From the IMG/VR virus record IMGVR_UViG_3300042261_000360, positions 1 to 51,538 of that record: DNA of 51,538 bases; one strand, written 5' to 3'. Below the pieces are notes generated by a model that was given only the letters and a program-made list of their open reading frames with translations, was not told where the DNA came from and did not search any database. Both the position numbers and the translations under genes were made by a program. Shown in pieces: positions 1-51,538 of this stretch. Each line of letters starts with the position of its first letter. Position 1 is the stretch's first letter. The stretch comes from a virus.

Positions 1-728
1 AATCTGAAATCGTCCGAAGGAGCAGCTGTGCTCGGATCTGTGGTTACAGTATATTTATCTATGCGAGCTGAAAGTTCTGGATCTTTAAATATATTTACAA
101 TGGCCTGACGTATGACTTCCTGAGTCTCGGTTGGACCATAATAATAGAGTTTAAGAGTAAATGTATAGGTCCAGATAATCATTCTGTGGTCCTGTACCTG
201 ACCCTCGTACTGATCATCATAGGTAATGCTGTTTAGAATTATGGGTAAATCATGTTTAATGTTTAATTCTGGCACATAGGTTACGGTTACATTAAAGTCT
301 GGATTAAATGCCGGAACAATCTGTTCCATGATCTGTAGCCCGTCTTCTTGATTTTTTACATAGGCATAGAGATTAACAGTTAAATTATAAGGTGTTGGGC
401 CATAGATGCGCTTGGCCTGAGTCTCATTGATTACGGTTCTTTGCTGATTGTGCAGGTTAATTTTGCGTGCACCGTCATATTCAAAGGCTATGACCTCAAA
501 ACTCATGCGTGGCAGTGTTACTTCTACCTGTGGGTAATCTGGATTCGGCAGACGAGCTATTCTAGACAACATTTTATTTTTAGGTGCATAGCTTAATGGT
601 ATTCTAATGGTCTGACGCACAGTATTGGAACTATCGCGACGACGAATATTTAGATTGTTAAACATTACACCAAAGGCCACTATGGCTTTGCGTGTTATGC
701 CATGATACCAGATTTTACCATCAAACAT
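1..728 (-). CDS. gp15: gp15 tail sheath terminator/stabiliser, 3' part missing
   Basis: Reading the minus strand from an ATG at 728 gives an open frame that runs off the left edge of the window, about 242 residues without a stop. The N-terminus (MFDGKIWYHGITRKAIVAFG) and the run of motifs that follows (IRIPLSYAPK near residue 43, LPRMSFEVIAFEYD near 73, QIVPAFNPDFNVTVTYVPEL near 140) match T4 gp15 as I remember it. In that family gp15 forms a hexamer that closes the top of the tail tube and contracted sheath and joins the tail to the neck. The start overlaps the end of gp14 by 8 bases, which suggests translational coupling. The order 13-14-15 is as in T4. The remaining C-terminus lies outside the window, so full length cannot be judged. 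Confidence 0.88.
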   Translation of the reverse strand, partial: MFDGKIWYHGITRKAIVAFGVMFNNLNIRRRDSSNTVRQTIRIPLSYAPKNKMLSRIARLPNPDYPQVEVTLPRMSFEVIAFEYDGARKINLHNQQRTVINETQAKRIYGPTPYNLTVNLYAYVKNQEDGLQIMEQIVPAFNPDFNVTVTYVPELNIKHDLPIILNSITYDDQYEGQVQDHRMIIWTYTFTLKLYYYGPTETQEVIRQAIVNIFKDPELSARIDKYTVTTDPSTAAPSDDFR

Positions 729-1494
729 TTCTTATGACCTCACCAAAAGGATTAATCTCACTAAAATCTAATATGTCCAGAGCATCAGCAGTAAAATCTT
801 CGTTGTCAGCCAAAGGATCCTGTGTTGTTATCTTATAGGCTTCGGTCAGCAAGTAACCAGCATCTTCGGCATTATAGTCATTGGTATCCAATATGATTCT
901 GCTGCCAGTCTCTAATAAAAATTCATAACTGTCCACAGCCTGTGAGCGATCTGTTTCCATGCTGTCAATTTCAGCAACATCGGTATTAATTTCTTCGCTG
1001 CTGTATTGCCAGAGTTCAACCTGAAGTTTGTACACATAGAGTTTGCCCAGCTGATAAAATGGGTCATGAGATTCTACGCGTTTAATTTCAAAATAGCTCT
1101 TGGTCATGGGCAGATATAAAAGATCGCCCTCGGCCGGTCTGTTAGGTAGTTGCAGATAGCTGCCACGTCCTGTGCCTACGGCTTCGTCCCAGCGACTGCG
1201 TACCATGATAAAGGTAGCAGAGTCTCGAATTTCTATGCCAAACTTGCTCATGAGCTCACCATCACCACTAAAGCCATTGATATTTTCCAGATAACCTTCT
1301 AGAGGTATGGCATTTTCATATCTGGCCAATGTGTCGTCGGCAAATAGCGTATCGGTGTTAACTTCGGTGCGAGGCAAATAGAACAGATCGAAACCATAGA
1401 TCTTAATGCTTTCTATGATTAGATCTTCTATGGTTCTTTGTTCTGACGTTCTACCGCCAGGTATGCCGCTTTGGAAATAAAAATTGGTGGCCAT
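721..1494 (-). CDS. gp14: gp14 neck protein
   Basis: This 257-residue protein is about the length of T4 gp14 (256). It begins MATNFYFQSGIPGGRTSEQR, followed by an acidic region with FYLPRTEVNTDTLFADDTLA, which is characteristic of the gp14 neck family. Gp14 assembles with gp13 on the portal vertex after DNA packaging and forms the docking surface for the tail. The middle (about residues 90-165) holds the beta-rich core with RDSATFIMVRSRW and the conserved YLPMTKSYFEIKRVE segment. The C-terminus is acidic. The gene lies one base after the stop of gp13 (TAACATG) and overlaps gp15 by 8 bases, so the three neck genes form one translational unit. Nothing odd was seen. Confidence 0.92.
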   Translation of the reverse strand: MATNFYFQSGIPGGRTSEQRTIEDLIIESIKIYGFDLFYLPRTEVNTDTLFADDTLARYENAIPLEGYLENINGFSGDGELMSKFGIEIRDSATFIMVRSRWDEAVGTGRGSYLQLPNRPAEGDLLYLPMTKSYFEIKRVESHDPFYQLGKLYVYKLQVELWQYSSEEINTDVAEIDSMETDRSQAVDSYEFLLETGSRIILDTNDYNAEDAGYLLTEAYKITTQDPLADNEDFTADALDILDFSEINPFGEVIRNV

Positions 1495-1495
1495 G

Positions 1496-2464
1496 TTAGC
1501 CCACCATGAAATCAGGAGGCTCTACGTAGGTAGTTTGAGCTTCATTTTCTAAATAATCAATTTCGGCAACTGCTTCATCGTATATTTTTTGACCATTTAA
1601 AGTAACACCACCGGGCATCTGTATGCCTTCGAATTTTTTAAGATTGTTACCCCATTGTTTCTTAATCAGTGCCGTTGCGTAGCGTTTTAAGAAACGATCA
1701 TTATAGACGTCGGTCCAGGTGTCGGGATCTAGAATTCTGTAGCATTCTACTATGACCCATTCACCACAACTGACATCGGTATCCCAGTTCATGTCTATGT
1801 ACAGACGATTCTGATGACGCTGGAATTTAAAACTCTTGCTGCCAATCAGCAGCATGTCTATGAGAGCCAGATGCTGTTTGACCTGTTGATAATAGATGAT
1901 ACTGGTGCTGAGCAAATCAAACATGTCATTGAGACGCAGCTGATAGCGTATGTCCCACATGTAGTTCATGCCCGTGTTCACTGCACTAAAAGGTAGTATT
2001 CTGGTAACACCCAGAACACCATCGGATAGTTCAAAATACTTTTTATCTACATAACCCACAGTTACTGATGCTACTGTACTGCTATAACCACTGCTTTCAC
2101 CAATGATGGTTTCACCGGTGGTAAAAGTACCTGAGGTCTGTTTGACCAATAAACTAGTACCTGTACTAGTAGTATTAGCTTCGGCTGTTACGTAGGCATA
2201 GGCGCCAGAAGTCTGACCAACGACCTTTTCAGGTATGGAAAAACTACTTGCCACTGAGGAAGTTAAAAAGATTCTGGTTGCTGTAACCTGTTGTTTGAGG
2301 TAGAGCCTTTCAACACCATCGTAATGATAGTCTTGATAATACTGTAGAGCTTGGTCGATGCGATCAGAAACCTGATCGTCATCGACATTTATCTCTACGA
2401 CTGGATGCCCCAGTTCCCTAAGGCAATAGTCAATTAGCTCTTGTCTTGAGGCAGGAGCCGCCAT
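1496..2464 (-). CDS. gp13: gp13 neck protein with an inserted beta-rich segment
   Basis: This 322-residue protein starts with the typical gp13 segment (RQELIDYCLRELGHPVVEIN, residues 7-26, then DDDQVSDRIDQALQYYQDYH). The second half keeps YQLRLNDMFDLL and an aromatic segment ending MNWD. Gp13 builds the neck with gp14 and joins filled heads to tails. Between the two halves (about residues 79-136) lies a threonine/glycine-rich segment with the motifs VGQTSGAYAYV and TTGETIIGESSG. I do not recall this in gp13 of T4 or typical cyanophages, and it resembles beta modules of fibre and baseplate proteins. A good ribosome site (AAGGAG) lies about 6 bases before the ATG. The stop is one base from the gp14 start. 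Confidence 0.9.
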   Translation of the reverse strand: MAAPASRQELIDYCLRELGHPVVEINVDDDQVSDRIDQALQYYQDYHYDGVERLYLKQQVTATRIFLTSSVASSFSIPEKVVGQTSGAYAYVTAEANTTSTGTSLLVKQTSGTFTTGETIIGESSGYSSTVASVTVGYVDKKYFELSDGVLGVTRILPFSAVNTGMNYMWDIRYQLRLNDMFDLLSTSIIYYQQVKQHLALIDMLLIGSKSFKFQRHQNRLYIDMNWDTDVSCGEWVIVECYRILDPDTWTDVYNDRFLKRYATALIKKQWGNNLKKFEGIQMPGGVTLNGQKIYDEAVAEIDYLENEAQTTYVEPPDFMVG

Positions 2465-2473
2465 GGCGTCTCC

Positions 2474-5437
2474 TTATGCTTGAGCCTCTGTCCAGCTGAT
2501 GCGGAAGTTATTAACAACAGCAGCTGTTGGACTTGTATTTCTAGCTACCAATGTTAAGATATCTGGACCATTTGGATAACCCGGTGTCTTGAAGCTACCG
2601 TCGCCACCTAGGATACTGTTACCTAAATCACGAACTGCACCTAAGTCCAGGGTATCACCAACGTTGGCTGTAACGAAACCAAAGATCTGCTCGCCGCCTT
2701 GGATGATGGTTGTGTTACCAGTATGATCAATAATCTGTGCTAGCGAACCAACACCAATTGAGCTCACAACTGAGGTAACTGACCAAATACCAGGGAAGGT
2801 AGCAGCAGTAATACCAGTCTGTACTGGGAAGGTTGGATTCAAGATACCCAGAATCTGTACTGAGGTTGTTGTAACCAGGCCCATGCTCTTCAATTGCAAT
2901 TGCATGCGATTGATGATTTCACGAGTACCTAGTGCACCAACTGTGGCATTGTCAACTGAAGGTCCTAGTCTCAGACTTAAAATTGCAATACTTGTACCAG
3001 CTGCAACTGTGGTAATAGATGATTTAGTATAAGCAAATTGAATGCTTCGGTCATCATTGTAACCGCCATCCATGATTACGCTTGAACCCCAGTGCATTAC
3101 TGTTGGAGCACTATCTGATGTCAGATATACAACAGCTGCAACTGAGCTAAAGCCTGATGTACCACCATCAAACTCTGTGGCATAGAAGCGTTTAGCAATA
3201 CTTGTGTCACCACCAAATACGTTACGGGTAATACCAGTTAATTGCCAGCCATCCAGAGTTGAATTATATGATTTACCAGTATAAGTCATTGTTTCTGAAC
3301 TACCACCTGCACCAATTGCAGTACCTGGTGTTAATTGTTGTTGTACTAGAATAGTACCTGAACTTGGCCAATAAGTAGCATCTTTAACAACGAATGTTGT
3401 GTCTGTGCCACCCAGTGTAATACCATTAGCTGTAGTTGAAGCACTAATGAATCTGCTATAGAACAGACCGTTTGTAACTTCATAACGAGCTGGAAGGTTA
3501 CCAGATCTCATGTAGGCTTGGTTATTAACGTTGTTGTTGGCTCGTTTATGGCAATAGATTACATTACCGTCTGTACCACGGAAGCCCCAGCGAATGAAAC
3601 CAGCACCGTACCAGGAATAGTCTATGTAGAACATCTGCATCTTGGTTGGATCTAAAACATAACCACTAGGTCCTGTACCATCCATCTTGTCTAAGTTCCA
3701 TGAACTTTGTGGAATACGAACTTCCTGAATTACGTTTACACGGCAACCATTGAGTGTCTGACCACGATATGGTGGGCTAATTGTAATGGTGTTGTCGTTG
3801 AGAACCTGTGTAACCTGACACATCTGACCCTTGATGGTGATGCGATCATTTGGTGTTAATTGTTTACTAAATTTAGTAGTTACACCAGTAACAAATACAC
3901 TATTGTTAAGAACGTTAACTGTACCAAACAATTCCTGTGTGTTACGTCTTTGAACAACGAACCATTGGTCACCATTGTATTCGGTATAGAAACCGTTTTG
4001 GTCATCGAAGAAACCAACCTTAGCAGCTGCACCTCTCCAATTTTTAACGCTTACGTTAACATTTGCACCACCTGGAGCTGTATCAGTTGAGCTGGTTGCC
4101 ATGGCATATGTAATGATATTGGCAGTAGTAACTGTGCTTGATACAATGAATGTACCATTGTATGGGTTAGTTGCACCAGCATTGGTCACAACACCTTCAA
4201 CCTGGATTGTTGCACCAGATGAAATATTAATGGCCTGTTGTGTTTGTATGGTTACGCTTGTACCGTTTGAAGTAACATAGTTAACATCGAAGTTTGGACA
4301 TACTTTAGTACCTGTACTAAACTGTATGCCTTTACCTGATTGGTAACGGAAATAACGGCGAGTCTGACGTATGGCTGCAACACCCGGAGTATTATTAACT
4401 GTGCTAATTAATACACCACCGTCACTTGGTCTATGTACAAATGTACATTCAGGACGAGGGAAAATAATAGCATTACTTGATACAATAATACCAGAAGCAC
4501 TACCTGAGACAAATGTATCACCAGTAATGGATTTGGTTTGGTAACGGAAGCTAGTAGTTGTTGGAACGTCATAGACAACCCAGACACCGTTAGCCGATGT
4601 TGTTGTTGAGCTGTTTACCAGAATTGGTGTTCCAGGTAACATGCCGTGTGGTCCAATGGTATCAACAGTAACTGTACCAGCTGAGTCAGACAGCATACGA
4701 TCATGGATAATTCTAGATGTTGTGTTGTTATTGTCAAATACTGAACCAGGTAATATGGCTGTTGAACTAAGGTTCAAGTTACCATTGGCAATACCTTTGG
4801 CAAAGTAGCTGAAACGATATGCTGAGAGACTTGATACTGCATAAACACCTTCGCAGTTTGAGCTAGTTGTATAAGCTACCGAAACCAGATCACCGGTTGT
4901 AAGATTGTGTGGGAAGAATGTATCAACTGTGATTAAACTCTTGCCTAGAACACCGCCTGGTGCACCTAATGTACCAACAATGCTGGTTACAAATAATGCG
5001 TTGGCGCCTTGTTTGAAGAAGTAGCTAGGATAGTTTTCAACACGAGCAAATGATTCCCATTTGATTGGTTGTAGACCATATTCAAAGTCAGTATCGATTA
5101 AAGACTGAGGAGCTGCTACTCTAAGTTTATTGGTTGGGTCCTGTAATACTTCGTCAAAAGTATTGGTTTCAGCAAATTCGTCTACCAGTATAGACAGGCC
5201 TGCACTGGTGTCCATGCTGGCTGTATTGTAGTTGAGAACAATTCTAGTACCAGTGGTGCTCCAGGGTGATGTAACCTGTGCCCAAAGATCAGGATCGCTG
5301 AAATTGTAAATAACAGTATTGGTGCTTACGTTGGTAATCAACAATAGCTGTTCATTGTTAATGATCTTGTTGGGAACAATGATCGTTTTAGTACCTGGGT
5401 TAAAGGTATAGTAATTGGGTATTACTCTCTTAGCCAT
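2474..5437 (-). CDS. large virion structural protein of cyanophage type
   Basis: This 987-residue protein has the conserved segment TFDEVLQDPTNKLRVAAPQS followed by SLIDTDFEYGLQPIKWES (about residues 95-130), which I recognise from large structural proteins of T4-like cyanophages; its exact virion position is not known to me. Downstream are two or three beta units with the pattern PHNL/PHGM...G..v.v (about 170-300) and a unit with VTGVTTKFSKQLTPNDRITI (about 525), a small fold also seen in the gp7-like and DUF4815 proteins here. A further part has YIDYSWYGAGFIRWGFRGTD. It is the last gene of the fibre island and abuts gp13 (9-base gap). The start is supported by GGAG about 8 bases upstream. 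A late-promoter-like core lies 71 bases before it. The likely role is a fibre or baseplate decoration. Confidence 0.7.
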   Translation of the reverse strand: MAKRVIPNYYTFNPGTKTIIVPNKIINNEQLLLITNVSTNTVIYNFSDPDLWAQVTSPWSTTGTRIVLNYNTASMDTSAGLSILVDEFAETNTFDEVLQDPTNKLRVAAPQSLIDTDFEYGLQPIKWESFARVENYPSYFFKQGANALFVTSIVGTLGAPGGVLGKSLITVDTFFPHNLTTGDLVSVAYTTSSNCEGVYAVSSLSAYRFSYFAKGIANGNLNLSSTAILPGSVFDNNNTTSRIIHDRMLSDSAGTVTVDTIGPHGMLPGTPILVNSSTTTSANGVWVVYDVPTTTSFRYQTKSITGDTFVSGSASGIIVSSNAIIFPRPECTFVHRPSDGGVLISTVNNTPGVAAIRQTRRYFRYQSGKGIQFSTGTKVCPNFDVNYVTSNGTSVTIQTQQAINISSGATIQVEGVVTNAGATNPYNGTFIVSSTVTTANIITYAMATSSTDTAPGGANVNVSVKNWRGAAAKVGFFDDQNGFYTEYNGDQWFVVQRRNTQELFGTVNVLNNSVFVTGVTTKFSKQLTPNDRITIKGQMCQVTQVLNDNTITISPPYRGQTLNGCRVNVIQEVRIPQSSWNLDKMDGTGPSGYVLDPTKMQMFYIDYSWYGAGFIRWGFRGTDGNVIYCHKRANNNVNNQAYMRSGNLPARYEVTNGLFYSRFISASTTANGITLGGTDTTFVVKDATYWPSSGTILVQQQLTPGTAIGAGGSSETMTYTGKSYNSTLDGWQLTGITRNVFGGDTSIAKRFYATEFDGGTSGFSSVAAVVYLTSDSAPTVMHWGSSVIMDGGYNDDRSIQFAYTKSSITTVAAGTSIAILSLRLGPSVDNATVGALGTREIINRMQLQLKSMGLVTTTSVQILGILNPTFPVQTGITAATFPGIWSVTSVVSSIGVGSLAQIIDHTGNTTIIQGGEQIFGFVTANVGDTLDLGAVRDLGNSILGGDGSFKTPGYPNGPDILTLVARNTSPTAAVVNNFRISWTEAQA

Positions 5438-5440
5438 GTT

Positions 5441-6055
5441 TTAATCTCCAAAAGCTATATTAATGGGGTTCAAAGGGTATTTTTGTACCTGTATTGATGC
5501 CGACTTAGTATTTATCTTTATAAAAACTGTGGTTCTAGTGCGCGGTGGTTTATAGAATATGATCTTTGAGCCACGCATTCTAAAACTGTTGGTCCGGCCT
5601 GCATCAAATTCACTGAGCCAGGGCCACAATCTATTATAATGTTTAATAACCGGAGTTAGAGGCCTGCCATCGACAATGACTTCTAAATCCTTGTTATCAG
5701 TATATTCAGTGCCTGATAAAACACTTCCATTGGCTCTCAGTGTAAATACCTGTTTTAGGTTGTTTACCTGATAGCTAATATCGTCTATGACGGTGTTTAC
5801 GACCTGGGTGATGCCTGTTACAGTAACATACTGCGGAGCCCAGGCAGACCCAGTCCAGATCATGGTTTGACCTATGACCGGAGTAGAACTGGATATAGCA
5901 TAGCCCTGTAGCTTAGCTACTACAGGCGCACTGGTGCTACCACTTAGGTCGCCACCTAACTTTACCTTTTCGTTATCAAGGTTGCCGAAATTATTATCTA
6001 ATTCGGCATTGGTTAAGGGCAACCCCTTGGACTGTCTAAGTGTCAGGGCTGCCAT
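5441..6055 (-). CDS. small virion/fibre structural protein
   Basis: This 204-residue protein opens with LTLRQSKGLPLTNAELDNNF, a signature found at the start of many phage structural and fibre proteins, followed by DLSGSTSAPVVAKLQGYAIS and a segment with WTGSAWAPQYV, which is typical of fibre shaft repeats. The C-terminal half (about residues 85-204) is beta-rich, with FTLRANGSVLSGTEYTDNKD and a basic patch (PPRTRTTVFIKINT). No enzyme motif is visible. It lies between the 179-residue structural protein and the 987-residue protein, with a 3-base gap to the latter. This fits an assembly partner or attachment piece of the 987-residue protein, but that is inference. Confidence 0.65.
   Translation of the reverse strand: MAALTLRQSKGLPLTNAELDNNFGNLDNEKVKLGGDLSGSTSAPVVAKLQGYAISSSTPVIGQTMIWTGSAWAPQYVTVTGITQVVNTVIDDISYQVNNLKQVFTLRANGSVLSGTEYTDNKDLEVIVDGRPLTPVIKHYNRLWPWLSEFDAGRTNSFRMRGSKIIFYKPPRTRTTVFIKINTKSASIQVQKYPLNPINIAFGD
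5509..5516 (-). promoter_or_regulatory. possible late promoter core before the 987-residue gene
   Basis: AGATAAATAC lies within the 204-residue gene, 71 bases before the ATG at 5437. The longer leader and coding location make it uncertain. Confidence 0.35.
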
Positions 6056-6071
6056 TCTTTAACCTTTTTAA

Positions 6072-6611
6072 TTAACTGACTGTAATAGTCCAGGTAATTT
6101 GCAATGTATCGTCGTTACCTTTGTTAACTGCATTGAATGTAGTACGGCAAAGCATTGTACCACCTAGTGCAGCTGTTGAACTATTGAAGATACCTGCTTC
6201 TGTAATTGCTGTTGTATTACTTGTATTAGTTCTTTGTGGGTTATTGGTGCCAAATACTGCAACATAGGTAACAACGCCAGTTGATTGGGTTGTTGATGCA
6301 ATTGGAGCTCTTGAATAAGCTGCAATATCACCAGCAACTGTTACTTCAGTTCCCAGTGTTGTATCATTAACTGATGCAGTTGTTGTGCTTGTACCCAGGC
6401 CCATGTATGTCATGCAGCTAGTTGCAGACGCAGTTGTATAAACTGCAGTAACTGATGTAGCTGTACCAATCATACGTGTAGCAATATAGTTTTTACCGCT
6501 TTGAACTACTAGGTTTGGTATAAAACGGTTTTCTTTAGTGACGCCATCGGGTCCGATAACCTTGATGTCCACACTACCACGAAGTTTTAAGTTTTCTTCG
6601 GTGTTAAACAT
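6072..6611 (-). CDS. phage structural protein, tail/fibre associated
   Basis: This 179-residue protein begins with a short charged segment (ENLKLRGSVDIKVIGPDG) and continues with VVQSGKNYIATRMIG and MTYMGLGTSTTTASVNDTTL. The final part (about residues 125-179) reads AITEAGIFNSSTAALGGTML and ends LQITWTITVS. Proteins with this plan (GKN.I..R.., MG.GtgtTa...T.L, EaGIFn..) are common in tailed phages and are thought to be virion components; no function is established that I can name. An AAGGAG sequence about 11 bases before the ATG supports the start. A perfect TATAAATA on the minus strand lies about 112 bases upstream, inside the preceding gene. Confidence 0.65.
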   Translation of the reverse strand: MFNTEENLKLRGSVDIKVIGPDGVTKENRFIPNLVVQSGKNYIATRMIGTATSVTAVYTTASATSCMTYMGLGTSTTTASVNDTTLGTEVTVAGDIAAYSRAPIASTTQSTGVVTYVAVFGTNNPQRTNTSNTTAITEAGIFNSSTAALGGTMLCRTTFNAVNKGNDDTLQITWTITVS

Positions 6612-6625
6612 TTATAAATGCTCCT

Positions 6626-7039
6626 TTAATAAGTTAATACTCTTTGTTCACCAACGTAGTCTTCTGCGATATAGCCTATATCACAATAGTTCGTCATACG
6701 CAGTAATCCCTGATTGTATACAGTATTTATATCAGAGTCATCCTTGACACTGCCTGGCGTACCTTTTCCTAGGTTTCTATTGAGAACCAGTCGTACCAGA
6801 TCGTTTATAGGGGTCTGGTCTGTGCCATAGTTTAAGCCATAGCGACTGGATATGATGCTATGCGTTGCCCCGGTCGTACGTATGTATCTAAAATTATGGT
6901 AATTCTGCAAGGAATCTTCATAATTATTTTCTAATTCTACCTGAGCTCCCCAGGCATAGATGCTGTTACTGCTATTGCCCGCATAGGTGCTGGCACCAGT
7001 ATCGTCTAATAGTATGAGTTTGGCATATAGGGTAGACAT
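6626..7039 (-). CDS. short fibre protein that starts inside a lectin-like domain
   Basis: This 137-residue protein begins with the second half of a carbohydrate-binding-like fibre domain: LILLDDTGASTYAGNSSNS, then YAWGAQVELENNYED, then FRYIRTTGATHS. In the 2165-residue fibre the same segment closes a complete domain that starts about 200 residues earlier, so this ORF looks like a C-terminal fragment. It ends with TNYCDIGYIAEDYVGEQRVL, a motif (CD..Y.AEDYVG) known from repeats of marine phage fibres. Its ATG overlaps the stop of the Mtd-N-like gene upstream (TAATG), which suggests coupled translation. It may be a swapped fibre tip, a relic, or a subunit that completes another protein's half-domain. 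Confidence 0.65.
   Translation of the reverse strand: MSTLYAKLILLDDTGASTYAGNSSNSIYAWGAQVELENNYEDSLQNYHNFRYIRTTGATHSIISSRYGLNYGTDQTPINDLVRLVLNRNLGKGTPGSVKDDSDINTVYNQGLLRMTNYCDIGYIAEDYVGEQRVLTY
6724..6731 (-). promoter_or_regulatory. possible late promoter core inside the 137-residue gene
   Basis: An exact TATAAATA on the minus strand lies 112 bases before the ATG of the 179-residue gene (6611). It is within coding sequence, so it may be chance, but it matches the T4 consensus better than most other cores here. Confidence 0.33.
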
Positions 7040-8337
7040 TATAGTTCAGCGTCGTAGCGGGCTATGTGTAGTACAGGATTAGCTGGCGTAGTTGAAAACT
7101 GCAGATATCCGCCACCGGTTCTGCTGCTGATTCTTTCACCAGAAGATCCATTAATACCGCTTACAGTTAAAGTGGTGCCGGCACTGAATTCCGTAGCCTG
7201 ACCACCAGTTCCACCAGTGGAAAAATGTGTAACCGATGGATTGGCTCGCATGGACACAGGCAACATGGGTAGAGCAGCTCTATTACCGGTTACTGTAAAC
7301 ATTAATAGAATGTTGGCTGATTCGGCTGGGTCAGGAAAACGTTGAAAGTATCTCTGACACTGAGCCTGTTGCAGATAAAGTGGTGCTCTTTCAAATGGTG
7401 TAGCCACGGGTCCGTGTTCTAGCTGTATGCCAGTTATGCGGGTTGTGCTGGTAGATGCTACATCGCGTATGATGCGACATTCCAGTCCATTGGCAAAACC
7501 AGCTGCCATGACACTGGTGTTCCAGGTATAGGTATAATAGGTCCAGCTGCTGGTTGGTCCACCACCAATGCCCACGGCTCCACCAGTTACATTGACCATG
7601 GTGCTGGTAAAGGTATCGGCTGTGATGGGATAGGCTAATTCTACATACAGATTAGAATTTCCAGCAAGGTTTTTGGCCCAGAAGCTAATGGTCATGGCAC
7701 TGCTAACACAGCTAGCCGCTTCCAGAGCTGGTATGCGCTGAGCCACCAAAGGATAGCTAAGGCCCGAATTGCTCCATTCTAAACTATAGGGGAAACTGCT
7801 GTCAGGAACGTCTGAACTCTGACGCTGATCGGTTATGTTGGTGCCAACCCAGCGATCGGCCAGATAGCTATTGTTGGTAGATGTTGTAGTACCTCGTTGC
7901 CAGAACAATAAATTACCATTGATTAGTTTGTTTCTAAAAGCAAAGGGCGAACTCATGATGACGCTGCCACTGACTGCAAAGCTTGCTGGCTGAACTGGAT
8001 TGAGCTGAACAACGCCGGCATTGACTATGATGCTGGTTCCGTCGGCTCGAGCTATACCGATCTGGCCAGAAGTAGCCACAGGAACGCTGATGGTTCCGGA
8101 ACTAATGGTTATGCTGGTTCCGTCAATTTTTACTGTTCCTGGAACGCTGCTGGTGCTGAGTCTGAGCAGAGCTGCAGTAACAAAGCTTTCGGTAGCCAGA
8201 GGGTTACCACCCAAGGTGGCACCATCCATGACGACTACTGTGGCCTTACTGGTATCTACAAATAGTTCACCATCACTACCAGCAAAGGTATTGATTAGTG
8301 TGGTAGATCCTCTACGGAATTGAAGTGTTTTGGACAT
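7039..8337 (-). CDS. tail fibre protein with Mtd-N-like head and fibre C-terminal domain
   Basis: This 432-residue protein has three parts. Residues 1-55 (LQFRRGSTTLINTF, then DGELFVDTSKATVVVMDGAT) are the small beta domain shared by six genes here and similar to the N-terminal domain of the major tropism determinant (Mtd). Residues 60-120 carry two copies of a collar motif (VKIDGTSITISSGTIS and ARADGTSIIVNAGVVQ). From about residue 130 comes a widespread phage fibre domain: FRNKLINGNLLFWQRGTTTS, LADRWVG, SFWAKNLAG, RITGIQLEHGPVATPFE and QAQCQRYFQRF. The product is expected to be a trimeric receptor-binding fibre. A GATAAATA core lies only 6 bases before the ATG and there is no ribosome-binding sequence. 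The 137-residue ORF overlaps the 3' end. Confidence 0.78.
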   Translation of the reverse strand: MSKTLQFRRGSTTLINTFAGSDGELFVDTSKATVVVMDGATLGGNPLATESFVTAALLRLSTSSVPGTVKIDGTSITISSGTISVPVATSGQIGIARADGTSIIVNAGVVQLNPVQPASFAVSGSVIMSSPFAFRNKLINGNLLFWQRGTTTSTNNSYLADRWVGTNITDQRQSSDVPDSSFPYSLEWSNSGLSYPLVAQRIPALEAASCVSSAMTISFWAKNLAGNSNLYVELAYPITADTFTSTMVNVTGGAVGIGGGPTSSWTYYTYTWNTSVMAAGFANGLECRIIRDVASTSTTRITGIQLEHGPVATPFERAPLYLQQAQCQRYFQRFPDPAESANILLMFTVTGNRAALPMLPVSMRANPSVTHFSTGGTGGQATEFSAGTTLTVSGINGSSGERISSRTGGGYLQFSTTPANPVLHIARYDAEL

Positions 8338-8343
8338 AATAGT

Positions 8344-8351
8344 TATTTATC
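8344..8351 (-). promoter_or_regulatory. late promoter core before the 432-residue fibre gene
   Basis: GATAAATA lies two bases after the stop of the 627-residue gene and 6 bases before the ATG at 8337. The 17-base stretch from core to start codon is identical to the one before the 491-residue gene, which suggests the promoter and head domain travel together. Confidence 0.66.
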
Positions 8352-8353
8352 TG

Positions 8354-10237
8354 TTAAGGAGTAACTGTGCGTGTATACCCTGTAGAATTGAATGTAATCT
8401 GTACGGTTTTTCCATTGTCAGGACCTCCAACTATGGTAGATGAATAACTTTTCCCTACCAACCAGGCTGGTGGATTGGACTCTAAAGACCCCAGAGCCTG
8501 GCGACCAAAATTGCGCATTTCTCGCCAGAAGGCATCATAATAGGCTTTAGGGGCTGCAAAAGGATTTTGCGCGCTACTTCCTGAAGGATATAGGTTTTGA
8601 CCAAAAGCAAAACCAGCTCTCCAAATAGCCTGTTGAAATTGGTAACTAAAATTAGCTAATAGCGATAATGCTACAGTTCTACTCCAAGTTTGAGCTGTTA
8701 AATAAAAGTTTAAAAAATCTACAACGGGATTGCTGCAAGGAGTACCATTTAGTACACCATCCATGTATTCCTGTAGCTGATCCTGAAAAGTTTTCCCAGT
8801 TTCGGTTCCATTAGAATCTAGAGTACTACCTATCATAAATTCACGTCCTATATAACCCTTGATAATATCCACCTGATATCTAGCAGTCAAACTTTCAGGG
8901 TCTCCAAATTCACCATTTCTAAGAGCTTCCTGCACACTAGGACTATCACCAAATCCCGAAGAATATATCATTTTATTATACACAAAACCTGTGCGGCTGG
9001 CGCCACCCCAGTCAAAATTTAAACCTAAAAAATCCTGCATTCTGTTTTTAAGTTCAGCAGTGGCTGTTGTAGCACAGCCGGTGGTCAATCTTAGAGCAGT
9101 TAATGAGCTATTTGCATTAGGATTATCACCCGGACAATAGTTTGTGGTGCCATAGGGCGCATACGATCCCCCAGGTGCAGTAGCACTGGGAATCATGTGA
9201 GGATAGGCAGCATAATAGGCATAAGTTGGATCCCCACCTATAGCTTTATTATATACAAAGGTTGGAAATCCTGATGGAATACTTAAGCCATGGCATCCAT
9301 ATACACCGGGATATAGTTGTAGAAAATCAATTTTTGATCCAGCTGATACTGATGATGACGGATCAACTGTATAGGGTGGTAAATATTCATCTCTTGCTAA
9401 AGTTGCTCCACCTGATGTCATGATTAATGGAGTTTGAGCGGCGCCAGTAAGTCTATCACTATTAATAATAACATTAGCTTCCGTATCTGAATTTGCAAAA
9501 GTAATAGGCGCTAGTGACAAAATACTAGATCCTTCCATCACTGTAGTTGTAACATTTCCAGTAGCATCTATGTCCACCCTTTTACCCCAGACAATAACAT
9601 CAGTAGTAGATGTATCATATAAACTTCCGGGATCTTCAATGACAAAATGATCTATGACCTTGTACCCACTGCTCCTATAAGCTGACCAGCTACTAGTACC
9701 TCTAATTTCTGGATAGTCTCCCATCTTTAACCAAACCTTGGCTAAAGTTCCACTGGTGCTCCCTGACACTACTAGGATTTTAGGAGGATAATAAGTGGAA
9801 TCTGATGTATCCCAGGCTATGGGATCCTTACCGGTTAAACCACCACCTGGTGCAGTAACTGGTGTTTTTATTCTGACTATACTGCCGGTGGTAAATTTAG
9901 GTGCCACAGTGACTACAGAAGTAGTCATGATTAATGGAGTAACTTTAATACTAGATCTAGTTACTGTAACTAATTTTGGTAATATAAACCAACTGTAAGC
10001 AGTACTTGCACTATATTCGTGAATTTCTTTTGCTGCAATGCTGTAAGTACCTGGTGGTATTTTTCTAAATGTAAAGTTATAGTCAGCATCTGTAACTGTA
10101 AATAATACGGGAGTAAGTTCGGTTCCGGGTGTCCAGGGTTTAATCAGTGATACAGTATATCCACTTGTAAAGCCATCCTGTGTACCAAAGGCTCCCCTGA
10201 TTGTTAATTTAGAGTTTGTTGTGCTTGGAAGTAACAT
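8354..10237 (-). CDS. unrecognised 627-residue protein with N-terminal Ig/carboxypeptidase-regulatory-like domain
   Basis: I do not recognise this protein as a whole. Residues about 8-95 (LTIRGAFGTQDGFTSGYTVS, then FTFRKIPPGTYSIAAKE) look like the beta-sandwich that occurs in carboxypeptidase-regulatory or bacterial Ig-like domains. Residues about 140-330 are beta-rich and proline/glycine-rich. From about residue 350 the protein becomes aromatic and helical (DFLGLNFDWGGASRTGFVYN, QDQLQEYMDGVL, FSYQFQQAIWRAGFAFGQN). It has four cysteines and no familiar catalytic motif. It ends with ITFNSTGYTRTVTP. No Mtd-N-like head is present, unlike its neighbours. The sampled base composition is more AT-rich than the flanking genes. 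Its setting between fibre genes suggests an adhesin or fibre-bound protein, but that is inference only. Confidence 0.6.
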   Translation of the reverse strand: MLLPSTTNSKLTIRGAFGTQDGFTSGYTVSLIKPWTPGTELTPVLFTVTDADYNFTFRKIPPGTYSIAAKEIHEYSASTAYSWFILPKLVTVTRSSIKVTPLIMTTSVVTVAPKFTTGSIVRIKTPVTAPGGGLTGKDPIAWDTSDSTYYPPKILVVSGSTSGTLAKVWLKMGDYPEIRGTSSWSAYRSSGYKVIDHFVIEDPGSLYDTSTTDVIVWGKRVDIDATGNVTTTVMEGSSILSLAPITFANSDTEANVIINSDRLTGAAQTPLIMTSGGATLARDEYLPPYTVDPSSSVSAGSKIDFLQLYPGVYGCHGLSIPSGFPTFVYNKAIGGDPTYAYYAAYPHMIPSATAPGGSYAPYGTTNYCPGDNPNANSSLTALRLTTGCATTATAELKNRMQDFLGLNFDWGGASRTGFVYNKMIYSSGFGDSPSVQEALRNGEFGDPESLTARYQVDIIKGYIGREFMIGSTLDSNGTETGKTFQDQLQEYMDGVLNGTPCSNPVVDFLNFYLTAQTWSRTVALSLLANFSYQFQQAIWRAGFAFGQNLYPSGSSAQNPFAAPKAYYDAFWREMRNFGRQALGSLESNPPAWLVGKSYSSTIVGGPDNGKTVQITFNSTGYTRTVTP

Positions 10238-10959
10238 TATAGCAGATTAGTTCCATTTACAAATCCATATAAAATAGTTGCAGAGCTAACATTTATAGCT
10301 AAAAATGATACAATGTTTATAGCTGAGGTTGTGGTATCAATGTTTAAACCAAGTCCATCTGTTGTTAAAAAATTACCTGTTATGGTGCAACCACCTGTAG
10401 TTGTCTGTGTTAGAATAACAATAAGAGTAGCAGTCTTGCCTGCTGCTGGTCCATTTATTACACTAACACTGCTGATACTCGTAGTGTGTAATACATCTAA
10501 TAGACCTTTGCTAAAATCTAGCACTAGATTGCTGGTTGTACTGATTAGAGGAAATGAAATGTCAGTTGAAATACTACCACCAACGGAACTTATAGCAGCT
10601 ATGGACGATGTAACATAGGCTATGCTTGCATAACTGGTAAGTGCACTGGTCACAAAAGTCTTGCTAGCATAACTGTTAAGTGTTGAAGTTAGGTTAGCAT
10701 TTAGGGTATAACTGACCAGGGTAGCAGTTAAGTTAGCATTGGTAGCATAACCAGCTAGCAGCGAAGAATAAGTAGTACTAAATCCTGCCAATGCACTGGT
10801 AACAAAGGTTTCTGTAGCCAGAGGCGACCCCCCAGCAGTTGTACCATCCTGTACCACCACGGTCTTTTTGCTGGTGTCTATGAATATTTCACCGTCAGCC
10901 CCAGTTAGTCCACTGAGTCCTGCAGTTGAATATCGTCTAAGTTGTAGTGTAGTTGCCAT
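10237..10959 (-). CDS. short fibre protein with Mtd-N-like head and 13-residue repeats
   Basis: This 240-residue protein starts with the shared head domain (LQLRRYSTAGLSGL, then DGEIFIDTSKKTVVVQDGTT, residues 1-55). Residues about 54-120 are a shaft of imperfect 13-residue repeats with an SY/GY pair every 13 positions (such as NANLTSTLNSY). The last 115 residues are a beta-rich domain with ISFPLISTTSNLVLDFSKGL and NGPAAGKTATLIVILTQ. This resembles small end domains of phage structural proteins where a numerical series is fitted over a background; I cannot name the receptor. The stop overlaps the start of the 627-residue gene (TAATG). The repeat shaft is closely related to that of the adjacent 491-residue gene, so one may be a duplicate. 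Confidence 0.7.
   Translation of the reverse strand: MATTLQLRRYSTAGLSGLTGADGEIFIDTSKKTVVVQDGTTAGGSPLATETFVTSALAGFSTTYSSLLAGYATNANLTATLVSYTLNANLTSTLNSYASKTFVTSALTSYASIAYVTSSIAAISSVGGSISTDISFPLISTTSNLVLDFSKGLLDVLHTTSISSVSVINGPAAGKTATLIVILTQTTTGGCTITGNFLTTDGLGLNIDTTTSAINIVSFLAINVSSATILYGFVNGTNLL
10600..10800 (-). repeat. 13-residue (39-base) shaft repeats in the 240-residue gene
   Basis: About five imperfect units (ATNANLTATLVSY, TLNANLTSTLNSY and others) have an aromatic pair near residues 59, 70, 83, 96 and 109. They are related to the repeats at 12106-12273. Confidence 0.72.
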
Positions 10960-10962
10960 GGT

Positions 10963-12438
10963 TTATCCTATGTATGCCACTGACCAGTTATCGTTACCAT
11001 CAAAACTAATCTGACCGGCTGCAACATCAAATCTTAAGGTATCGCCTGCAGTCATTCTGGTAATGGTGCTGCCACCAGCATGGTTCATGGTGGTGTTTAC
11101 TCCAAATTCTACCATGATTTGAGCAGTAGTACTTGTGCCAGCAGTTTTCCAAATAATAACCTGATTGATGCTTGAGTTGGTATTAGTCGCCGTTCTTACC
11201 ACCACGTTGACCTGATATAATCCAGAATAAGGTGCAGTAAAGATACCAGTTGAAGTATTTAATCCAGTCCCTTGTTGATAGTCTAGTGTCCAGTAGGTAT
11301 TCTTCAGGGTAGTAGTAGAGCTGATCACTGCCCCAGTACCAATGACTCGGAATGCCGGGCGATTGGACATGTTAAGGGCACCAGCCAAGGTAACATTGCC
11401 GGTATCATCTAGAACGAATAAATTTGAGTTATATGCATCATTAATAACTTCTAATGCACCCAGAGGGCTTATTCTAAGAGTCTTACTGCTATTAATAGTT
11501 CCAGCTGCAGTATTGGTGACTTTGATAAAATCCATGTAGCCTGAACCGCCTACTGAACCTTTACCGGTAATAGCAATAGCTGCACCAACTGTTGAAGCCG
11601 GTTCATATGTTACACTGATTCCTGAACTAAATGCAGCAAGATTACCAACATTTAATCTCTTGGTAATACCAACACCGCCACCTACTATAAAGCTACCAGT
11701 ACTAATACTGGTAGATTCTGATGTGTTTATTACATTAACATTACCGTCGCCCCCGGCCAATCTAATACCATAGATTCCAGTAGTAGCTGGAGAATCATTA
11801 GTAGCTGATCCACCCCAAAGGATAGGACCACCGCTGTTGGATAAAATTAAGCTGTTTCTAGTTAATTGAGATCCTCCACCAATGAGATAAAAATCTCCAT
11901 TTCCTCTTGATATAGTGCCTGCACTTATATTAAGGATATTATTAAGGTTTATAACTGCCCCACTACCAAGAAATATATCCTTGCTAACACTCAAGCCACC
12001 TTTTACCTGTAATGCACCTGATGTTACTGTTGTGGCATTAGAAGTATTGGTAACCACTAAGGTATTAGAAGTTATATTGGTAGCAACAATAGTGGTTGAT
12101 GTTAAATAAGTTAAAACTGATGTAAGGGTAGCATTTAAAGTATAACTTGCAAGAGTGCTGGTTAGGTTAGCGTTAGTAGTATAACTGGTTAACGTCGATG
12201 TTAAATTTGCATTAGTTACGTAACTTGTTAATGTAGAAGTTAAATTAAGTAGTGTAGAATAACTAACTAACTGCGCACTTACATAATTTTCCGTAGCTAA
12301 AGGCGTTCCACCAGCGGTTGCACCGTCATGTATGGTAATAGTTTTCTTGGTGGAATCTACGATAAGTTCGCCTGTGGCACCTGTAATGCTACCCAGGGTA
12401 ACTGTTGAATATCGTTTAAATTGTAGGGTATAGGACAT
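10963..12438 (-). CDS. tail fibre protein with Mtd-N-like head, repeat shaft and C1q-like tip
   Basis: This 491-residue protein has the shared head (LQFKRYSTVTLGSIT, then TGELIVDSTKKTITIHDGAT, residues 1-55) and a shaft of 13-residue repeats (about 56-111). Next is a beta-helix-like region with SGALQVKGGLSVSKDIFLGS and GSFIVGGGVGITKRLNVGNL (about 140-265), a pattern frequent in phage fibres that carry intramolecular-chaperone-type or trimeric shafts. The tip, from about residue 362, reads FRVIGTG... then STGIFTAPYSGLYQVNVVV and ends WSVAYIG. This is the C1q/TNF-like jelly-roll signature (FTAP..G.Y.f), which forms trimers and binds ligands. A GATAAATA core lies 6 bases before the ATG and overlaps the upstream stop; no Shine-Dalgarno sequence is seen. 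Confidence 0.78.
   Translation of the reverse strand: MSYTLQFKRYSTVTLGSITGATGELIVDSTKKTITIHDGATAGGTPLATENYVSAQLVSYSTLLNLTSTLTSYVTNANLTSTLTSYTTNANLTSTLASYTLNATLTSVLTYLTSTTIVATNITSNTLVVTNTSNATTVTSGALQVKGGLSVSKDIFLGSGAVINLNNILNISAGTISRGNGDFYLIGGGSQLTRNSLILSNSGGPILWGGSATNDSPATTGIYGIRLAGGDGNVNVINTSESTSISTGSFIVGGGVGITKRLNVGNLAAFSSGISVTYEPASTVGAAIAITGKGSVGGSGYMDFIKVTNTAAGTINSSKTLRISPLGALEVINDAYNSNLFVLDDTGNVTLAGALNMSNRPAFRVIGTGAVISSTTTLKNTYWTLDYQQGTGLNTSTGIFTAPYSGLYQVNVVVRTATNTNSSINQVIIWKTAGTSTTAQIMVEFGVNTTMNHAGGSTITRMTAGDTLRFDVAAGQISFDGNDNWSVAYIG
12106..12273 (-). repeat. 13-residue (39-base) shaft repeats in the 491-residue gene
   Basis: Four to five imperfect units with the pattern TSTLTSYTTNANL have an SY pair at residues 59-60, 72-73, 85-86 and 98-99. 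A regular 13-residue period fits a fibrous shaft. The same repeat occurs in the neighbouring 240-residue gene. Confidence 0.75.
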
Positions 12439-12444
12439 AATAGT

Positions 12445-12452
12445 TATTTATC
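12445..12452 (-). promoter_or_regulatory. late promoter core before the 491-residue fibre gene
   Basis: The stop of the 758-residue gene and the core are fused as TAGATAAATA. The core ends 6 bases before the ATG at 12438, and the string GATAAATAACTATTATG is identical to that at 8351-8335. No ribosome-binding sequence is present. Confidence 0.66.
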
Positions 12453-14728
12453 TATAAAAGATCGGCCGGAAATTCCAGACTGGTTGTTGTCAGTAGATCT
12501 GCACTGCCACCATAGCTTTCCATGTCTAAACCAGCAGAAATATCTACTAGATTTAGATCCTCATTGGTTGCAGATCCAACATATAATAGATCTATGCTAC
12601 CACTGGTGGTCAATAGATCGCTTGGAGCTATGTAGAATAGACTACTGTCCAGGGTTATGGTGTCATAGATGCTGGCAGTATCGGTTAATAGGCGTGTAAA
12701 GTTGCTGGTCTGAGCCTGATCATTTATGGGACCTAGTATTTTTACCAGATACCAGTTATTGCCCTGATCTACTATGTTGGCCATGTTAACATTTACACTG
12801 GTGGTTACAGTTACGGAGCTTAGATCAAAATCAGCCCAGTGCGGGGTGGTTGTGCCACCGTTCATTAAATCTGTGTCAAAAGGCAGTGCTGGGCTACCCA
12901 ATAGATCGTAACTGCCACTGGTAGGCATAAGATCATAGACTACGTTGTTCTGTGGTCCAACATATAATCTGACTTTATTAATGCCGGTGCGGCGTCGTAC
13001 ATACATGCCTGCGCTAAAATAATTTTCGCTCAGAGCAGTTACCGTAGTCTGTACATAGTGTTCGGTATTGCTGGAACTCAGAGTGATCAAACTTATGCCC
13101 GTGCTGGTAAAGCTGGTTCGGGTAGCCAAAGGAACTATGGTGTACCATTTGCGTGGAGCATAGGTATTGTTTAGATTGGTAAATAGCTCCTGCAACTGGT
13201 CAGCATCATAGCTGACATTTCTATAGGGTAAACTGGCGCTGAGTAAAACACTGGTCTGTATGACACTAAGACCTGTGGTAGACCAGAGACTGCGATCCAA
13301 CCTTTCACTGTATAAAATTCTATTGGTTCTGACCACACTGATCAGTGTGCTGCTGTTGTAGTCACCTATGGTGGCTCGTTTATTATACACTCTACCATAG
13401 ACATCGGTACTGGTTATGGTTTCACGTTTAGGCGCCTGAGCCAGCAACATGGCCATGGTTTCCTGACCATTATTGCTGTGTCTAACACCGCCATAGTAAT
13501 CACCAACATGCACTACTTCTGTTGCACCAGCTGCTTCTACAATGTGATCATAGTCTGTGTATAATGGTGTTAACTGGAACCAGGATTTATTTTTAAATGC
13601 CGATGTCTCAGCCGTAAAACCAGCGTCTGTGGTAGACTGATGTCGATTGTTAATGACTATGGTGGTATCAACACCACGTTTCATGGTCTGTTTAAGAGTA
13701 AATTTCATGGTTTCAGGATCAATACTACCGGCCAGACGCGAAGTCTGACTGCTGGATCCATAGCCCAGTATGGTCTGATCATAAAAATGTTTTTCACCTG
13801 AATACACAAAATGATCTGCACTGATCAGCATGTTGTCATATACATAGGGACTGCCATCACCTATGCCGGCTGCAAAGAAGGCGCGCTGACTACGAGGCAC
13901 CATGCTGTACCAGTCATACTTGTTATAGTAGGTATAATCTGTAGTACGCAACGGTGTATAACGAGCCAGGTTGATGATGCTAGATGTTTTGTTTATGGGT
14001 TCTAGTCCCATGACACGCATGGCATCAAAGCGCGGATTCTGCGGTATCTGTTTGGTTTCGTCTAGGTGTTTGTCAAAGAAATGTACTTCGGTATCAGCAC
14101 CTATGGCCATGCGAGCTCTTTGACTTCGGCCAACATCACTGAACCAGTCATAGGCATTGTAATAGACATTGTCACCTGAAACTGGTGTATAGCGATTGTA
14201 GCTAAATGTATCAGATGTCTTCTTAACCAGCTCCAGACCCATGATCTTGGCCGCATCAATGATTGGGTTACTAGGAATTCTGCGACGGTCGTCGCTGACA
14301 GTTACGCCTGTGCCATCTACGCCAGGTGTATCTTTGATGCGTTTTTGCAGGTCAAACAACAACATTTGAGCATGTGCAGGTGTTATACTATCCTGAGGTG
14401 CTCGATCTACGAAGATTGCAACATTTTCCTGATAGACATTATCCATGCGTGTACCAGAAGCACCGCCAACCAATATGCTATCGTAGCCTGGATCACCACT
14501 GGCACCAGAACCAAAACGCAATCCAATAAAATTATGCTCTATGCCCGTGGTGCGGGTATAGCGATAATTGTTGATGTAATCGTTAAGTATGTCCTCGCTG
14601 TATTCTGCGAGTTCGAGTTGAGAGCCCCAGAGTCTAAGACTGTTGCTGGAATTACCAGCATAGACCAGCGAGCCAGAGTTATTCAGTAGGCTGTATTTGA
14701 CCAGTATGCTTGATCCAAACAAGCCCAT
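12452..14728 (-). CDS. large fibre protein with four WYxLxP modules, starting inside a lectin-like domain
   Basis: This 758-residue protein opens with a half-domain (YSLLNNSGSLVYAGNSSNSL, LWGSQLELAEYSED, YRYTRTTG) that also begins the 137- and 430-residue proteins. Four repeats of the DA...WYxLxP type follow (about residues 150-210, 225-290, 365-410 and 500-540), for example IPQNPRFDAMRVMGL ending YDWYSMVPRSQRA. The repeats are linked by fibre segments such as YDNMLISADHFVYSGEKHFY. A partial carbohydrate-binding-like domain (TNRILYSERLDRSLWSTTGL ... FSAGMYVRRRTGINKVRLYV) occupies about 470-680. The tail has short repeats of the form LLTTSGSIDLLYVG. The protein is a relative of the 2165-residue fibre. 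The small 85-residue gene lies just upstream. Confidence 0.72.
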   Translation of the reverse strand: MGLFGSSILVKYSLLNNSGSLVYAGNSSNSLRLWGSQLELAEYSEDILNDYINNYRYTRTTGIEHNFIGLRFGSGASGDPGYDSILVGGASGTRMDNVYQENVAIFVDRAPQDSITPAHAQMLLFDLQKRIKDTPGVDGTGVTVSDDRRRIPSNPIIDAAKIMGLELVKKTSDTFSYNRYTPVSGDNVYYNAYDWFSDVGRSQRARMAIGADTEVHFFDKHLDETKQIPQNPRFDAMRVMGLEPINKTSSIINLARYTPLRTTDYTYYNKYDWYSMVPRSQRAFFAAGIGDGSPYVYDNMLISADHFVYSGEKHFYDQTILGYGSSSQTSRLAGSIDPETMKFTLKQTMKRGVDTTIVINNRHQSTTDAGFTAETSAFKNKSWFQLTPLYTDYDHIVEAAGATEVVHVGDYYGGVRHSNNGQETMAMLLAQAPKRETITSTDVYGRVYNKRATIGDYNSSTLISVVRTNRILYSERLDRSLWSTTGLSVIQTSVLLSASLPYRNVSYDADQLQELFTNLNNTYAPRKWYTIVPLATRTSFTSTGISLITLSSSNTEHYVQTTVTALSENYFSAGMYVRRRTGINKVRLYVGPQNNVVYDLMPTSGSYDLLGSPALPFDTDLMNGGTTTPHWADFDLSSVTVTTSVNVNMANIVDQGNNWYLVKILGPINDQAQTSNFTRLLTDTASIYDTITLDSSLFYIAPSDLLTTSGSIDLLYVGSATNEDLNLVDISAGLDMESYGGSADLLTTTSLEFPADLL
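13110..14280 (-). repeat. four WYxLxP modules in the 758-residue fibre protein
   Basis: Units lie at about 14100-14280, 13870-14050, 13500-13630 and 13110-13220. The first two are most like the DALRV...WYS.VP subtype, the third like the SWFQLTPLY subtype, and the last (YDADQLQELFTNLN ... KWYTIVPL) is nearly the same as unit 1 of the giant fibre. Confidence 0.7.
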
Positions 14729-14737
14729 TAAAACTCC

Positions 14738-14995
14738 TTAGATAGTTGTGTTGATGTCTGCTGCGGCTATGACCCAACCGTTGTCAAACGCTGCCTGTAC
14801 AATTTCATCTCGGCTACCAGGTATGGTCTGGCCTAGATCAAGAAAGCGTTTAACTGCTATGTTGATGATTTCGTCCATGGCAATGCGAGCTCTTTCATGC
14901 ACTGCGTTGTCAATCCAGGCTGCTGGACTAGCAGCTGCATAGCTCAGAGCCAGATTTTCTGCATCGGTTAATGTAACTGTAAATGATTTTGACAT
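14738..14995 (-). CDS. conserved small fibre-operon protein of unknown function
   Basis: This 85-residue acidic, mostly helical protein (FTVTLTDAENLALSYAAASP, WIDNAVHERARIAMDEIINI, ending AFDNGWVIAAADINTTI) matches, as I recall, a family of small proteins found beside tail fibre genes in marine T4-like phages. No function is known to me. The opening LTDAE..AL and the WIDNAV.ER.RIA.DEI segment are the conserved marks. It lies 9 bases upstream of the 758-residue fibre and 4 bases downstream of the 338-residue fibre, so it is expressed with them. It could be a fibre chaperone or a small virion component; neither is shown by the sequence. Confidence 0.7.
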   Translation of the reverse strand: MSKSFTVTLTDAENLALSYAAASPAAWIDNAVHERARIAMDEIINIAVKRFLDLGQTIPGSRDEIVQAAFDNGWVIAAADINTTI

Positions 14996-14999
14996 AATT

Positions 15000-16016
15000 T
15001 TATCCTAGTAAATATCCCTGTAAATAGCCCCAGCCAGAACTGCTATAGAAGTTCCAGGTGGCACTGTTTGATGCAAGATTAGTTGCTGGTGCAAATGTAT
15101 CACTGGCGTTTAGTTTTATGGTAGCAAACCCTTTGACAGCTATGTAACCATCACCATAGGTTAATGGTGAGGCATAGATGTATCTGTTACCACCATTGTA
15201 AAATACACTGTTGTAGAGCCAACCGTCATCAATTCTAGTATTAGCTGTTAAATTTTGTAATAAGTAAACCCACATGAACATGTAGACACCAGCTGCAGGC
15301 GCAGTAAATACGCCGGTTGAAGCGTTGTAGCCGCTGCCAAATGTACCATTGGTCTGAGCTATGGTAGTATAGATAGGTATGGCCTGAGTAACGCCAGAAG
15401 CATATGTACCAGAACTTATGGTGTTGGCATAAAAGAATGGCTGGTTGGGCTTGGTTACCCGAGCGGCCTGGTCTATGCGTATGCCTTCGGATGTTGTTGT
15501 TGAAGGATAGTTACCTACACCCAGGGCCATGCCACCATAGTTAGCATAGGGATTGAATTCTATGTAACCCATGTTGGTGGCATTGACTCGTTGTTGTAAT
15601 ACATAACTGGCCGTAAACCAGTCTGCACCATTGGAGTTTCTCTTGCCAAATAATCGTATGTAGTTGCTTTCGCTAGGGCTATAATTGGTCAGCTGAGCAA
15701 TTTCCAGAGTCTGACCAACCGATGTTCCCAGATAACCAGCAGCCACGGTTATGGCTGTTAAAAAGTTAGTATTGACGCTAATGATGCCGCTGGTGACCAA
15801 AACGCTGGTGCCATCGGCTCGAACAGCACCCAGAGCGCTGGTTGTTGCTGGTGTGCGAGCATAGGTTTCAGTAGCCAATCTGGTTCCACCAGTGGTATAG
15901 CCATTGTGGACTATAACGGTGCTGAGACTGGTATCAACAAATAGTTCTCCCTCAGCTCCCAGCACTGTGGTCAGGCCTGATGTGGTTCCTCGTCTGTGTT
16001 GTACTATTTTTGCCAT
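15000..16016 (-). CDS. tail fibre protein with Mtd-N-like head and C1q-like tip
   Basis: This 338-residue protein has the shared head domain at residues 1-55 (VQHRRGTTSGLTTVL, then EGELFVDTSLSTVIVHNGYT), the collar motif VRADGTSVLVTSGIIS (about 63-80) and a beta region with YIRLFGKRNSNGADWF and YIEFNPYANYGGMALGVGN (about 110-175). From about residue 195 comes a C1q/TNF-like jelly-roll: FFYANTISSGTYASG, then YNASTGVFTAPAAGVYMFMW, then IKLNASDTFAPATN. The likely role is a trimeric adhesin at a fibre tip. A late-promoter core lies about 22 bases before the ATG, with the upstream side overlapping the 430-residue gene's promoter region only downstream of this gene. The head is most similar to that of the 204-residue gene; the two share a 21-base identical run near the start. 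Confidence 0.77.
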   Translation of the reverse strand: MAKIVQHRRGTTSGLTTVLGAEGELFVDTSLSTVIVHNGYTTGGTRLATETYARTPATTSALGAVRADGTSVLVTSGIISVNTNFLTAITVAAGYLGTSVGQTLEIAQLTNYSPSESNYIRLFGKRNSNGADWFTASYVLQQRVNATNMGYIEFNPYANYGGMALGVGNYPSTTTSEGIRIDQAARVTKPNQPFFYANTISSGTYASGVTQAIPIYTTIAQTNGTFGSGYNASTGVFTAPAAGVYMFMWVYLLQNLTANTRIDDGWLYNSVFYNGGNRYIYASPLTYGDGYIAVKGFATIKLNASDTFAPATNLASNSATWNFYSSSGWGYLQGYLLG

Positions 16017-16038
16017 GTTAGAATTCCGTAGTTTTTAT

Positions 16039-16046
16039 TATTTATC
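16039..16046 (-). promoter_or_regulatory. late promoter core before the 338-residue fibre gene
   Basis: The stop of the 430-residue gene lies downstream on the minus strand in gene order from the 338-residue gene only if read leftward: the core GATAAATAATA starts within that stop codon at 16045-16047 (TGATAAATA) and points leftward to the ATG at 16016, 22 bases away. The leader has no strong Shine-Dalgarno sequence. Confidence 0.62.
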
Positions 16047-17337
16047 AGACAGGAATCACCTGATAATCCTCGGTTGCTGCAGTCAATACCTGATAGTCTT
16101 CGCTGTCAGTAATCAAAGTCTGCAGATCCTGAACCACATTAATGGTTGTTTGATCAGCCCCTGCTACAACATAATCATAGTCATTGTAGTGATCATAGGT
16201 ATGTGTATAGTTAGCATAATAGGGTCCTAGTTTATACCAGGCTCGACCAAAATACGATGCTGCCTTGTAGTTAACAAATATCTCGGCTACCTGAGCAGTT
16301 AAACTGGTTGTACTCCAGCTGCTGGTCTTGGCATAGTAATCGCTGAACAATCCTCGGTTGGCAACCAGCTGTAGATTCTTGCTGATGCGTTCGTCCATGA
16401 TCTGATAGTCAGGTGGTAGCTTATAGGTCTGAGTAAAGCTTAAAGTATCAGTAAAATCAAATACTTCGCGTATGATAGGACCAATCTGATCACCCTGACC
16501 ATAGGCAAACTTGGCTATGCGACTCAGAGGTGCCAGACTGTACCAGTCATAAGTTCTGTACAAGGTAGTTGATCCAGTTATGGGTGTATACAATCCCAGA
16601 TTGATGCTCTGAGAAGTATTATAGTGATTGAATACCTCGGCTACACGAGCTGCATCATAGCGACTGCCACTGGGTATGGTTTTGGTTTCGGCAAATACCT
16701 TGTTGTAGTATTGACCAGGTTTTTCTGTAGCAGTTACGGTGTCAGTGGTTGGTTTAGGTATCTGATAAAAGGCTATGGTTTCAAATGGATCAGGAGCTGT
16801 TTTAAATCCACCAGTCAGACTACCTACACGAACCTTGTCGGCATCGTCGGGCAGACGTTCATCACGAGCATAGTCACTATAATATGGTGCCAGTTTAAAC
16901 CAGCCACGACCATAGTTGCTGCGTGGTTTGTTAACAAAGATATCAACAATCTGATCTGCATCCAGAGTTTTATTAACATTAATTCTGAGCTGGGTTACTT
17001 CGCGTTCGCCAGAGCGTTTGGCTCTAATTAAATTTTTATAGGCCAATTGTTCCTGAGCACTGTTGCTGACTCGCTGACCAAATGGCAGACCAGGTATTAC
17101 ATAGTCTATGTTGTAATCATAACCAATCTGCAGATATCTGCTGCTGCTCTTTTGACCTCGGGTGCGTATATACTGATAGTTTTGTACATCATCAATTAAT
17201 CGCTGAGCATCAGTTCCTAGCTCTACCTGTGCACCCCAGACAAATAATCCGTTGTTAGCCCCTGCATACACACTGCTGCCTGCTGCATCCAGCATCTGTA
17301 TGGTTATTAGTAGACTTGTTGAGACGTAGTTTGCCAT
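16045..17337 (-). CDS. fibre protein with three WYxLxP modules, starting inside a lectin-like domain
   Basis: This 430-residue protein starts with the half-domain IQMLDAAGSSVYAGANNGLF, VWGAQVELGTDAQ and YQYIRTRGQKSS, as in the 137- and 758-residue proteins. It then has three DA...WYxLxP units: LDADQIVDIFVNKP ... GWFKLAPYYSDY (about 120-165), YDAARVAEVFNHYN ... DWYSLAPLSRIAKF (about 220-280) and TAQVAEIFVNY ... AWYKLGPYYANY (about 345-385). These are separated by FETIAFYQIPKP and FDFTDTLSFTQTYKLPPD linkers. It ends with a short tandem tail (ITDSEDYQVLTAATEDYQVI). The ATG directly follows the stop of the glycine-rich gene (TAAATG). The stop codon itself forms part of the late promoter of the next gene (TGATAAATA). 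Likely a shaft or branch piece of the same fibre as the 2165-residue protein. Confidence 0.7.
   Translation of the reverse strand: MANYVSTSLLITIQMLDAAGSSVYAGANNGLFVWGAQVELGTDAQRLIDDVQNYQYIRTRGQKSSSRYLQIGYDYNIDYVIPGLPFGQRVSNSAQEQLAYKNLIRAKRSGEREVTQLRINVNKTLDADQIVDIFVNKPRSNYGRGWFKLAPYYSDYARDERLPDDADKVRVGSLTGGFKTAPDPFETIAFYQIPKPTTDTVTATEKPGQYYNKVFAETKTIPSGSRYDAARVAEVFNHYNTSQSINLGLYTPITGSTTLYRTYDWYSLAPLSRIAKFAYGQGDQIGPIIREVFDFTDTLSFTQTYKLPPDYQIMDERISKNLQLVANRGLFSDYYAKTSSWSTTSLTAQVAEIFVNYKAASYFGRAWYKLGPYYANYTHTYDHYNDYDYVVAGADQTTINVVQDLQTLITDSEDYQVLTAATEDYQVIPV
16170..16975 (-). repeat. three WYxLxP modules in the 430-residue fibre protein
   Basis: Units lie at about 16830-16975 (LDADQIVDIFVN ... 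GWFKLAPYYSDY), 16500-16680 (YDAARVAEVFNH ... DWYSLAPLSRIA) and 16170-16300 (TAQVAEIFVNY ... AWYKLGPYYANY). They belong to the same module family as in the giant fibre. Confidence 0.7.
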
Positions 17338-18966
17338 TTAAAATACCATCATCATAGCAGCCGCTGTTGTTGTAGCTGATGTTAATACTAAACTTGCGTT
17401 ATAGGAAAATACTAAGAGACCCTGTGATCCAGATACACCCGGATAACCTGCTCCACTACCACCACCATAGAGACCACCTGCAGTACTACTATATCCACCA
17501 CCGCCACCGCCTCCAGGACCTGCAGTTGCACCATCACTTGTCTGAGTCCAAATGCTACCTGCAGAACCAGCAGTGTTACCACTGGCAGCGTTACCGGCAC
17601 CTCCATTACCACCCCCTGTAGGTGCAGTTGTTGCACCAATTGGTCCGGTCGAACCATTTACACCTGGTAATGTTGTTCCTGCTCCGGAACCACCGCTACC
17701 ACCATAGTTACCATTAGCAGCACCACCTGCGCCACCTGCTCCTCCAGGGCCGGCTGCACCGCCGCCACCGCTACCAGGTATTCCCCCACCTGATCCACCA
17801 CCTGCGCCACCAGAATATTTAACATCACCGATGCTTGAAGCAGCTGCTCCTCCAGCTCCACCAGCAGGCCCAGCTGCACCACCGGCGGCTAGTACACCTT
17901 GAGTCGCTGTTGTTGGCTGAGTATTGGCTACTGTACTAAACCATGTAGAATCACCAGCAGCACTTACCCGAACATATGCTACACCACCGGCAACTAAACC
18001 AGTAATAGAAGTGGTTTTAGCATATGCTCCCCCACCTCCGCCTACTCCTCCAGTACCAGAGGGTGTATTAGTACCACCTGCACCTATGGCTTCTATGGAT
18101 ATGATAGAGCTAAAATCTGAAGGAATTGTATATACCTGTGGAACAGGTCCGCCGTAGGGTATAAACACGGTTTTAGGTGTGGTATTGTTATAGATGAAAA
18201 CAATCAATCCGTTGCCACCTGAGGCAACGTTGGTTCCCTGAGTCTGGTTACTTGCACCTGCACCACCACCATAGGCACCACCGATGCCAGCCTGGTTGCC
18301 GTTGCCCTGGTTAGCTGCACCAGAACCACCACCTGGACCTGCTGTTCCACCCACTGATGCTGTCCAATAAGTTCCAGCACCACCGGGCTGACCTGGATTA
18401 CCACCTGAACCTCCGGCACCACCACCGGCTACACCGTTGTTACCTGCACCACCGGCACCGCCGCTTTGTCCACTGTTTGAAGTACCGTTTACACCGGCAC
18501 CATCAGGGCCACCAGCACCGCCTCCACCGCCACCGGCCAGGTTATTACCGCCTCCGTTACCACCAGTACCACCGGAAAATTTTACGTTACCTATGCTAGC
18601 CGATGCCTGCCCGCCAGCTGCACCACTGTTTTGGTTGGTTGCACTACCAGATCCACCTTTGGCAAGTACTGTACTTGTATTATAAAACCAGGTATCGCCA
18701 CCGGGTGTTCCACTTATACCTGTATTAGCACCTCCTGTACCCCCAGTGCCAACGCTGACATTGACCACCTGGCCAGGTGTAAGAGTTGGAAATCCAGAAG
18801 TTAAAGCTGCATAGGCACCGCCACCACCACCACCGGTAGATCCACCGCCAGACCCCTGACCGCCTGCTGCGCCACCTGCACCAATACAATGTATGGCTAC
18901 TAGATTGACAAAGTCACTGGGTATGGTAAATGTAGCACCCGAAGTAATGAATACGGTTCTTGCCAT
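17338..18966 (-). CDS. glycine-rich adhesin with two tandem glycine-rich domains
   Basis: I choose the ATG at 18966 (MARTVFITSGATFTIPSDFV), giving 542 residues. A longer frame from 19002 exists but would overlap the preceding gene by 34 bases, and its extra 12 residues look unrelated to the domain. The protein holds two copies of one domain: a short beta lead-in (TFTIPSDFVNLVAIHCIGAG, and YTIPSDFSSIISIEAIGAG near residue 280), then about 180-200 residues of GG-rich loops, then a closing strand (GLIVFIYNN and GLLVFSYNA). This plan fits the phage glycine-rich domain family and recalls the polyglycine loops of adhesins such as T2-type gp38. The likely role is receptor binding at a fibre tip. The very C-terminal stretch AMMMVF is unusual. 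The upstream stop is two bases away (TAATAATG). Confidence 0.8.
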   Translation of the reverse strand: MARTVFITSGATFTIPSDFVNLVAIHCIGAGGAAGGQGSGGGSTGGGGGGAYAALTSGFPTLTPGQVVNVSVGTGGTGGANTGISGTPGGDTWFYNTSTVLAKGGSGSATNQNSGAAGGQASASIGNVKFSGGTGGNGGGNNLAGGGGGGAGGPDGAGVNGTSNSGQSGGAGGAGNNGVAGGGAGGSGGNPGQPGGAGTYWTASVGGTAGPGGGSGAANQGNGNQAGIGGAYGGGAGASNQTQGTNVASGGNGLIVFIYNNTTPKTVFIPYGGPVPQVYTIPSDFSSIISIEAIGAGGTNTPSGTGGVGGGGGAYAKTTSITGLVAGGVAYVRVSAAGDSTWFSTVANTQPTTATQGVLAAGGAAGPAGGAGGAAASSIGDVKYSGGAGGGSGGGIPGSGGGGAAGPGGAGGAGGAANGNYGGSGGSGAGTTLPGVNGSTGPIGATTAPTGGGNGGAGNAASGNTAGSAGSIWTQTSDGATAGPGGGGGGGYSSTAGGLYGGGSGAGYPGVSGSQGLLVFSYNASLVLTSATTTAAAMMMVF

Positions 18967-18968
18967 TA

Positions 18969-19583
18969 TTATGCCTGTTGTGCTGTTGCTATAACGTCCC
19001 AATAATAATCATCGGCGTTATAGATGCAACCCACATACAATACCTTACCTAATACTGTTGTAGACGGTAAAGTTATGCCTATGCCTCGGAATGCACTGGT
19101 TCCAGATCCTGTAAAGGTTAGTACACGAGCAGTTCCATTGTCTTTGATTCTGATGATTAATCTCTGTCCATTAACTGGAGACCCAGCTGGTGCATTAAAT
19201 GTAGCTGAGTTGCCCAGAGCAGTTAATAAAAATGTATCGTATAGATCGGTATTAATGGTAAATGTACCACCAGCTGAACCGGTCTGAGAAGATGTACGAG
19301 GGAGAATTTTTGTATTACCAAGCACGCTACTGACTGAAATAATTCCACTATTGACTACAATGCTAGTATTGTCAGGCTGTACTTTACCAAGAACACTGCT
19401 TGTTGCGGTTGGAGCAGCATTTTGTGCATATTGCTGAGTAGCTAAAGTAACACCACCCGTGGTTAGTCCGTCATGTACAACCACAGTTACCAAACTGGTA
19501 TCTACAAATAATTCACCAGGCGCGCCCAGTATGCTGGCCAGCCCGCTTGTTGTTCCTCGTCTGTGTTGTACTACGCGTGTCAT
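18969..19583 (-). CDS. short fibre protein with Mtd-N-like head and common phage beta end domain
   Basis: This 204-residue protein begins with the shared head (VQHRRGTTSGLASIL, then PGELFVDTSLVTVVVHDGLT, residues 1-55), followed by the collar motif VQPDNTSIVVNSGIIS (about 68-85). The last 115 residues are a domain I know from many tailed-phage structural proteins: FTINTDLYDTFLLTALGNSA, GQRLIIRIKDNGTARVLTFT, LPSTTVLGKVLYVGCIYNAD and WDVIATAQQA. Its role is presumed structural or receptor-related. It lies between two glycine-rich adhesin genes, with a 15-base gap upstream. The head is nearly identical in plan to the 338-residue fibre, including the RRGTTSGL motif, so the two probably descend from a recent recombination or duplication. 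Confidence 0.75.
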   Translation of the reverse strand: MTRVVQHRRGTTSGLASILGAPGELFVDTSLVTVVVHDGLTTGGVTLATQQYAQNAAPTATSSVLGKVQPDNTSIVVNSGIISVSSVLGNTKILPRTSSQTGSAGGTFTINTDLYDTFLLTALGNSATFNAPAGSPVNGQRLIIRIKDNGTARVLTFTGSGTSAFRGIGITLPSTTVLGKVLYVGCIYNADDYYWDVIATAQQA

Positions 19584-19598
19584 GTTTACGTCCTAATT

Positions 19599-21077
19599 TT
19601 AGTATGAAATTGTAATATATCCTGATCCACCACCGGCGCCACCAGATCCTCCGGCTCCACCATTGGTTGATGCTGATTCTGATCCACCTGCTGGAACTAC
19701 ACTTTGACCGTCCCAGGCAGAATAACTTCCGCCACCGCCGCCCGAAGCACCGTTATTACCACCCTGTGGACTACCGCCTCCGCCACCACCGCCTGATGAA
19801 GTATCACCACCAGGATCTGGTCCATTCTGACCAACAGTTGATCCACTACCCGTAAAGCTTCCTGTGCGAGCTCGACCTGGTGCACCTAGGTCACCGCCTC
19901 CGCCTCCGCCTCCACCGCCGGCCAGTGCTATAACAGCACCCGAGGTTCCTAGCAGATATGATGCAGCGCCACCGCCACCTCCAGATCCAGAAAATCCAGA
20001 TCCACCAGCATTACCACCACGCCCACCATTATAGGTGCCTGAGGGTTCAGTACCAGCTACACCACCGGCTTTGTTGGTGCCACCATTACCATTACCACCA
20101 CCGCTGCCTACTCGGGCTGTAAGTGTCCAGCCTGGAGTGACTGGTAAAGCAAACGTAACCAATCGGCCTGGATAGCCAGCATAACCTGGTCCAGCTCCGT
20201 CGTCACCTCCACCACCGCCTCCACCACCGGCTATGCTAACATTAATGCTTGCAACACCAGCTGGAACTGTAAATGAATAACTGCCAGTCGATGCATAGTT
20301 TAAAATGGTTGGTGTAAGTGGAGTTATTTTTACATAGCCATCACCACCGTTGCCACCTGGGTGACCGCAACAGCTACCATTCTGGGCACCGCCACCGCCA
20401 CCACCAGATCCATTTGATCCTGCCTGACCGTTGCCGTTGCCACAACCACCACCTGGTCCACCAGTTCCACCAGCACTTACGGATGAAGCACCACCTGTAC
20501 CACCAGATCCAGTACCCTGTGTAGCTGAACCATTTCCACCTGTGGTGCCACCTGCGCCACCTGGATTGTTTGTTTGTGCACCAGATACACCACCCTGACC
20601 AGGTAAAGCTGATGCAACTATACTACCGGAACGTACTAGTATGGATGATGCACCAGCATTTCCAGAACTGCCCGTGGGTCCGCAACCACCTGGACCTCCT
20701 GTACCACCAGAGCCAACAGCTACGGTTATGGTTTCTCCTGGTGTAACTGACAGAGTTGTACTGGTTTCATAACCAGATCCTCCACCAGAGCCAGCGTAAC
20801 CATAATGTACGTAACCGCCGTCGTTACCAGCAGCACCACCGCCACCGCCACCTATGGCTATTATGGCTATGGATGTAACCGTAGGTGGAACCGTATAGGT
20901 ATAGGTTCCAGCAGCTGTATAGATTGTGGAACCAGTTGTGTCTGGATAAAATTGTTTGCCAATGCCGCTCTGAATTACTGTACCAACACTAACTGATGAC
21001 CAGGCACCGTTGCGTTTTACATAAATTCTCTGAACCTGTTTCCATGTACCTGCATCTTTGACCCATATTTTTGGCAT
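19599..21077 (-). CDS. glycine-rich adhesin with W-motif head and two glycine-rich domains
   Basis: This 492-residue protein starts with two short copies of a tryptophan motif (IWVKDAGTWKQVQRIYVKRN, then GAWSSVSVGTV, residues 3-35), a common head on phage tip proteins. Two glycine-rich domains follow. The first lead-in is YTAAGTYTYTVPPTVTSIAI (about 55-75), closing at DGYVKITPLTP (about 250). The second lead-in is YASTGSYSFTVPAGVASINV (about 258-278), closing at SGYITISY at the C-terminus. Each middle part consists of GG-rich loops with few large residues. Such domains are expected to display variable loops for receptor contact. The gene is 3 bases after the 133-residue head gene and 16 bases before the 204-residue gene. 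The repeated glycine codons make this a likely site of length variation. Confidence 0.8.
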   Translation of the reverse strand: MPKIWVKDAGTWKQVQRIYVKRNGAWSSVSVGTVIQSGIGKQFYPDTTGSTIYTAAGTYTYTVPPTVTSIAIIAIGGGGGGAAGNDGGYVHYGYAGSGGGSGYETSTTLSVTPGETITVAVGSGGTGGPGGCGPTGSSGNAGASSILVRSGSIVASALPGQGGVSGAQTNNPGGAGGTTGGNGSATQGTGSGGTGGASSVSAGGTGGPGGGCGNGNGQAGSNGSGGGGGGAQNGSCCGHPGGNGGDGYVKITPLTPTILNYASTGSYSFTVPAGVASINVSIAGGGGGGGGDDGAGPGYAGYPGRLVTFALPVTPGWTLTARVGSGGGNGNGGTNKAGGVAGTEPSGTYNGGRGGNAGGSGFSGSGGGGGAASYLLGTSGAVIALAGGGGGGGGGDLGAPGRARTGSFTGSGSTVGQNGPDPGGDTSSGGGGGGGSPQGGNNGASGGGGGSYSAWDGQSVVPAGGSESASTNGGAGGSGGAGGGSGYITISY

Positions 21078-21079
21078 GT

Positions 21080-21481
21080 TTACACCTGATACCAGATATC
21101 CCCATCGTTACCACCAGCTGGCGATGACGTAGAAATAGTTCTTACCCCATAACCATTGGAACTGGTAGCTATGGAGATGACACCCGCAGTTAATGTAACT
21201 ATGCTGGTTCCATCTACACGTACTATGCCCTGTGTGCTGCTGGTTGCCTTGGTGGTAGCAGCTATAAAAGCATTGCTACTGACATTGGCTATGTTTGTAG
21301 CAGTTACTGAACTCAGTGTCTGTACGTCAGCGTTTCGAGCCAGTGTGGTTCCGCCGCTGGTAACACCATCCATGACCACTACGGTATTAAGTGTAGTATC
21401 TACAAATAGTTCAGCCTGAGCTCCTATGATTGTAGCTATGGTTGTGGTTGGTGCATTTCTAAATATCAGTGTTTTTGCCAT
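21080..21481 (-). CDS. minimal fibre protein: Mtd-N-like head and collar only
   Basis: This 133-residue protein has the shared head (LIFRNAPTTTIATII, then QAELFVDTTLNTVVVMDGVT, residues 1-50), a short linker (TATNIANVSSNAF), the collar motif VRVDGTSIVTLTAGVIS (about 87-105) and the ending SSPAGGNDGDIWYQV, which is common at the end of phage structural proteins. It has no recognisable tip domain and is the shortest of the six head-bearing proteins. The gene directly after it is a glycine-rich adhesin with a different head, so the pair could act as base and tip. That is inference. A GATAAATA core lies 20 bases before the ATG, and AGGAAC sits at ribosome-site distance. Confidence 0.7.
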   Translation of the reverse strand: MAKTLIFRNAPTTTIATIIGAQAELFVDTTLNTVVVMDGVTSGGTTLARNADVQTLSSVTATNIANVSSNAFIAATTKATSSTQGIVRVDGTSIVTLTAGVISIATSSNGYGVRTISTSSPAGGNDGDIWYQV

Positions 21482-21501
21482 GTTAGTTCCTGTTTATTGC
21501 A

Positions 21502-21509
21502 TATTTATC
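21502..21509 (-). promoter_or_regulatory. late promoter core before the 133-residue fibre gene
   Basis: CGATAAATATG lies in the gap between the 63- and 133-residue genes, 20 bases before the ATG at 21481, with AGGAAC as a ribosome site between. The gap placement favours a real promoter, which would start the glycine-rich adhesin group. Confidence 0.68.
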
Positions 21510-21514
21510 GTGTT

Positions 21515-21706
21515 TTAACTTATTAATTCTAACCCCACGGGATCGTTGTTTAGGTTCTCTGATCCATAGATGTTGTTTAGATTTACTGTGGTATCTGGTA
21601 AATTTGCCAGTATGATAACACTGGTTTCAAAATCCGGATATTCACTCTGAGTCTGGTAGTCAAAATTACCAGTTAGTAGCATGTAATCAAAGGTTCCCGT
21701 AGCCAT
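21515..21706 (-). CDS. small protein resembling fibre C-terminal tails
   Basis: This 63-residue protein reads FDYMLLTGNFDYQTQSEYPD early on and ends NLNNDPVGLELIS. Two short copies of a motif like G.FDY.LLTG.FDYQ stand at residues 4-18. Similar short tandem tails end the 430-residue protein (SEDYQVLTAATEDYQ) and the 758-residue protein (LLTTSGSIDLLYVG). It therefore looks like a fibre tail segment that has become a separate ORF, or a small virion piece. It lies 8 bases after the stop of the 2165-residue fibre and may be coupled to it. No domain is recognised, and its short length lowers certainty, although the tight spacing argues that it is real. Confidence 0.5.
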   Translation of the reverse strand: MATGTFDYMLLTGNFDYQTQSEYPDFETSVIILANLPDTTVNLNNIYGSENLNNDPVGLELIS

Positions 21707-21714
21707 ATAATCTC

Positions 21715-24700
21715 CTACATGTAATCGGTTATTTTATCGTTGTTGATGCTTTCAGCAGCAGCTGCGGCATCTGCAAAGGTTCTGCGATCTCTGCGCAGGA
21801 AGCTTAAACCAGCATCTCCAGCAGTAATGGTGTCTGAACTTACGGTAAATCTAATCAGTGTATTTTTATAGGTTCTTATGGGTGCCACCAGCTGACACAG
21901 GAACACTCCTGCGCTGGTATCAACTGTGCGTATGTTGGCAAATAAGACATCTGCAGTACTGGTTACTACACTGACGCTGCTTAGATCAAAGTCTGCATAA
22001 AGTCTGCCCATGTCCATGCGGAATCGACTGGTGCCGCTCTGACGCTGTACGTGTAGACTAAAGGTAGCATATTCTTCGGGTATGCTATAATCTGCCAGCT
22101 GTACTTCGGCCTGCATGTAGTGCTGACCAACATTGTCCTGATCGGTCATGTATTGTAATACAGTTGAGCTAAAGGCCACTCTATTGGTCAATGGAACCTG
22201 AGCATACCAGGCTTTGTCATAGTAGTTGTTGTAGCGTGTATAGATGCTGCTGGTTCCAAGCATGTAGTATTGTTCGGCAATCTGAGTAGCATCAAAGTTT
22301 GTATTGCGATATGGATATGACCCTGACATGAGTTGAGGTGCAGCTATGACACTGGCATTGGTTTTCCCCCAGTATTCAGTGGCGAAGTTTTCGCTATAGG
22401 TAACCTGATTGGTTTTACTGACCAGTACTGCAGCTGCCGATGTTAGACTACCACGATGCGCAGTCAATAGCACGGAAAATTTAGCAGTTTCACCACCACC
22501 CTGGCTAGACTGGCGACGGAATCCAGCATCAGTTCCTATGACTACATGATTAGAACTAAGTGTCTTGGCTGGTAATAACTGTACAATCTCTTTATAGCTA
22601 AGTATGATACGATCAGTATCAGCTGGCGTTTGATTTAGATGTCCATAGCTGTTATAGTAAGGAGCTAACTGATACCAGGCCTTCTTATAGGGATTGTTGC
22701 GTATTACAGCTGATACATTGTTGCTGCTGTTATAGAATATTTCCTGTATCTGATCGGCATCCAGAGGACTGGCCGGACGATTCTTAACATACAGGTCAGT
22801 AAATACGCTCTGTCTAGCACTCTTACGTAGATTAATATCCAGACTTTCCTGTGTGTCACCGTGGTATCTGACACCTATGTTAGTAACCGATGTTGTTGTA
22901 TAAACTAAGTTAGTAGTATATGAACTAGTACCTACAGTTAGTATGATACTGCTTAGATACTTGTTGCCACTATAGGTCAGGTTATCACCAAAACTCATGT
23001 TATCTAACATAACTGGACCCGTTCCAGCATTACCTAGAGCAAATCTGGCTCGGTTAAATCTGGGAACTTCACTGTACCAGTCTCGAGCCGCATAATAGGT
23101 GGTTGAACCACTGATGGGCGTATACTGAGTGAGATTAACAATGCTGGTGGTTTTATTGACCAGATCCAGACCAGCTACTCTGAGAGCATCATATCTGGGG
23201 TTCTGTGGAATCATGCGAGTCTCACTGAGCTCTTTGATTACATAGTTACCCTTGCGTTCCAGCGCTGGAGCTGTATCCTGCAGTGTAGCAGGTATCTGGA
23301 AGAAACTGACTCGTTCAAATGGATCAGCATTGGTGCGTTTACCTGAAGTTTGACTACCAATGCGTACGCGATCATAGTCAGCTGGTTCGTCTATGATGTT
23401 AACATAGGTGCCATAATATGGTGCTAATTTATACCAGGTCTTGGCTGTTACGGATTTTTGTTCTGCAGTTAATTGAGCATCTGTAATTGTATTATTGCTG
23501 ATGTCAAAGGTCTGTATGCTTCTGGTGCCAGCGCGTTTGGCTCTGAGCTGAGCAACAAAGCTGACATTTTCCTTGTCATCCTTGATGTTAAATCCAACAG
23601 GACTACCATAGGTTAAAGTATCATAGATGTACTTGTCGGTTTCATAGGTAAGAGTATCACCTACCATCATGTTGTCCAGCACAGTTGTATCATCTGCAAA
23701 GATTTTTGCGGTCCAGAACAGAACCTGTTCCAGAGGCCAACCCACGTGTTTTTTACCAATGCGGCCAGTGCCTAATATGACACGATCTGTGTCCATGGGG
23801 CTTTGTTTTATGTGATCATAGCTGCTATAATACGGAGCCAGCTGATACCAGCTGCGTTTGAATGGGTTGTTTCTGATATAGGCAGTATTGGCATTGCTGC
23901 TGTTATAGAATATTTCCTGCACCTGATCTGCATACAATGGACTAGGACGAGCTACTCGTACATACAGGTCCGTAAATGTACTTTGTTTGGCAGTTTTTCT
24001 AAGATTTACATCTAGACTTTCTTGCGTGTCGCCTGCATATCTGACACCTATGTTGGTTATGGATGTGCCAGTGTAGATTAGGTTAGTAGTATAGGAACTA
24101 GTACCAATGGTTATAGCTGCACTGGTCAGATATTTTTGTTGACTGTATTTTAGACCATCGCTTATGGCAAAATTATCCAGCATGTAAGGACCGGTTCTGT
24201 CGCCAGGGCCAATGGCTATGCGAGGACGACTAAACTTAGGTGCCAGGTAATACCATTCTTTGTAGCTTCTATAAACCAACGTGCCCTGATTTACCGGCGT
24301 ATAGGCTCGACCATCTATGCTGCGTTGAACATTGCTGAATAGTTCACTGACAATTTCAGCATCATACTGAGGATACTGTGGTATGCTGCGATTTTCATAG
24401 AAGTTTAATTTAAAGTCAAATTTAACAGACTCAGATGAACTCTGGCTGGGTTGTAATCTAGTACCAGAACTAGTTCCTGCTACAATGCCATCACCACGAG
24501 GCTGTTTGTTTAGACTAACATCTATGGTTTCAAAAGGATCACCAGCATATTTTGCGCCACCCAATCTAGAACCAGGTCTGACAAAATTGTCAGCACTGTT
24601 TAAAACTATGGAACCAGCCCAGGTAAAGTCGTCACCCAGAGCCATGTTATCAATCATCTTAGGACCTATGCCAGCATTACCAACAGCAAAACGAGCGCTG

Positions 24701-27700
24701 CTAAACAGTGGTGTTAGACTATACCAGTCCCAGGCCCTGTAGTAGGAAGCATCAGTAGTTTCTAATGGTGTAAATTTATTTAGATTGACCGAACTGCTGG
24801 TGCGGCTTACCAAATCTATGCCAGCTACTCTGAGAGCATCTATGCCGGTGTTTCTAGGTATCATGCGAGTTTCGCTAAACTCTTTTCTTATGTAGTTACC
24901 CAACCGTTGATCAGTGCTGACAACTACATCGCTCTTGCCCAGATTAGGCAATAATTGTCTGAGTTCTAGTATGCTAACAGGATCGTTGCCAACAAATCTT
25001 GGCTGTATGAGACTGATGGCATCGGGCGTTACTATGCTATCCAGGTAGTTTAGAACACCCAGAGCCTGTGTAGGACCAACAATCTGACACAGATACCAAC
25101 CAGAACTGCTGTCCATGGTGGTAATGTTATTGTATAAGGTTCCACTGCTGGTTATGACGCTAACTGCACTAAGGTCAAAGTCAGCCCAGACCCAACCAAC
25201 CTGTAGTCTAAATTTAGTTACGCCATTGTTAGGGCTGGCATAGATAGAGCTGGCAAAGAAGTTACCACTGAGATTCTGAGCATAACCAAAGGTCTGTACG
25301 GTATGAATGCTATTGCTAGAACTTTCAAAGATGTCAATGATGGCATTGCTGGTAAAGTTTGGTTTGTTGCGTAATGGTACTATGTCATACCAGCGAGAGC
25401 GTTCATAGGTATATTTCTTATTGAAATAAATGTCATATAACTGACTGGCATCTAGAACAACATTTCTATAGGGCAATGCACCTGCCATGATAGCAATGCC
25501 TGTAGTCGCCCTGACATTGGTCTTGAGCCAGTAATCATAGTCTAATCTTTCACTCCAGCGAATTAAATTGGTTCTGACGGTCTTATAGGTGCTGGCTGTG
25601 CTGCTACCCGAACTCTTGGCTGCTTTATTAAACCATATGGCCAGTGTTTCTGTATCACTGGGAGTGCGTGTAATGTTAGGCGAACCAACAGTAACAGTCT
25701 GACCCAGACCAGAACTATCATTGAGGCTAGGTGTTAAAAACTGCGTTACCTTACGAGCAAAATAATCTGTAGGTGTAGCTGTAGTCTGATCTTTGATGCT
25801 GTAATTTAATTTAAATGCAATGCTTTCAAAAGCATCATTATACTGCTGTTGTAGACCAGAACGCTGCAGCGTACCAACAAATACACGATCTTTATCATTG
25901 GGAGTAACACTAAAGCCTATGCGGCTAGCAGGACCGCCTGCGGTGCGTATGTATTTGAGACTGCTGACTTCCTGTTCGACCTGATCGCCAATTTCTAACT
26001 GAGCACCCCAGACAACCACACCACTGGTGCCATTGCCTGCAAAGGTTGCATTTCTGCTATCATCTAACAGATAGATCTGAGCCTTTTGATTGATTAACTC
26101 AGGAACAAGATTTAAAAAGTCCGTGCCATACTGACTATTAAGGCTGTTTAATAGTATCTGATGCAGTATCTGTAGCTCTGGTGCTGCACCTGAACTAACC
26201 ACGCGATTTTCAATCCAGCACAGAACCCAACCATTGCCTATGGCCTGTATGCTGGCTCGATTAGCAGTCTTATCAACTATGGTATTATTGACCAGGTCAA
26301 AGTCAGCCCAGACATCTACAGTAGATACCAGTCTGACATAGCGTGTGCCAGCATATTTTAAGTATACTGCATAACTAAAGTTCTGATTGGTGGTCAGACT
26401 TAATATGTTAGGTGTAGTTATGTAGTGCTGACTGGTGCCTGTGGTGGCTACAAGTAAGTCGCCATCGGAACTAGCAGTCCAGCGACCAGGTACTAGCTGA
26501 TACCAGGCTTTGCCATAGGGATCCAGAGGCTGATTGGTAAATAGCTCCTGCAGCTGATCGGCATCATAGGTTGGACTAGGACTGGTAACTACATTGGCTG
26601 GTGCAACAACAGCATTGCTGCTTATTCGCAACCCAGTGGTTGCCCAGTACGAAGACTGATCAAACTGCTCGCTCCAGCTAATTAGGTTGGTTCTGAGTAT
26701 GGGGTATGATGTTAGAGCTCCGGCTCGAGCGTCTTTTAGTATTAACTGTGCTTTCTGTTCTAATGGATATACTGGACTCAGGAACCCATGATGTGGATAG
26801 CGATAGAATTCTATCTTGCGAGCAAAATAATCCGTAGGTGTATAGGTATCATTTTTCTGTATGATGCTGGTATGATTAATACCATCGCTGAGTCTTACCA
26901 GAGGATCGTCTGCGGTAACTGTATCGGCTAATAGTTGTGCAAATAAGAAGCTCTTGAAGTCATCTGTTCCAATCAGATCCTCATAGTTTCTGCCTCGTAC
27001 AAATATCAGAGTATCTAACAGACTTAAATAATCACTGCTGAGTTTATCTATGTATTTGCTAGCAAGATCATCAGCAACGGTGCTTTCAGTCTGATTCTTA
27101 GCGGCTACCTTGGTAAATACATCTAGGAATTCTTGCTGATCAGATACGGGTTTGTTAACCAATAATGCCGGCAAGTCACTGGCAGTGCTGAGTTCGGTAA
27201 ATAGTTTTTCATAGGCAAATATAATATGATCAGCAAACTCCATGCTATCCAGCATGGTGGTTTCGTCACTCAGAGTCTTGCCAAAGCTTCTGATTAATAA
27301 TTCTGTCAGTGCTGCAGTATCAATGTTGCCTTTGTTGGCCCAGATGGTCTGAGTCTGATCAGTAGTAATGCTATCTGCAACAGGTTTGGTAAATCTTAGT
27401 TTGTTAACATCGGCTATGATTTCTTCTTCAGTAGCACCCTTGCTATAACCCTTGGCCAGTACATCCAGGATCTCCATGTCTGGATCCAGGAACTTATCAA
27501 ATACAAAGCTAATGTTTTCTAAATTGTTGCCAGAGGTTCTGAGACCAGTGCCTTCGGATCCAACTGTTAGGAATTCATAGATGTGTCGATTTAAACTAAA
27601 GGTTGAACCGTCTATGAAGGTAAACGCATCCAGCATGCCTACGCTGTCGTCAATGGTTCTGCTTACAGTAATTCTTCGGCTAAAGTCGTCGGCTGCAGTA

Positions 27701-28212
27701 ATGTTTTCAAAGAATGTTTTAACACGAACTATGCTAAAGTTATCCAGGAAGCTCTGTACTTCATTAATGGGAGCTTTGATGAATAACTTGGCTGGATTGC
27801 TAACAACATCAACAGACTGATCAAATGTACGTCTGGCACGCAGCAGGAAGGATATGGTTTCGTCAGTGTTTAGTACATCCAGAGGTTGACGATTTTTTAC
27901 GGTCTGTAGTAATATGCTGTCCAGACCAGCAATGGCATCAGCTGACGATTTATTAAAATTTAAGCTAGGACGTTCAGTTAAGAACAGGTAATCCCAAAGA
28001 GCTCTGAGTCCCTGACCTTCGGGATCGTATAATAAATGATCGATGATTTTTGCCGAGGCATTGGCAATTTTAGGAACCAGAGTCTGACTGAGATTTTGCA
28101 GTCGTTGAATACTGCTTTGCTGCTGTACAGCAGCTTTGAATATACCAGATTGCGTGGTAGATGCACTGACTGCTAGGCTAGTAGTGCGATTGGCTATCTT
28201 GCGAATAGTCAC
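21715..28212 (-). CDS. giant modular tail fibre protein
   Basis: This 2165-residue protein starts at a GTG (28212) preceded by GAGG at good distance. Residues 1-about 460 are repeats of a cyanophage-fibre type, alternating acidic helices and strands (FLDNFSIVRVKTFFENITAA, LDAFTFIDGSTFSLN, LDSMEFADHIIFAYEKLF). From about 490 the protein alternates carbohydrate-binding-like domains (TNLISWSEQFDQSSYW ... WADFDL ... VVWGAQLEIGDQV) with at least nine DA...WYxLxP units (about residues 545 to 2010) joined by segments such as MLDNMSFGDNLTYSGNKYL. Two of the internal blocks (DNA about 22600-22980 and 23770-24150) are clear tandem duplicates. It should be a long trimeric fibre shaft whose lectin-like domains contact the cell surface. 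Its place after the DUF4815 baseplate protein suits attachment there. Confidence 0.82.
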   Translation of the reverse strand: MTIRKIANRTTSLAVSASTTQSGIFKAAVQQQSSIQRLQNLSQTLVPKIANASAKIIDHLLYDPEGQGLRALWDYLFLTERPSLNFNKSSADAIAGLDSILLQTVKNRQPLDVLNTDETISFLLRARRTFDQSVDVVSNPAKLFIKAPINEVQSFLDNFSIVRVKTFFENITAADDFSRRITVSRTIDDSVGMLDAFTFIDGSTFSLNRHIYEFLTVGSEGTGLRTSGNNLENISFVFDKFLDPDMEILDVLAKGYSKGATEEEIIADVNKLRFTKPVADSITTDQTQTIWANKGNIDTAALTELLIRSFGKTLSDETTMLDSMEFADHIIFAYEKLFTELSTASDLPALLVNKPVSDQQEFLDVFTKVAAKNQTESTVADDLASKYIDKLSSDYLSLLDTLIFVRGRNYEDLIGTDDFKSFLFAQLLADTVTADDPLVRLSDGINHTSIIQKNDTYTPTDYFARKIEFYRYPHHGFLSPVYPLEQKAQLILKDARAGALTSYPILRTNLISWSEQFDQSSYWATTGLRISSNAVVAPANVVTSPSPTYDADQLQELFTNQPLDPYGKAWYQLVPGRWTASSDGDLLVATTGTSQHYITTPNILSLTTNQNFSYAVYLKYAGTRYVRLVSTVDVWADFDLVNNTIVDKTANRASIQAIGNGWVLCWIENRVVSSGAAPELQILHQILLNSLNSQYGTDFLNLVPELINQKAQIYLLDDSRNATFAGNGTSGVVVWGAQLEIGDQVEQEVSSLKYIRTAGGPASRIGFSVTPNDKDRVFVGTLQRSGLQQQYNDAFESIAFKLNYSIKDQTTATPTDYFARKVTQFLTPSLNDSSGLGQTVTVGSPNITRTPSDTETLAIWFNKAAKSSGSSTASTYKTVRTNLIRWSERLDYDYWLKTNVRATTGIAIMAGALPYRNVVLDASQLYDIYFNKKYTYERSRWYDIVPLRNKPNFTSNAIIDIFESSSNSIHTVQTFGYAQNLSGNFFASSIYASPNNGVTKFRLQVGWVWADFDLSAVSVITSSGTLYNNITTMDSSSGWYLCQIVGPTQALGVLNYLDSIVTPDAISLIQPRFVGNDPVSILELRQLLPNLGKSDVVVSTDQRLGNYIRKEFSETRMIPRNTGIDALRVAGIDLVSRTSSSVNLNKFTPLETTDASYYRAWDWYSLTPLFSSARFAVGNAGIGPKMIDNMALGDDFTWAGSIVLNSADNFVRPGSRLGGAKYAGDPFETIDVSLNKQPRGDGIVAGTSSGTRLQPSQSSSESVKFDFKLNFYENRSIPQYPQYDAEIVSELFSNVQRSIDGRAYTPVNQGTLVYRSYKEWYYLAPKFSRPRIAIGPGDRTGPYMLDNFAISDGLKYSQQKYLTSAAITIGTSSYTTNLIYTGTSITNIGVRYAGDTQESLDVNLRKTAKQSTFTDLYVRVARPSPLYADQVQEIFYNSSNANTAYIRNNPFKRSWYQLAPYYSSYDHIKQSPMDTDRVILGTGRIGKKHVGWPLEQVLFWTAKIFADDTTVLDNMMVGDTLTYETDKYIYDTLTYGSPVGFNIKDDKENVSFVAQLRAKRAGTRSIQTFDISNNTITDAQLTAEQKSVTAKTWYKLAPYYGTYVNIIDEPADYDRVRIGSQTSGKRTNADPFERVSFFQIPATLQDTAPALERKGNYVIKELSETRMIPQNPRYDALRVAGLDLVNKTTSIVNLTQYTPISGSTTYYAARDWYSEVPRFNRARFALGNAGTGPVMLDNMSFGDNLTYSGNKYLSSIILTVGTSSYTTNLVYTTTSVTNIGVRYHGDTQESLDINLRKSARQSVFTDLYVKNRPASPLDADQIQEIFYNSSNNVSAVIRNNPYKKAWYQLAPYYNSYGHLNQTPADTDRIILSYKEIVQLLPAKTLSSNHVVIGTDAGFRRQSSQGGGETAKFSVLLTAHRGSLTSAAAVLVSKTNQVTYSENFATEYWGKTNASVIAAPQLMSGSYPYRNTNFDATQIAEQYYMLGTSSIYTRYNNYYDKAWYAQVPLTNRVAFSSTVLQYMTDQDNVGQHYMQAEVQLADYSIPEEYATFSLHVQRQSGTSRFRMDMGRLYADFDLSSVSVVTSTADVLFANIRTVDTSAGVFLCQLVAPIRTYKNTLIRFTVSSDTITAGDAGLSFLRRDRRTFADAAAAAESINNDKITDYM
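22190..26590 (-). repeat. nine WYxLxP modules in the giant fibre
   Basis: Nine units of about 45-65 residues share a start DA(D/L).(Q/R)(V/I)...(F/L), an aromatic core WY.L.P and often an end (V/I)x(I/V)G. Examples are PLDADQIQEIFYNSSN ... AWYQLAPYYNSY and YDALRVAGLDLV ... DWYSEVPRFNRA. Approximate DNA positions, in gene order: 26490-26590, 25385-25465, 24680-24870, 24210-24390, 23770-23960, 23370-23510, 23030-23220, 22600-22790 and 22190-22320. Two blocks including units 5 and 8 are near-duplicates at DNA level. Confidence 0.72.
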
Positions 28213-28215
28213 GAA

Positions 28216-28554
28216 TTACCTCGTGACGCGTGGTGATACTGTGATTATTCCTTCTACAGCTCGAGTGATAGTTCCTGTGCTGGTCTGTGTTAAGACTACA
28301 TCATAAAGATAACGACCATATTTAATACCAGTTGAACTACCTGCGGGCAGGGTGAGATATAATTCACCATTGCTGGCTATGGGTATGCTAACGGTCAGCG
28401 TGGCTGTTGCACTGACACTATCATAACTGCGACGCATCTGAGCTGAGCCTGCGTAACCTGCTAGATTCAGGGCATCAGTGTTATTAGCGAATAGTTTGAT
28501 AACTGCCTGGAAGTCTGTACCCTGTTCCAGGACTAGATTTTGTTGAATAGCCAT
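28216..28554 (-). CDS. small virion structural protein beside the giant fibre
   Basis: This 112-residue beta-rich protein (LVLEQGTDFQAVIKLFANNT, DALNLAGYAGSAQMRRSY, then LYDVVLTQTSTGTITRAVEG and ITVSPRVTR) has the pattern of a small phage protein family with EQG.DF...i.l......p.nLtGy...aqmR......a, which I recall from T4-like marine phages and podoviruses next to fibre genes. It may be a connector between baseplate and fibre, but I cannot name an established function. The ATG follows the previous stop directly. Three bases separate its stop from the GTG of the giant fibre, so the two are likely made together. A TATAAATA core lies about 60 bases before the ATG. Confidence 0.68.
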   Translation of the reverse strand: MAIQQNLVLEQGTDFQAVIKLFANNTDALNLAGYAGSAQMRRSYDSVSATATLTVSIPIASNGELYLTLPAGSSTGIKYGRYLYDVVLTQTSTGTITRAVEGIITVSPRVTR

Positions 28555-28785
28555 TTATTTTTCCAGCAATCGAGTCAGAAGAGTTTTGATATCCGAAAGA
28601 TCGGACTCAAAGTTATTTATACGATCTTCTAACTGTGTTATTCGAGCTCGAGCATTTTGGCGTTCCTGACGCTGAGCCTGATATCGTTCAAAAGCATCAG
28701 TATCCACATCTATGATAGCGTTGTTTTCGGCATCGCGTCTCAGATGTGGATTATCTGTTACTTTGATTAAATTCTCATTATGCAT
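28555..28785 (-). CDS. small coiled-coil protein next to the DUF4815 protein
   Basis: This 76-residue protein has a hydrophilic N-terminus (ENLIKVTDNPHLRRDAENNA) and a C-terminal heptad region from about residue 35 (RQNARARITQLEDRINNFES, then LSDIKTLLTRLLEK) that predicts a coiled coil. A small protein of this shape (polar N-terminus with N-A-I/V-x-D-T-D..A...Y, then a coiled coil) sits beside the large DUF4815 gene in cyanophages as I recall. Its ATG overlaps the end of that gene by 8 bases, which suggests coupled synthesis in a fixed ratio. A role in trimerisation or bundling of the baseplate fibre network is possible but is inference. Confidence 0.65.
   Translation of the reverse strand: MHNENLIKVTDNPHLRRDAENNAIIDVDTDAFERYQAQRQERQNARARITQLEDRINNFESDLSDIKTLLTRLLEK
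28614..28621 (-). promoter_or_regulatory. possible late promoter core TATAAATA before the 112-residue gene
   Basis: An exact TATAAATA on the minus strand lies inside the small coiled-coil gene, 60 bases before the ATG at 28554. It could drive the 112-residue gene and the giant fibre. It may also be a chance product of the codons there. Confidence 0.4.
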
Positions 28786-31700
28786 GTGCTATGACTCTGA
28801 GGTTTCTAAACTGTGGTACTCGAGCCGCATTGCTTGAACGCATGACCAGTTTAAGCTGGAATGCTGTAAATGGGCTAAGATCCACAGGTGTACCTGTTGA
28901 ATCAAATGCACTAATGTTAAATTCAGCATCAGTAAAGTTGCCTCGTATATCACTCTTGACCAGGGTAGCATAGCTGCTATTTGCATTTGGCTGATTAGGT
29001 GCTACGAATCTGGTCCAGATAATGTTGTTAAAGTCTGAACCACTGGCACCGGTTTTGTAGTAGATATCAAAGTCTGCTGCATTAGGCACACAGGTTTCAA
29101 CAATCATCTTGATCTGGCTAGCAGGTATCTTGAGATTGATGATTCTGGTAATAAATTTAGATTCTGTACCACCAGTTACAGTTGTGATTTCTTCGGTAAA
29201 GTCATTAAATTGTCTAATGGTAATGCTATCTGAAGTTGTGCTTGTAGTTATGGCAGAACTGCTTACATACAGCGTCTTACCATTGTTAATAACACTAAGA
29301 ACCAATAGGCCAGCACTGGTTATGTTATTGGCACTGACGCTACTACCACTAACAGTTATGTAACGACCAGGAACAACATTGTTAAACAATCCTTCGGTTG
29401 TTGTATTGATGGTTTTATAATTACCATCAAAGGTAACTGTGGCATTGCTGGTGCAAATTACTTCGCTTACCAGTATGGTGCTGGTTGTACCTGCAGTACC
29501 TATGGCGCTGAGTCTGGTAGCCAGGGTTGGATTATCAATTCTCTGATTGAATGTATCAATGTATAATGTACTAAGGTCAATGGCTGGGCTAACTGCATCG
29601 TCAGTTGTACTCATGGTGACTACACCTATGAAGCTATTTTTCCAGACCTGAGATGTGCCACCGGCATTGATGGTAACGCTGGTATCTACACGATTGCTTT
29701 CATTGAGTTGGCTCAGTAAAACAACACTGCTATCTAGGGCATTAATGTCATTGAAGTTTAAGGCTCTGTTATACCAGCTATAAGGCACTGTTGGTGTATT
29801 GGCATCTGTGTCATAGGTAACACCACGCAACATTTTACCTGTTAGGTTTAAAGTTGTTGGTTGGAATGTTAATGTTCTGGCACGAGGTTTAACCAGCTGA
29901 TACTGTATGTTTTTACTGCCAGACACATCAGTGCCACCAGCAATGGTTGAAGTAACACCAGTTACACCGCCAGATATAATGGCTATTGAGCTTACCGATA
30001 CTGTATAGGTATCCATGCTTACATCACTGATGGTTAATACTGGATCTGTAGCCGCTGGTTGGTATGATGTTAATGTAGAGCTTACATAGGTTCCAAAAAT
30101 TTCACCAACTGGTATGCTATTAATAGCAGCCAGGTTATTGAGTGCAAATTGACCAGCCCAGTAACTGCTGTACAATCTAACTGTATCGCCGCTGGCAAAA
30201 CCGTGATTTTTATGAGCTACACGAATCTTATTGCTGCCATGTACAAATGTAAATGGATTATTAGGCAACTGTTCTGTGGTCAACGGCTGGCTAACAACAT
30301 GAGCTCTACCACCAGCGTCGGCCGTAGAGAACACGCAACGATTTAATTTAAATTTAACATCGCTCATCTGATCTTCGGTCCAGAGCATGCCGTCCTGAGA
30401 CTTGAATAAACTACCAAATAGAGCATTGGTTGCATAGGTCTTGCTTGGTGTATAGATGTCTGGTTGTCCTAGTGTGGCAATCCAGACTCTGTAGTTCTTG
30501 GTATCACATCGTGGAACAATGGCATAGTGTTTGTTTGGTAACAGATATACTGGCTGATTAAATTTAAATTTAGTAGCTGTCTGACCAGTTGCGTCTACAG
30601 TAACATCTTCAGGATATAATGTAACTGCTGCACCAGGAACCAGATCATTGGAACTAGGACGTCCACTTTCATCGCAGACTCTGATGTCCAGATGTATTGG
30701 AGCTCTTTCTGTTAATGGTTTCTGAGCAAAGAATAAATCTACATCACTGATAAACGCACCATTGACATATTGATCAGGCAACTTAAAGGTCTGAGCAATA
30801 GGATCGTAATAGCGTTGTACATAGGTCTTGGTGGTAATATAGTTATTGGTGATCTGTACATTGGTGCCCTGAGCATAATACTCGGCAGTAGCACGGGCTG
30901 TCCAGTCATCTGGATCGTTGTCTGGATGATCTGTAATAACTACTGGTTTACGTCCGCTAAGGAATTTAACCAGATCTGTATTTGGCAAGTCCAGAACCGC
31001 AATTACTGTACCTTTGCTGTCAGAATACAAGTAACCTGAGGTGTCCTGAGTTAATGCTGTTGCTGCAGTAACTGTGGCATTAACGCGTTTAACTTCTGAA
31101 CCATCAATACCTACATAGAATTGACCGCTAGAATAGTTATAGCTACCAGATGTTCTAATGAAGCTAGGACTTAGTTTACCACGAGCATTGATCAAGAATA
31201 ATGTTGTTGCATCCTGATAGGCAGCAACTGCACTACCAACTAATTTACGATTAGTACCTGTACCTTCGTAATAGAATACGCAAGGACCAGCAGCAAATGC
31301 CAGAGCAAATGCATCCCGTGTAGCTGCACTAGGTAAATAGGTTTCATAGTCTTTAGGGTTTAAACGAGCATGATACCAACCATAGTCATAGACCCAGGTT
31401 GTATTAGTTGGTAAACCATAGGCCAGGTTGGTGGTTAATGCAGCACCGCGTGTAAGTTCTTTGACATCAACACTGACATGAGTACTGCGATGTCTAGGAA
31501 TTTCATTGGCTGCATTGGCTCTGGATTCATTAAATTCCAGTATGGGCATGTTGTCAAAGGTTAACTTGACTGCGCCAGTCATGTAGCTTTCAACATGCTG
31601 ATCATCAAAGAATGTATAATACTTGGCATTAGGTCTGAGACCAGTTGCTTTCCACAATATGCTCTGTGCTCGGCAATATGGTAACAGTGTAGTTGGACCA

Positions 31701-34700
31701 CGGCTGGTGCTTACCAGGGTATTGGTAACTCTTTCTATGGTATCTACATATCTGCTCCAGCCACCATTGAGACTTTCAGATATGGTTACTGGTGCACTAG
31801 AACTAGCTGTATAGGTTTCAGTATAAGTATAGGTTTCATAGATGTCTGCTTCAGGAACAATTTTTAAATTGCCCAGGAATGACGCTGTTAGGAATGGAGC
31901 AACCGCAATGCTGGTTGTGGCCAGCAGCTGACTTAATACTGTACTGGTTGTATATTTAAGAGTCATTAGGTCGCCAGTTACAGCATAATTTTCTGTGCTT
32001 CTGGCGCTGCGTAAACCTACGAGTTCGCTAGATGTAAATAGGCTAGCAGTATAGTTGATTTTTTCAACCAGTGGTATGGTATTGACAACAAGGTTTGGTT
32101 GTACGATGTTTCTGTTGATGTCCATGCTGAATCTACCGTCGCCAGTGATTTCGGTATTGCTTAGATCTGTAAAGTTATCAACAAAGAAACCAGTTTTATA
32201 TCTTTCCAGGGTACTGTCCAGATTGTCTCGTATCTGCAGATTCTTGGTCTTGGCTTCTAGCAGATTTAAACTGGTTACATTTTCCAGATTGGTAACGCGT
32301 TTTTCAACGTTGCCTATGTCCTTCATGGTGAAGCGACGATTTTCGTACTTGGTTGAAGACACAGCAGGTTCATTGGCTGATCGTGTATAGGGTTGCAGAC
32401 TCAGATCATAGAGTTTAACAGCATTAACAGTATCAGCTAATTTTGGATATTCAGGTGCTGTATCACTGACACCACTTACGTTATAGAATGTTCCGCTTCG
32501 ATCCAGGAATATGCTTTCTTTACGACCCAGATAGAAACTAATATCAGCTACAAAGTTTGTGCCAAATCGTGGTGGGCTAGAATTAGATCCCAGTCCAGTT
32601 GCAGTATCGGTAATTTTGCTACGGAAGTCCAGTACATCACCCAGATTGAATCCTTTATAGGTTGGAATCTTTTCATAAGGATGTGTATTATTACTATAAC
32701 TTGAGCGAGCAAAGAAGTCTCCGGTTCCATGATCAAAGTAATCGTAATAGACTCTGAGACTACCAGATGCAGGTGGCATACCTGGTTTAAGTTTTACAGC
32801 GCCGAAGTCATAGAAGCAATCTCTCTGACCATTGTCTAAGATATAACGACTGGTTACATCTGTGGCAGCTGCCTGAGTAACTGCATCCCAGCTTGTTGTA
32901 AATGACGTAGCCTGGAATATCTTAACAATTTTAAATATGTCATTCTTGCTCAGGGGCAAACTTGTACGAGTAGCAGAGCTAGTGCCCAGGAAGTCATCAT
33001 AGACACTGGCTGTATATGTTTTACTCTTGACTCTGCCCAACACTGTATTATTAGCTGCACTTCTGACTACTGGAACAATGATCTTAGCAGTATTACTGCT
33101 AAATGTACCTAGTACTGTAATGGTTACGTTCTGACCAACCTGACCAATGCTGTTTACTGGCAATGGTGTACTTAGGTTACTGATAATGTCCTGAGCTACA
33201 AAATATGCAGTGGGATCTGTTGTGGCTAAAGCTTCGGCTGCAGCATTACCAGAGGCACTGGCTAGGGTAACGGTTACTGAGCTAAGACCACTGAGTCCGC
33301 TAGCACTGTATACTTTATATACTGTATACAGGTTATCAACAATGCTACTAGTAGCATTGGCAACTGGGAACAGCAATGTATTGCTGGATGTTTCATTGAT
33401 GTTATTGTTTACTCTAAAAGCTGGAAACTGTGTGGTGTTGCCTGACACTGTTGCCAGATCTAAATTAATACCAAAGGCAACTGTGTTGCTTGAAACCTTG
33501 GTAACAAATATGCGCTGACCGTTGATATCAACATAGTCATTGGCATTTAATTCACTTAGCATCTTGGCATCATTAGAACCCTGAATTCGTAAAGCACTAT
33601 GTGCCTGAGCCACGGTTGTACCACCGGAATAATCCAACAGCTGATAGGTGCCAGTTAATTTGCGTGCATTAACACCAATCTGGTAGTTACCCCAGACATC
33701 TGCAGCAAAGGTTGCTGTACGGCCTGCATAATAAGCACCAATGCTAGTACCTGCTAACAGTGTCTGTTGATTGCTGCTGACAATCATGCGGTTTTCATTG
33801 GTAATGCTGATTACAGTGCCAGTGGTAGCTGCATTGGCTACACCTAACCAAACTGTATCACCAACACGGAATTCGCTCTGGAATCTGGTGCTGACTGCAG
33901 CACCTGTAGCATGACCAAATACAGTCTGAGGTGCAAATCTAATGTATAAGCTAGTATTGGCAACTGCAGTTGCTATGGCTGGACCATAGATGATCATGCT
34001 GGTCTGATTGGTAATGGAAGCCACGGTCCAGCTGCTGATAGTAGCCCAGCTGCTGCTGGCGCCAATGGTAATGGTATCACCAACAACTAATTCCTGCTGG
34101 AATGCTGTTAATGTACCAGTTACAGCTGTAAATACCTGACCACCCACACTGGTGCTAGCAGCATTAAATACAGTTCCTGTTACTAAAAATGCACTGGTAG
34201 CATTGCCGGCATATTTAATGTTACCGGTCAATGTATAAGATGTCTGAGTAATGCTGGTTGTTGTATCAAATACAACCAGGCTATTAACGTCTCGATCAAA
34301 ACCCTTGCCTGCCTTCATGTTAATGTCACTGAGACTGACTTTTAGGCCACCGCGAGCATCTGGTTCAATCCAGTTGATACGAGCCGTACCAACCTGTTGA
34401 CCATAGCCAAATTTCTGTATGTTACGATTACCAACAACTCGGTCAAACAAAGCTACAGGAGGTATGGTGCTAACGTCTGGAATACCATAGCTATAGTTTT
34501 TATTTACATAGATGTAATTGCCCAAATTCAATGGCATGCTGCGATTGTTGTCTAGACGAGTTTCACGAGCCTTGCTTATGGTAACATTGGTATTGACCAA
34601 TTTTGGAATTTCATAACCAGAAATGTAAGCCTTGCCTTTGCCAAATACCGCTACCAGATTGCTGGAACTGCCTGCAGCAGTAAGTCCTCGGTTACCTATG

Positions 34701-35845
34701 GGGTTAGCTGTATATCTCCAGACTACACTGCCGTCTGAAACTGTAGTTGTTTCATCAACTGTGGTATTACTTAAACTGGCTGGTTCAGATGCACCACTGG
34801 CGCCTGATTGAATACATTCAAAATAGCGTATGGTAGATGAACTAACATTACTATAGACCAGGTCATTGACTTCATAGGCCGTGGTTGCTGCCCAGACTCC
34901 ACGCTGATTGTCTCTGGCTTCGCGAACCTCAAATTTAAAATCTTCAACTACATAGTTGCCGCTTTCGTCAAAAGTTCTGCGAGCCAGGGTTTCCTGTAGT
35001 ATGTTGTACTGACTGCCATTGATGATCTGCTGAACAACACCTTCTTCGATGCGAATTAATTCAAAGAAGTTTTCGGGTTGTTCATCCAGTCCACACTGCA
35101 CAAAATCAATGTCAATTTTATATCTATGTGCACCTGGAGCCGCATAGTTTGGAGTTCCAGTTGCATTATCATATAATGTAGAATCAGTGTCTGCTGTTAC
35201 TATGCTCTCGGTATACTGTATACCAATTCTGGTATTGATATCACTGATGGTATCAGCATAGGTTTTAACACTGATGCTGGTAGCTGCTACCTGAGCAAAA
35301 TGCTTGGCAACATAATAGATACCATCATTGATAAAAGCATAGGCACTGCGACCTGAATAGTCTGTTCCACCCTGTACGGTTAGAGTTTTGGTTGAATCGT
35401 CGGTGAGGTAAATAGTTGAATTGGCAGCAAATACCTTGTCGGTTGCGCCACCAGCATTCTCATTGGCAGTTGTATATAATAGAATTAATGTAATTGGATC
35501 AGATACAGTTGCTGCTCTGGCCAATAATACTCTGGCTATAACACCAGTACCATCGCTAGCTGAGCTAACAAATTTATCTTCTAGATCAGCCAGGCTCAGA
35601 GAACCTAGATTGGTTGAGGAAATTTTAAGGTAATTAACTTTGTCATTGTACTGTACGTTGCCAGGTATGACCATGCTGCCGTCTTTGAATAAATGATCAC
35701 CTACTTTGCTTACCTGATTTTGCAGTATGCTCTGCAGCTGATTCATTTCACGAGTCTGTACAGCTACTCCTGGACGAAATAGAATCTTGTAGTAATCATT
35801 CTGTTCGTCAAAATCGTCATAGTACGGGGTGATATTAAAATCCAT
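28778..35845 (-). CDS. DUF4815-type baseplate/fibre-network protein, giant
   Basis: This 2355-residue protein begins MDFNITPYYDDFDEQNDYYK and continues with the characteristic FRPGVAVQTREMNQLQSILQ (about 25-45), the hallmark of DUF4815 in T4-like marine phages. The middle contains two or three small beta units (such as FQSEFRVGDTVWL). Further on it has FLGRKESIFLDRSGTFYNV (about 1100), a helical stretch (NVEKRVTNLENVTSLNLLEA), WVYDYGWYHARLNPKDYETY (about 1490) and PDQYVNGAFISDVDLFFAQK (about 1670-1690). The C-terminal 400 residues are jelly-roll-like. T4 gp9 to gp12 are absent here, so this protein probably takes over some wedge-periphery and fibre-anchoring tasks of gp10. That functional equation is inference. 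The start has AAGG upstream and a late-promoter core 34 bases away. Confidence 0.78.
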   Translation of the reverse strand: MDFNITPYYDDFDEQNDYYKILFRPGVAVQTREMNQLQSILQNQVSKVGDHLFKDGSMVIPGNVQYNDKVNYLKISSTNLGSLSLADLEDKFVSSASDGTGVIARVLLARAATVSDPITLILLYTTANENAGGATDKVFAANSTIYLTDDSTKTLTVQGGTDYSGRSAYAFINDGIYYVAKHFAQVAATSISVKTYADTISDINTRIGIQYTESIVTADTDSTLYDNATGTPNYAAPGAHRYKIDIDFVQCGLDEQPENFFELIRIEEGVVQQIINGSQYNILQETLARRTFDESGNYVVEDFKFEVREARDNQRGVWAATTAYEVNDLVYSNVSSSTIRYFECIQSGASGASEPASLSNTTVDETTTVSDGSVVWRYTANPIGNRGLTAAGSSSNLVAVFGKGKAYISGYEIPKLVNTNVTISKARETRLDNNRSMPLNLGNYIYVNKNYSYGIPDVSTIPPVALFDRVVGNRNIQKFGYGQQVGTARINWIEPDARGGLKVSLSDINMKAGKGFDRDVNSLVVFDTTTSITQTSYTLTGNIKYAGNATSAFLVTGTVFNAASTSVGGQVFTAVTGTLTAFQQELVVGDTITIGASSSWATISSWTVASITNQTSMIIYGPAIATAVANTSLYIRFAPQTVFGHATGAAVSTRFQSEFRVGDTVWLGVANAATTGTVISITNENRMIVSSNQQTLLAGTSIGAYYAGRTATFAADVWGNYQIGVNARKLTGTYQLLDYSGGTTVAQAHSALRIQGSNDAKMLSELNANDYVDINGQRIFVTKVSSNTVAFGINLDLATVSGNTTQFPAFRVNNNINETSSNTLLFPVANATSSIVDNLYTVYKVYSASGLSGLSSVTVTLASASGNAAAEALATTDPTAYFVAQDIISNLSTPLPVNSIGQVGQNVTITVLGTFSSNTAKIIVPVVRSAANNTVLGRVKSKTYTASVYDDFLGTSSATRTSLPLSKNDIFKIVKIFQATSFTTSWDAVTQAAATDVTSRYILDNGQRDCFYDFGAVKLKPGMPPASGSLRVYYDYFDHGTGDFFARSSYSNNTHPYEKIPTYKGFNLGDVLDFRSKITDTATGLGSNSSPPRFGTNFVADISFYLGRKESIFLDRSGTFYNVSGVSDTAPEYPKLADTVNAVKLYDLSLQPYTRSANEPAVSSTKYENRRFTMKDIGNVEKRVTNLENVTSLNLLEAKTKNLQIRDNLDSTLERYKTGFFVDNFTDLSNTEITGDGRFSMDINRNIVQPNLVVNTIPLVEKINYTASLFTSSELVGLRSARSTENYAVTGDLMTLKYTTSTVLSQLLATTSIAVAPFLTASFLGNLKIVPEADIYETYTYTETYTASSSAPVTISESLNGGWSRYVDTIERVTNTLVSTSRGPTTLLPYCRAQSILWKATGLRPNAKYYTFFDDQHVESYMTGAVKLTFDNMPILEFNESRANAANEIPRHRSTHVSVDVKELTRGAALTTNLAYGLPTNTTWVYDYGWYHARLNPKDYETYLPSAATRDAFALAFAAGPCVFYYEGTGTNRKLVGSAVAAYQDATTLFLINARGKLSPSFIRTSGSYNYSSGQFYVGIDGSEVKRVNATVTAATALTQDTSGYLYSDSKGTVIAVLDLPNTDLVKFLSGRKPVVITDHPDNDPDDWTARATAEYYAQGTNVQITNNYITTKTYVQRYYDPIAQTFKLPDQYVNGAFISDVDLFFAQKPLTERAPIHLDIRVCDESGRPSSNDLVPGAAVTLYPEDVTVDATGQTATKFKFNQPVYLLPNKHYAIVPRCDTKNYRVWIATLGQPDIYTPSKTYATNALFGSLFKSQDGMLWTEDQMSDVKFKLNRCVFSTADAGGRAHVVSQPLTTEQLPNNPFTFVHGSNKIRVAHKNHGFASGDTVRLYSSYWAGQFALNNLAAINSIPVGEIFGTYVSSTLTSYQPAATDPVLTISDVSMDTYTVSVSSIAIISGGVTGVTSTIAGGTDVSGSKNIQYQLVKPRARTLTFQPTTLNLTGKMLRGVTYDTDANTPTVPYSWYNRALNFNDINALDSSVVLLSQLNESNRVDTSVTINAGGTSQVWKNSFIGVVTMSTTDDAVSPAIDLSTLYIDTFNQRIDNPTLATRLSAIGTAGTTSTILVSEVICTSNATVTFDGNYKTINTTTEGLFNNVVPGRYITVSGSSVSANNITSAGLLVLSVINNGKTLYVSSSAITTSTTSDSITIRQFNDFTEEITTVTGGTESKFITRIINLKIPASQIKMIVETCVPNAADFDIYYKTGASGSDFNNIIWTRFVAPNQPNANSSYATLVKSDIRGNFTDAEFNISAFDSTGTPVDLSPFTAFQLKLVMRSSNAARVPQFRNLRVIAHA

Positions 35846-35862
35846 GTTTTTACCTTAGTGTC

Positions 35863-37308
35863 TTAGAAGTTTATGACTATATTTATCTTTTCGTTCTGAC
35901 CTGCACTGCGTGTTACAGGTTGACGATAATCCAGATACAGCATCTGACCTGTATATGGATGAATTTCTGGCAGTGTGCCGGTTATACCGGTGCTGCTATT
36001 TACCAGCTGACTATATCCTGTACCAGTAATGGTCTCACCAGTGGTAAACTGATAGAGTTTCTTGGTGCCAGTTGTATCAATTCTTAAATCGCTGATGCTG
36101 CTAGGAACATCACTGTTAATAGGCTGTATGTATTCCAATCTGGTTGTACCAGAGCTTTGGAATACGCTAAGTCCAGTTGCCTGGCTATTACTGCCTGTGA
36201 GAACAATGTCATTGGCAGGCGCTGTAGTTGCACCCGAAGTCATGGTCAGTGTTCTTAATATTCTACCAGTATTGGTGCTGTATATGGTGCCTGCACCAGT
36301 TACTGTATAACCAACGCTGCTGTTATAGGTCAATGGATTTTTAACCAGAGCAACTGTTCTGAAATCCTGATTTACCGGGAAGTCGTTTTGTTCATAGCCT
36401 GTAACAGTTCCTGCAATCATGACATTATGAGCCATGGTTTCATAGACTAAATTACTGCCATGTCCACCAGTTGGAGCAATGACCGCAATGGCATTGGCTG
36501 TTGTTGGTGTACCACCGCCACTGAGCACAACCTTGGCCCAGGTATAGCCCGAACCAGCTGCTGTAACATCAATGCGTGTAATTACACCGCCGCTGGTAAC
36601 TGCAGTTGCAGCTGCACCAGTTCCATCACCATAGATGCTAACACTTGGAGTACCAGTATAACCACCGCCAGCACCAGTTACATAGATGACATCTATGCCG
36701 TTGACGTTGCTTACGCTGGTGGTTGTAGCCACAGGAATGTAATTGGCTGTTACGAAATCAGCATCAGCTGCTGTAATTGAATACAGGTATTTCCAGATAT
36801 AACCATCGGCTGTTTGCTGAGGAGCAGTACCTGTTGTTGTTGGTACAACTGTGCTGACTACACCAGTGGTTGAACTGCCATTACGGCCATTGTAAAGGCA
36901 TTTGTATACGGCACCGGTTGAAGTAACATAGACAATAAAATTACTATCACTTAGATCAAAATTGCTGTTTTCTGTGGCATCTGCACTATTGATGTTATGA
37001 CGATACATGTCATAGCGTGTTCCACTATGCCAGTTATTTCTAACCGTACAGAGTTTAACATCACTGTAATTTAACCGAACACCTGCCATGGCATCGCGCC
37101 AGAGTCCGTATTCGTTGTCATAATTATCTACTGGATTAGGTGGGTTATTATCGCTAACTGTTCCGCTTGCCTGCGCACTGAAATTAGTACTCAGTGTATT
37201 ATCCCAACTCTGTGGGCGACCCAGCACCAGATAGATGCTGTCTGTGGCAAACGTGCTGGCAAATCCAGACGCTGCAGAAACCCTAAATTTACTTGTAACA
37301 ATGGCCAT
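35863..37308 (-). CDS. gp8: gp8 baseplate wedge protein
   Basis: This 481-residue protein has the gp8 plan: N-terminal beta start (FRVSAASGFASTFATDSIYL, then LVLGRPQSWDN), the segment VDNYDNEYGLWRDAMAGVRL (about 60-80), the core YVTSTGAVYKCLYNGRNGSS and DGYIWKYLYSITAADAD, and the ending GQMLYLDYRQPVTRSAGQNE leading to INIVINF. T4 gp8 is shorter (334). The extra length comes partly from a glycine-rich repeat region (about 210-275) with two units of the type GGGYTGTPSVSIYGDGTGAA. In T4, gp8 dimers link gp7 and gp6 to gp10 at the periphery of the wedge. The gene has a GATAAATA core 25 bases upstream and GAGGA before the ATG. It lies next to the gp7-like gene as in T4. Confidence 0.86.
   Translation of the reverse strand: MAIVTSKFRVSAASGFASTFATDSIYLVLGRPQSWDNTLSTNFSAQASGTVSDNNPPNPVDNYDNEYGLWRDAMAGVRLNYSDVKLCTVRNNWHSGTRYDMYRHNINSADATENSNFDLSDSNFIVYVTSTGAVYKCLYNGRNGSSTTGVVSTVVPTTTGTAPQQTADGYIWKYLYSITAADADFVTANYIPVATTTSVSNVNGIDVIYVTGAGGGYTGTPSVSIYGDGTGAAATAVTSGGVITRIDVTAAGSGYTWAKVVLSGGGTPTTANAIAVIAPTGGHGSNLVYETMAHNVMIAGTVTGYEQNDFPVNQDFRTVALVKNPLTYNSSVGYTVTGAGTIYSTNTGRILRTLTMTSGATTAPANDIVLTGSNSQATGLSVFQSSGTTRLEYIQPINSDVPSSISDLRIDTTGTKKLYQFTTGETITGTGYSQLVNSSTGITGTLPEIHPYTGQMLYLDYRQPVTRSAGQNEKINIVINF
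35880..35887 (-). promoter_or_regulatory. late promoter core before the DUF4815 gene
   Basis: AGATAAATATAG lies in the last codons of gp8, 34 bases before the ATG at 35845. The leader has an AAGG sequence near the start codon. Its location inside coding sequence means chance occurrence cannot be excluded. Confidence 0.5.
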
Positions 37309-37333
37309 GCTATTTTCCTCGAAGTCTATGTTT

Positions 37334-37341
37334 TATTTATC
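37334..37341 (-). promoter_or_regulatory. late promoter core before gp8
   Basis: The gp7-like stop and this core are fused as TGATAAATA, with a 25-base leader that contains GAGGA before the gp8 ATG at 37308. This is a conventional spacing for a translated late transcript. Confidence 0.72.
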
Positions 37342-40159
37342 AAGAACCTATGGTGGTTATGGTGAAAAAGTCGTAATCTGATATATTTAGCGTAGAGTTT
37401 GAACTCACTGCTACGCTTATGTTTACAACACCAGTGGTCTGCTGATAATTATAGCTTTGAACAGCTAGATCATCCAGAGCATAGACATCATCATTCAGGG
37501 TAGTCTGAGAATTCTGTATGATTCTCATGATAACACTGGTGGTTGGACCTGGGCCATAGACCGTAATGCTGGTATTGTTAAATTGTCTGCTGGCTGGTAA
37601 TTTATAATAACTATCAACACCGGCAATCTTATAGAAAATGCTGGTGGTAAATGAATCTGTAAGTATTGGGCTTATGTAGACATTGCTGCTATCAACAATG
37701 TTAATAATGGTATAGGCTGTGGTTGCACTGGCACTGCTCAATGTAATTCTATCACCCAGATTAAACTGTGTTAGGAACTGTGTGCTAACACCAGTAAGAG
37801 TATTACCATTGGCACCGCCACTAACAGTACCAGTTCCAGTTGTCAGACCCAGATAGGTATCAACCACAGCTGGTGTAATATCTATGACATTGTTGTTTAC
37901 AATGTTAGTAATGGTATAACCCGTGGTCAAACTGCTGTTAATGGTAATGATATCACCAACATTTAACTGTGTGGCAAAAATAGTATTAACACCAGTAACT
38001 CGTGTACTGCCAGCCTGAGTCCAGATCTTACCACTGACACTGGTTGTACCATAGGTCCAGAGGTTGCTGGTGCTGCCAATCCAGAGTTTATGAGCTGTAT
38101 ACCAGTTGGCTCCGGCATCCAGACTGATCTGAATTTCTAAATCTTCACCTGCATCAGGTATTTCGCCGCCGTTGTAGTTATCACCAACTATGTATTTTAA
38201 GCTGGCATCAAGCTGAGCACAATTGGTAAATGTTGGTGTTCTAATGAACCTGCTCTGACTGGTGGTTCCATTGAACACAAAAGCATTGCTGCTGAATGCA
38301 TAGAATGAACTAGCATTGCTGGTAAATCTTATGGCGCTGGCAGTTGCACCACTCCAGCTGGCTATGAGTCCTGTGGCTGTTATGTTGTCGGTATTAAAGG
38401 TTTCGGTTAAACTGGTATTTAACTGCTGTGACTGATCCACGGCAAAGCGTATGGATAAACGATCATAGCTGGTGCCTCGTTCCCAGTTATAGGGTTTGAA
38501 TACAATCTGGCCGGTCTGACCCGAGATGCTGGTAGCCGTAAATGACTGATCTGGTGTTAGATTAGCAGATATGCTATTGCTACTATGGAAGTAGATTAAA
38601 CTATTGTAGTTTAAGCTGTCATTCAAAGCTATGGCTTTATAATTGCGCTGAGATTCAGAACCAAAATAAGGTATTACGGCTACATTGCTGCTAAAACTAA
38701 CAACGACTGCATTGGAACTTTCACCGGCTGGGCTATTGCCCTGTGATGTTTTTGCCCAGTTAACTACTAGTATCATGCTGCCAACGCTAGTGGCATTGTC
38801 CAAAGCCGAACTATATCTGAGTGTCTGACTGCTAAAACTGGTCAACAAGGTTCCAGCAACTGCTATGCTGCTGGCTGCTTTGTAGCGTGTTGTTACTATG
38901 CTGGTATTAACATCTCTGGGCCAGGCAATTAGTTGCTGATTTAAATTGACTGATCGACTAAACTTATCAAAGCTAGGACCTTCGGGTCTGGTAATTTCTG
39001 TTATGGTATAACCGTCATTGAGCAGTTGCAGTGCCCAGGTAATGTTTTCACCTGGATAATCATAGCTGGCTGAGCGCGTTATGGCACCTATGCTGGTATA
39101 GGTAACAGTTGTAAATCCTGTTGTTGTAGCCACCTGTGTGGTACTGGTGCCAGTCTGTTCGTCGGCGGTTCTGTCAAAGGTATAGGTAGGTGCTGTTAGA
39201 TAGGTTTTTTCAACAGGTATCTTAATGGTGCTGCTAACAACAGTATTGATACCTATGCTGGTTACATTGCCTGTGCTAAAGTCTGCAATGTCATCGGTGT
39301 TGTAGTCATTGAATATGACCGTGCCAGCTGGATGTATCTGTTTTAAAACATGATCGGCCCAGAGCTCACGATCTGTATGGCTGCGAATAACATAGCTAAA
39401 TTGCTGATAGTATAGACTATCCTGTAATACCTGATCGTTGCTTAGCTGACTGCGACTATTTCTATATACACCTGGTGCAGTGCTGGCAGTGCCTACGGAA
39501 CTAACTGAAACTATGCTGCTGGTTGCCAGAGTATGATCATAATAGATGCCTCGTATGGTTTCGCCACTGCTAAAACTACCAATCCAGCTAGCTGGTTGTA
39601 ATACCAGATCATAATAGTCATTGGCGCCCAGAGCGTTTAGTTTGATAACACGATCAACCACAGCATAGGCACTGCTGGTTAAACCAGTTACATAGGTATG
39701 TTCTAGATTGTATGGATCGCCTGCATTCTTTCTGACTCTGACAGTTGTTTCTTTATAATAATCACCATCACTGGTATTAAAAAGCGCATTACGCGGATAA
39801 TGAACTTCTATTTCATCGTCAAAGAAGGCTCGGAAAAATATGCGAAAACTTTCTGGGCTGCCCTTGAGCTGATAGAATTGACGAAAGTATTTTACCAGCA
39901 GGCCTGGATCAGCTGCAGTATTATCTGGTAGACCAGGCATGTAGGTATGTAGGAATTGCTTGGCTAAATCTGTTGCTGTTGTATCAACATCGCGATTTAA
40001 CTGCAGATTCTGTATGGTGGTCTGTACACCAGTGCTGGTATTTTGCAGATAATCAAAATACTTGGTAACAAAGATAACAAAAATTGGAAAGTATTCCTGA
40101 ACATAATCAGGTATCTGATCCGCCAATAAATGCGTTATTTTTTGATTGGTATCAGTCAT
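37340..40159 (-). CDS. gp7: gp7-like baseplate wedge protein
   Basis: This 939-residue protein occupies the place of gp7 between gp6 and gp8 and is close to T4 gp7 (1032) in length. The N-terminal 160 residues (LLADQIPDYVQEYFPIFVIF, FVTKYFDYLQN, then LKGSPESFRIFFRAFFDDEI, then EVHYPRNALF) match a conserved N-terminal part of large wedge-associated proteins in cyanophages and other T4 relatives, as I recall. The middle carries beta and collagen-like exposures (EDLEIQISLDAGANWYTAHK). Residues about 720-860 hold a tandem pair of a small domain (TGVNTIFATQLNVGDIITI and TGVSTQFLTQFNLGDRITL). Its start overlaps the gp6 stop and its TGA stop overlaps the gp8 promoter core. Assignment as gp7 rests more on position than on direct similarity. 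Confidence 0.65.
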   Translation of the reverse strand: MTDTNQKITHLLADQIPDYVQEYFPIFVIFVTKYFDYLQNTSTGVQTTIQNLQLNRDVDTTATDLAKQFLHTYMPGLPDNTAADPGLLVKYFRQFYQLKGSPESFRIFFRAFFDDEIEVHYPRNALFNTSDGDYYKETTVRVRKNAGDPYNLEHTYVTGLTSSAYAVVDRVIKLNALGANDYYDLVLQPASWIGSFSSGETIRGIYYDHTLATSSIVSVSSVGTASTAPGVYRNSRSQLSNDQVLQDSLYYQQFSYVIRSHTDRELWADHVLKQIHPAGTVIFNDYNTDDIADFSTGNVTSIGINTVVSSTIKIPVEKTYLTAPTYTFDRTADEQTGTSTTQVATTTGFTTVTYTSIGAITRSASYDYPGENITWALQLLNDGYTITEITRPEGPSFDKFSRSVNLNQQLIAWPRDVNTSIVTTRYKAASSIAVAGTLLTSFSSQTLRYSSALDNATSVGSMILVVNWAKTSQGNSPAGESSNAVVVSFSSNVAVIPYFGSESQRNYKAIALNDSLNYNSLIYFHSSNSISANLTPDQSFTATSISGQTGQIVFKPYNWERGTSYDRLSIRFAVDQSQQLNTSLTETFNTDNITATGLIASWSGATASAIRFTSNASSFYAFSSNAFVFNGTTSQSRFIRTPTFTNCAQLDASLKYIVGDNYNGGEIPDAGEDLEIQISLDAGANWYTAHKLWIGSTSNLWTYGTTSVSGKIWTQAGSTRVTGVNTIFATQLNVGDIITINSSLTTGYTITNIVNNNVIDITPAVVDTYLGLTTGTGTVSGGANGNTLTGVSTQFLTQFNLGDRITLSSASATTAYTIINIVDSSNVYISPILTDSFTTSIFYKIAGVDSYYKLPASRQFNNTSITVYGPGPTTSVIMRIIQNSQTTLNDDVYALDDLAVQSYNYQQTTGVVNISVAVSSNSTLNISDYDFFTITTIGS

Positions 40160-42021
40160 TAATTATTTACCGCTGTTACATTGATGGTTATGCCATTTTT
40201 TCTTGCTGATGCTGTGTCAGCAGTACTGTCATCTAGTACTAGAATTTCGTTAAAGTCTGGATAAATGTCACCAACGCTTTCCTGTGGATAGGCATAAAGA
40301 TAAAACTGAGTAGAAGTTCCCAGATACCCATCCAGTGTCAATCTGGCAGAAGCATTGAATGTAATTTCACCTGTGCCATAGTTTACAGTAGCAACATTGT
40401 CTTCTACAACAATACCAGTGTTTAGATCAAAAGTCTGTAACACACCAGTGCCTTCATAGTCTGGTGGCGATTCTGATGGTACATCTCTAAGCTGAGCTGG
40501 TACACTGACACCATCTACGGTAAAATAAAAATAACTGCTGCGAATTTCATTAGGATGTGGTTTTATAGGTAATTGTAGTGTGCTAATGCCTTCGACTCGT
40601 ACACCTGGAACTGCAGGTATGCGTTTGCTAAGAAAGAATTTAACATTGGCACTAAGTATGGCATCGTCAATGTTCATGATCTGTTCTTCTAGTTGACTAT
40701 GATAAAAATTAGCTGTAAATTTGCTAAGATTATCGGCCATGAATGTTTCAATAACTGTATTGGCCAAGCCGCTGATTTCATTGCTGGTTCTGGTAGTGCG
40801 AGTGCTGACATAGCGAATATCAACTGTAAATCCTACATAGGTATAGTTTGGATCAACAAATTCATAGCTGGCAGTCATGATGCCTCGTGGTGTTAGAACA
40901 TCATTAACGATTCTGGTTTTTTCTGCGTCTGTTAGTACATAACCTGTTTTAGGTTTGATGCTAATAAATGATGTTCCATACTTGGGTGGATTGTTGTTTT
41001 CACCACCCCAGACATTAACGCTGTCTGCGCCTGGAACTGCATCAGCAATTAATGTAGCGTGATCTGCAGCAGTAACTGCCCGACCCTGAGCTGTATAATT
41101 ATTGATGCTGCGGAAACGCACAGATTCTGTACTTTCTTTATCAGCACCGCCGCTGGGTTTGGTAATGGTGGTTATGGTTCTGTCATTGCTGATTTCACCA
41201 GCTATGCTGTTGGTGCTCCAGCCCACGGTTAGGTTGTTGCTTACATTGGCATCAGCACCATCAGTGATTAAATAACTGATCTTTATGACATCATTTTGAC
41301 TGAGTTGCTGACCTAGTACATTATCGCCAAAGAATATTTCATAGTAACCTCGGGTATTTTCCTGTAAAAAGAACACCTTGCTGGTTTCATCTATGGCCTG
41401 TAAATCTGTTGCCTGAGTCCAGACATCACTAAAACTACCTACACCACCGTACTGTATGGCTACCTGTATGGTGTTGGTATCTATGTCCAGATTAGGAATT
41501 TCATACTTGGTAGTTGGACCAGGTGTTGCTCCCACGGTCCAGTAGTATTCTAGTTTACGACCCTGATAGAGTTTAACACCACTAAAGGTATATACACCAG
41601 AACTAGGTGTAGTTGAATAGCTATTGATGTTAAAGAAATTATAGGCTGTTCCGTCTATGTTGGTAGTAAATTGTGTATAGGGTTCCAGAGTCAGATAGTT
41701 TGGTGTGCTAGTGGTATTCTGTACGCTTACATCAACCACAGCCGTAGCTGCTCTGCGACTGCGAGGTATGTAGTTTAGGTGCTTGGCCAGGCTGACTACA
41801 CTGCTGCGTTTAAGAGCTGTATCTAGGAACATTTCATTGCTGACCATGTTGGCTAACACTGCATTGTAGTGTGTGTTATAGGCCAGTATGTCCATGAGCA
41901 CACTCAGGTTACTGGCATCAAAGTCATAGTCTGTAAACTGACTCTGAGCTCTTAGATAGGTTTTTATATTCTCTTTGATGGTATCAAAGTCTAATTCGGT
42001 AACTCGAACGTTATTGGCCAT
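40159..42021 (-). CDS. gp6: gp6 baseplate wedge protein
   Basis: This 620-residue protein is close to T4 gp6 (660). It has the typical N-terminus (TELDFDTIKENIKTYLRAQS, then DYDFDASNLSVLMDILAYNT, HYNAVLANMVSNEMFLDTAL), which belongs to the gpJ/gp6 baseplate family, and the core with SVVSLAKHLNYIPRSRRAAT (about 80). Further on are YEIFFGDNVLGQQLSQNDVI, RFRSINNYTAQGRAVTAADH and VWGGENNNPPKYGTSFISIK (about 350-370), characteristic marks of this family. Gp6 dimers form the inner iris ring of the baseplate with gp25 and gp53. The start overlaps the gp25 stop (TAATG) and the stop overlaps the gp7-like start. Nothing odd was seen. Confidence 0.93.
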   Translation of the reverse strand: MANNVRVTELDFDTIKENIKTYLRAQSQFTDYDFDASNLSVLMDILAYNTHYNAVLANMVSNEMFLDTALKRSSVVSLAKHLNYIPRSRRAATAVVDVSVQNTTSTPNYLTLEPYTQFTTNIDGTAYNFFNINSYSTTPSSGVYTFSGVKLYQGRKLEYYWTVGATPGPTTKYEIPNLDIDTNTIQVAIQYGGVGSFSDVWTQATDLQAIDETSKVFFLQENTRGYYEIFFGDNVLGQQLSQNDVIKISYLITDGADANVSNNLTVGWSTNSIAGEISNDRTITTITKPSGGADKESTESVRFRSINNYTAQGRAVTAADHATLIADAVPGADSVNVWGGENNNPPKYGTSFISIKPKTGYVLTDAEKTRIVNDVLTPRGIMTASYEFVDPNYTYVGFTVDIRYVSTRTTRTSNEISGLANTVIETFMADNLSKFTANFYHSQLEEQIMNIDDAILSANVKFFLSKRIPAVPGVRVEGISTLQLPIKPHPNEIRSSYFYFTVDGVSVPAQLRDVPSESPPDYEGTGVLQTFDLNTGIVVEDNVATVNYGTGEITFNASARLTLDGYLGTSTQFYLYAYPQESVGDIYPDFNEILVLDDSTADTASARKNGITINVTAVNN

Positions 42022-42410
42022 TATCGTACTCGGGTAAATTTAGTTGTAAATATCGCAGGCGTCTGCGTGTTTTTAATTATGAATTCAACACTGATGTACA
42101 TGTCGTTGCTTTCGCTGGGTGTTATCTGTACAGACACGAGCTGAACTCTGGGTTCATATTTAACTATGGCATCTTCTATGACTCGCTGAGCCACAATCAA
42201 TGTCAAAGGATCCATGTTTTCAAACAATAAATTCTGTAGCTGACAGCCTAGATCGGGCTGAAATGGTCGCTCATAGTTTTTAGTAAAGATCAGGTTGCGA
42301 AGCGCGCCACGTATGGCATTTTCGTCAGTTTTCGTAGCTACATCGCGAGTGCGAGGATTGTAGCCAAAAGCTGCATCTAGGTCTGAATATGATCGGGTTG
42401 AGCGTGCCAT
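42021..42410 (-). CDS. gp25: gp25 baseplate wedge protein
   Basis: This 129-residue protein matches T4 gp25 (132) in length and plan. The N-terminal half has DLDAAFGYNPRTRDVATKTD and AIRGALRNLIFTKNYERPFQ, and the centre has the conserved PDLGCQLQNLLFENMDPLTL segment that gives the family its PFxPxxGxxL..lLFe signature. The C-terminus is a beta sheet with YISVEFIIKNTQTPAIFTTK. The family is related to phage P2 gpW and to TssE of type VI secretion systems. It joins gp6 and gp53 in the wedge core. Here gp25 directly precedes gp6, as in cyanophages, unlike T4 where it is remote. A GATAAATA core lies only 5 bases before the ATG and no ribosome-binding sequence is seen. Confidence 0.94.
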   Translation of the reverse strand: MARSTRSYSDLDAAFGYNPRTRDVATKTDENAIRGALRNLIFTKNYERPFQPDLGCQLQNLLFENMDPLTLIVAQRVIEDAIVKYEPRVQLVSVQITPSESNDMYISVEFIIKNTQTPAIFTTKFTRVR

Positions 42411-42415
42411 AAGTT

Positions 42416-42423
42416 TATTTATC
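42416..42423 (-). promoter_or_regulatory. late promoter core before gp25
   Basis: AGATAAATAA on the minus strand ends 5 bases before the gp25 ATG at 42410. It lies in one of the few intergenic gaps (42411-42439), and there is no ribosome-binding sequence between it and the start. Confidence 0.65.
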
Positions 42424-42439
42424 TGTTTTCTTTATGATT

Positions 42440-43675
42440 TTAGGAAACTACCCCATAAATTGTTCCTGTTGTAACATAAGTTACTGTATATCCATTAAGT
42501 GCTATAGCTTTACCGCCTGCTGCACCAGCAACAGTAACGCCGTAATCTCTGGTTGAAGCACCACCAGCGGCTCCCCAACCACCGCCACCACCTCCACCTC
42601 CCCAACCAGCACCGCCTAAAGTATTACCATTTGCCTGAGTAGCAGCATTATTAGCCGATCCACCCGCAGTTGAATCACAGTTATATCCAAATGCATCGTA
42701 TACACCCCCACCGCCACCAGCGCCGCCACCTAGCCCCTGATACTGACTTCCACTCTGGTCGCCCTGAACACCACCAACACCTGGTAAAATTCTACCACCG
42801 CCACCACCGCCGCCGGCGCCATAAGCACTGCCGCCGGATGATCCTGTTACCTGCGCTCCATTACTACCAGCTAGTCCAGGTGCTCCACCAGCTCCACCTG
42901 CTGCAGTAAGGTATTGATTTCCAAAGCCTGTAAAGTCCCCACCTTCACCACCACCAGCACCACCACCGCCTGTTCCTACTGCAGATGCTCCACCACCGCC
43001 ACCACCGGCTATGTAACTGTTGTTGGTTAGATTAATGTTGTAACCAAGGCTCATAGCAGGACCACCAGCTGTTGGAGCAGTAGTAACATTATTATAGGTT
43101 GTGTTACCACCTTTGCCACCTTTACCTATAATGAATCCATAGTTGACTATGTTGACCGTACTACCAGCAGGTAAACTAGTTACTGTAAATGCAGCCACGC
43201 TGGTGGTGTCGGACCAGACATAAACGCCATTGTTTATGGTTATGGTAGCAGTTAAACTGGTAACACCATTCCATCCAGCTGCCAGTGCACTACTGCTTAG
43301 ATTAAAATTCTGAAGATTTGCACTAATGCTGGTAGTAAATACAAAACTAGTTGTTGTTGCTATACTGGAGCTGCCACCACCCCCGCTGCCGCCGCCGGAT
43401 CCTGCGCCTGGATTAACATAGGTTAAACTGCCTATGTTCATGGGTGTTATGGTACTGGTGCTGGTTATGTAGACATTATCAGCCCCAACCTGACGAGTTA
43501 AACTGCTGTCATAAAAAAGGCTGAATTTTTTAGTTGTTAAAGGTTTTATGTAAAACAACTGAGCATTAAGACTGCTGGCTACATTGGAAATTTTTACAAC
43601 TGATCCTGTAGACAACCCATGTGCTGTTGTAGTTGTTATGACAGCATTGACAAATTTTTGATACTGTTTAACCAT
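42440..43675 (-). CDS. glycine-rich protein inside the baseplate gene cluster
   Basis: This 411-residue protein has an N-terminal domain of about 90 residues with FVNAVITTTTAHGLSTGSVV and NAQLFYIKPLTTKKFSLFYD. This is the small HGL...G domain that recurs in phage structural proteins, including the 987-residue one here. A poly-glycine/serine hinge (GAGSGGGSGGGG, about 90-105) leads to a glycine-rich domain from about 180 (VNIVNYGFIIGKGGKGGNTT) with GG-rich loops, ending TVTYVTTGTIYGVVS. The C-terminal part is like the adhesins at 17-21 kb. Its place between the PAAR tip and gp25, overlapping the PAAR stop (TAATG), is unexpected for an adhesin. It could sit on the tail tip or be a fibre piece moved into the hub cluster. 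Function is not established. Confidence 0.65.
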   Translation of the reverse strand: MVKQYQKFVNAVITTTTAHGLSTGSVVKISNVASSLNAQLFYIKPLTTKKFSLFYDSSLTRQVGADNVYITSTSTITPMNIGSLTYVNPGAGSGGGSGGGGSSSIATTTSFVFTTSISANLQNFNLSSSALAAGWNGVTSLTATITINNGVYVWSDTTSVAAFTVTSLPAGSTVNIVNYGFIIGKGGKGGNTTYNNVTTAPTAGGPAMSLGYNINLTNNSYIAGGGGGGASAVGTGGGGAGGGEGGDFTGFGNQYLTAAGGAGGAPGLAGSNGAQVTGSSGGSAYGAGGGGGGGRILPGVGGVQGDQSGSQYQGLGGGAGGGGGVYDAFGYNCDSTAGGSANNAATQANGNTLGGAGWGGGGGGGGWGAAGGASTRDYGVTVAGAAGGKAIALNGYTVTYVTTGTIYGVVS

Positions 43676-44091
43676 TAAAAGAAATCATCCGCAAAACCTA
43701 CAACATCTGCAACATCAGCATCTATGAATCCAAATTCTTCGGCTAGATCTATGGCTCCACTAAAACTAAGTCCTGCACCATAACCACTACTGCCTCGACG
43801 GCGACTACCTATGTTAACATTGGGACTGCCCATGGCTATGAGACTACCACAATCTATGTTATCACCAATGCGAGCCGCAGGTTTACCATTGATGAATACA
43901 CTGGCACTGCCCGTGGCTACTGAACCAGCATGACATCCATCAGCTGGACAACAGTGTACGTTCCAGGCATCACCAACTCTATGAGCTCTAATGCCATTGA
44001 TATGTACATTAGGACTGGAATCAATGCCAGTGCGCGGTGGCCAGCATCCATGTCCTGTACAATAATCTCCTAGTCTCGCTGCAGCTGCCAT
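43675..44091 (-). CDS. PAAR-repeat tail spike tip protein (gp5.4-like)
   Basis: This 138-residue protein is a PAAR-type cone. It has the repeats VHINGIRAHRVGDAW (29-43) and VFINGKPAARIGDNIDCGS (65-83), and candidate metal ligands His14, His46, His54 and Cys81, which match the three-His-one-Cys zinc site of PAAR proteins. The family forms the sharp tip on the gp5 needle (T4 gp5.4) and on VgrG spikes of type VI secretion. The last 40 residues are acidic (AIDLAEEFGFIDADVADVVG) and look like a helical extension not present in a minimal PAAR. The gene lies one gene after gp5, in the T4 order. Its stop overlaps the next start. Confidence 0.92.
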   Translation of the reverse strand: MAAAARLGDYCTGHGCWPPRTGIDSSPNVHINGIRAHRVGDAWNVHCCPADGCHAGSVATGSASVFINGKPAARIGDNIDCGSLIAMGSPNVNIGSRRRGSSGYGAGLSFSGAIDLAEEFGFIDADVADVVGFADDFF

Positions 44092-44092
44092 G

Positions 44093-44620
44093 TTAGTTAG
44101 GTAAATCGCTTAATGATTGGTTAAGATATATGCTGTTACTGGTTATGCTATCTACAGAACCGCGTCTAATAAACCCATTGATTAATCTATTGCGTTCGTA
44201 GTTCCAGTCATTGTACACGGTCTGCACCATGTTTATGGTGCCCAGATTGGTAACCACAGTTATATTTACACTGGTGGTTGTATTTAAATCTGGCATAAAC
44301 TTTACGGCCTTATAAAATGAAGCTGGCAAACTAGCATAACCTGTAACCGAACTTAGCGTAGTAGTCGTACCACTGGTTCTAAATTGAAAATACTGATTGG
44401 TAAAACAATCTGTATAATAACCACTGATGGTCAGTGTACTACCTGATATAGCCACAGATAAAGTACTGGTATTGGCTACCTGTATGCTCCAGCTTAGCAA
44501 TACAGCTGTTGTTATGCTGGTGCTATAAAAAAATGGCGATGTATATAATGTATGTGTACTGGTAAAAGTTCTATATACATAGGTACTAGCCGGATTGACC
44601 GGTGATGCATATATGGCCAT
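44093..44620 (-). CDS. unknown 175-residue protein between gp5 and PAAR
   Basis: I do not recognise this protein. It is threonine/serine-rich and beta-rich (ASPVNPASTYVYRTFTSTHT, LLSWSIQVANTSTLSVAISG), with no signal peptide, no clear membrane segment and no catalytic motif. The last third is more polar (TVYNDWNYERNRLINGFIRR, then SVDSITSNSIYLNQSLSDLP). The gene is wedged between gp5 and the PAAR tip with overlap at its start (TAATG) and one base at its end, so it should be made in step with the spike. A role in spike or hub assembly, or as a spike-associated structural protein, is possible but is inference from position. Confidence 0.6.
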   Translation of the reverse strand: MAIYASPVNPASTYVYRTFTSTHTLYTSPFFYSTSITTAVLLSWSIQVANTSTLSVAISGSTLTISGYYTDCFTNQYFQFRTSGTTTTLSSVTGYASLPASFYKAVKFMPDLNTTTSVNITVVTNLGTINMVQTVYNDWNYERNRLINGFIRRGSVDSITSNSIYLNQSLSDLPN

Positions 44621-47600
44621 TATGCACTGCTCAGATCTACCAGATAGTTAGCAACTACCTGACCATTTACACAGGTTAAAACTTTATCAAAGGCTTCAAC
44701 ATCACGACTGTATGCTGGGTTATGTGTGACCGTTATCCAGGGTTCGGAACTGCCCAGAGTGCTGTATTCTAATCTGACCTGATCATAGGCAACGTTGTTT
44801 TTAATCCACTGAGCTATTTCATAATACTCGGCAGCAGACGCACCTTTAAAATGCAGATTTACTGCCTGACCTTTTTCAAATGGTGTTGGAGTGTCTAACT
44901 GTTGCTGTACAGCAGCTGCAGCATCAGTACCAACATTGCTCTGTATGGCTGATAATAGATCAGCATAGGCATTATTTTCATCCAGGTTACTTAGATAGCT
45001 GGCAGCTGGTCTAAACGCATTGCTGATCTGCATGTTTGGATATCGCTCATATACGGTGTCTAGTACATTTACACTCAGAGCTTTTAGATTGGTTACAATA
45101 TCATACTGTGATAATCCAACCTGATCCTGTATTTTAAACTGACTGCTAACATCCTGCACACGAGAGCTAACATCACCCAGATTAAAGTATTTGCTTAGCT
45201 GAGCTGAATCTGGGAAGTCTGTCCAGCTGGCAAATTCAGTAGCATCGGTTGCAATGCTGGCCACGGCCACTGGCAAGGTAACATCCAATGTGCTAGCTCC
45301 GTATTTGTAGAAGTTATTAATGATGTTTTCGCCAGCCAGTATGTCTGCAGCTGGTATTAGTCCAGATGATTTAATAGCATCTAATATACCAGTCTGTGCA
45401 ATGGTATTTTTTGCTACTACCAGGCTGTTTAGGTCTAACCCAGCATCGGCTATGATGCTGTCCAGATTGCCAAATCCCTGACCATTGAGTAACTGATTAA
45501 ACGAGCCTAGGCCTTCACTGCTGATAAAGTTAGCTGCACTACCAAAACCAGCTACGGCATTGGCTATGGCTGGATTGCTCAGTGCATTACCTAGTATGCT
45601 TTCTAGTCCACTGCCCAATCCACCAGCACTTAGTACGGAATTTAATCCATCAACTCCACCGGCTGCTAGAATACCACCCACACCACCACCACCAAAGCTA
45701 CCCAGAGTGCTTTGCAAGGTGCCTGAACCTAAAACACCCAGGCCCTGACTAAAACCAGCTACGGCATTGGCTATGGCTGGATTGCTCAGCGCATTGCCCA
45801 ACAATCCCAGACCACCAGTACCAAATCCACCTAAAAGTCCACTCAGGCCTTTGCCAAAACTATTCTGAGGATTGGCTATGTCTACTGGTAATGGTGTTAG
45901 TCCAGTAGCAGCAAATCCCTGAGCTGTTATGGCTGTTACAACACCATCATCTAGACCAGTTGCATCTGCACCAGTTGGATTAGCAGCACCTGAATTTAAA
46001 TTAATATCAGATGCATCCATGTTGATGTCGCCACTGGCTCTGTGGTGTTCATCACCTGAAACTGTATAGCTAAGATCACCGCCTACGGTATTGCTAAAAT
46101 AGTTACCTGCTCTGATGTTTAAATCCTGCTGAGTTTCAATGTTTAAATTCTGAGCCTTGATGTTAAATGTTCCGGACACATTGAGATCAGCATCATTTTT
46201 AATGTTAATGGTGGTCTTGCCTAATACTTCAACATCCAGGGTATTTTTAACCAATAATGTATTGGCGCCATCTACGGTAACATCCATGTTGCCCTGAGTA
46301 TAGATGCGATTGTTGCGTGTAAATATGTTGTAGTTTTCACCCATGACCTTGTAGCTGACTGAACCTTCACGATCAATTTCTACATAGGTTCCAGACTTGT
46401 GATAGATGTGGATGCGTTCTGCATTGGGAGTATCGTCTAATTCAATGACATGACCAGATTCGGTTTCTTTAACATGATTGTATGGATACTTGGCAGCATA
46501 GGCACTGGGTGGTTCTTTCCAGCTACCTGATGCATGATTGGCAGTATCAACATTGTCTATCTTGTTGGCATCTTTAACAGGTTTAGGCGTAGTTTTTAAA
46601 TCATCATTATTAGTTGCTAATTTATTGGTATCGGCTCTGTGAGTATATTCACATTTTGGATATACACTGTTGGGATCGCTAAATGCATCTGGCTGACCTA
46701 GTTTTGGATTATTAAGAGCCCCAGATGCTGTACGCAGCAGATTAAGTGCAGTATTCAATCCACTGTTGGTGGTATTTCTATCTGCTACGGCCACGGGTTT
46801 GTTTCCAGTGCCACCAATGGCTGCGGCTCCTAGCTGATAATAACTGCTGGCCTGAGTACCATAACCATCAACACCATCTTTGCCCAGGCTTAGTTGTTTA
46901 GCACCACCGGCTCCTTTGAGATGAGCTGCGGTCAGATAACCAGCAACCTGTTCATTGGTGCTGGTGCCTGCATCTATGACACCCAGTCGTTTTAATTCAC
47001 TATAATTAAACTCCATGTTGGCATACATGGCATTTTCTTGAACATTGTTTTTATTGGCCAAGAAATCATCCAGATTATTAATACCACCCTGACCAGTCCA
47101 GATGTTAGGATCGTTTAGATCTGCATTGGTTCTGGTTCCGCCTAGTTTAGGTTTAATGTAGCCCAGAGTCTGTAAAGCTGGTGCACCAAACTGATATTTA
47201 CCAACATAGCCTATGCTGTTTACGGTGTCGTAGTTCTGTACACCACCGGCTATGCTAGAGCTTTCTCTGAGTGCTATGGCATCCATGACATTCTGTATCT
47301 GACTCTGACTCAGAGGTGGCAGAGTTCCGGTAATGCTATTGCTAACAGTTACTGCTGGATTGGTGGCTACGGCTTCGACTGGTATGGCATTGCCATTCTG
47401 ATCCTTGACAATGTTGCCATTGCTGTCACGCTGAGCATTAACAGTGTTATTGGTATTCTGTGACTGAGCCGTACAGGTATTGCTGCTGCTGGCTATGCCA
47501 CCCATGGTGCCCATCATTATGGGCTGTTGCATGTCCTTGCCGTCAGCAAAGAAACCAACTACCCAGGTTCCTTCTAATGGACCCAAAGGTGTCTGACCTT

Positions 47601-47808
47601 TGCCTGAAATAGCCGCACTGAATATGGGCTGCATGGGCATGGCCCAGGGTAGATCTGCTGTTGGCAATGCCTGTTTATTGTCTACATGATAGCCCAGAAT
47701 ACGTACACGACAGCGTCCTAGTTTGAGAGGATCCATGCGGTCTTCAACCACACCAACCCACCAAAAGAACCCATCACGAGCAAATAAATTATCAACACTG
47801 GCTGTCAT
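44620..47808 (-). CDS. gp5: gp5 baseplate hub spike with cell-wall hydrolase domain
   Basis: This 1062-residue protein is the cell-puncturing spike, much longer than T4 gp5 (575). Residues 1-105 form the gp5 OB domain (WWVGVVEDRMDPLKLGRCRV). Residues 170-335 resemble a lytic-transglycosylase-like hydrolase (AIALRESSS, with Glu182 as candidate catalyst, then YVGKYQFGAPALQTLGYI) in place of the T4 lysozyme. Residues 450-610 are the triple beta-helix (HVIELDDTPNAERIHIYHKS, then repeats such as TINIKNDADLNVSG). Residues 650-790 are glycine-rich with an exact 16-residue repeat. Residues 890-1060 resemble an M15 peptidase domain, but the expected zinc ligands are replaced (see findings). The spike and wall-digesting activity should help the tail tube cross the cell envelope. 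It directly follows the hub gene. Confidence 0.9.
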   Translation of the reverse strand: MTASVDNLFARDGFFWWVGVVEDRMDPLKLGRCRVRILGYHVDNKQALPTADLPWAMPMQPIFSAAISGKGQTPLGPLEGTWVVGFFADGKDMQQPIMMGTMGGIASSSNTCTAQSQNTNNTVNAQRDSNGNIVKDQNGNAIPVEAVATNPAVTVSNSITGTLPPLSQSQIQNVMDAIALRESSSIAGGVQNYDTVNSIGYVGKYQFGAPALQTLGYIKPKLGGTRTNADLNDPNIWTGQGGINNLDDFLANKNNVQENAMYANMEFNYSELKRLGVIDAGTSTNEQVAGYLTAAHLKGAGGAKQLSLGKDGVDGYGTQASSYYQLGAAAIGGTGNKPVAVADRNTTNSGLNTALNLLRTASGALNNPKLGQPDAFSDPNSVYPKCEYTHRADTNKLATNNDDLKTTPKPVKDANKIDNVDTANHASGSWKEPPSAYAAKYPYNHVKETESGHVIELDDTPNAERIHIYHKSGTYVEIDREGSVSYKVMGENYNIFTRNNRIYTQGNMDVTVDGANTLLVKNTLDVEVLGKTTINIKNDADLNVSGTFNIKAQNLNIETQQDLNIRAGNYFSNTVGGDLSYTVSGDEHHRASGDINMDASDINLNSGAANPTGADATGLDDGVVTAITAQGFAATGLTPLPVDIANPQNSFGKGLSGLLGGFGTGGLGLLGNALSNPAIANAVAGFSQGLGVLGSGTLQSTLGSFGGGGVGGILAAGGVDGLNSVLSAGGLGSGLESILGNALSNPAIANAVAGFGSAANFISSEGLGSFNQLLNGQGFGNLDSIIADAGLDLNSLVVAKNTIAQTGILDAIKSSGLIPAADILAGENIINNFYKYGASTLDVTLPVAVASIATDATEFASWTDFPDSAQLSKYFNLGDVSSRVQDVSSQFKIQDQVGLSQYDIVTNLKALSVNVLDTVYERYPNMQISNAFRPAASYLSNLDENNAYADLLSAIQSNVGTDAAAAVQQQLDTPTPFEKGQAVNLHFKGASAAEYYEIAQWIKNNVAYDQVRLEYSTLGSSEPWITVTHNPAYSRDVEAFDKVLTCVNGQVVANYLVDLSSA
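45544..45798 (-). repeat. two copies of a 48-base repeat in gp5
   Basis: The segments 45544-45591 and 45751-45798 differ at 2 of 48 bases and encode the same 16 residues, GNALSNPAIANAVAGF (residues 740-755 and 671-686). They flank glycine-rich sequence between the beta-helix and the C-terminal domain of gp5. Confidence 0.88.
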
Positions 47809-47809
47809 G

Positions 47810-49177
47810 TTATCGTTTTCCCTTGAATGAATCTTTGATTAATTCCAGTACCATTACATGTCTGGTATAGGTAATTTTATGTCTAATAGCAGTTACCAGG
47901 TAGTAACCTGAATATAGTTCGTCGTCTTTCCAATCAGATTTATCAGTGACGCTTCTGGGACTGGCATCTGGATAGTGTAGATTGACAACATAGCCAACCT
48001 CTATGTCAGTTCTGCCAGGAACAGTTAATTCAATTTTAAAGTTTGTTAGCTCTGCCAATGCACTGGTTCTTATGGGCAGTATTTTGTCTATGTCATCTAC
48101 GGCATTGTTTTTAACACCTGTATATAACTGATCGTGCTGCATGTAGACCTGATTGAATCCCTGAGGTGCTCTAAGGGCGCCTGAGCCATCAGTACCTGGG
48201 CCAATTGGCACCATGGGTACGGCCTGACCATCTAGATCTTCCAGGTGATGAAATGCACCCCAGTTATCTATGTGGTTGTAGTCATGTACTTTGCGAATTT
48301 TATTGACTACATCAAATGTATATAATCTATTGGCCAGATAACCATTGGTGGTATTTTTAAGAGCATTATAGGTTTCAATCACTCTGAGATCCTGAGCCTT
48401 GCGATATTGCATGTCCAGATCAGTATTAAATCTTTCTGCACCAGGAGCTGAGACCAGATTGTTGGCCATGTACCAGTATTCCTGATAGATGGTGCGACTT
48501 TTTACTGCAGTATCAATGAGTGCTTCCATGTTGGCAAAATAAAAAGCCTTGTTGCTTTCATAGAACAAATAGGCTGGCGATTTATAACCTGCACCAACGG
48601 CCTTGCTGGCCAACCAGTTCATGATCTTTATGGGACGCCAACCTGGGCTGGTAAACTGCATGCTGTTCTGAGTTTCACCAATGATGTTTAAATTGCTTAC
48701 TGCTGCCTCACCTGTTCGGCTGGTTGAAATATATTTAAATACTTCAGCTGCCAGCGAAGAAATTTTATTGTATTTAAATGTTCTGTATATGGGGCTGAGA
48801 GCGTCAATGAATACTTCGGGACTGCAGAAGTGCATGATAAAGGTCTGTTTACCTGTATCGCCAGTCATGATGCGATCAGTAATGCTGTAGATTTTAAATG
48901 TCTTATTAATGGCAAATGTATTAGCATCAGCACTGGGTGTGCTCATTTTGATGCGCAGATATTCGTCGCCAGTTAATTCTATGGCCTGACTCAGATTAAG
49001 AGCATCTACTACCAGTATATTGCCATAGAGACCACCGCGAAATATATCTTCAAATAGATTTAACTCTCCAATATAACCTTCACGTATGCTAATCTCTGTG
49101 CCACTGGATTTGACAATTACCAGTTCCTGTAGGTCAATATCACCGGCCTGGGTAACTACTTCTTTATTGATCGCCAT
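47810..49177 (-). CDS. baseplate hub protein, gp27 counterpart
   Basis: This 455-residue protein reads MAINKEVVTQAGDIDLQELV, then SIREGYIGELNLFEDIFRGG and LYGNILVVDALNLSQAIELT (about 30-65), a pattern shared by baseplate hub proteins of T4-like marine phages (E..d.f....G.i.v.D...l...l.i.G.E.l.i). Later come FCSPEVFIDALSPIYRTFKY (about 120), PGWRPIKIMNWLASKAVGAG and a C-terminal beta region with VEVGYVVNLHYPDASP. In T4 the trimer of gp27 joins the gp5 spike to the tube, and the position just before gp5 supports that role here. Direct similarity to T4 gp27 is not evident to me, so the match is by position and family pattern. The start overlaps the end of gp53 by 14 bases. Confidence 0.7.
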   Translation of the reverse strand: MAINKEVVTQAGDIDLQELVIVKSSGTEISIREGYIGELNLFEDIFRGGLYGNILVVDALNLSQAIELTGDEYLRIKMSTPSADANTFAINKTFKIYSITDRIMTGDTGKQTFIMHFCSPEVFIDALSPIYRTFKYNKISSLAAEVFKYISTSRTGEAAVSNLNIIGETQNSMQFTSPGWRPIKIMNWLASKAVGAGYKSPAYLFYESNKAFYFANMEALIDTAVKSRTIYQEYWYMANNLVSAPGAERFNTDLDMQYRKAQDLRVIETYNALKNTTNGYLANRLYTFDVVNKIRKVHDYNHIDNWGAFHHLEDLDGQAVPMVPIGPGTDGSGALRAPQGFNQVYMQHDQLYTGVKNNAVDDIDKILPIRTSALAELTNFKIELTVPGRTDIEVGYVVNLHYPDASPRSVTDKSDWKDDELYSGYYLVTAIRHKITYTRHVMVLELIKDSFKGKR

Positions 49178-49676
49178 TAATTAAAATTCCATTGAACCTG
49201 TTGATAAATTCAGGCACAAATCTGGGCTGTAGTACAGATATGCGTCTGCGTGCATTATTTAAATCCTCTTCATAGTCAGTGTTTGTTACAGGTAATTTGG
49301 AACCAGCATAGCTGCTATGTACTACATCGGCATAGCTGTCATTGGTTACATAATGATGAATGCCATATTCATTGCCGGCGCCATACTTGTCTGTAATATA
49401 GTTTCGTAGCTGTTGAGAAGTCAAAGGCCAATCCCAGCGTGGATCTATGATGCCATTGAGTATTAATATGACCCAGTGCAGCTGTACGTTGCCATAGAGT
49501 CTATGTGCGAGAATTTCCGGAGTATCTCCATCCTGTATGTCGTGCTGATCATAGGCCGTGGCTGTTAATAGATTCTCAGCATCGGCAACCACACGACGAA
49601 ATATGTCAGTAATGACAAAGCTGGTCTGATTTCCATCAAGACTATATGTTATGGTTGGAAATTTTTCAAAATACAT
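49164..49676 (-). CDS. gp53: gp53 baseplate wedge protein
   Basis: This 170-residue protein has the gp53 plan: FEKFPTITYSLDGNQTSFVI, VVADAENLLTATAYDQHDIQ, then DGDTPEILAHRLYGNVQLHW and VILILNGIIDPRWDWPLTSQ, which is the LysM-like core of the family. The C-terminus has ARRRISVLQPRFVPEFINRF, a conserved basic/aromatic ending. T4 gp53 (196) completes each wedge and clamps neighbouring wedges around the hub. The gene lies between gp48 and the hub gene, and its last 14 bases overlap the hub start. Nothing unusual was seen, other than being a little shorter than in T4. Confidence 0.93.
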   Translation of the reverse strand: MYFEKFPTITYSLDGNQTSFVITDIFRRVVADAENLLTATAYDQHDIQDGDTPEILAHRLYGNVQLHWVILILNGIIDPRWDWPLTSQQLRNYITDKYGAGNEYGIHHYVTNDSYADVVHSSYAGSKLPVTNTDYEEDLNNARRRISVLQPRFVPEFINRFNGILINGDQ

Positions 49677-49677
49677 G

Positions 49678-50958
49678 TTAGTATCCTTGGTCTATTCTTT
49701 CTTTGGTTAGTACCTCTAGTTCGCGGAATCTTAAACTTAGATTGACTTCGGTTGGCATACCATCAGCAAAGGTATTGAATCCCTGACCACCATAATCAAC
49801 GCTGAGATCTTCTAGAACACAGGTTGAAATTTTATGGAAGTTGGTGTTTTCTCGGCCTCGGTGATAATAGGATATGTCAAAGGTACTGGGATATATGTAG
49901 AACAAACCACCATTGCTTAGTTCTGGATGCATGTGTAGTTTAAATTCTTTTACAATGTTTCTGACATTATCAGCTTCTTTTGCGCTGCGTGGTAGGAATT
50001 TATATTTAAAAGTAAATTCACGATTCTGTACATTGCGGAAAATCTGTTCTCTGAATGGATTAGGCGCCTGAGCAGTTCCTGCTTGCAGAGCAGTTCCAAA
50101 TTCTAGATTCTTGCCAAATAGATCAGCTATGGCAGCTGGAACCTGAGCAATGTTCATGGCAGCTATCTGAGCCAACTCTCGGTTATTCTGACCTGACATC
50201 ATGTCTGTAAGTCCTGTGCCATCGGCCAGACGACCAACCAAGGAACCCAGATCAGTTCCTTCATAGGTAACACCATATTTGGCCTCGGGTGGAGTATTAA
50301 TGGCCAGCATTATGGCCTTGCTGATTCTGGCACTTTTGTCTGGCTGGAAAAAACCGGTATTTTCAATTAATTTTTTACCCAGAGCAGCACCACCTATGGT
50401 AGCAGCACCCAAAGTAATACCCTTGGCCAGGTTACTGGCACCACCTAGAAGATTGGTATTTACTATGGCACCAACACCAGCTCCAACGCCAGCACCTACA
50501 CCATAGCTACCAGCAGTTGTCATGCCTGTAGAACTGAGTCTGTTCTGACCTATGGGAGTAATGTCTCTGGTCTGATACTTGGCCTTCCAGGCACTCTTGC
50601 CTCGGACATTGATAAAAAAAGCCATGTAGTGCTGTAAATCTTCGGTGCCAGCTGTGCGTTCTGGATATACAGTTGTGGTTACATTGTAGTTTAATCCACC
50701 GCCACTGCCACCACCTACACCAAAGGTCTTGGGCTTTAGTTCGTCAGTGCTATAATCACGACGCGAACCCGCATAGTTATAGTCCATGCCTATGGGAGCC
50801 GCCCCTTCGTTATAGGCTCTGAGTATGGGATCTACTGTTCCAATGTTTTCTGGAAACGTCTGCTGTACAGCTGTACGAACAGTATTAGGAGCGCTAGGGT
50901 TGGCCTGATTGGCGTCGGGTAATCCAACTGCGGTTCTTAATATCTTTGTAAATTCCAT
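49678..50958 (-). CDS. gp48: gp48 baseplate tail-tube cap protein
   Basis: This 426-residue protein matches T4 gp48 (364) at its C-terminal half: PNPFREQIFRNVQNREFTFK (about 300), FKLHMHPELSNGGLFYIYPS (about 340), STFDISYYHRGREN and VDYGGQGFNTFADGMPTEVN, then FRELEVLTKERIDQGY. Gp48 and gp54 sit on the hub and start polymerisation of the tail tube. Residues about 145-200 form a glycine/alanine-rich stretch (GVGAGVGAGVGAIVNTNLLG, then ITLGAATIGGAALGKKLIEN) that looks like one or two hydrophobic helices; it is longer and more hydrophobic than I recall in T4. Its start has AGGA 6 bases upstream and a late-promoter core about 36 bases upstream. In T4 gene 48 lies elsewhere, with 54. Confidence 0.87.
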   Translation of the reverse strand: MEFTKILRTAVGLPDANQANPSAPNTVRTAVQQTFPENIGTVDPILRAYNEGAAPIGMDYNYAGSRRDYSTDELKPKTFGVGGGSGGGLNYNVTTTVYPERTAGTEDLQHYMAFFINVRGKSAWKAKYQTRDITPIGQNRLSSTGMTTAGSYGVGAGVGAGVGAIVNTNLLGGASNLAKGITLGAATIGGAALGKKLIENTGFFQPDKSARISKAIMLAINTPPEAKYGVTYEGTDLGSLVGRLADGTGLTDMMSGQNNRELAQIAAMNIAQVPAAIADLFGKNLEFGTALQAGTAQAPNPFREQIFRNVQNREFTFKYKFLPRSAKEADNVRNIVKEFKLHMHPELSNGGLFYIYPSTFDISYYHRGRENTNFHKISTCVLEDLSVDYGGQGFNTFADGMPTEVNLSLRFRELEVLTKERIDQGY

Positions 50959-50966
50959 ACTGGTCC

Positions 50967-50974
50967 TATAAATA
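50967..50974 (+). promoter_or_regulatory. late promoter core TATAAATA for gp4
   Basis: A perfect T4-type late core, preceded by C (CTATAAATA), lies 28 bases upstream of the gp4 ATG at 51003. In T4 such cores are recognised by the gp55 sigma factor and transcription starts about 6 bases downstream. The opposite-facing core at 50995-51002 lies downstream of it. Confidence 0.75.
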
Positions 50975-50994
50975 AGTAATTAACATTAATAAGT

Positions 50995-51002
50995 TATTTA
51001 TC
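50995..51002 (-). promoter_or_regulatory. late promoter core GATAAATA for the gp48 operon
   Basis: On the minus strand GATAAATAAC lies 36 bases before the gp48 ATG, and its upstream end touches the gp4 ATG on the other strand. It should drive the hub and wedge genes. It is the first promoter of the long minus-strand block in this window. Confidence 0.72.
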
Positions 51003-51455
51003 ATGTATTCTAACAATGTTTACAAAGGTCGTTACAAAGTTAACAACCCTAAAAAATATACCGGAAATCCCACCAATGTAATCTATAGAAGCATGTGGGA
51101 ATTTAAATTCATGAAATACTGTGATAACAACCCCAATGTTTTAGAATGGGGTAGCGAGGAAGTCGTCATACCTTATTTATCGCCAGTAGATGGAAAAGTA
51201 CACAGATACTTCGTGGATTTCTACATGAAGGTTCAGGAAAGCACTGGACACATACGCAAGTATCTCATAGAAATCAAACCAGCAAAATTTACTCAGCCGC
51301 CAACAGTTCCTAAACGCCGTACTCAGCAGTTTGTGCAGGAGGTTTATACCTGGGGTGTCAATCAGGCCAAGTGGAAGGCAGCCCGAGATTTCTGCGAAAA
51401 TCGTGGCTGGAATTTTGAGATCATCACCGAAAAAGAGCTAGGAATAGATAAATAA
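51003..51455 (+). CDS. gp4: gp4 head completion protein, TnsA-like nuclease fold
   Basis: This 150-residue protein matches T4 gp4 (also called gp50) in length and along most of its length: YKGRYKVNNPKKYTGNPTNV, YRSMWEFKFMKYCDNNPNVL, EWGSEEVVIPYLSPVDGKVH and the C-terminal WNFEIITEKELG. The core contains an acidic motif set (YFVDFYMKVQ about 68-77, then YLIEIKPAKF about 86-95) that fits the D...ExK pattern of a PD-(D/E)XK nuclease, as expected for the TnsA N-terminal-type fold assigned to this family. In T4 it acts on filled heads before tail joining. It is the only complete plus-strand gene in the window. A TATAAATA core stands 28 bases before the ATG, and the last bases of the gene form the promoter of the next. 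Confidence 0.88.
   Translation: MYSNNVYKGRYKVNNPKKYTGNPTNVIYRSMWEFKFMKYCDNNPNVLEWGSEEVVIPYLSPVDGKVHRYFVDFYMKVQESTGHIRKYLIEIKPAKFTQPPTVPKRRTQQFVQEVYTWGVNQAKWKAARDFCENRGWNFEIITEKELGIDK
51447..51454 (+). promoter_or_regulatory. late promoter core at the gp4 stop
   Basis: GATAAATAA contains the gp4 stop codon and ends 3 bases before the next ATG (51459); the core proper ends 4 bases before. No Shine-Dalgarno sequence lies between. If used, the transcript would be leaderless or start within the first codon. Confidence 0.55.
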
Positions 51456-51458
51456 ACA

Positions 51459-51538
51459 ATGGCCAATCCATTTCAACAACTAAGAGTGGATCCAGTGTCT
51501 GTTAGAAAAAGCCAGGCCTGGTATCAGAATCAGATCAA
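51459..51538 (+). CDS. start of an unidentified late gene, truncated by the window edge
   Basis: An ATG at 51459, 3 bases after the gp4 stop, opens a frame of 26 codons (MANPFQQLRVDPVSVRKSQA and on) that reaches the right edge. The GATAAATA core that overlaps the gp4 stop lies 4 bases before this ATG. I recall similarly starting proteins near gp4 in T4-like marine phages but cannot name it safely. The stretch is too short for domain evidence. It continues the plus-strand operon with gp4. Confidence 0.5.
   Translation, partial: MANPFQQLRVDPVSVRKSQAWYQNQI

Follow-up and report, generated by a model that had tools for sequence, protein, structure and literature searches.

A recurring WYxLxP peptide as a loop insert in three fibre proteins of an uncultured T4-like phage

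Sixteen copies of a short peptide unit centred on the motif WYxLxP are present in three fibre proteins encoded by an uncultured T4-like myovirus. The unit is real, is undescribed in the libraries that we searched, and belongs to the known modular phage fibres. A preliminary description of this DNA had proposed that it is a unit of trimeric shaft or a docking site. However, the copies interrupt existing domains (a lectin domain and the shaft repeats), and unfilled versions of the interrupted sites are visible. Therefore, 'transplanted loop insert' describes the unit better than 'shaft unit' does.

Sixteen units in three fibre genes

The window, which is the whole 51.5-kb stretch of a virus record that was analysed, covers the neck, baseplate and fibre region of the phage, and nearly all of its genes lie on the minus strand. 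Among named phages, the Pelagibacter phage HTVC008M has the nearest baseplate wedge protein (37% identity). When 50,697 named phage records were searched, no relative was found for the 2165-residue fibre (E 1e-5) or for the 430-residue fibre (E 10), and the 758-residue fibre gave only a chance-level match (E 5). The ORFs that carry the units are as follows.

21715-28212, minus strand: fibre ORF of 2165 residues, 9 units
12452-14728, minus strand: fibre ORF of 758 residues, 4 units
16045-17337, minus strand: fibre ORF of 430 residues, 3 units

All of the copies counted in the preliminary description were located. The three subtypes that it distinguished were likewise confirmed, and none is confined to a single gene: types A and B are in all three fibre genes and type C is in two. 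Less well founded was the assignment of a closing (V/I)x(I/V)G to the unit: in type A, these residues already form the following strand of the host shaft and thus lie outside the unit. The positions of the units are listed below.

26488..26565, minus strand: type C core in lectin domain D1, DADQLQELFTNQPLDPYGKAWYQLVP, residues 550-575 of the 2165-residue fibre
about 26467-26598, minus strand: whole type C insert in lectin domain D1
25375..25452, minus strand: type C core in half-lectin D2
24655..24861, minus strand: type B insert, 2165-residue fibre
24181..24384, minus strand: type B insert, 2165-residue fibre
23818..23934, minus strand: type A unit, 2165-residue fibre
23404..23484, minus strand: type A unit (short form), 2165-residue fibre
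23008..23211, minus strand: type B insert, 2165-residue fibre
22645..22761, minus strand: type A unit, 2165-residue fibre
22192..22293, minus strand: type C core in half-lectin D3
16870..16962, minus strand: type A unit, 430-residue fibre
16474..16677, minus strand: type B insert, 430-residue fibre
16207..16302, minus strand: type A unit, 430-residue fibre
14099..14278, minus strand: type B insert, 758-residue fibre, the most degenerate of type B
13841..14047, minus strand: type B insert, 758-residue fibre
13550..13630, minus strand: type A unit (short form), 758-residue fibre
13130..13207, minus strand: type C core in the half-lectin of the 758-residue fibre

Leave-one-out profile HMMs recover every one of the 16 units, with iE values from 2.2e-23 to 8.4e-6. 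With the same profiles, the best non-unit stretch among 16,423 residues of window ORFs reaches no more than 2.1 bits. These two results indicate that the recurrence of the unit is not due to chance. Because the units were picked by motif, the leave-one-out recovery demonstrates coherence beyond the picked residues rather than blind discovery.

The fibre cluster also includes many small ORFs. The 112-residue ORF at 28216-28554, which precedes the long fibre, has PHROG matches (1.5e-18) that include phrog_3304 (L-shaped tail fiber protein assembly) and phrog_1084, a family of unknown function. Several small ORFs have in common an N-terminal domain of ~50 residues (phrog_9648; start like M(A/T)(K/R)(I/V)VQHRRGTT), which is possibly a common attachment module of accessory fibre proteins.

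7039-8337, 10237-10959, 10963-12438, 15000-16016 and 21080-21481: small ORFs with the phrog_9648-type N-terminus (PHROGs)
18969-19583: small ORF with the phrog_9648-type N-terminus, assigned by eye

Searches for known relatives of the unit

The preliminary description named no earlier report of this module. In agreement, profile searches with the A, B and C units matched no family in Pfam, PHROGs, NCBIfam or the PDB. A Pfam match had been named beforehand as one outcome that would count against the unit, and none was obtained. Degenerate DNA patterns for DADQxxEIF and WYxLxPYYxxY returned only chance matches (e.g., histidine kinases) from 2.9 million viral contigs, and the same was true when 84,980 genomes were searched with a longer DADQ pattern. 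Being strict, these patterns would overlook copies that have diverged, and so the unit family may be wider than what is seen here.

Type C inserts in a GTA-spike-fibre lectin domain

The host of type C is a lectin domain that is complete in D1 of the 2165-residue fibre, where it holds two inserts.

25987..26694, minus strand: lectin domain D1, complete, GTA-spike-fibre type, holding both inserts, residues 507-742 of the 2165-residue fibre
26086..26202, minus strand: second in-frame insert of D1, ELQILHQILLNSLNSQYGTDFLNLVP, from alignment with homologues

The NCBIfam model NF048003.1 (GTA_spike_fiber) scores 89.1 bits on the 2165-residue ORF (E 5e-25), which is above its curated cutoff of 36. 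A D1 domain profile matches the RcGTA head spike fibre Rcc01080 at 7.8e-51 and the fibre chains of E217 and Pa193 at 4e-21 and 8e-21, respectively, and matches to the lectin domain in named phages are weak. The AlphaFold model of D1 has a core pLDDT mostly above 90 and the beta-sandwich fold of the GTA_spike_fiber family. With Foldseek, this model finds 9b45 (Pa193) and 8env (E217) at about 1e-7, and CBM22 domains also match. The pLDDT of the D1 monomer is about 40 at the insert, and a short helix of low confidence is predicted at DADQLQEL. The model of the 430-residue fibre, built on a four-row alignment, has a pLDDT of 30.

Alignment with homologues places the type C unit between 'AP' and 'DG' of the lectin. 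Outside the phage clade to which the window belongs, no more than one extra residue is seen at this site in any of 131 full-length lectin domains (76 viral loci), and the longest extra stretch at the second insert site in the same domains is 7 residues. Both inserts are present in all clade members with a readable D1 (L013, L015, L018, L023/L104, L101, L105, L112, L113 and L273, with L099 as a diverged form). The parsimonious reading of these alignments is that the inserts were gained in this clade. A profile of the D2-type lectin finds only the same clade and one insert-free lectin.

The second D1 insert is about 35 residues long and lies just ahead of the last lectin strands. Its hhalign values are 66% to type A and 11% to type C, and the unit HMMs do not pick it up. 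We consider this suggestive only and have not counted it as a true unit, and it is possible that it is a degenerate one.

Shaft sites that host types A and B

Types A and B sit at two turns of the shaft repeats. In the 2165-residue fibre, unfilled type B sites (ETTM-LDSM and DTTV-LDNM, with the hyphen marking the site) adjoin the filled form ETRM[IPQ...GPVM]LDNM, where the boundary was set by eye because automatic alignment put the left flank of filled copies away from that of unfilled ones. Filled and unfilled versions of the same sites can therefore be compared inside one protein.

23632..23700, minus strand: unfilled type B site, FADDTTVLDNMMVGDTLTYETDK, 2165-residue fibre

Unfilled type A sites are found in the fibres of relatives (SGTTVIAGT-DSEVVFVG), and the window has roughly 35 to 50 extra residues there. 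Relatives' fibres that end inside their own contigs are 1117 to 1149 residues long, and no clear A or B unit was seen in any relative's fibre, complete or cut by the contig end. Beyond D2, the window fibre extends for about 1,000 residues more, and all of its A and B units lie in this extension. The contig of L104, the nearest relative, stops short of the A/B region and so is silent on these units. We also considered TAG recoding in the fibres of two relatives. The lengths (129 + 1 + 947 = 1077) identify the TAG as the stop of the same-frame upstream gene, and thus there is no recoding.

Three more distant relatives (L103, L107 and L110) have entire beta-sandwich, LamG-like or Gly-rich domains, assigned by eye, at type-A-like shaft positions. 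It is as if the type-A-like shaft loops were general cargo sites. The unit is found in three fibre genes, in two or three contexts that have no relation to one another, and so the suggestion in the preliminary description that it is shuffled between fibres is borne out.

Relationships among the three types

Types A and C have a common core of ~31 residues, DADQ(L/I)xE(I/L)FxN...WYxLxP. An HMM built from type A only finds type C units at 2.7e-8, 7.2e-6 and 1.3e-3, and one built from type C only finds four of the six type A units at 1.6e-7 to 2.4e-4. These cross-type matches start at DADQ, end at WYxLxP and cover 30 to 40 residues. Moreover, hhalign aligns A with C over 32 columns in register (P 97%, E 8e-11, with E-values here and below referring to a single comparison). 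Thus, judged by sequence profiles, types A and C are clearly homologous and form one family.

Type B has 'DA' and 'WYxLxP' in common with the other types. It is probably related to C (hhalign P 86%, E 5e-6), and its homology to A appears weak (P 23%, E 9e-4). HMMs built from type B only give no significant match to any A or C unit. W/Y-rich loops are common in fibres, and the three types might merely look alike through independent convergence. The B results are what such convergence would predict, whereas the similarity of A and C, significant by two methods and in register, makes it already unlikely for that pair. We therefore regard convergence as a poor explanation overall. Since the homology of type B is only probable, it may be that A/C is one insert and B another, with ends that have converged.

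Selection on the lectin insert and tests for a nucleic-acid element

When the window is compared with L104, the type C insert of D1 (insert 1) has a pN of 0.17 and a saturated pS of 0.90, and the lectin core has a pN of 0.35. Most synonymous sites are saturated between relatives. In most other pairs of relatives, the dN/dS of insert 1 is 0.04 to 0.18, and a single close pair, which has few changes, gives 0.26. Apart from that pair, the value is similar to or below that of the lectin core. Insert and core are about equal in the pairs L113/L111 and L015/L117, and so a stronger constraint on the insert rests on few pairs. Nevertheless, it follows from the low dN/dS that the lectin insert is translated and that purifying selection acts on it. 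This test covers the lectin insert only, as types A and B have no relatives to compare.

These data bear on the reading that the unit is a nucleic-acid element, such as a mini-intron, a translational bypass or a repeat of the kind found in Rickettsia palindromic elements, whose peptide has no role. Such an element would give rise to what is seen here, with members of one sequence family placed in frame, and cleanly bounded, at sites that are unrelated. However, purifying selection acts on the peptide, RNA folding is ordinary (z of -1.9 to +0.7 relative to shuffles for 10 copies), no palindromic or inverted-repeat ends were found on the units, and the copies are only about 40-64% identical as DNA. 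The reading is largely refuted and we give it very little weight, with codon selection and ordinary RNA folding arguing against an RNA element, intron or bypass.

Two candidates for gene conversion were set aside. One type B pair has 24 of 34 codons in common where 14 are expected, and the type C units at 13174 and 26532 have a 38-nt patch with 92% identity. Both signals are too weak in view of up to 136 comparisons. Between L113 and L015, the DNA of D1 insert 1 is identical and insert 2 differs at 62% of synonymous sites, which is a sign of a recombination junction within D1.

Possible functions of the unit

Our preferred explanation, to which we give a little less than an even chance, is that the unit packs on a neighbouring chain or repeat and thereby locks the fibre. 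The unit is a small in-frame insert module made of a short predicted helix (DADQ(L/I)xE(I/L)FxN), a variable loop and WYxLxP. It fills loops of existing beta-domains, namely the lectin 'AP'/'DG' loop for type C and two shaft turns for types A and B, and probably spread by gene duplication and recombination among the fibre genes of one phage clade. Once in place, the aromatic residues and helix could act as a clamp against the neighbouring subunit or repeat, such that one part stiffens or locks many different fibre segments. This proposal draws on the hydrophobic or aromatic nature of the conserved unit positions (A, L/I, F, W, Y, L and P), which a packing interface would be expected to have, together with a variability that is no higher than that of the host domain.

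It is also conceivable, albeit somewhat unlikely in our estimation, that the unit serves as a loop for binding a glycan or receptor, with its WY pair as an aromatic platform that is placed on any available beta-domain and multiplied for avidity to host surface polysaccharide. Conserved W and Y residues are typical of sugar stacking, and here W, Y and also N/D are conserved, as would suit sugar binding. Sixteen copies would give high avidity. Furthermore, one host domain belongs to the family of RcGTA head spike fibres, and it is by its head spikes that RcGTA attaches to capsular polysaccharide (PMC7296036; PMC10218006). However, conservation of the insert roughly equals that of the lectin core and exceeds it when the window is set against L104, whereas loops that contact a receptor usually vary most. 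A binding loop also leaves the conserved hydrophobic residues of the helix without explanation.

A still less probable reading is that an assembly factor, or a small partner fibre protein from a nearby gene, docks on the unit. The many small ORFs of the fibre cluster, among them the ORF at 28216-28554 with its match to L-shaped tail fiber protein assembly, could supply such partners, and repeated identical sites would account for the conservation. Against this, similar small accessory ORFs are also found in relatives whose fibres have two C-type units but lack clear A or B units, and thus the number of partners does not obviously track the number of units.

Fibre evolution is usually described as the exchange of whole domains. 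Here, a peptide of ~30 residues has moved between loops of unrelated domains and been kept by selection. As a clamp, the unit would be a portable part from which long trimeric fibres are built. As a binding loop, it would show how a phage multiplies one receptor contact.

Half-lectins

In addition to D1, the fibre genes encode incomplete lectin domains. Of the 165 lectin columns, three half-lectins hold just the first ~125, and the last ~32 alone are found at the start of three ORFs (e.g., YAGNSSNSLRLWGSQLEL).

25072..25575, minus strand: half-lectin D2, N-terminal part, lectin HMM columns 1-127 only
21880..22416, minus strand: half-lectin D3, N-terminal part
12728-13330, minus strand: half-lectin of the 758-residue fibre, N-terminal part
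17215-17310, 14612-14704 and 6935-7024: lectin C-parts that start ORFs

The half-lectin of the 758-residue fibre, an N-terminal part alone, scores 29.8 bits with NF048003, under the cutoff of 36. It also has an extra insert of 39 residues, PQNNVVYDLMPTSGSYDLLGSPALPFDTDLMNGGTTTPH, at 12839-12955 (residues 592-630), between 'RLYVG' and 'WADFDLS'; this insert is missing from the other lectins and is unlike the unit.

The relatives L113/L273 and L101 have one N-part and one C-part each. Strand complementation between separate fibre proteins is possible. A combined proposal, in which the ~30-residue insert locks or equips unrelated beta-domains and, in addition, the three half-lectins with type C units are completed in trans by the C-terminal lectin strands at the start of three fibre ORFs, such that strand complementation near the unit joins separate fibre proteins, is a long shot. 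If half-lectins do complete in trans, their interest would be greater.

Comparison with known systems

The host domain of type C belongs to the same family as RcGTA Rcc01080 (PDB 6tb9), E217 gp45 (8env) and Pa193 gp46 (9b45). The GTA_spike_fiber homologues examined lack both inserts, and the WYxLxP unit is not part of that family.

Rickettsia palindromic elements (entry points PMC2229807 and PMC2996958) resemble the unit in being short in-frame insertions in unrelated coding contexts, which for the unit are the lectin loop and two shaft sites. In contrast to those elements, the unit has neither a palindrome nor a stably folding nucleic acid, given the z values above and the lack of related inverted repeats; it was seen in fibre genes only, and its peptide is under purifying selection.

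There is also a likeness to the modular tail fibres of T4-like phages, which are likewise long, consist of repeated 'K...sDt...D' segments and carry cargo domains that can be exchanged. Relatives of the window have fibres of this kind, with beta-sandwich, LamG-like and Gly-rich cargo (domain names given by eye). What sets the present fibres apart is that the exchanged part is a loop peptide of ~30 residues, which is carried by two unrelated host domains.
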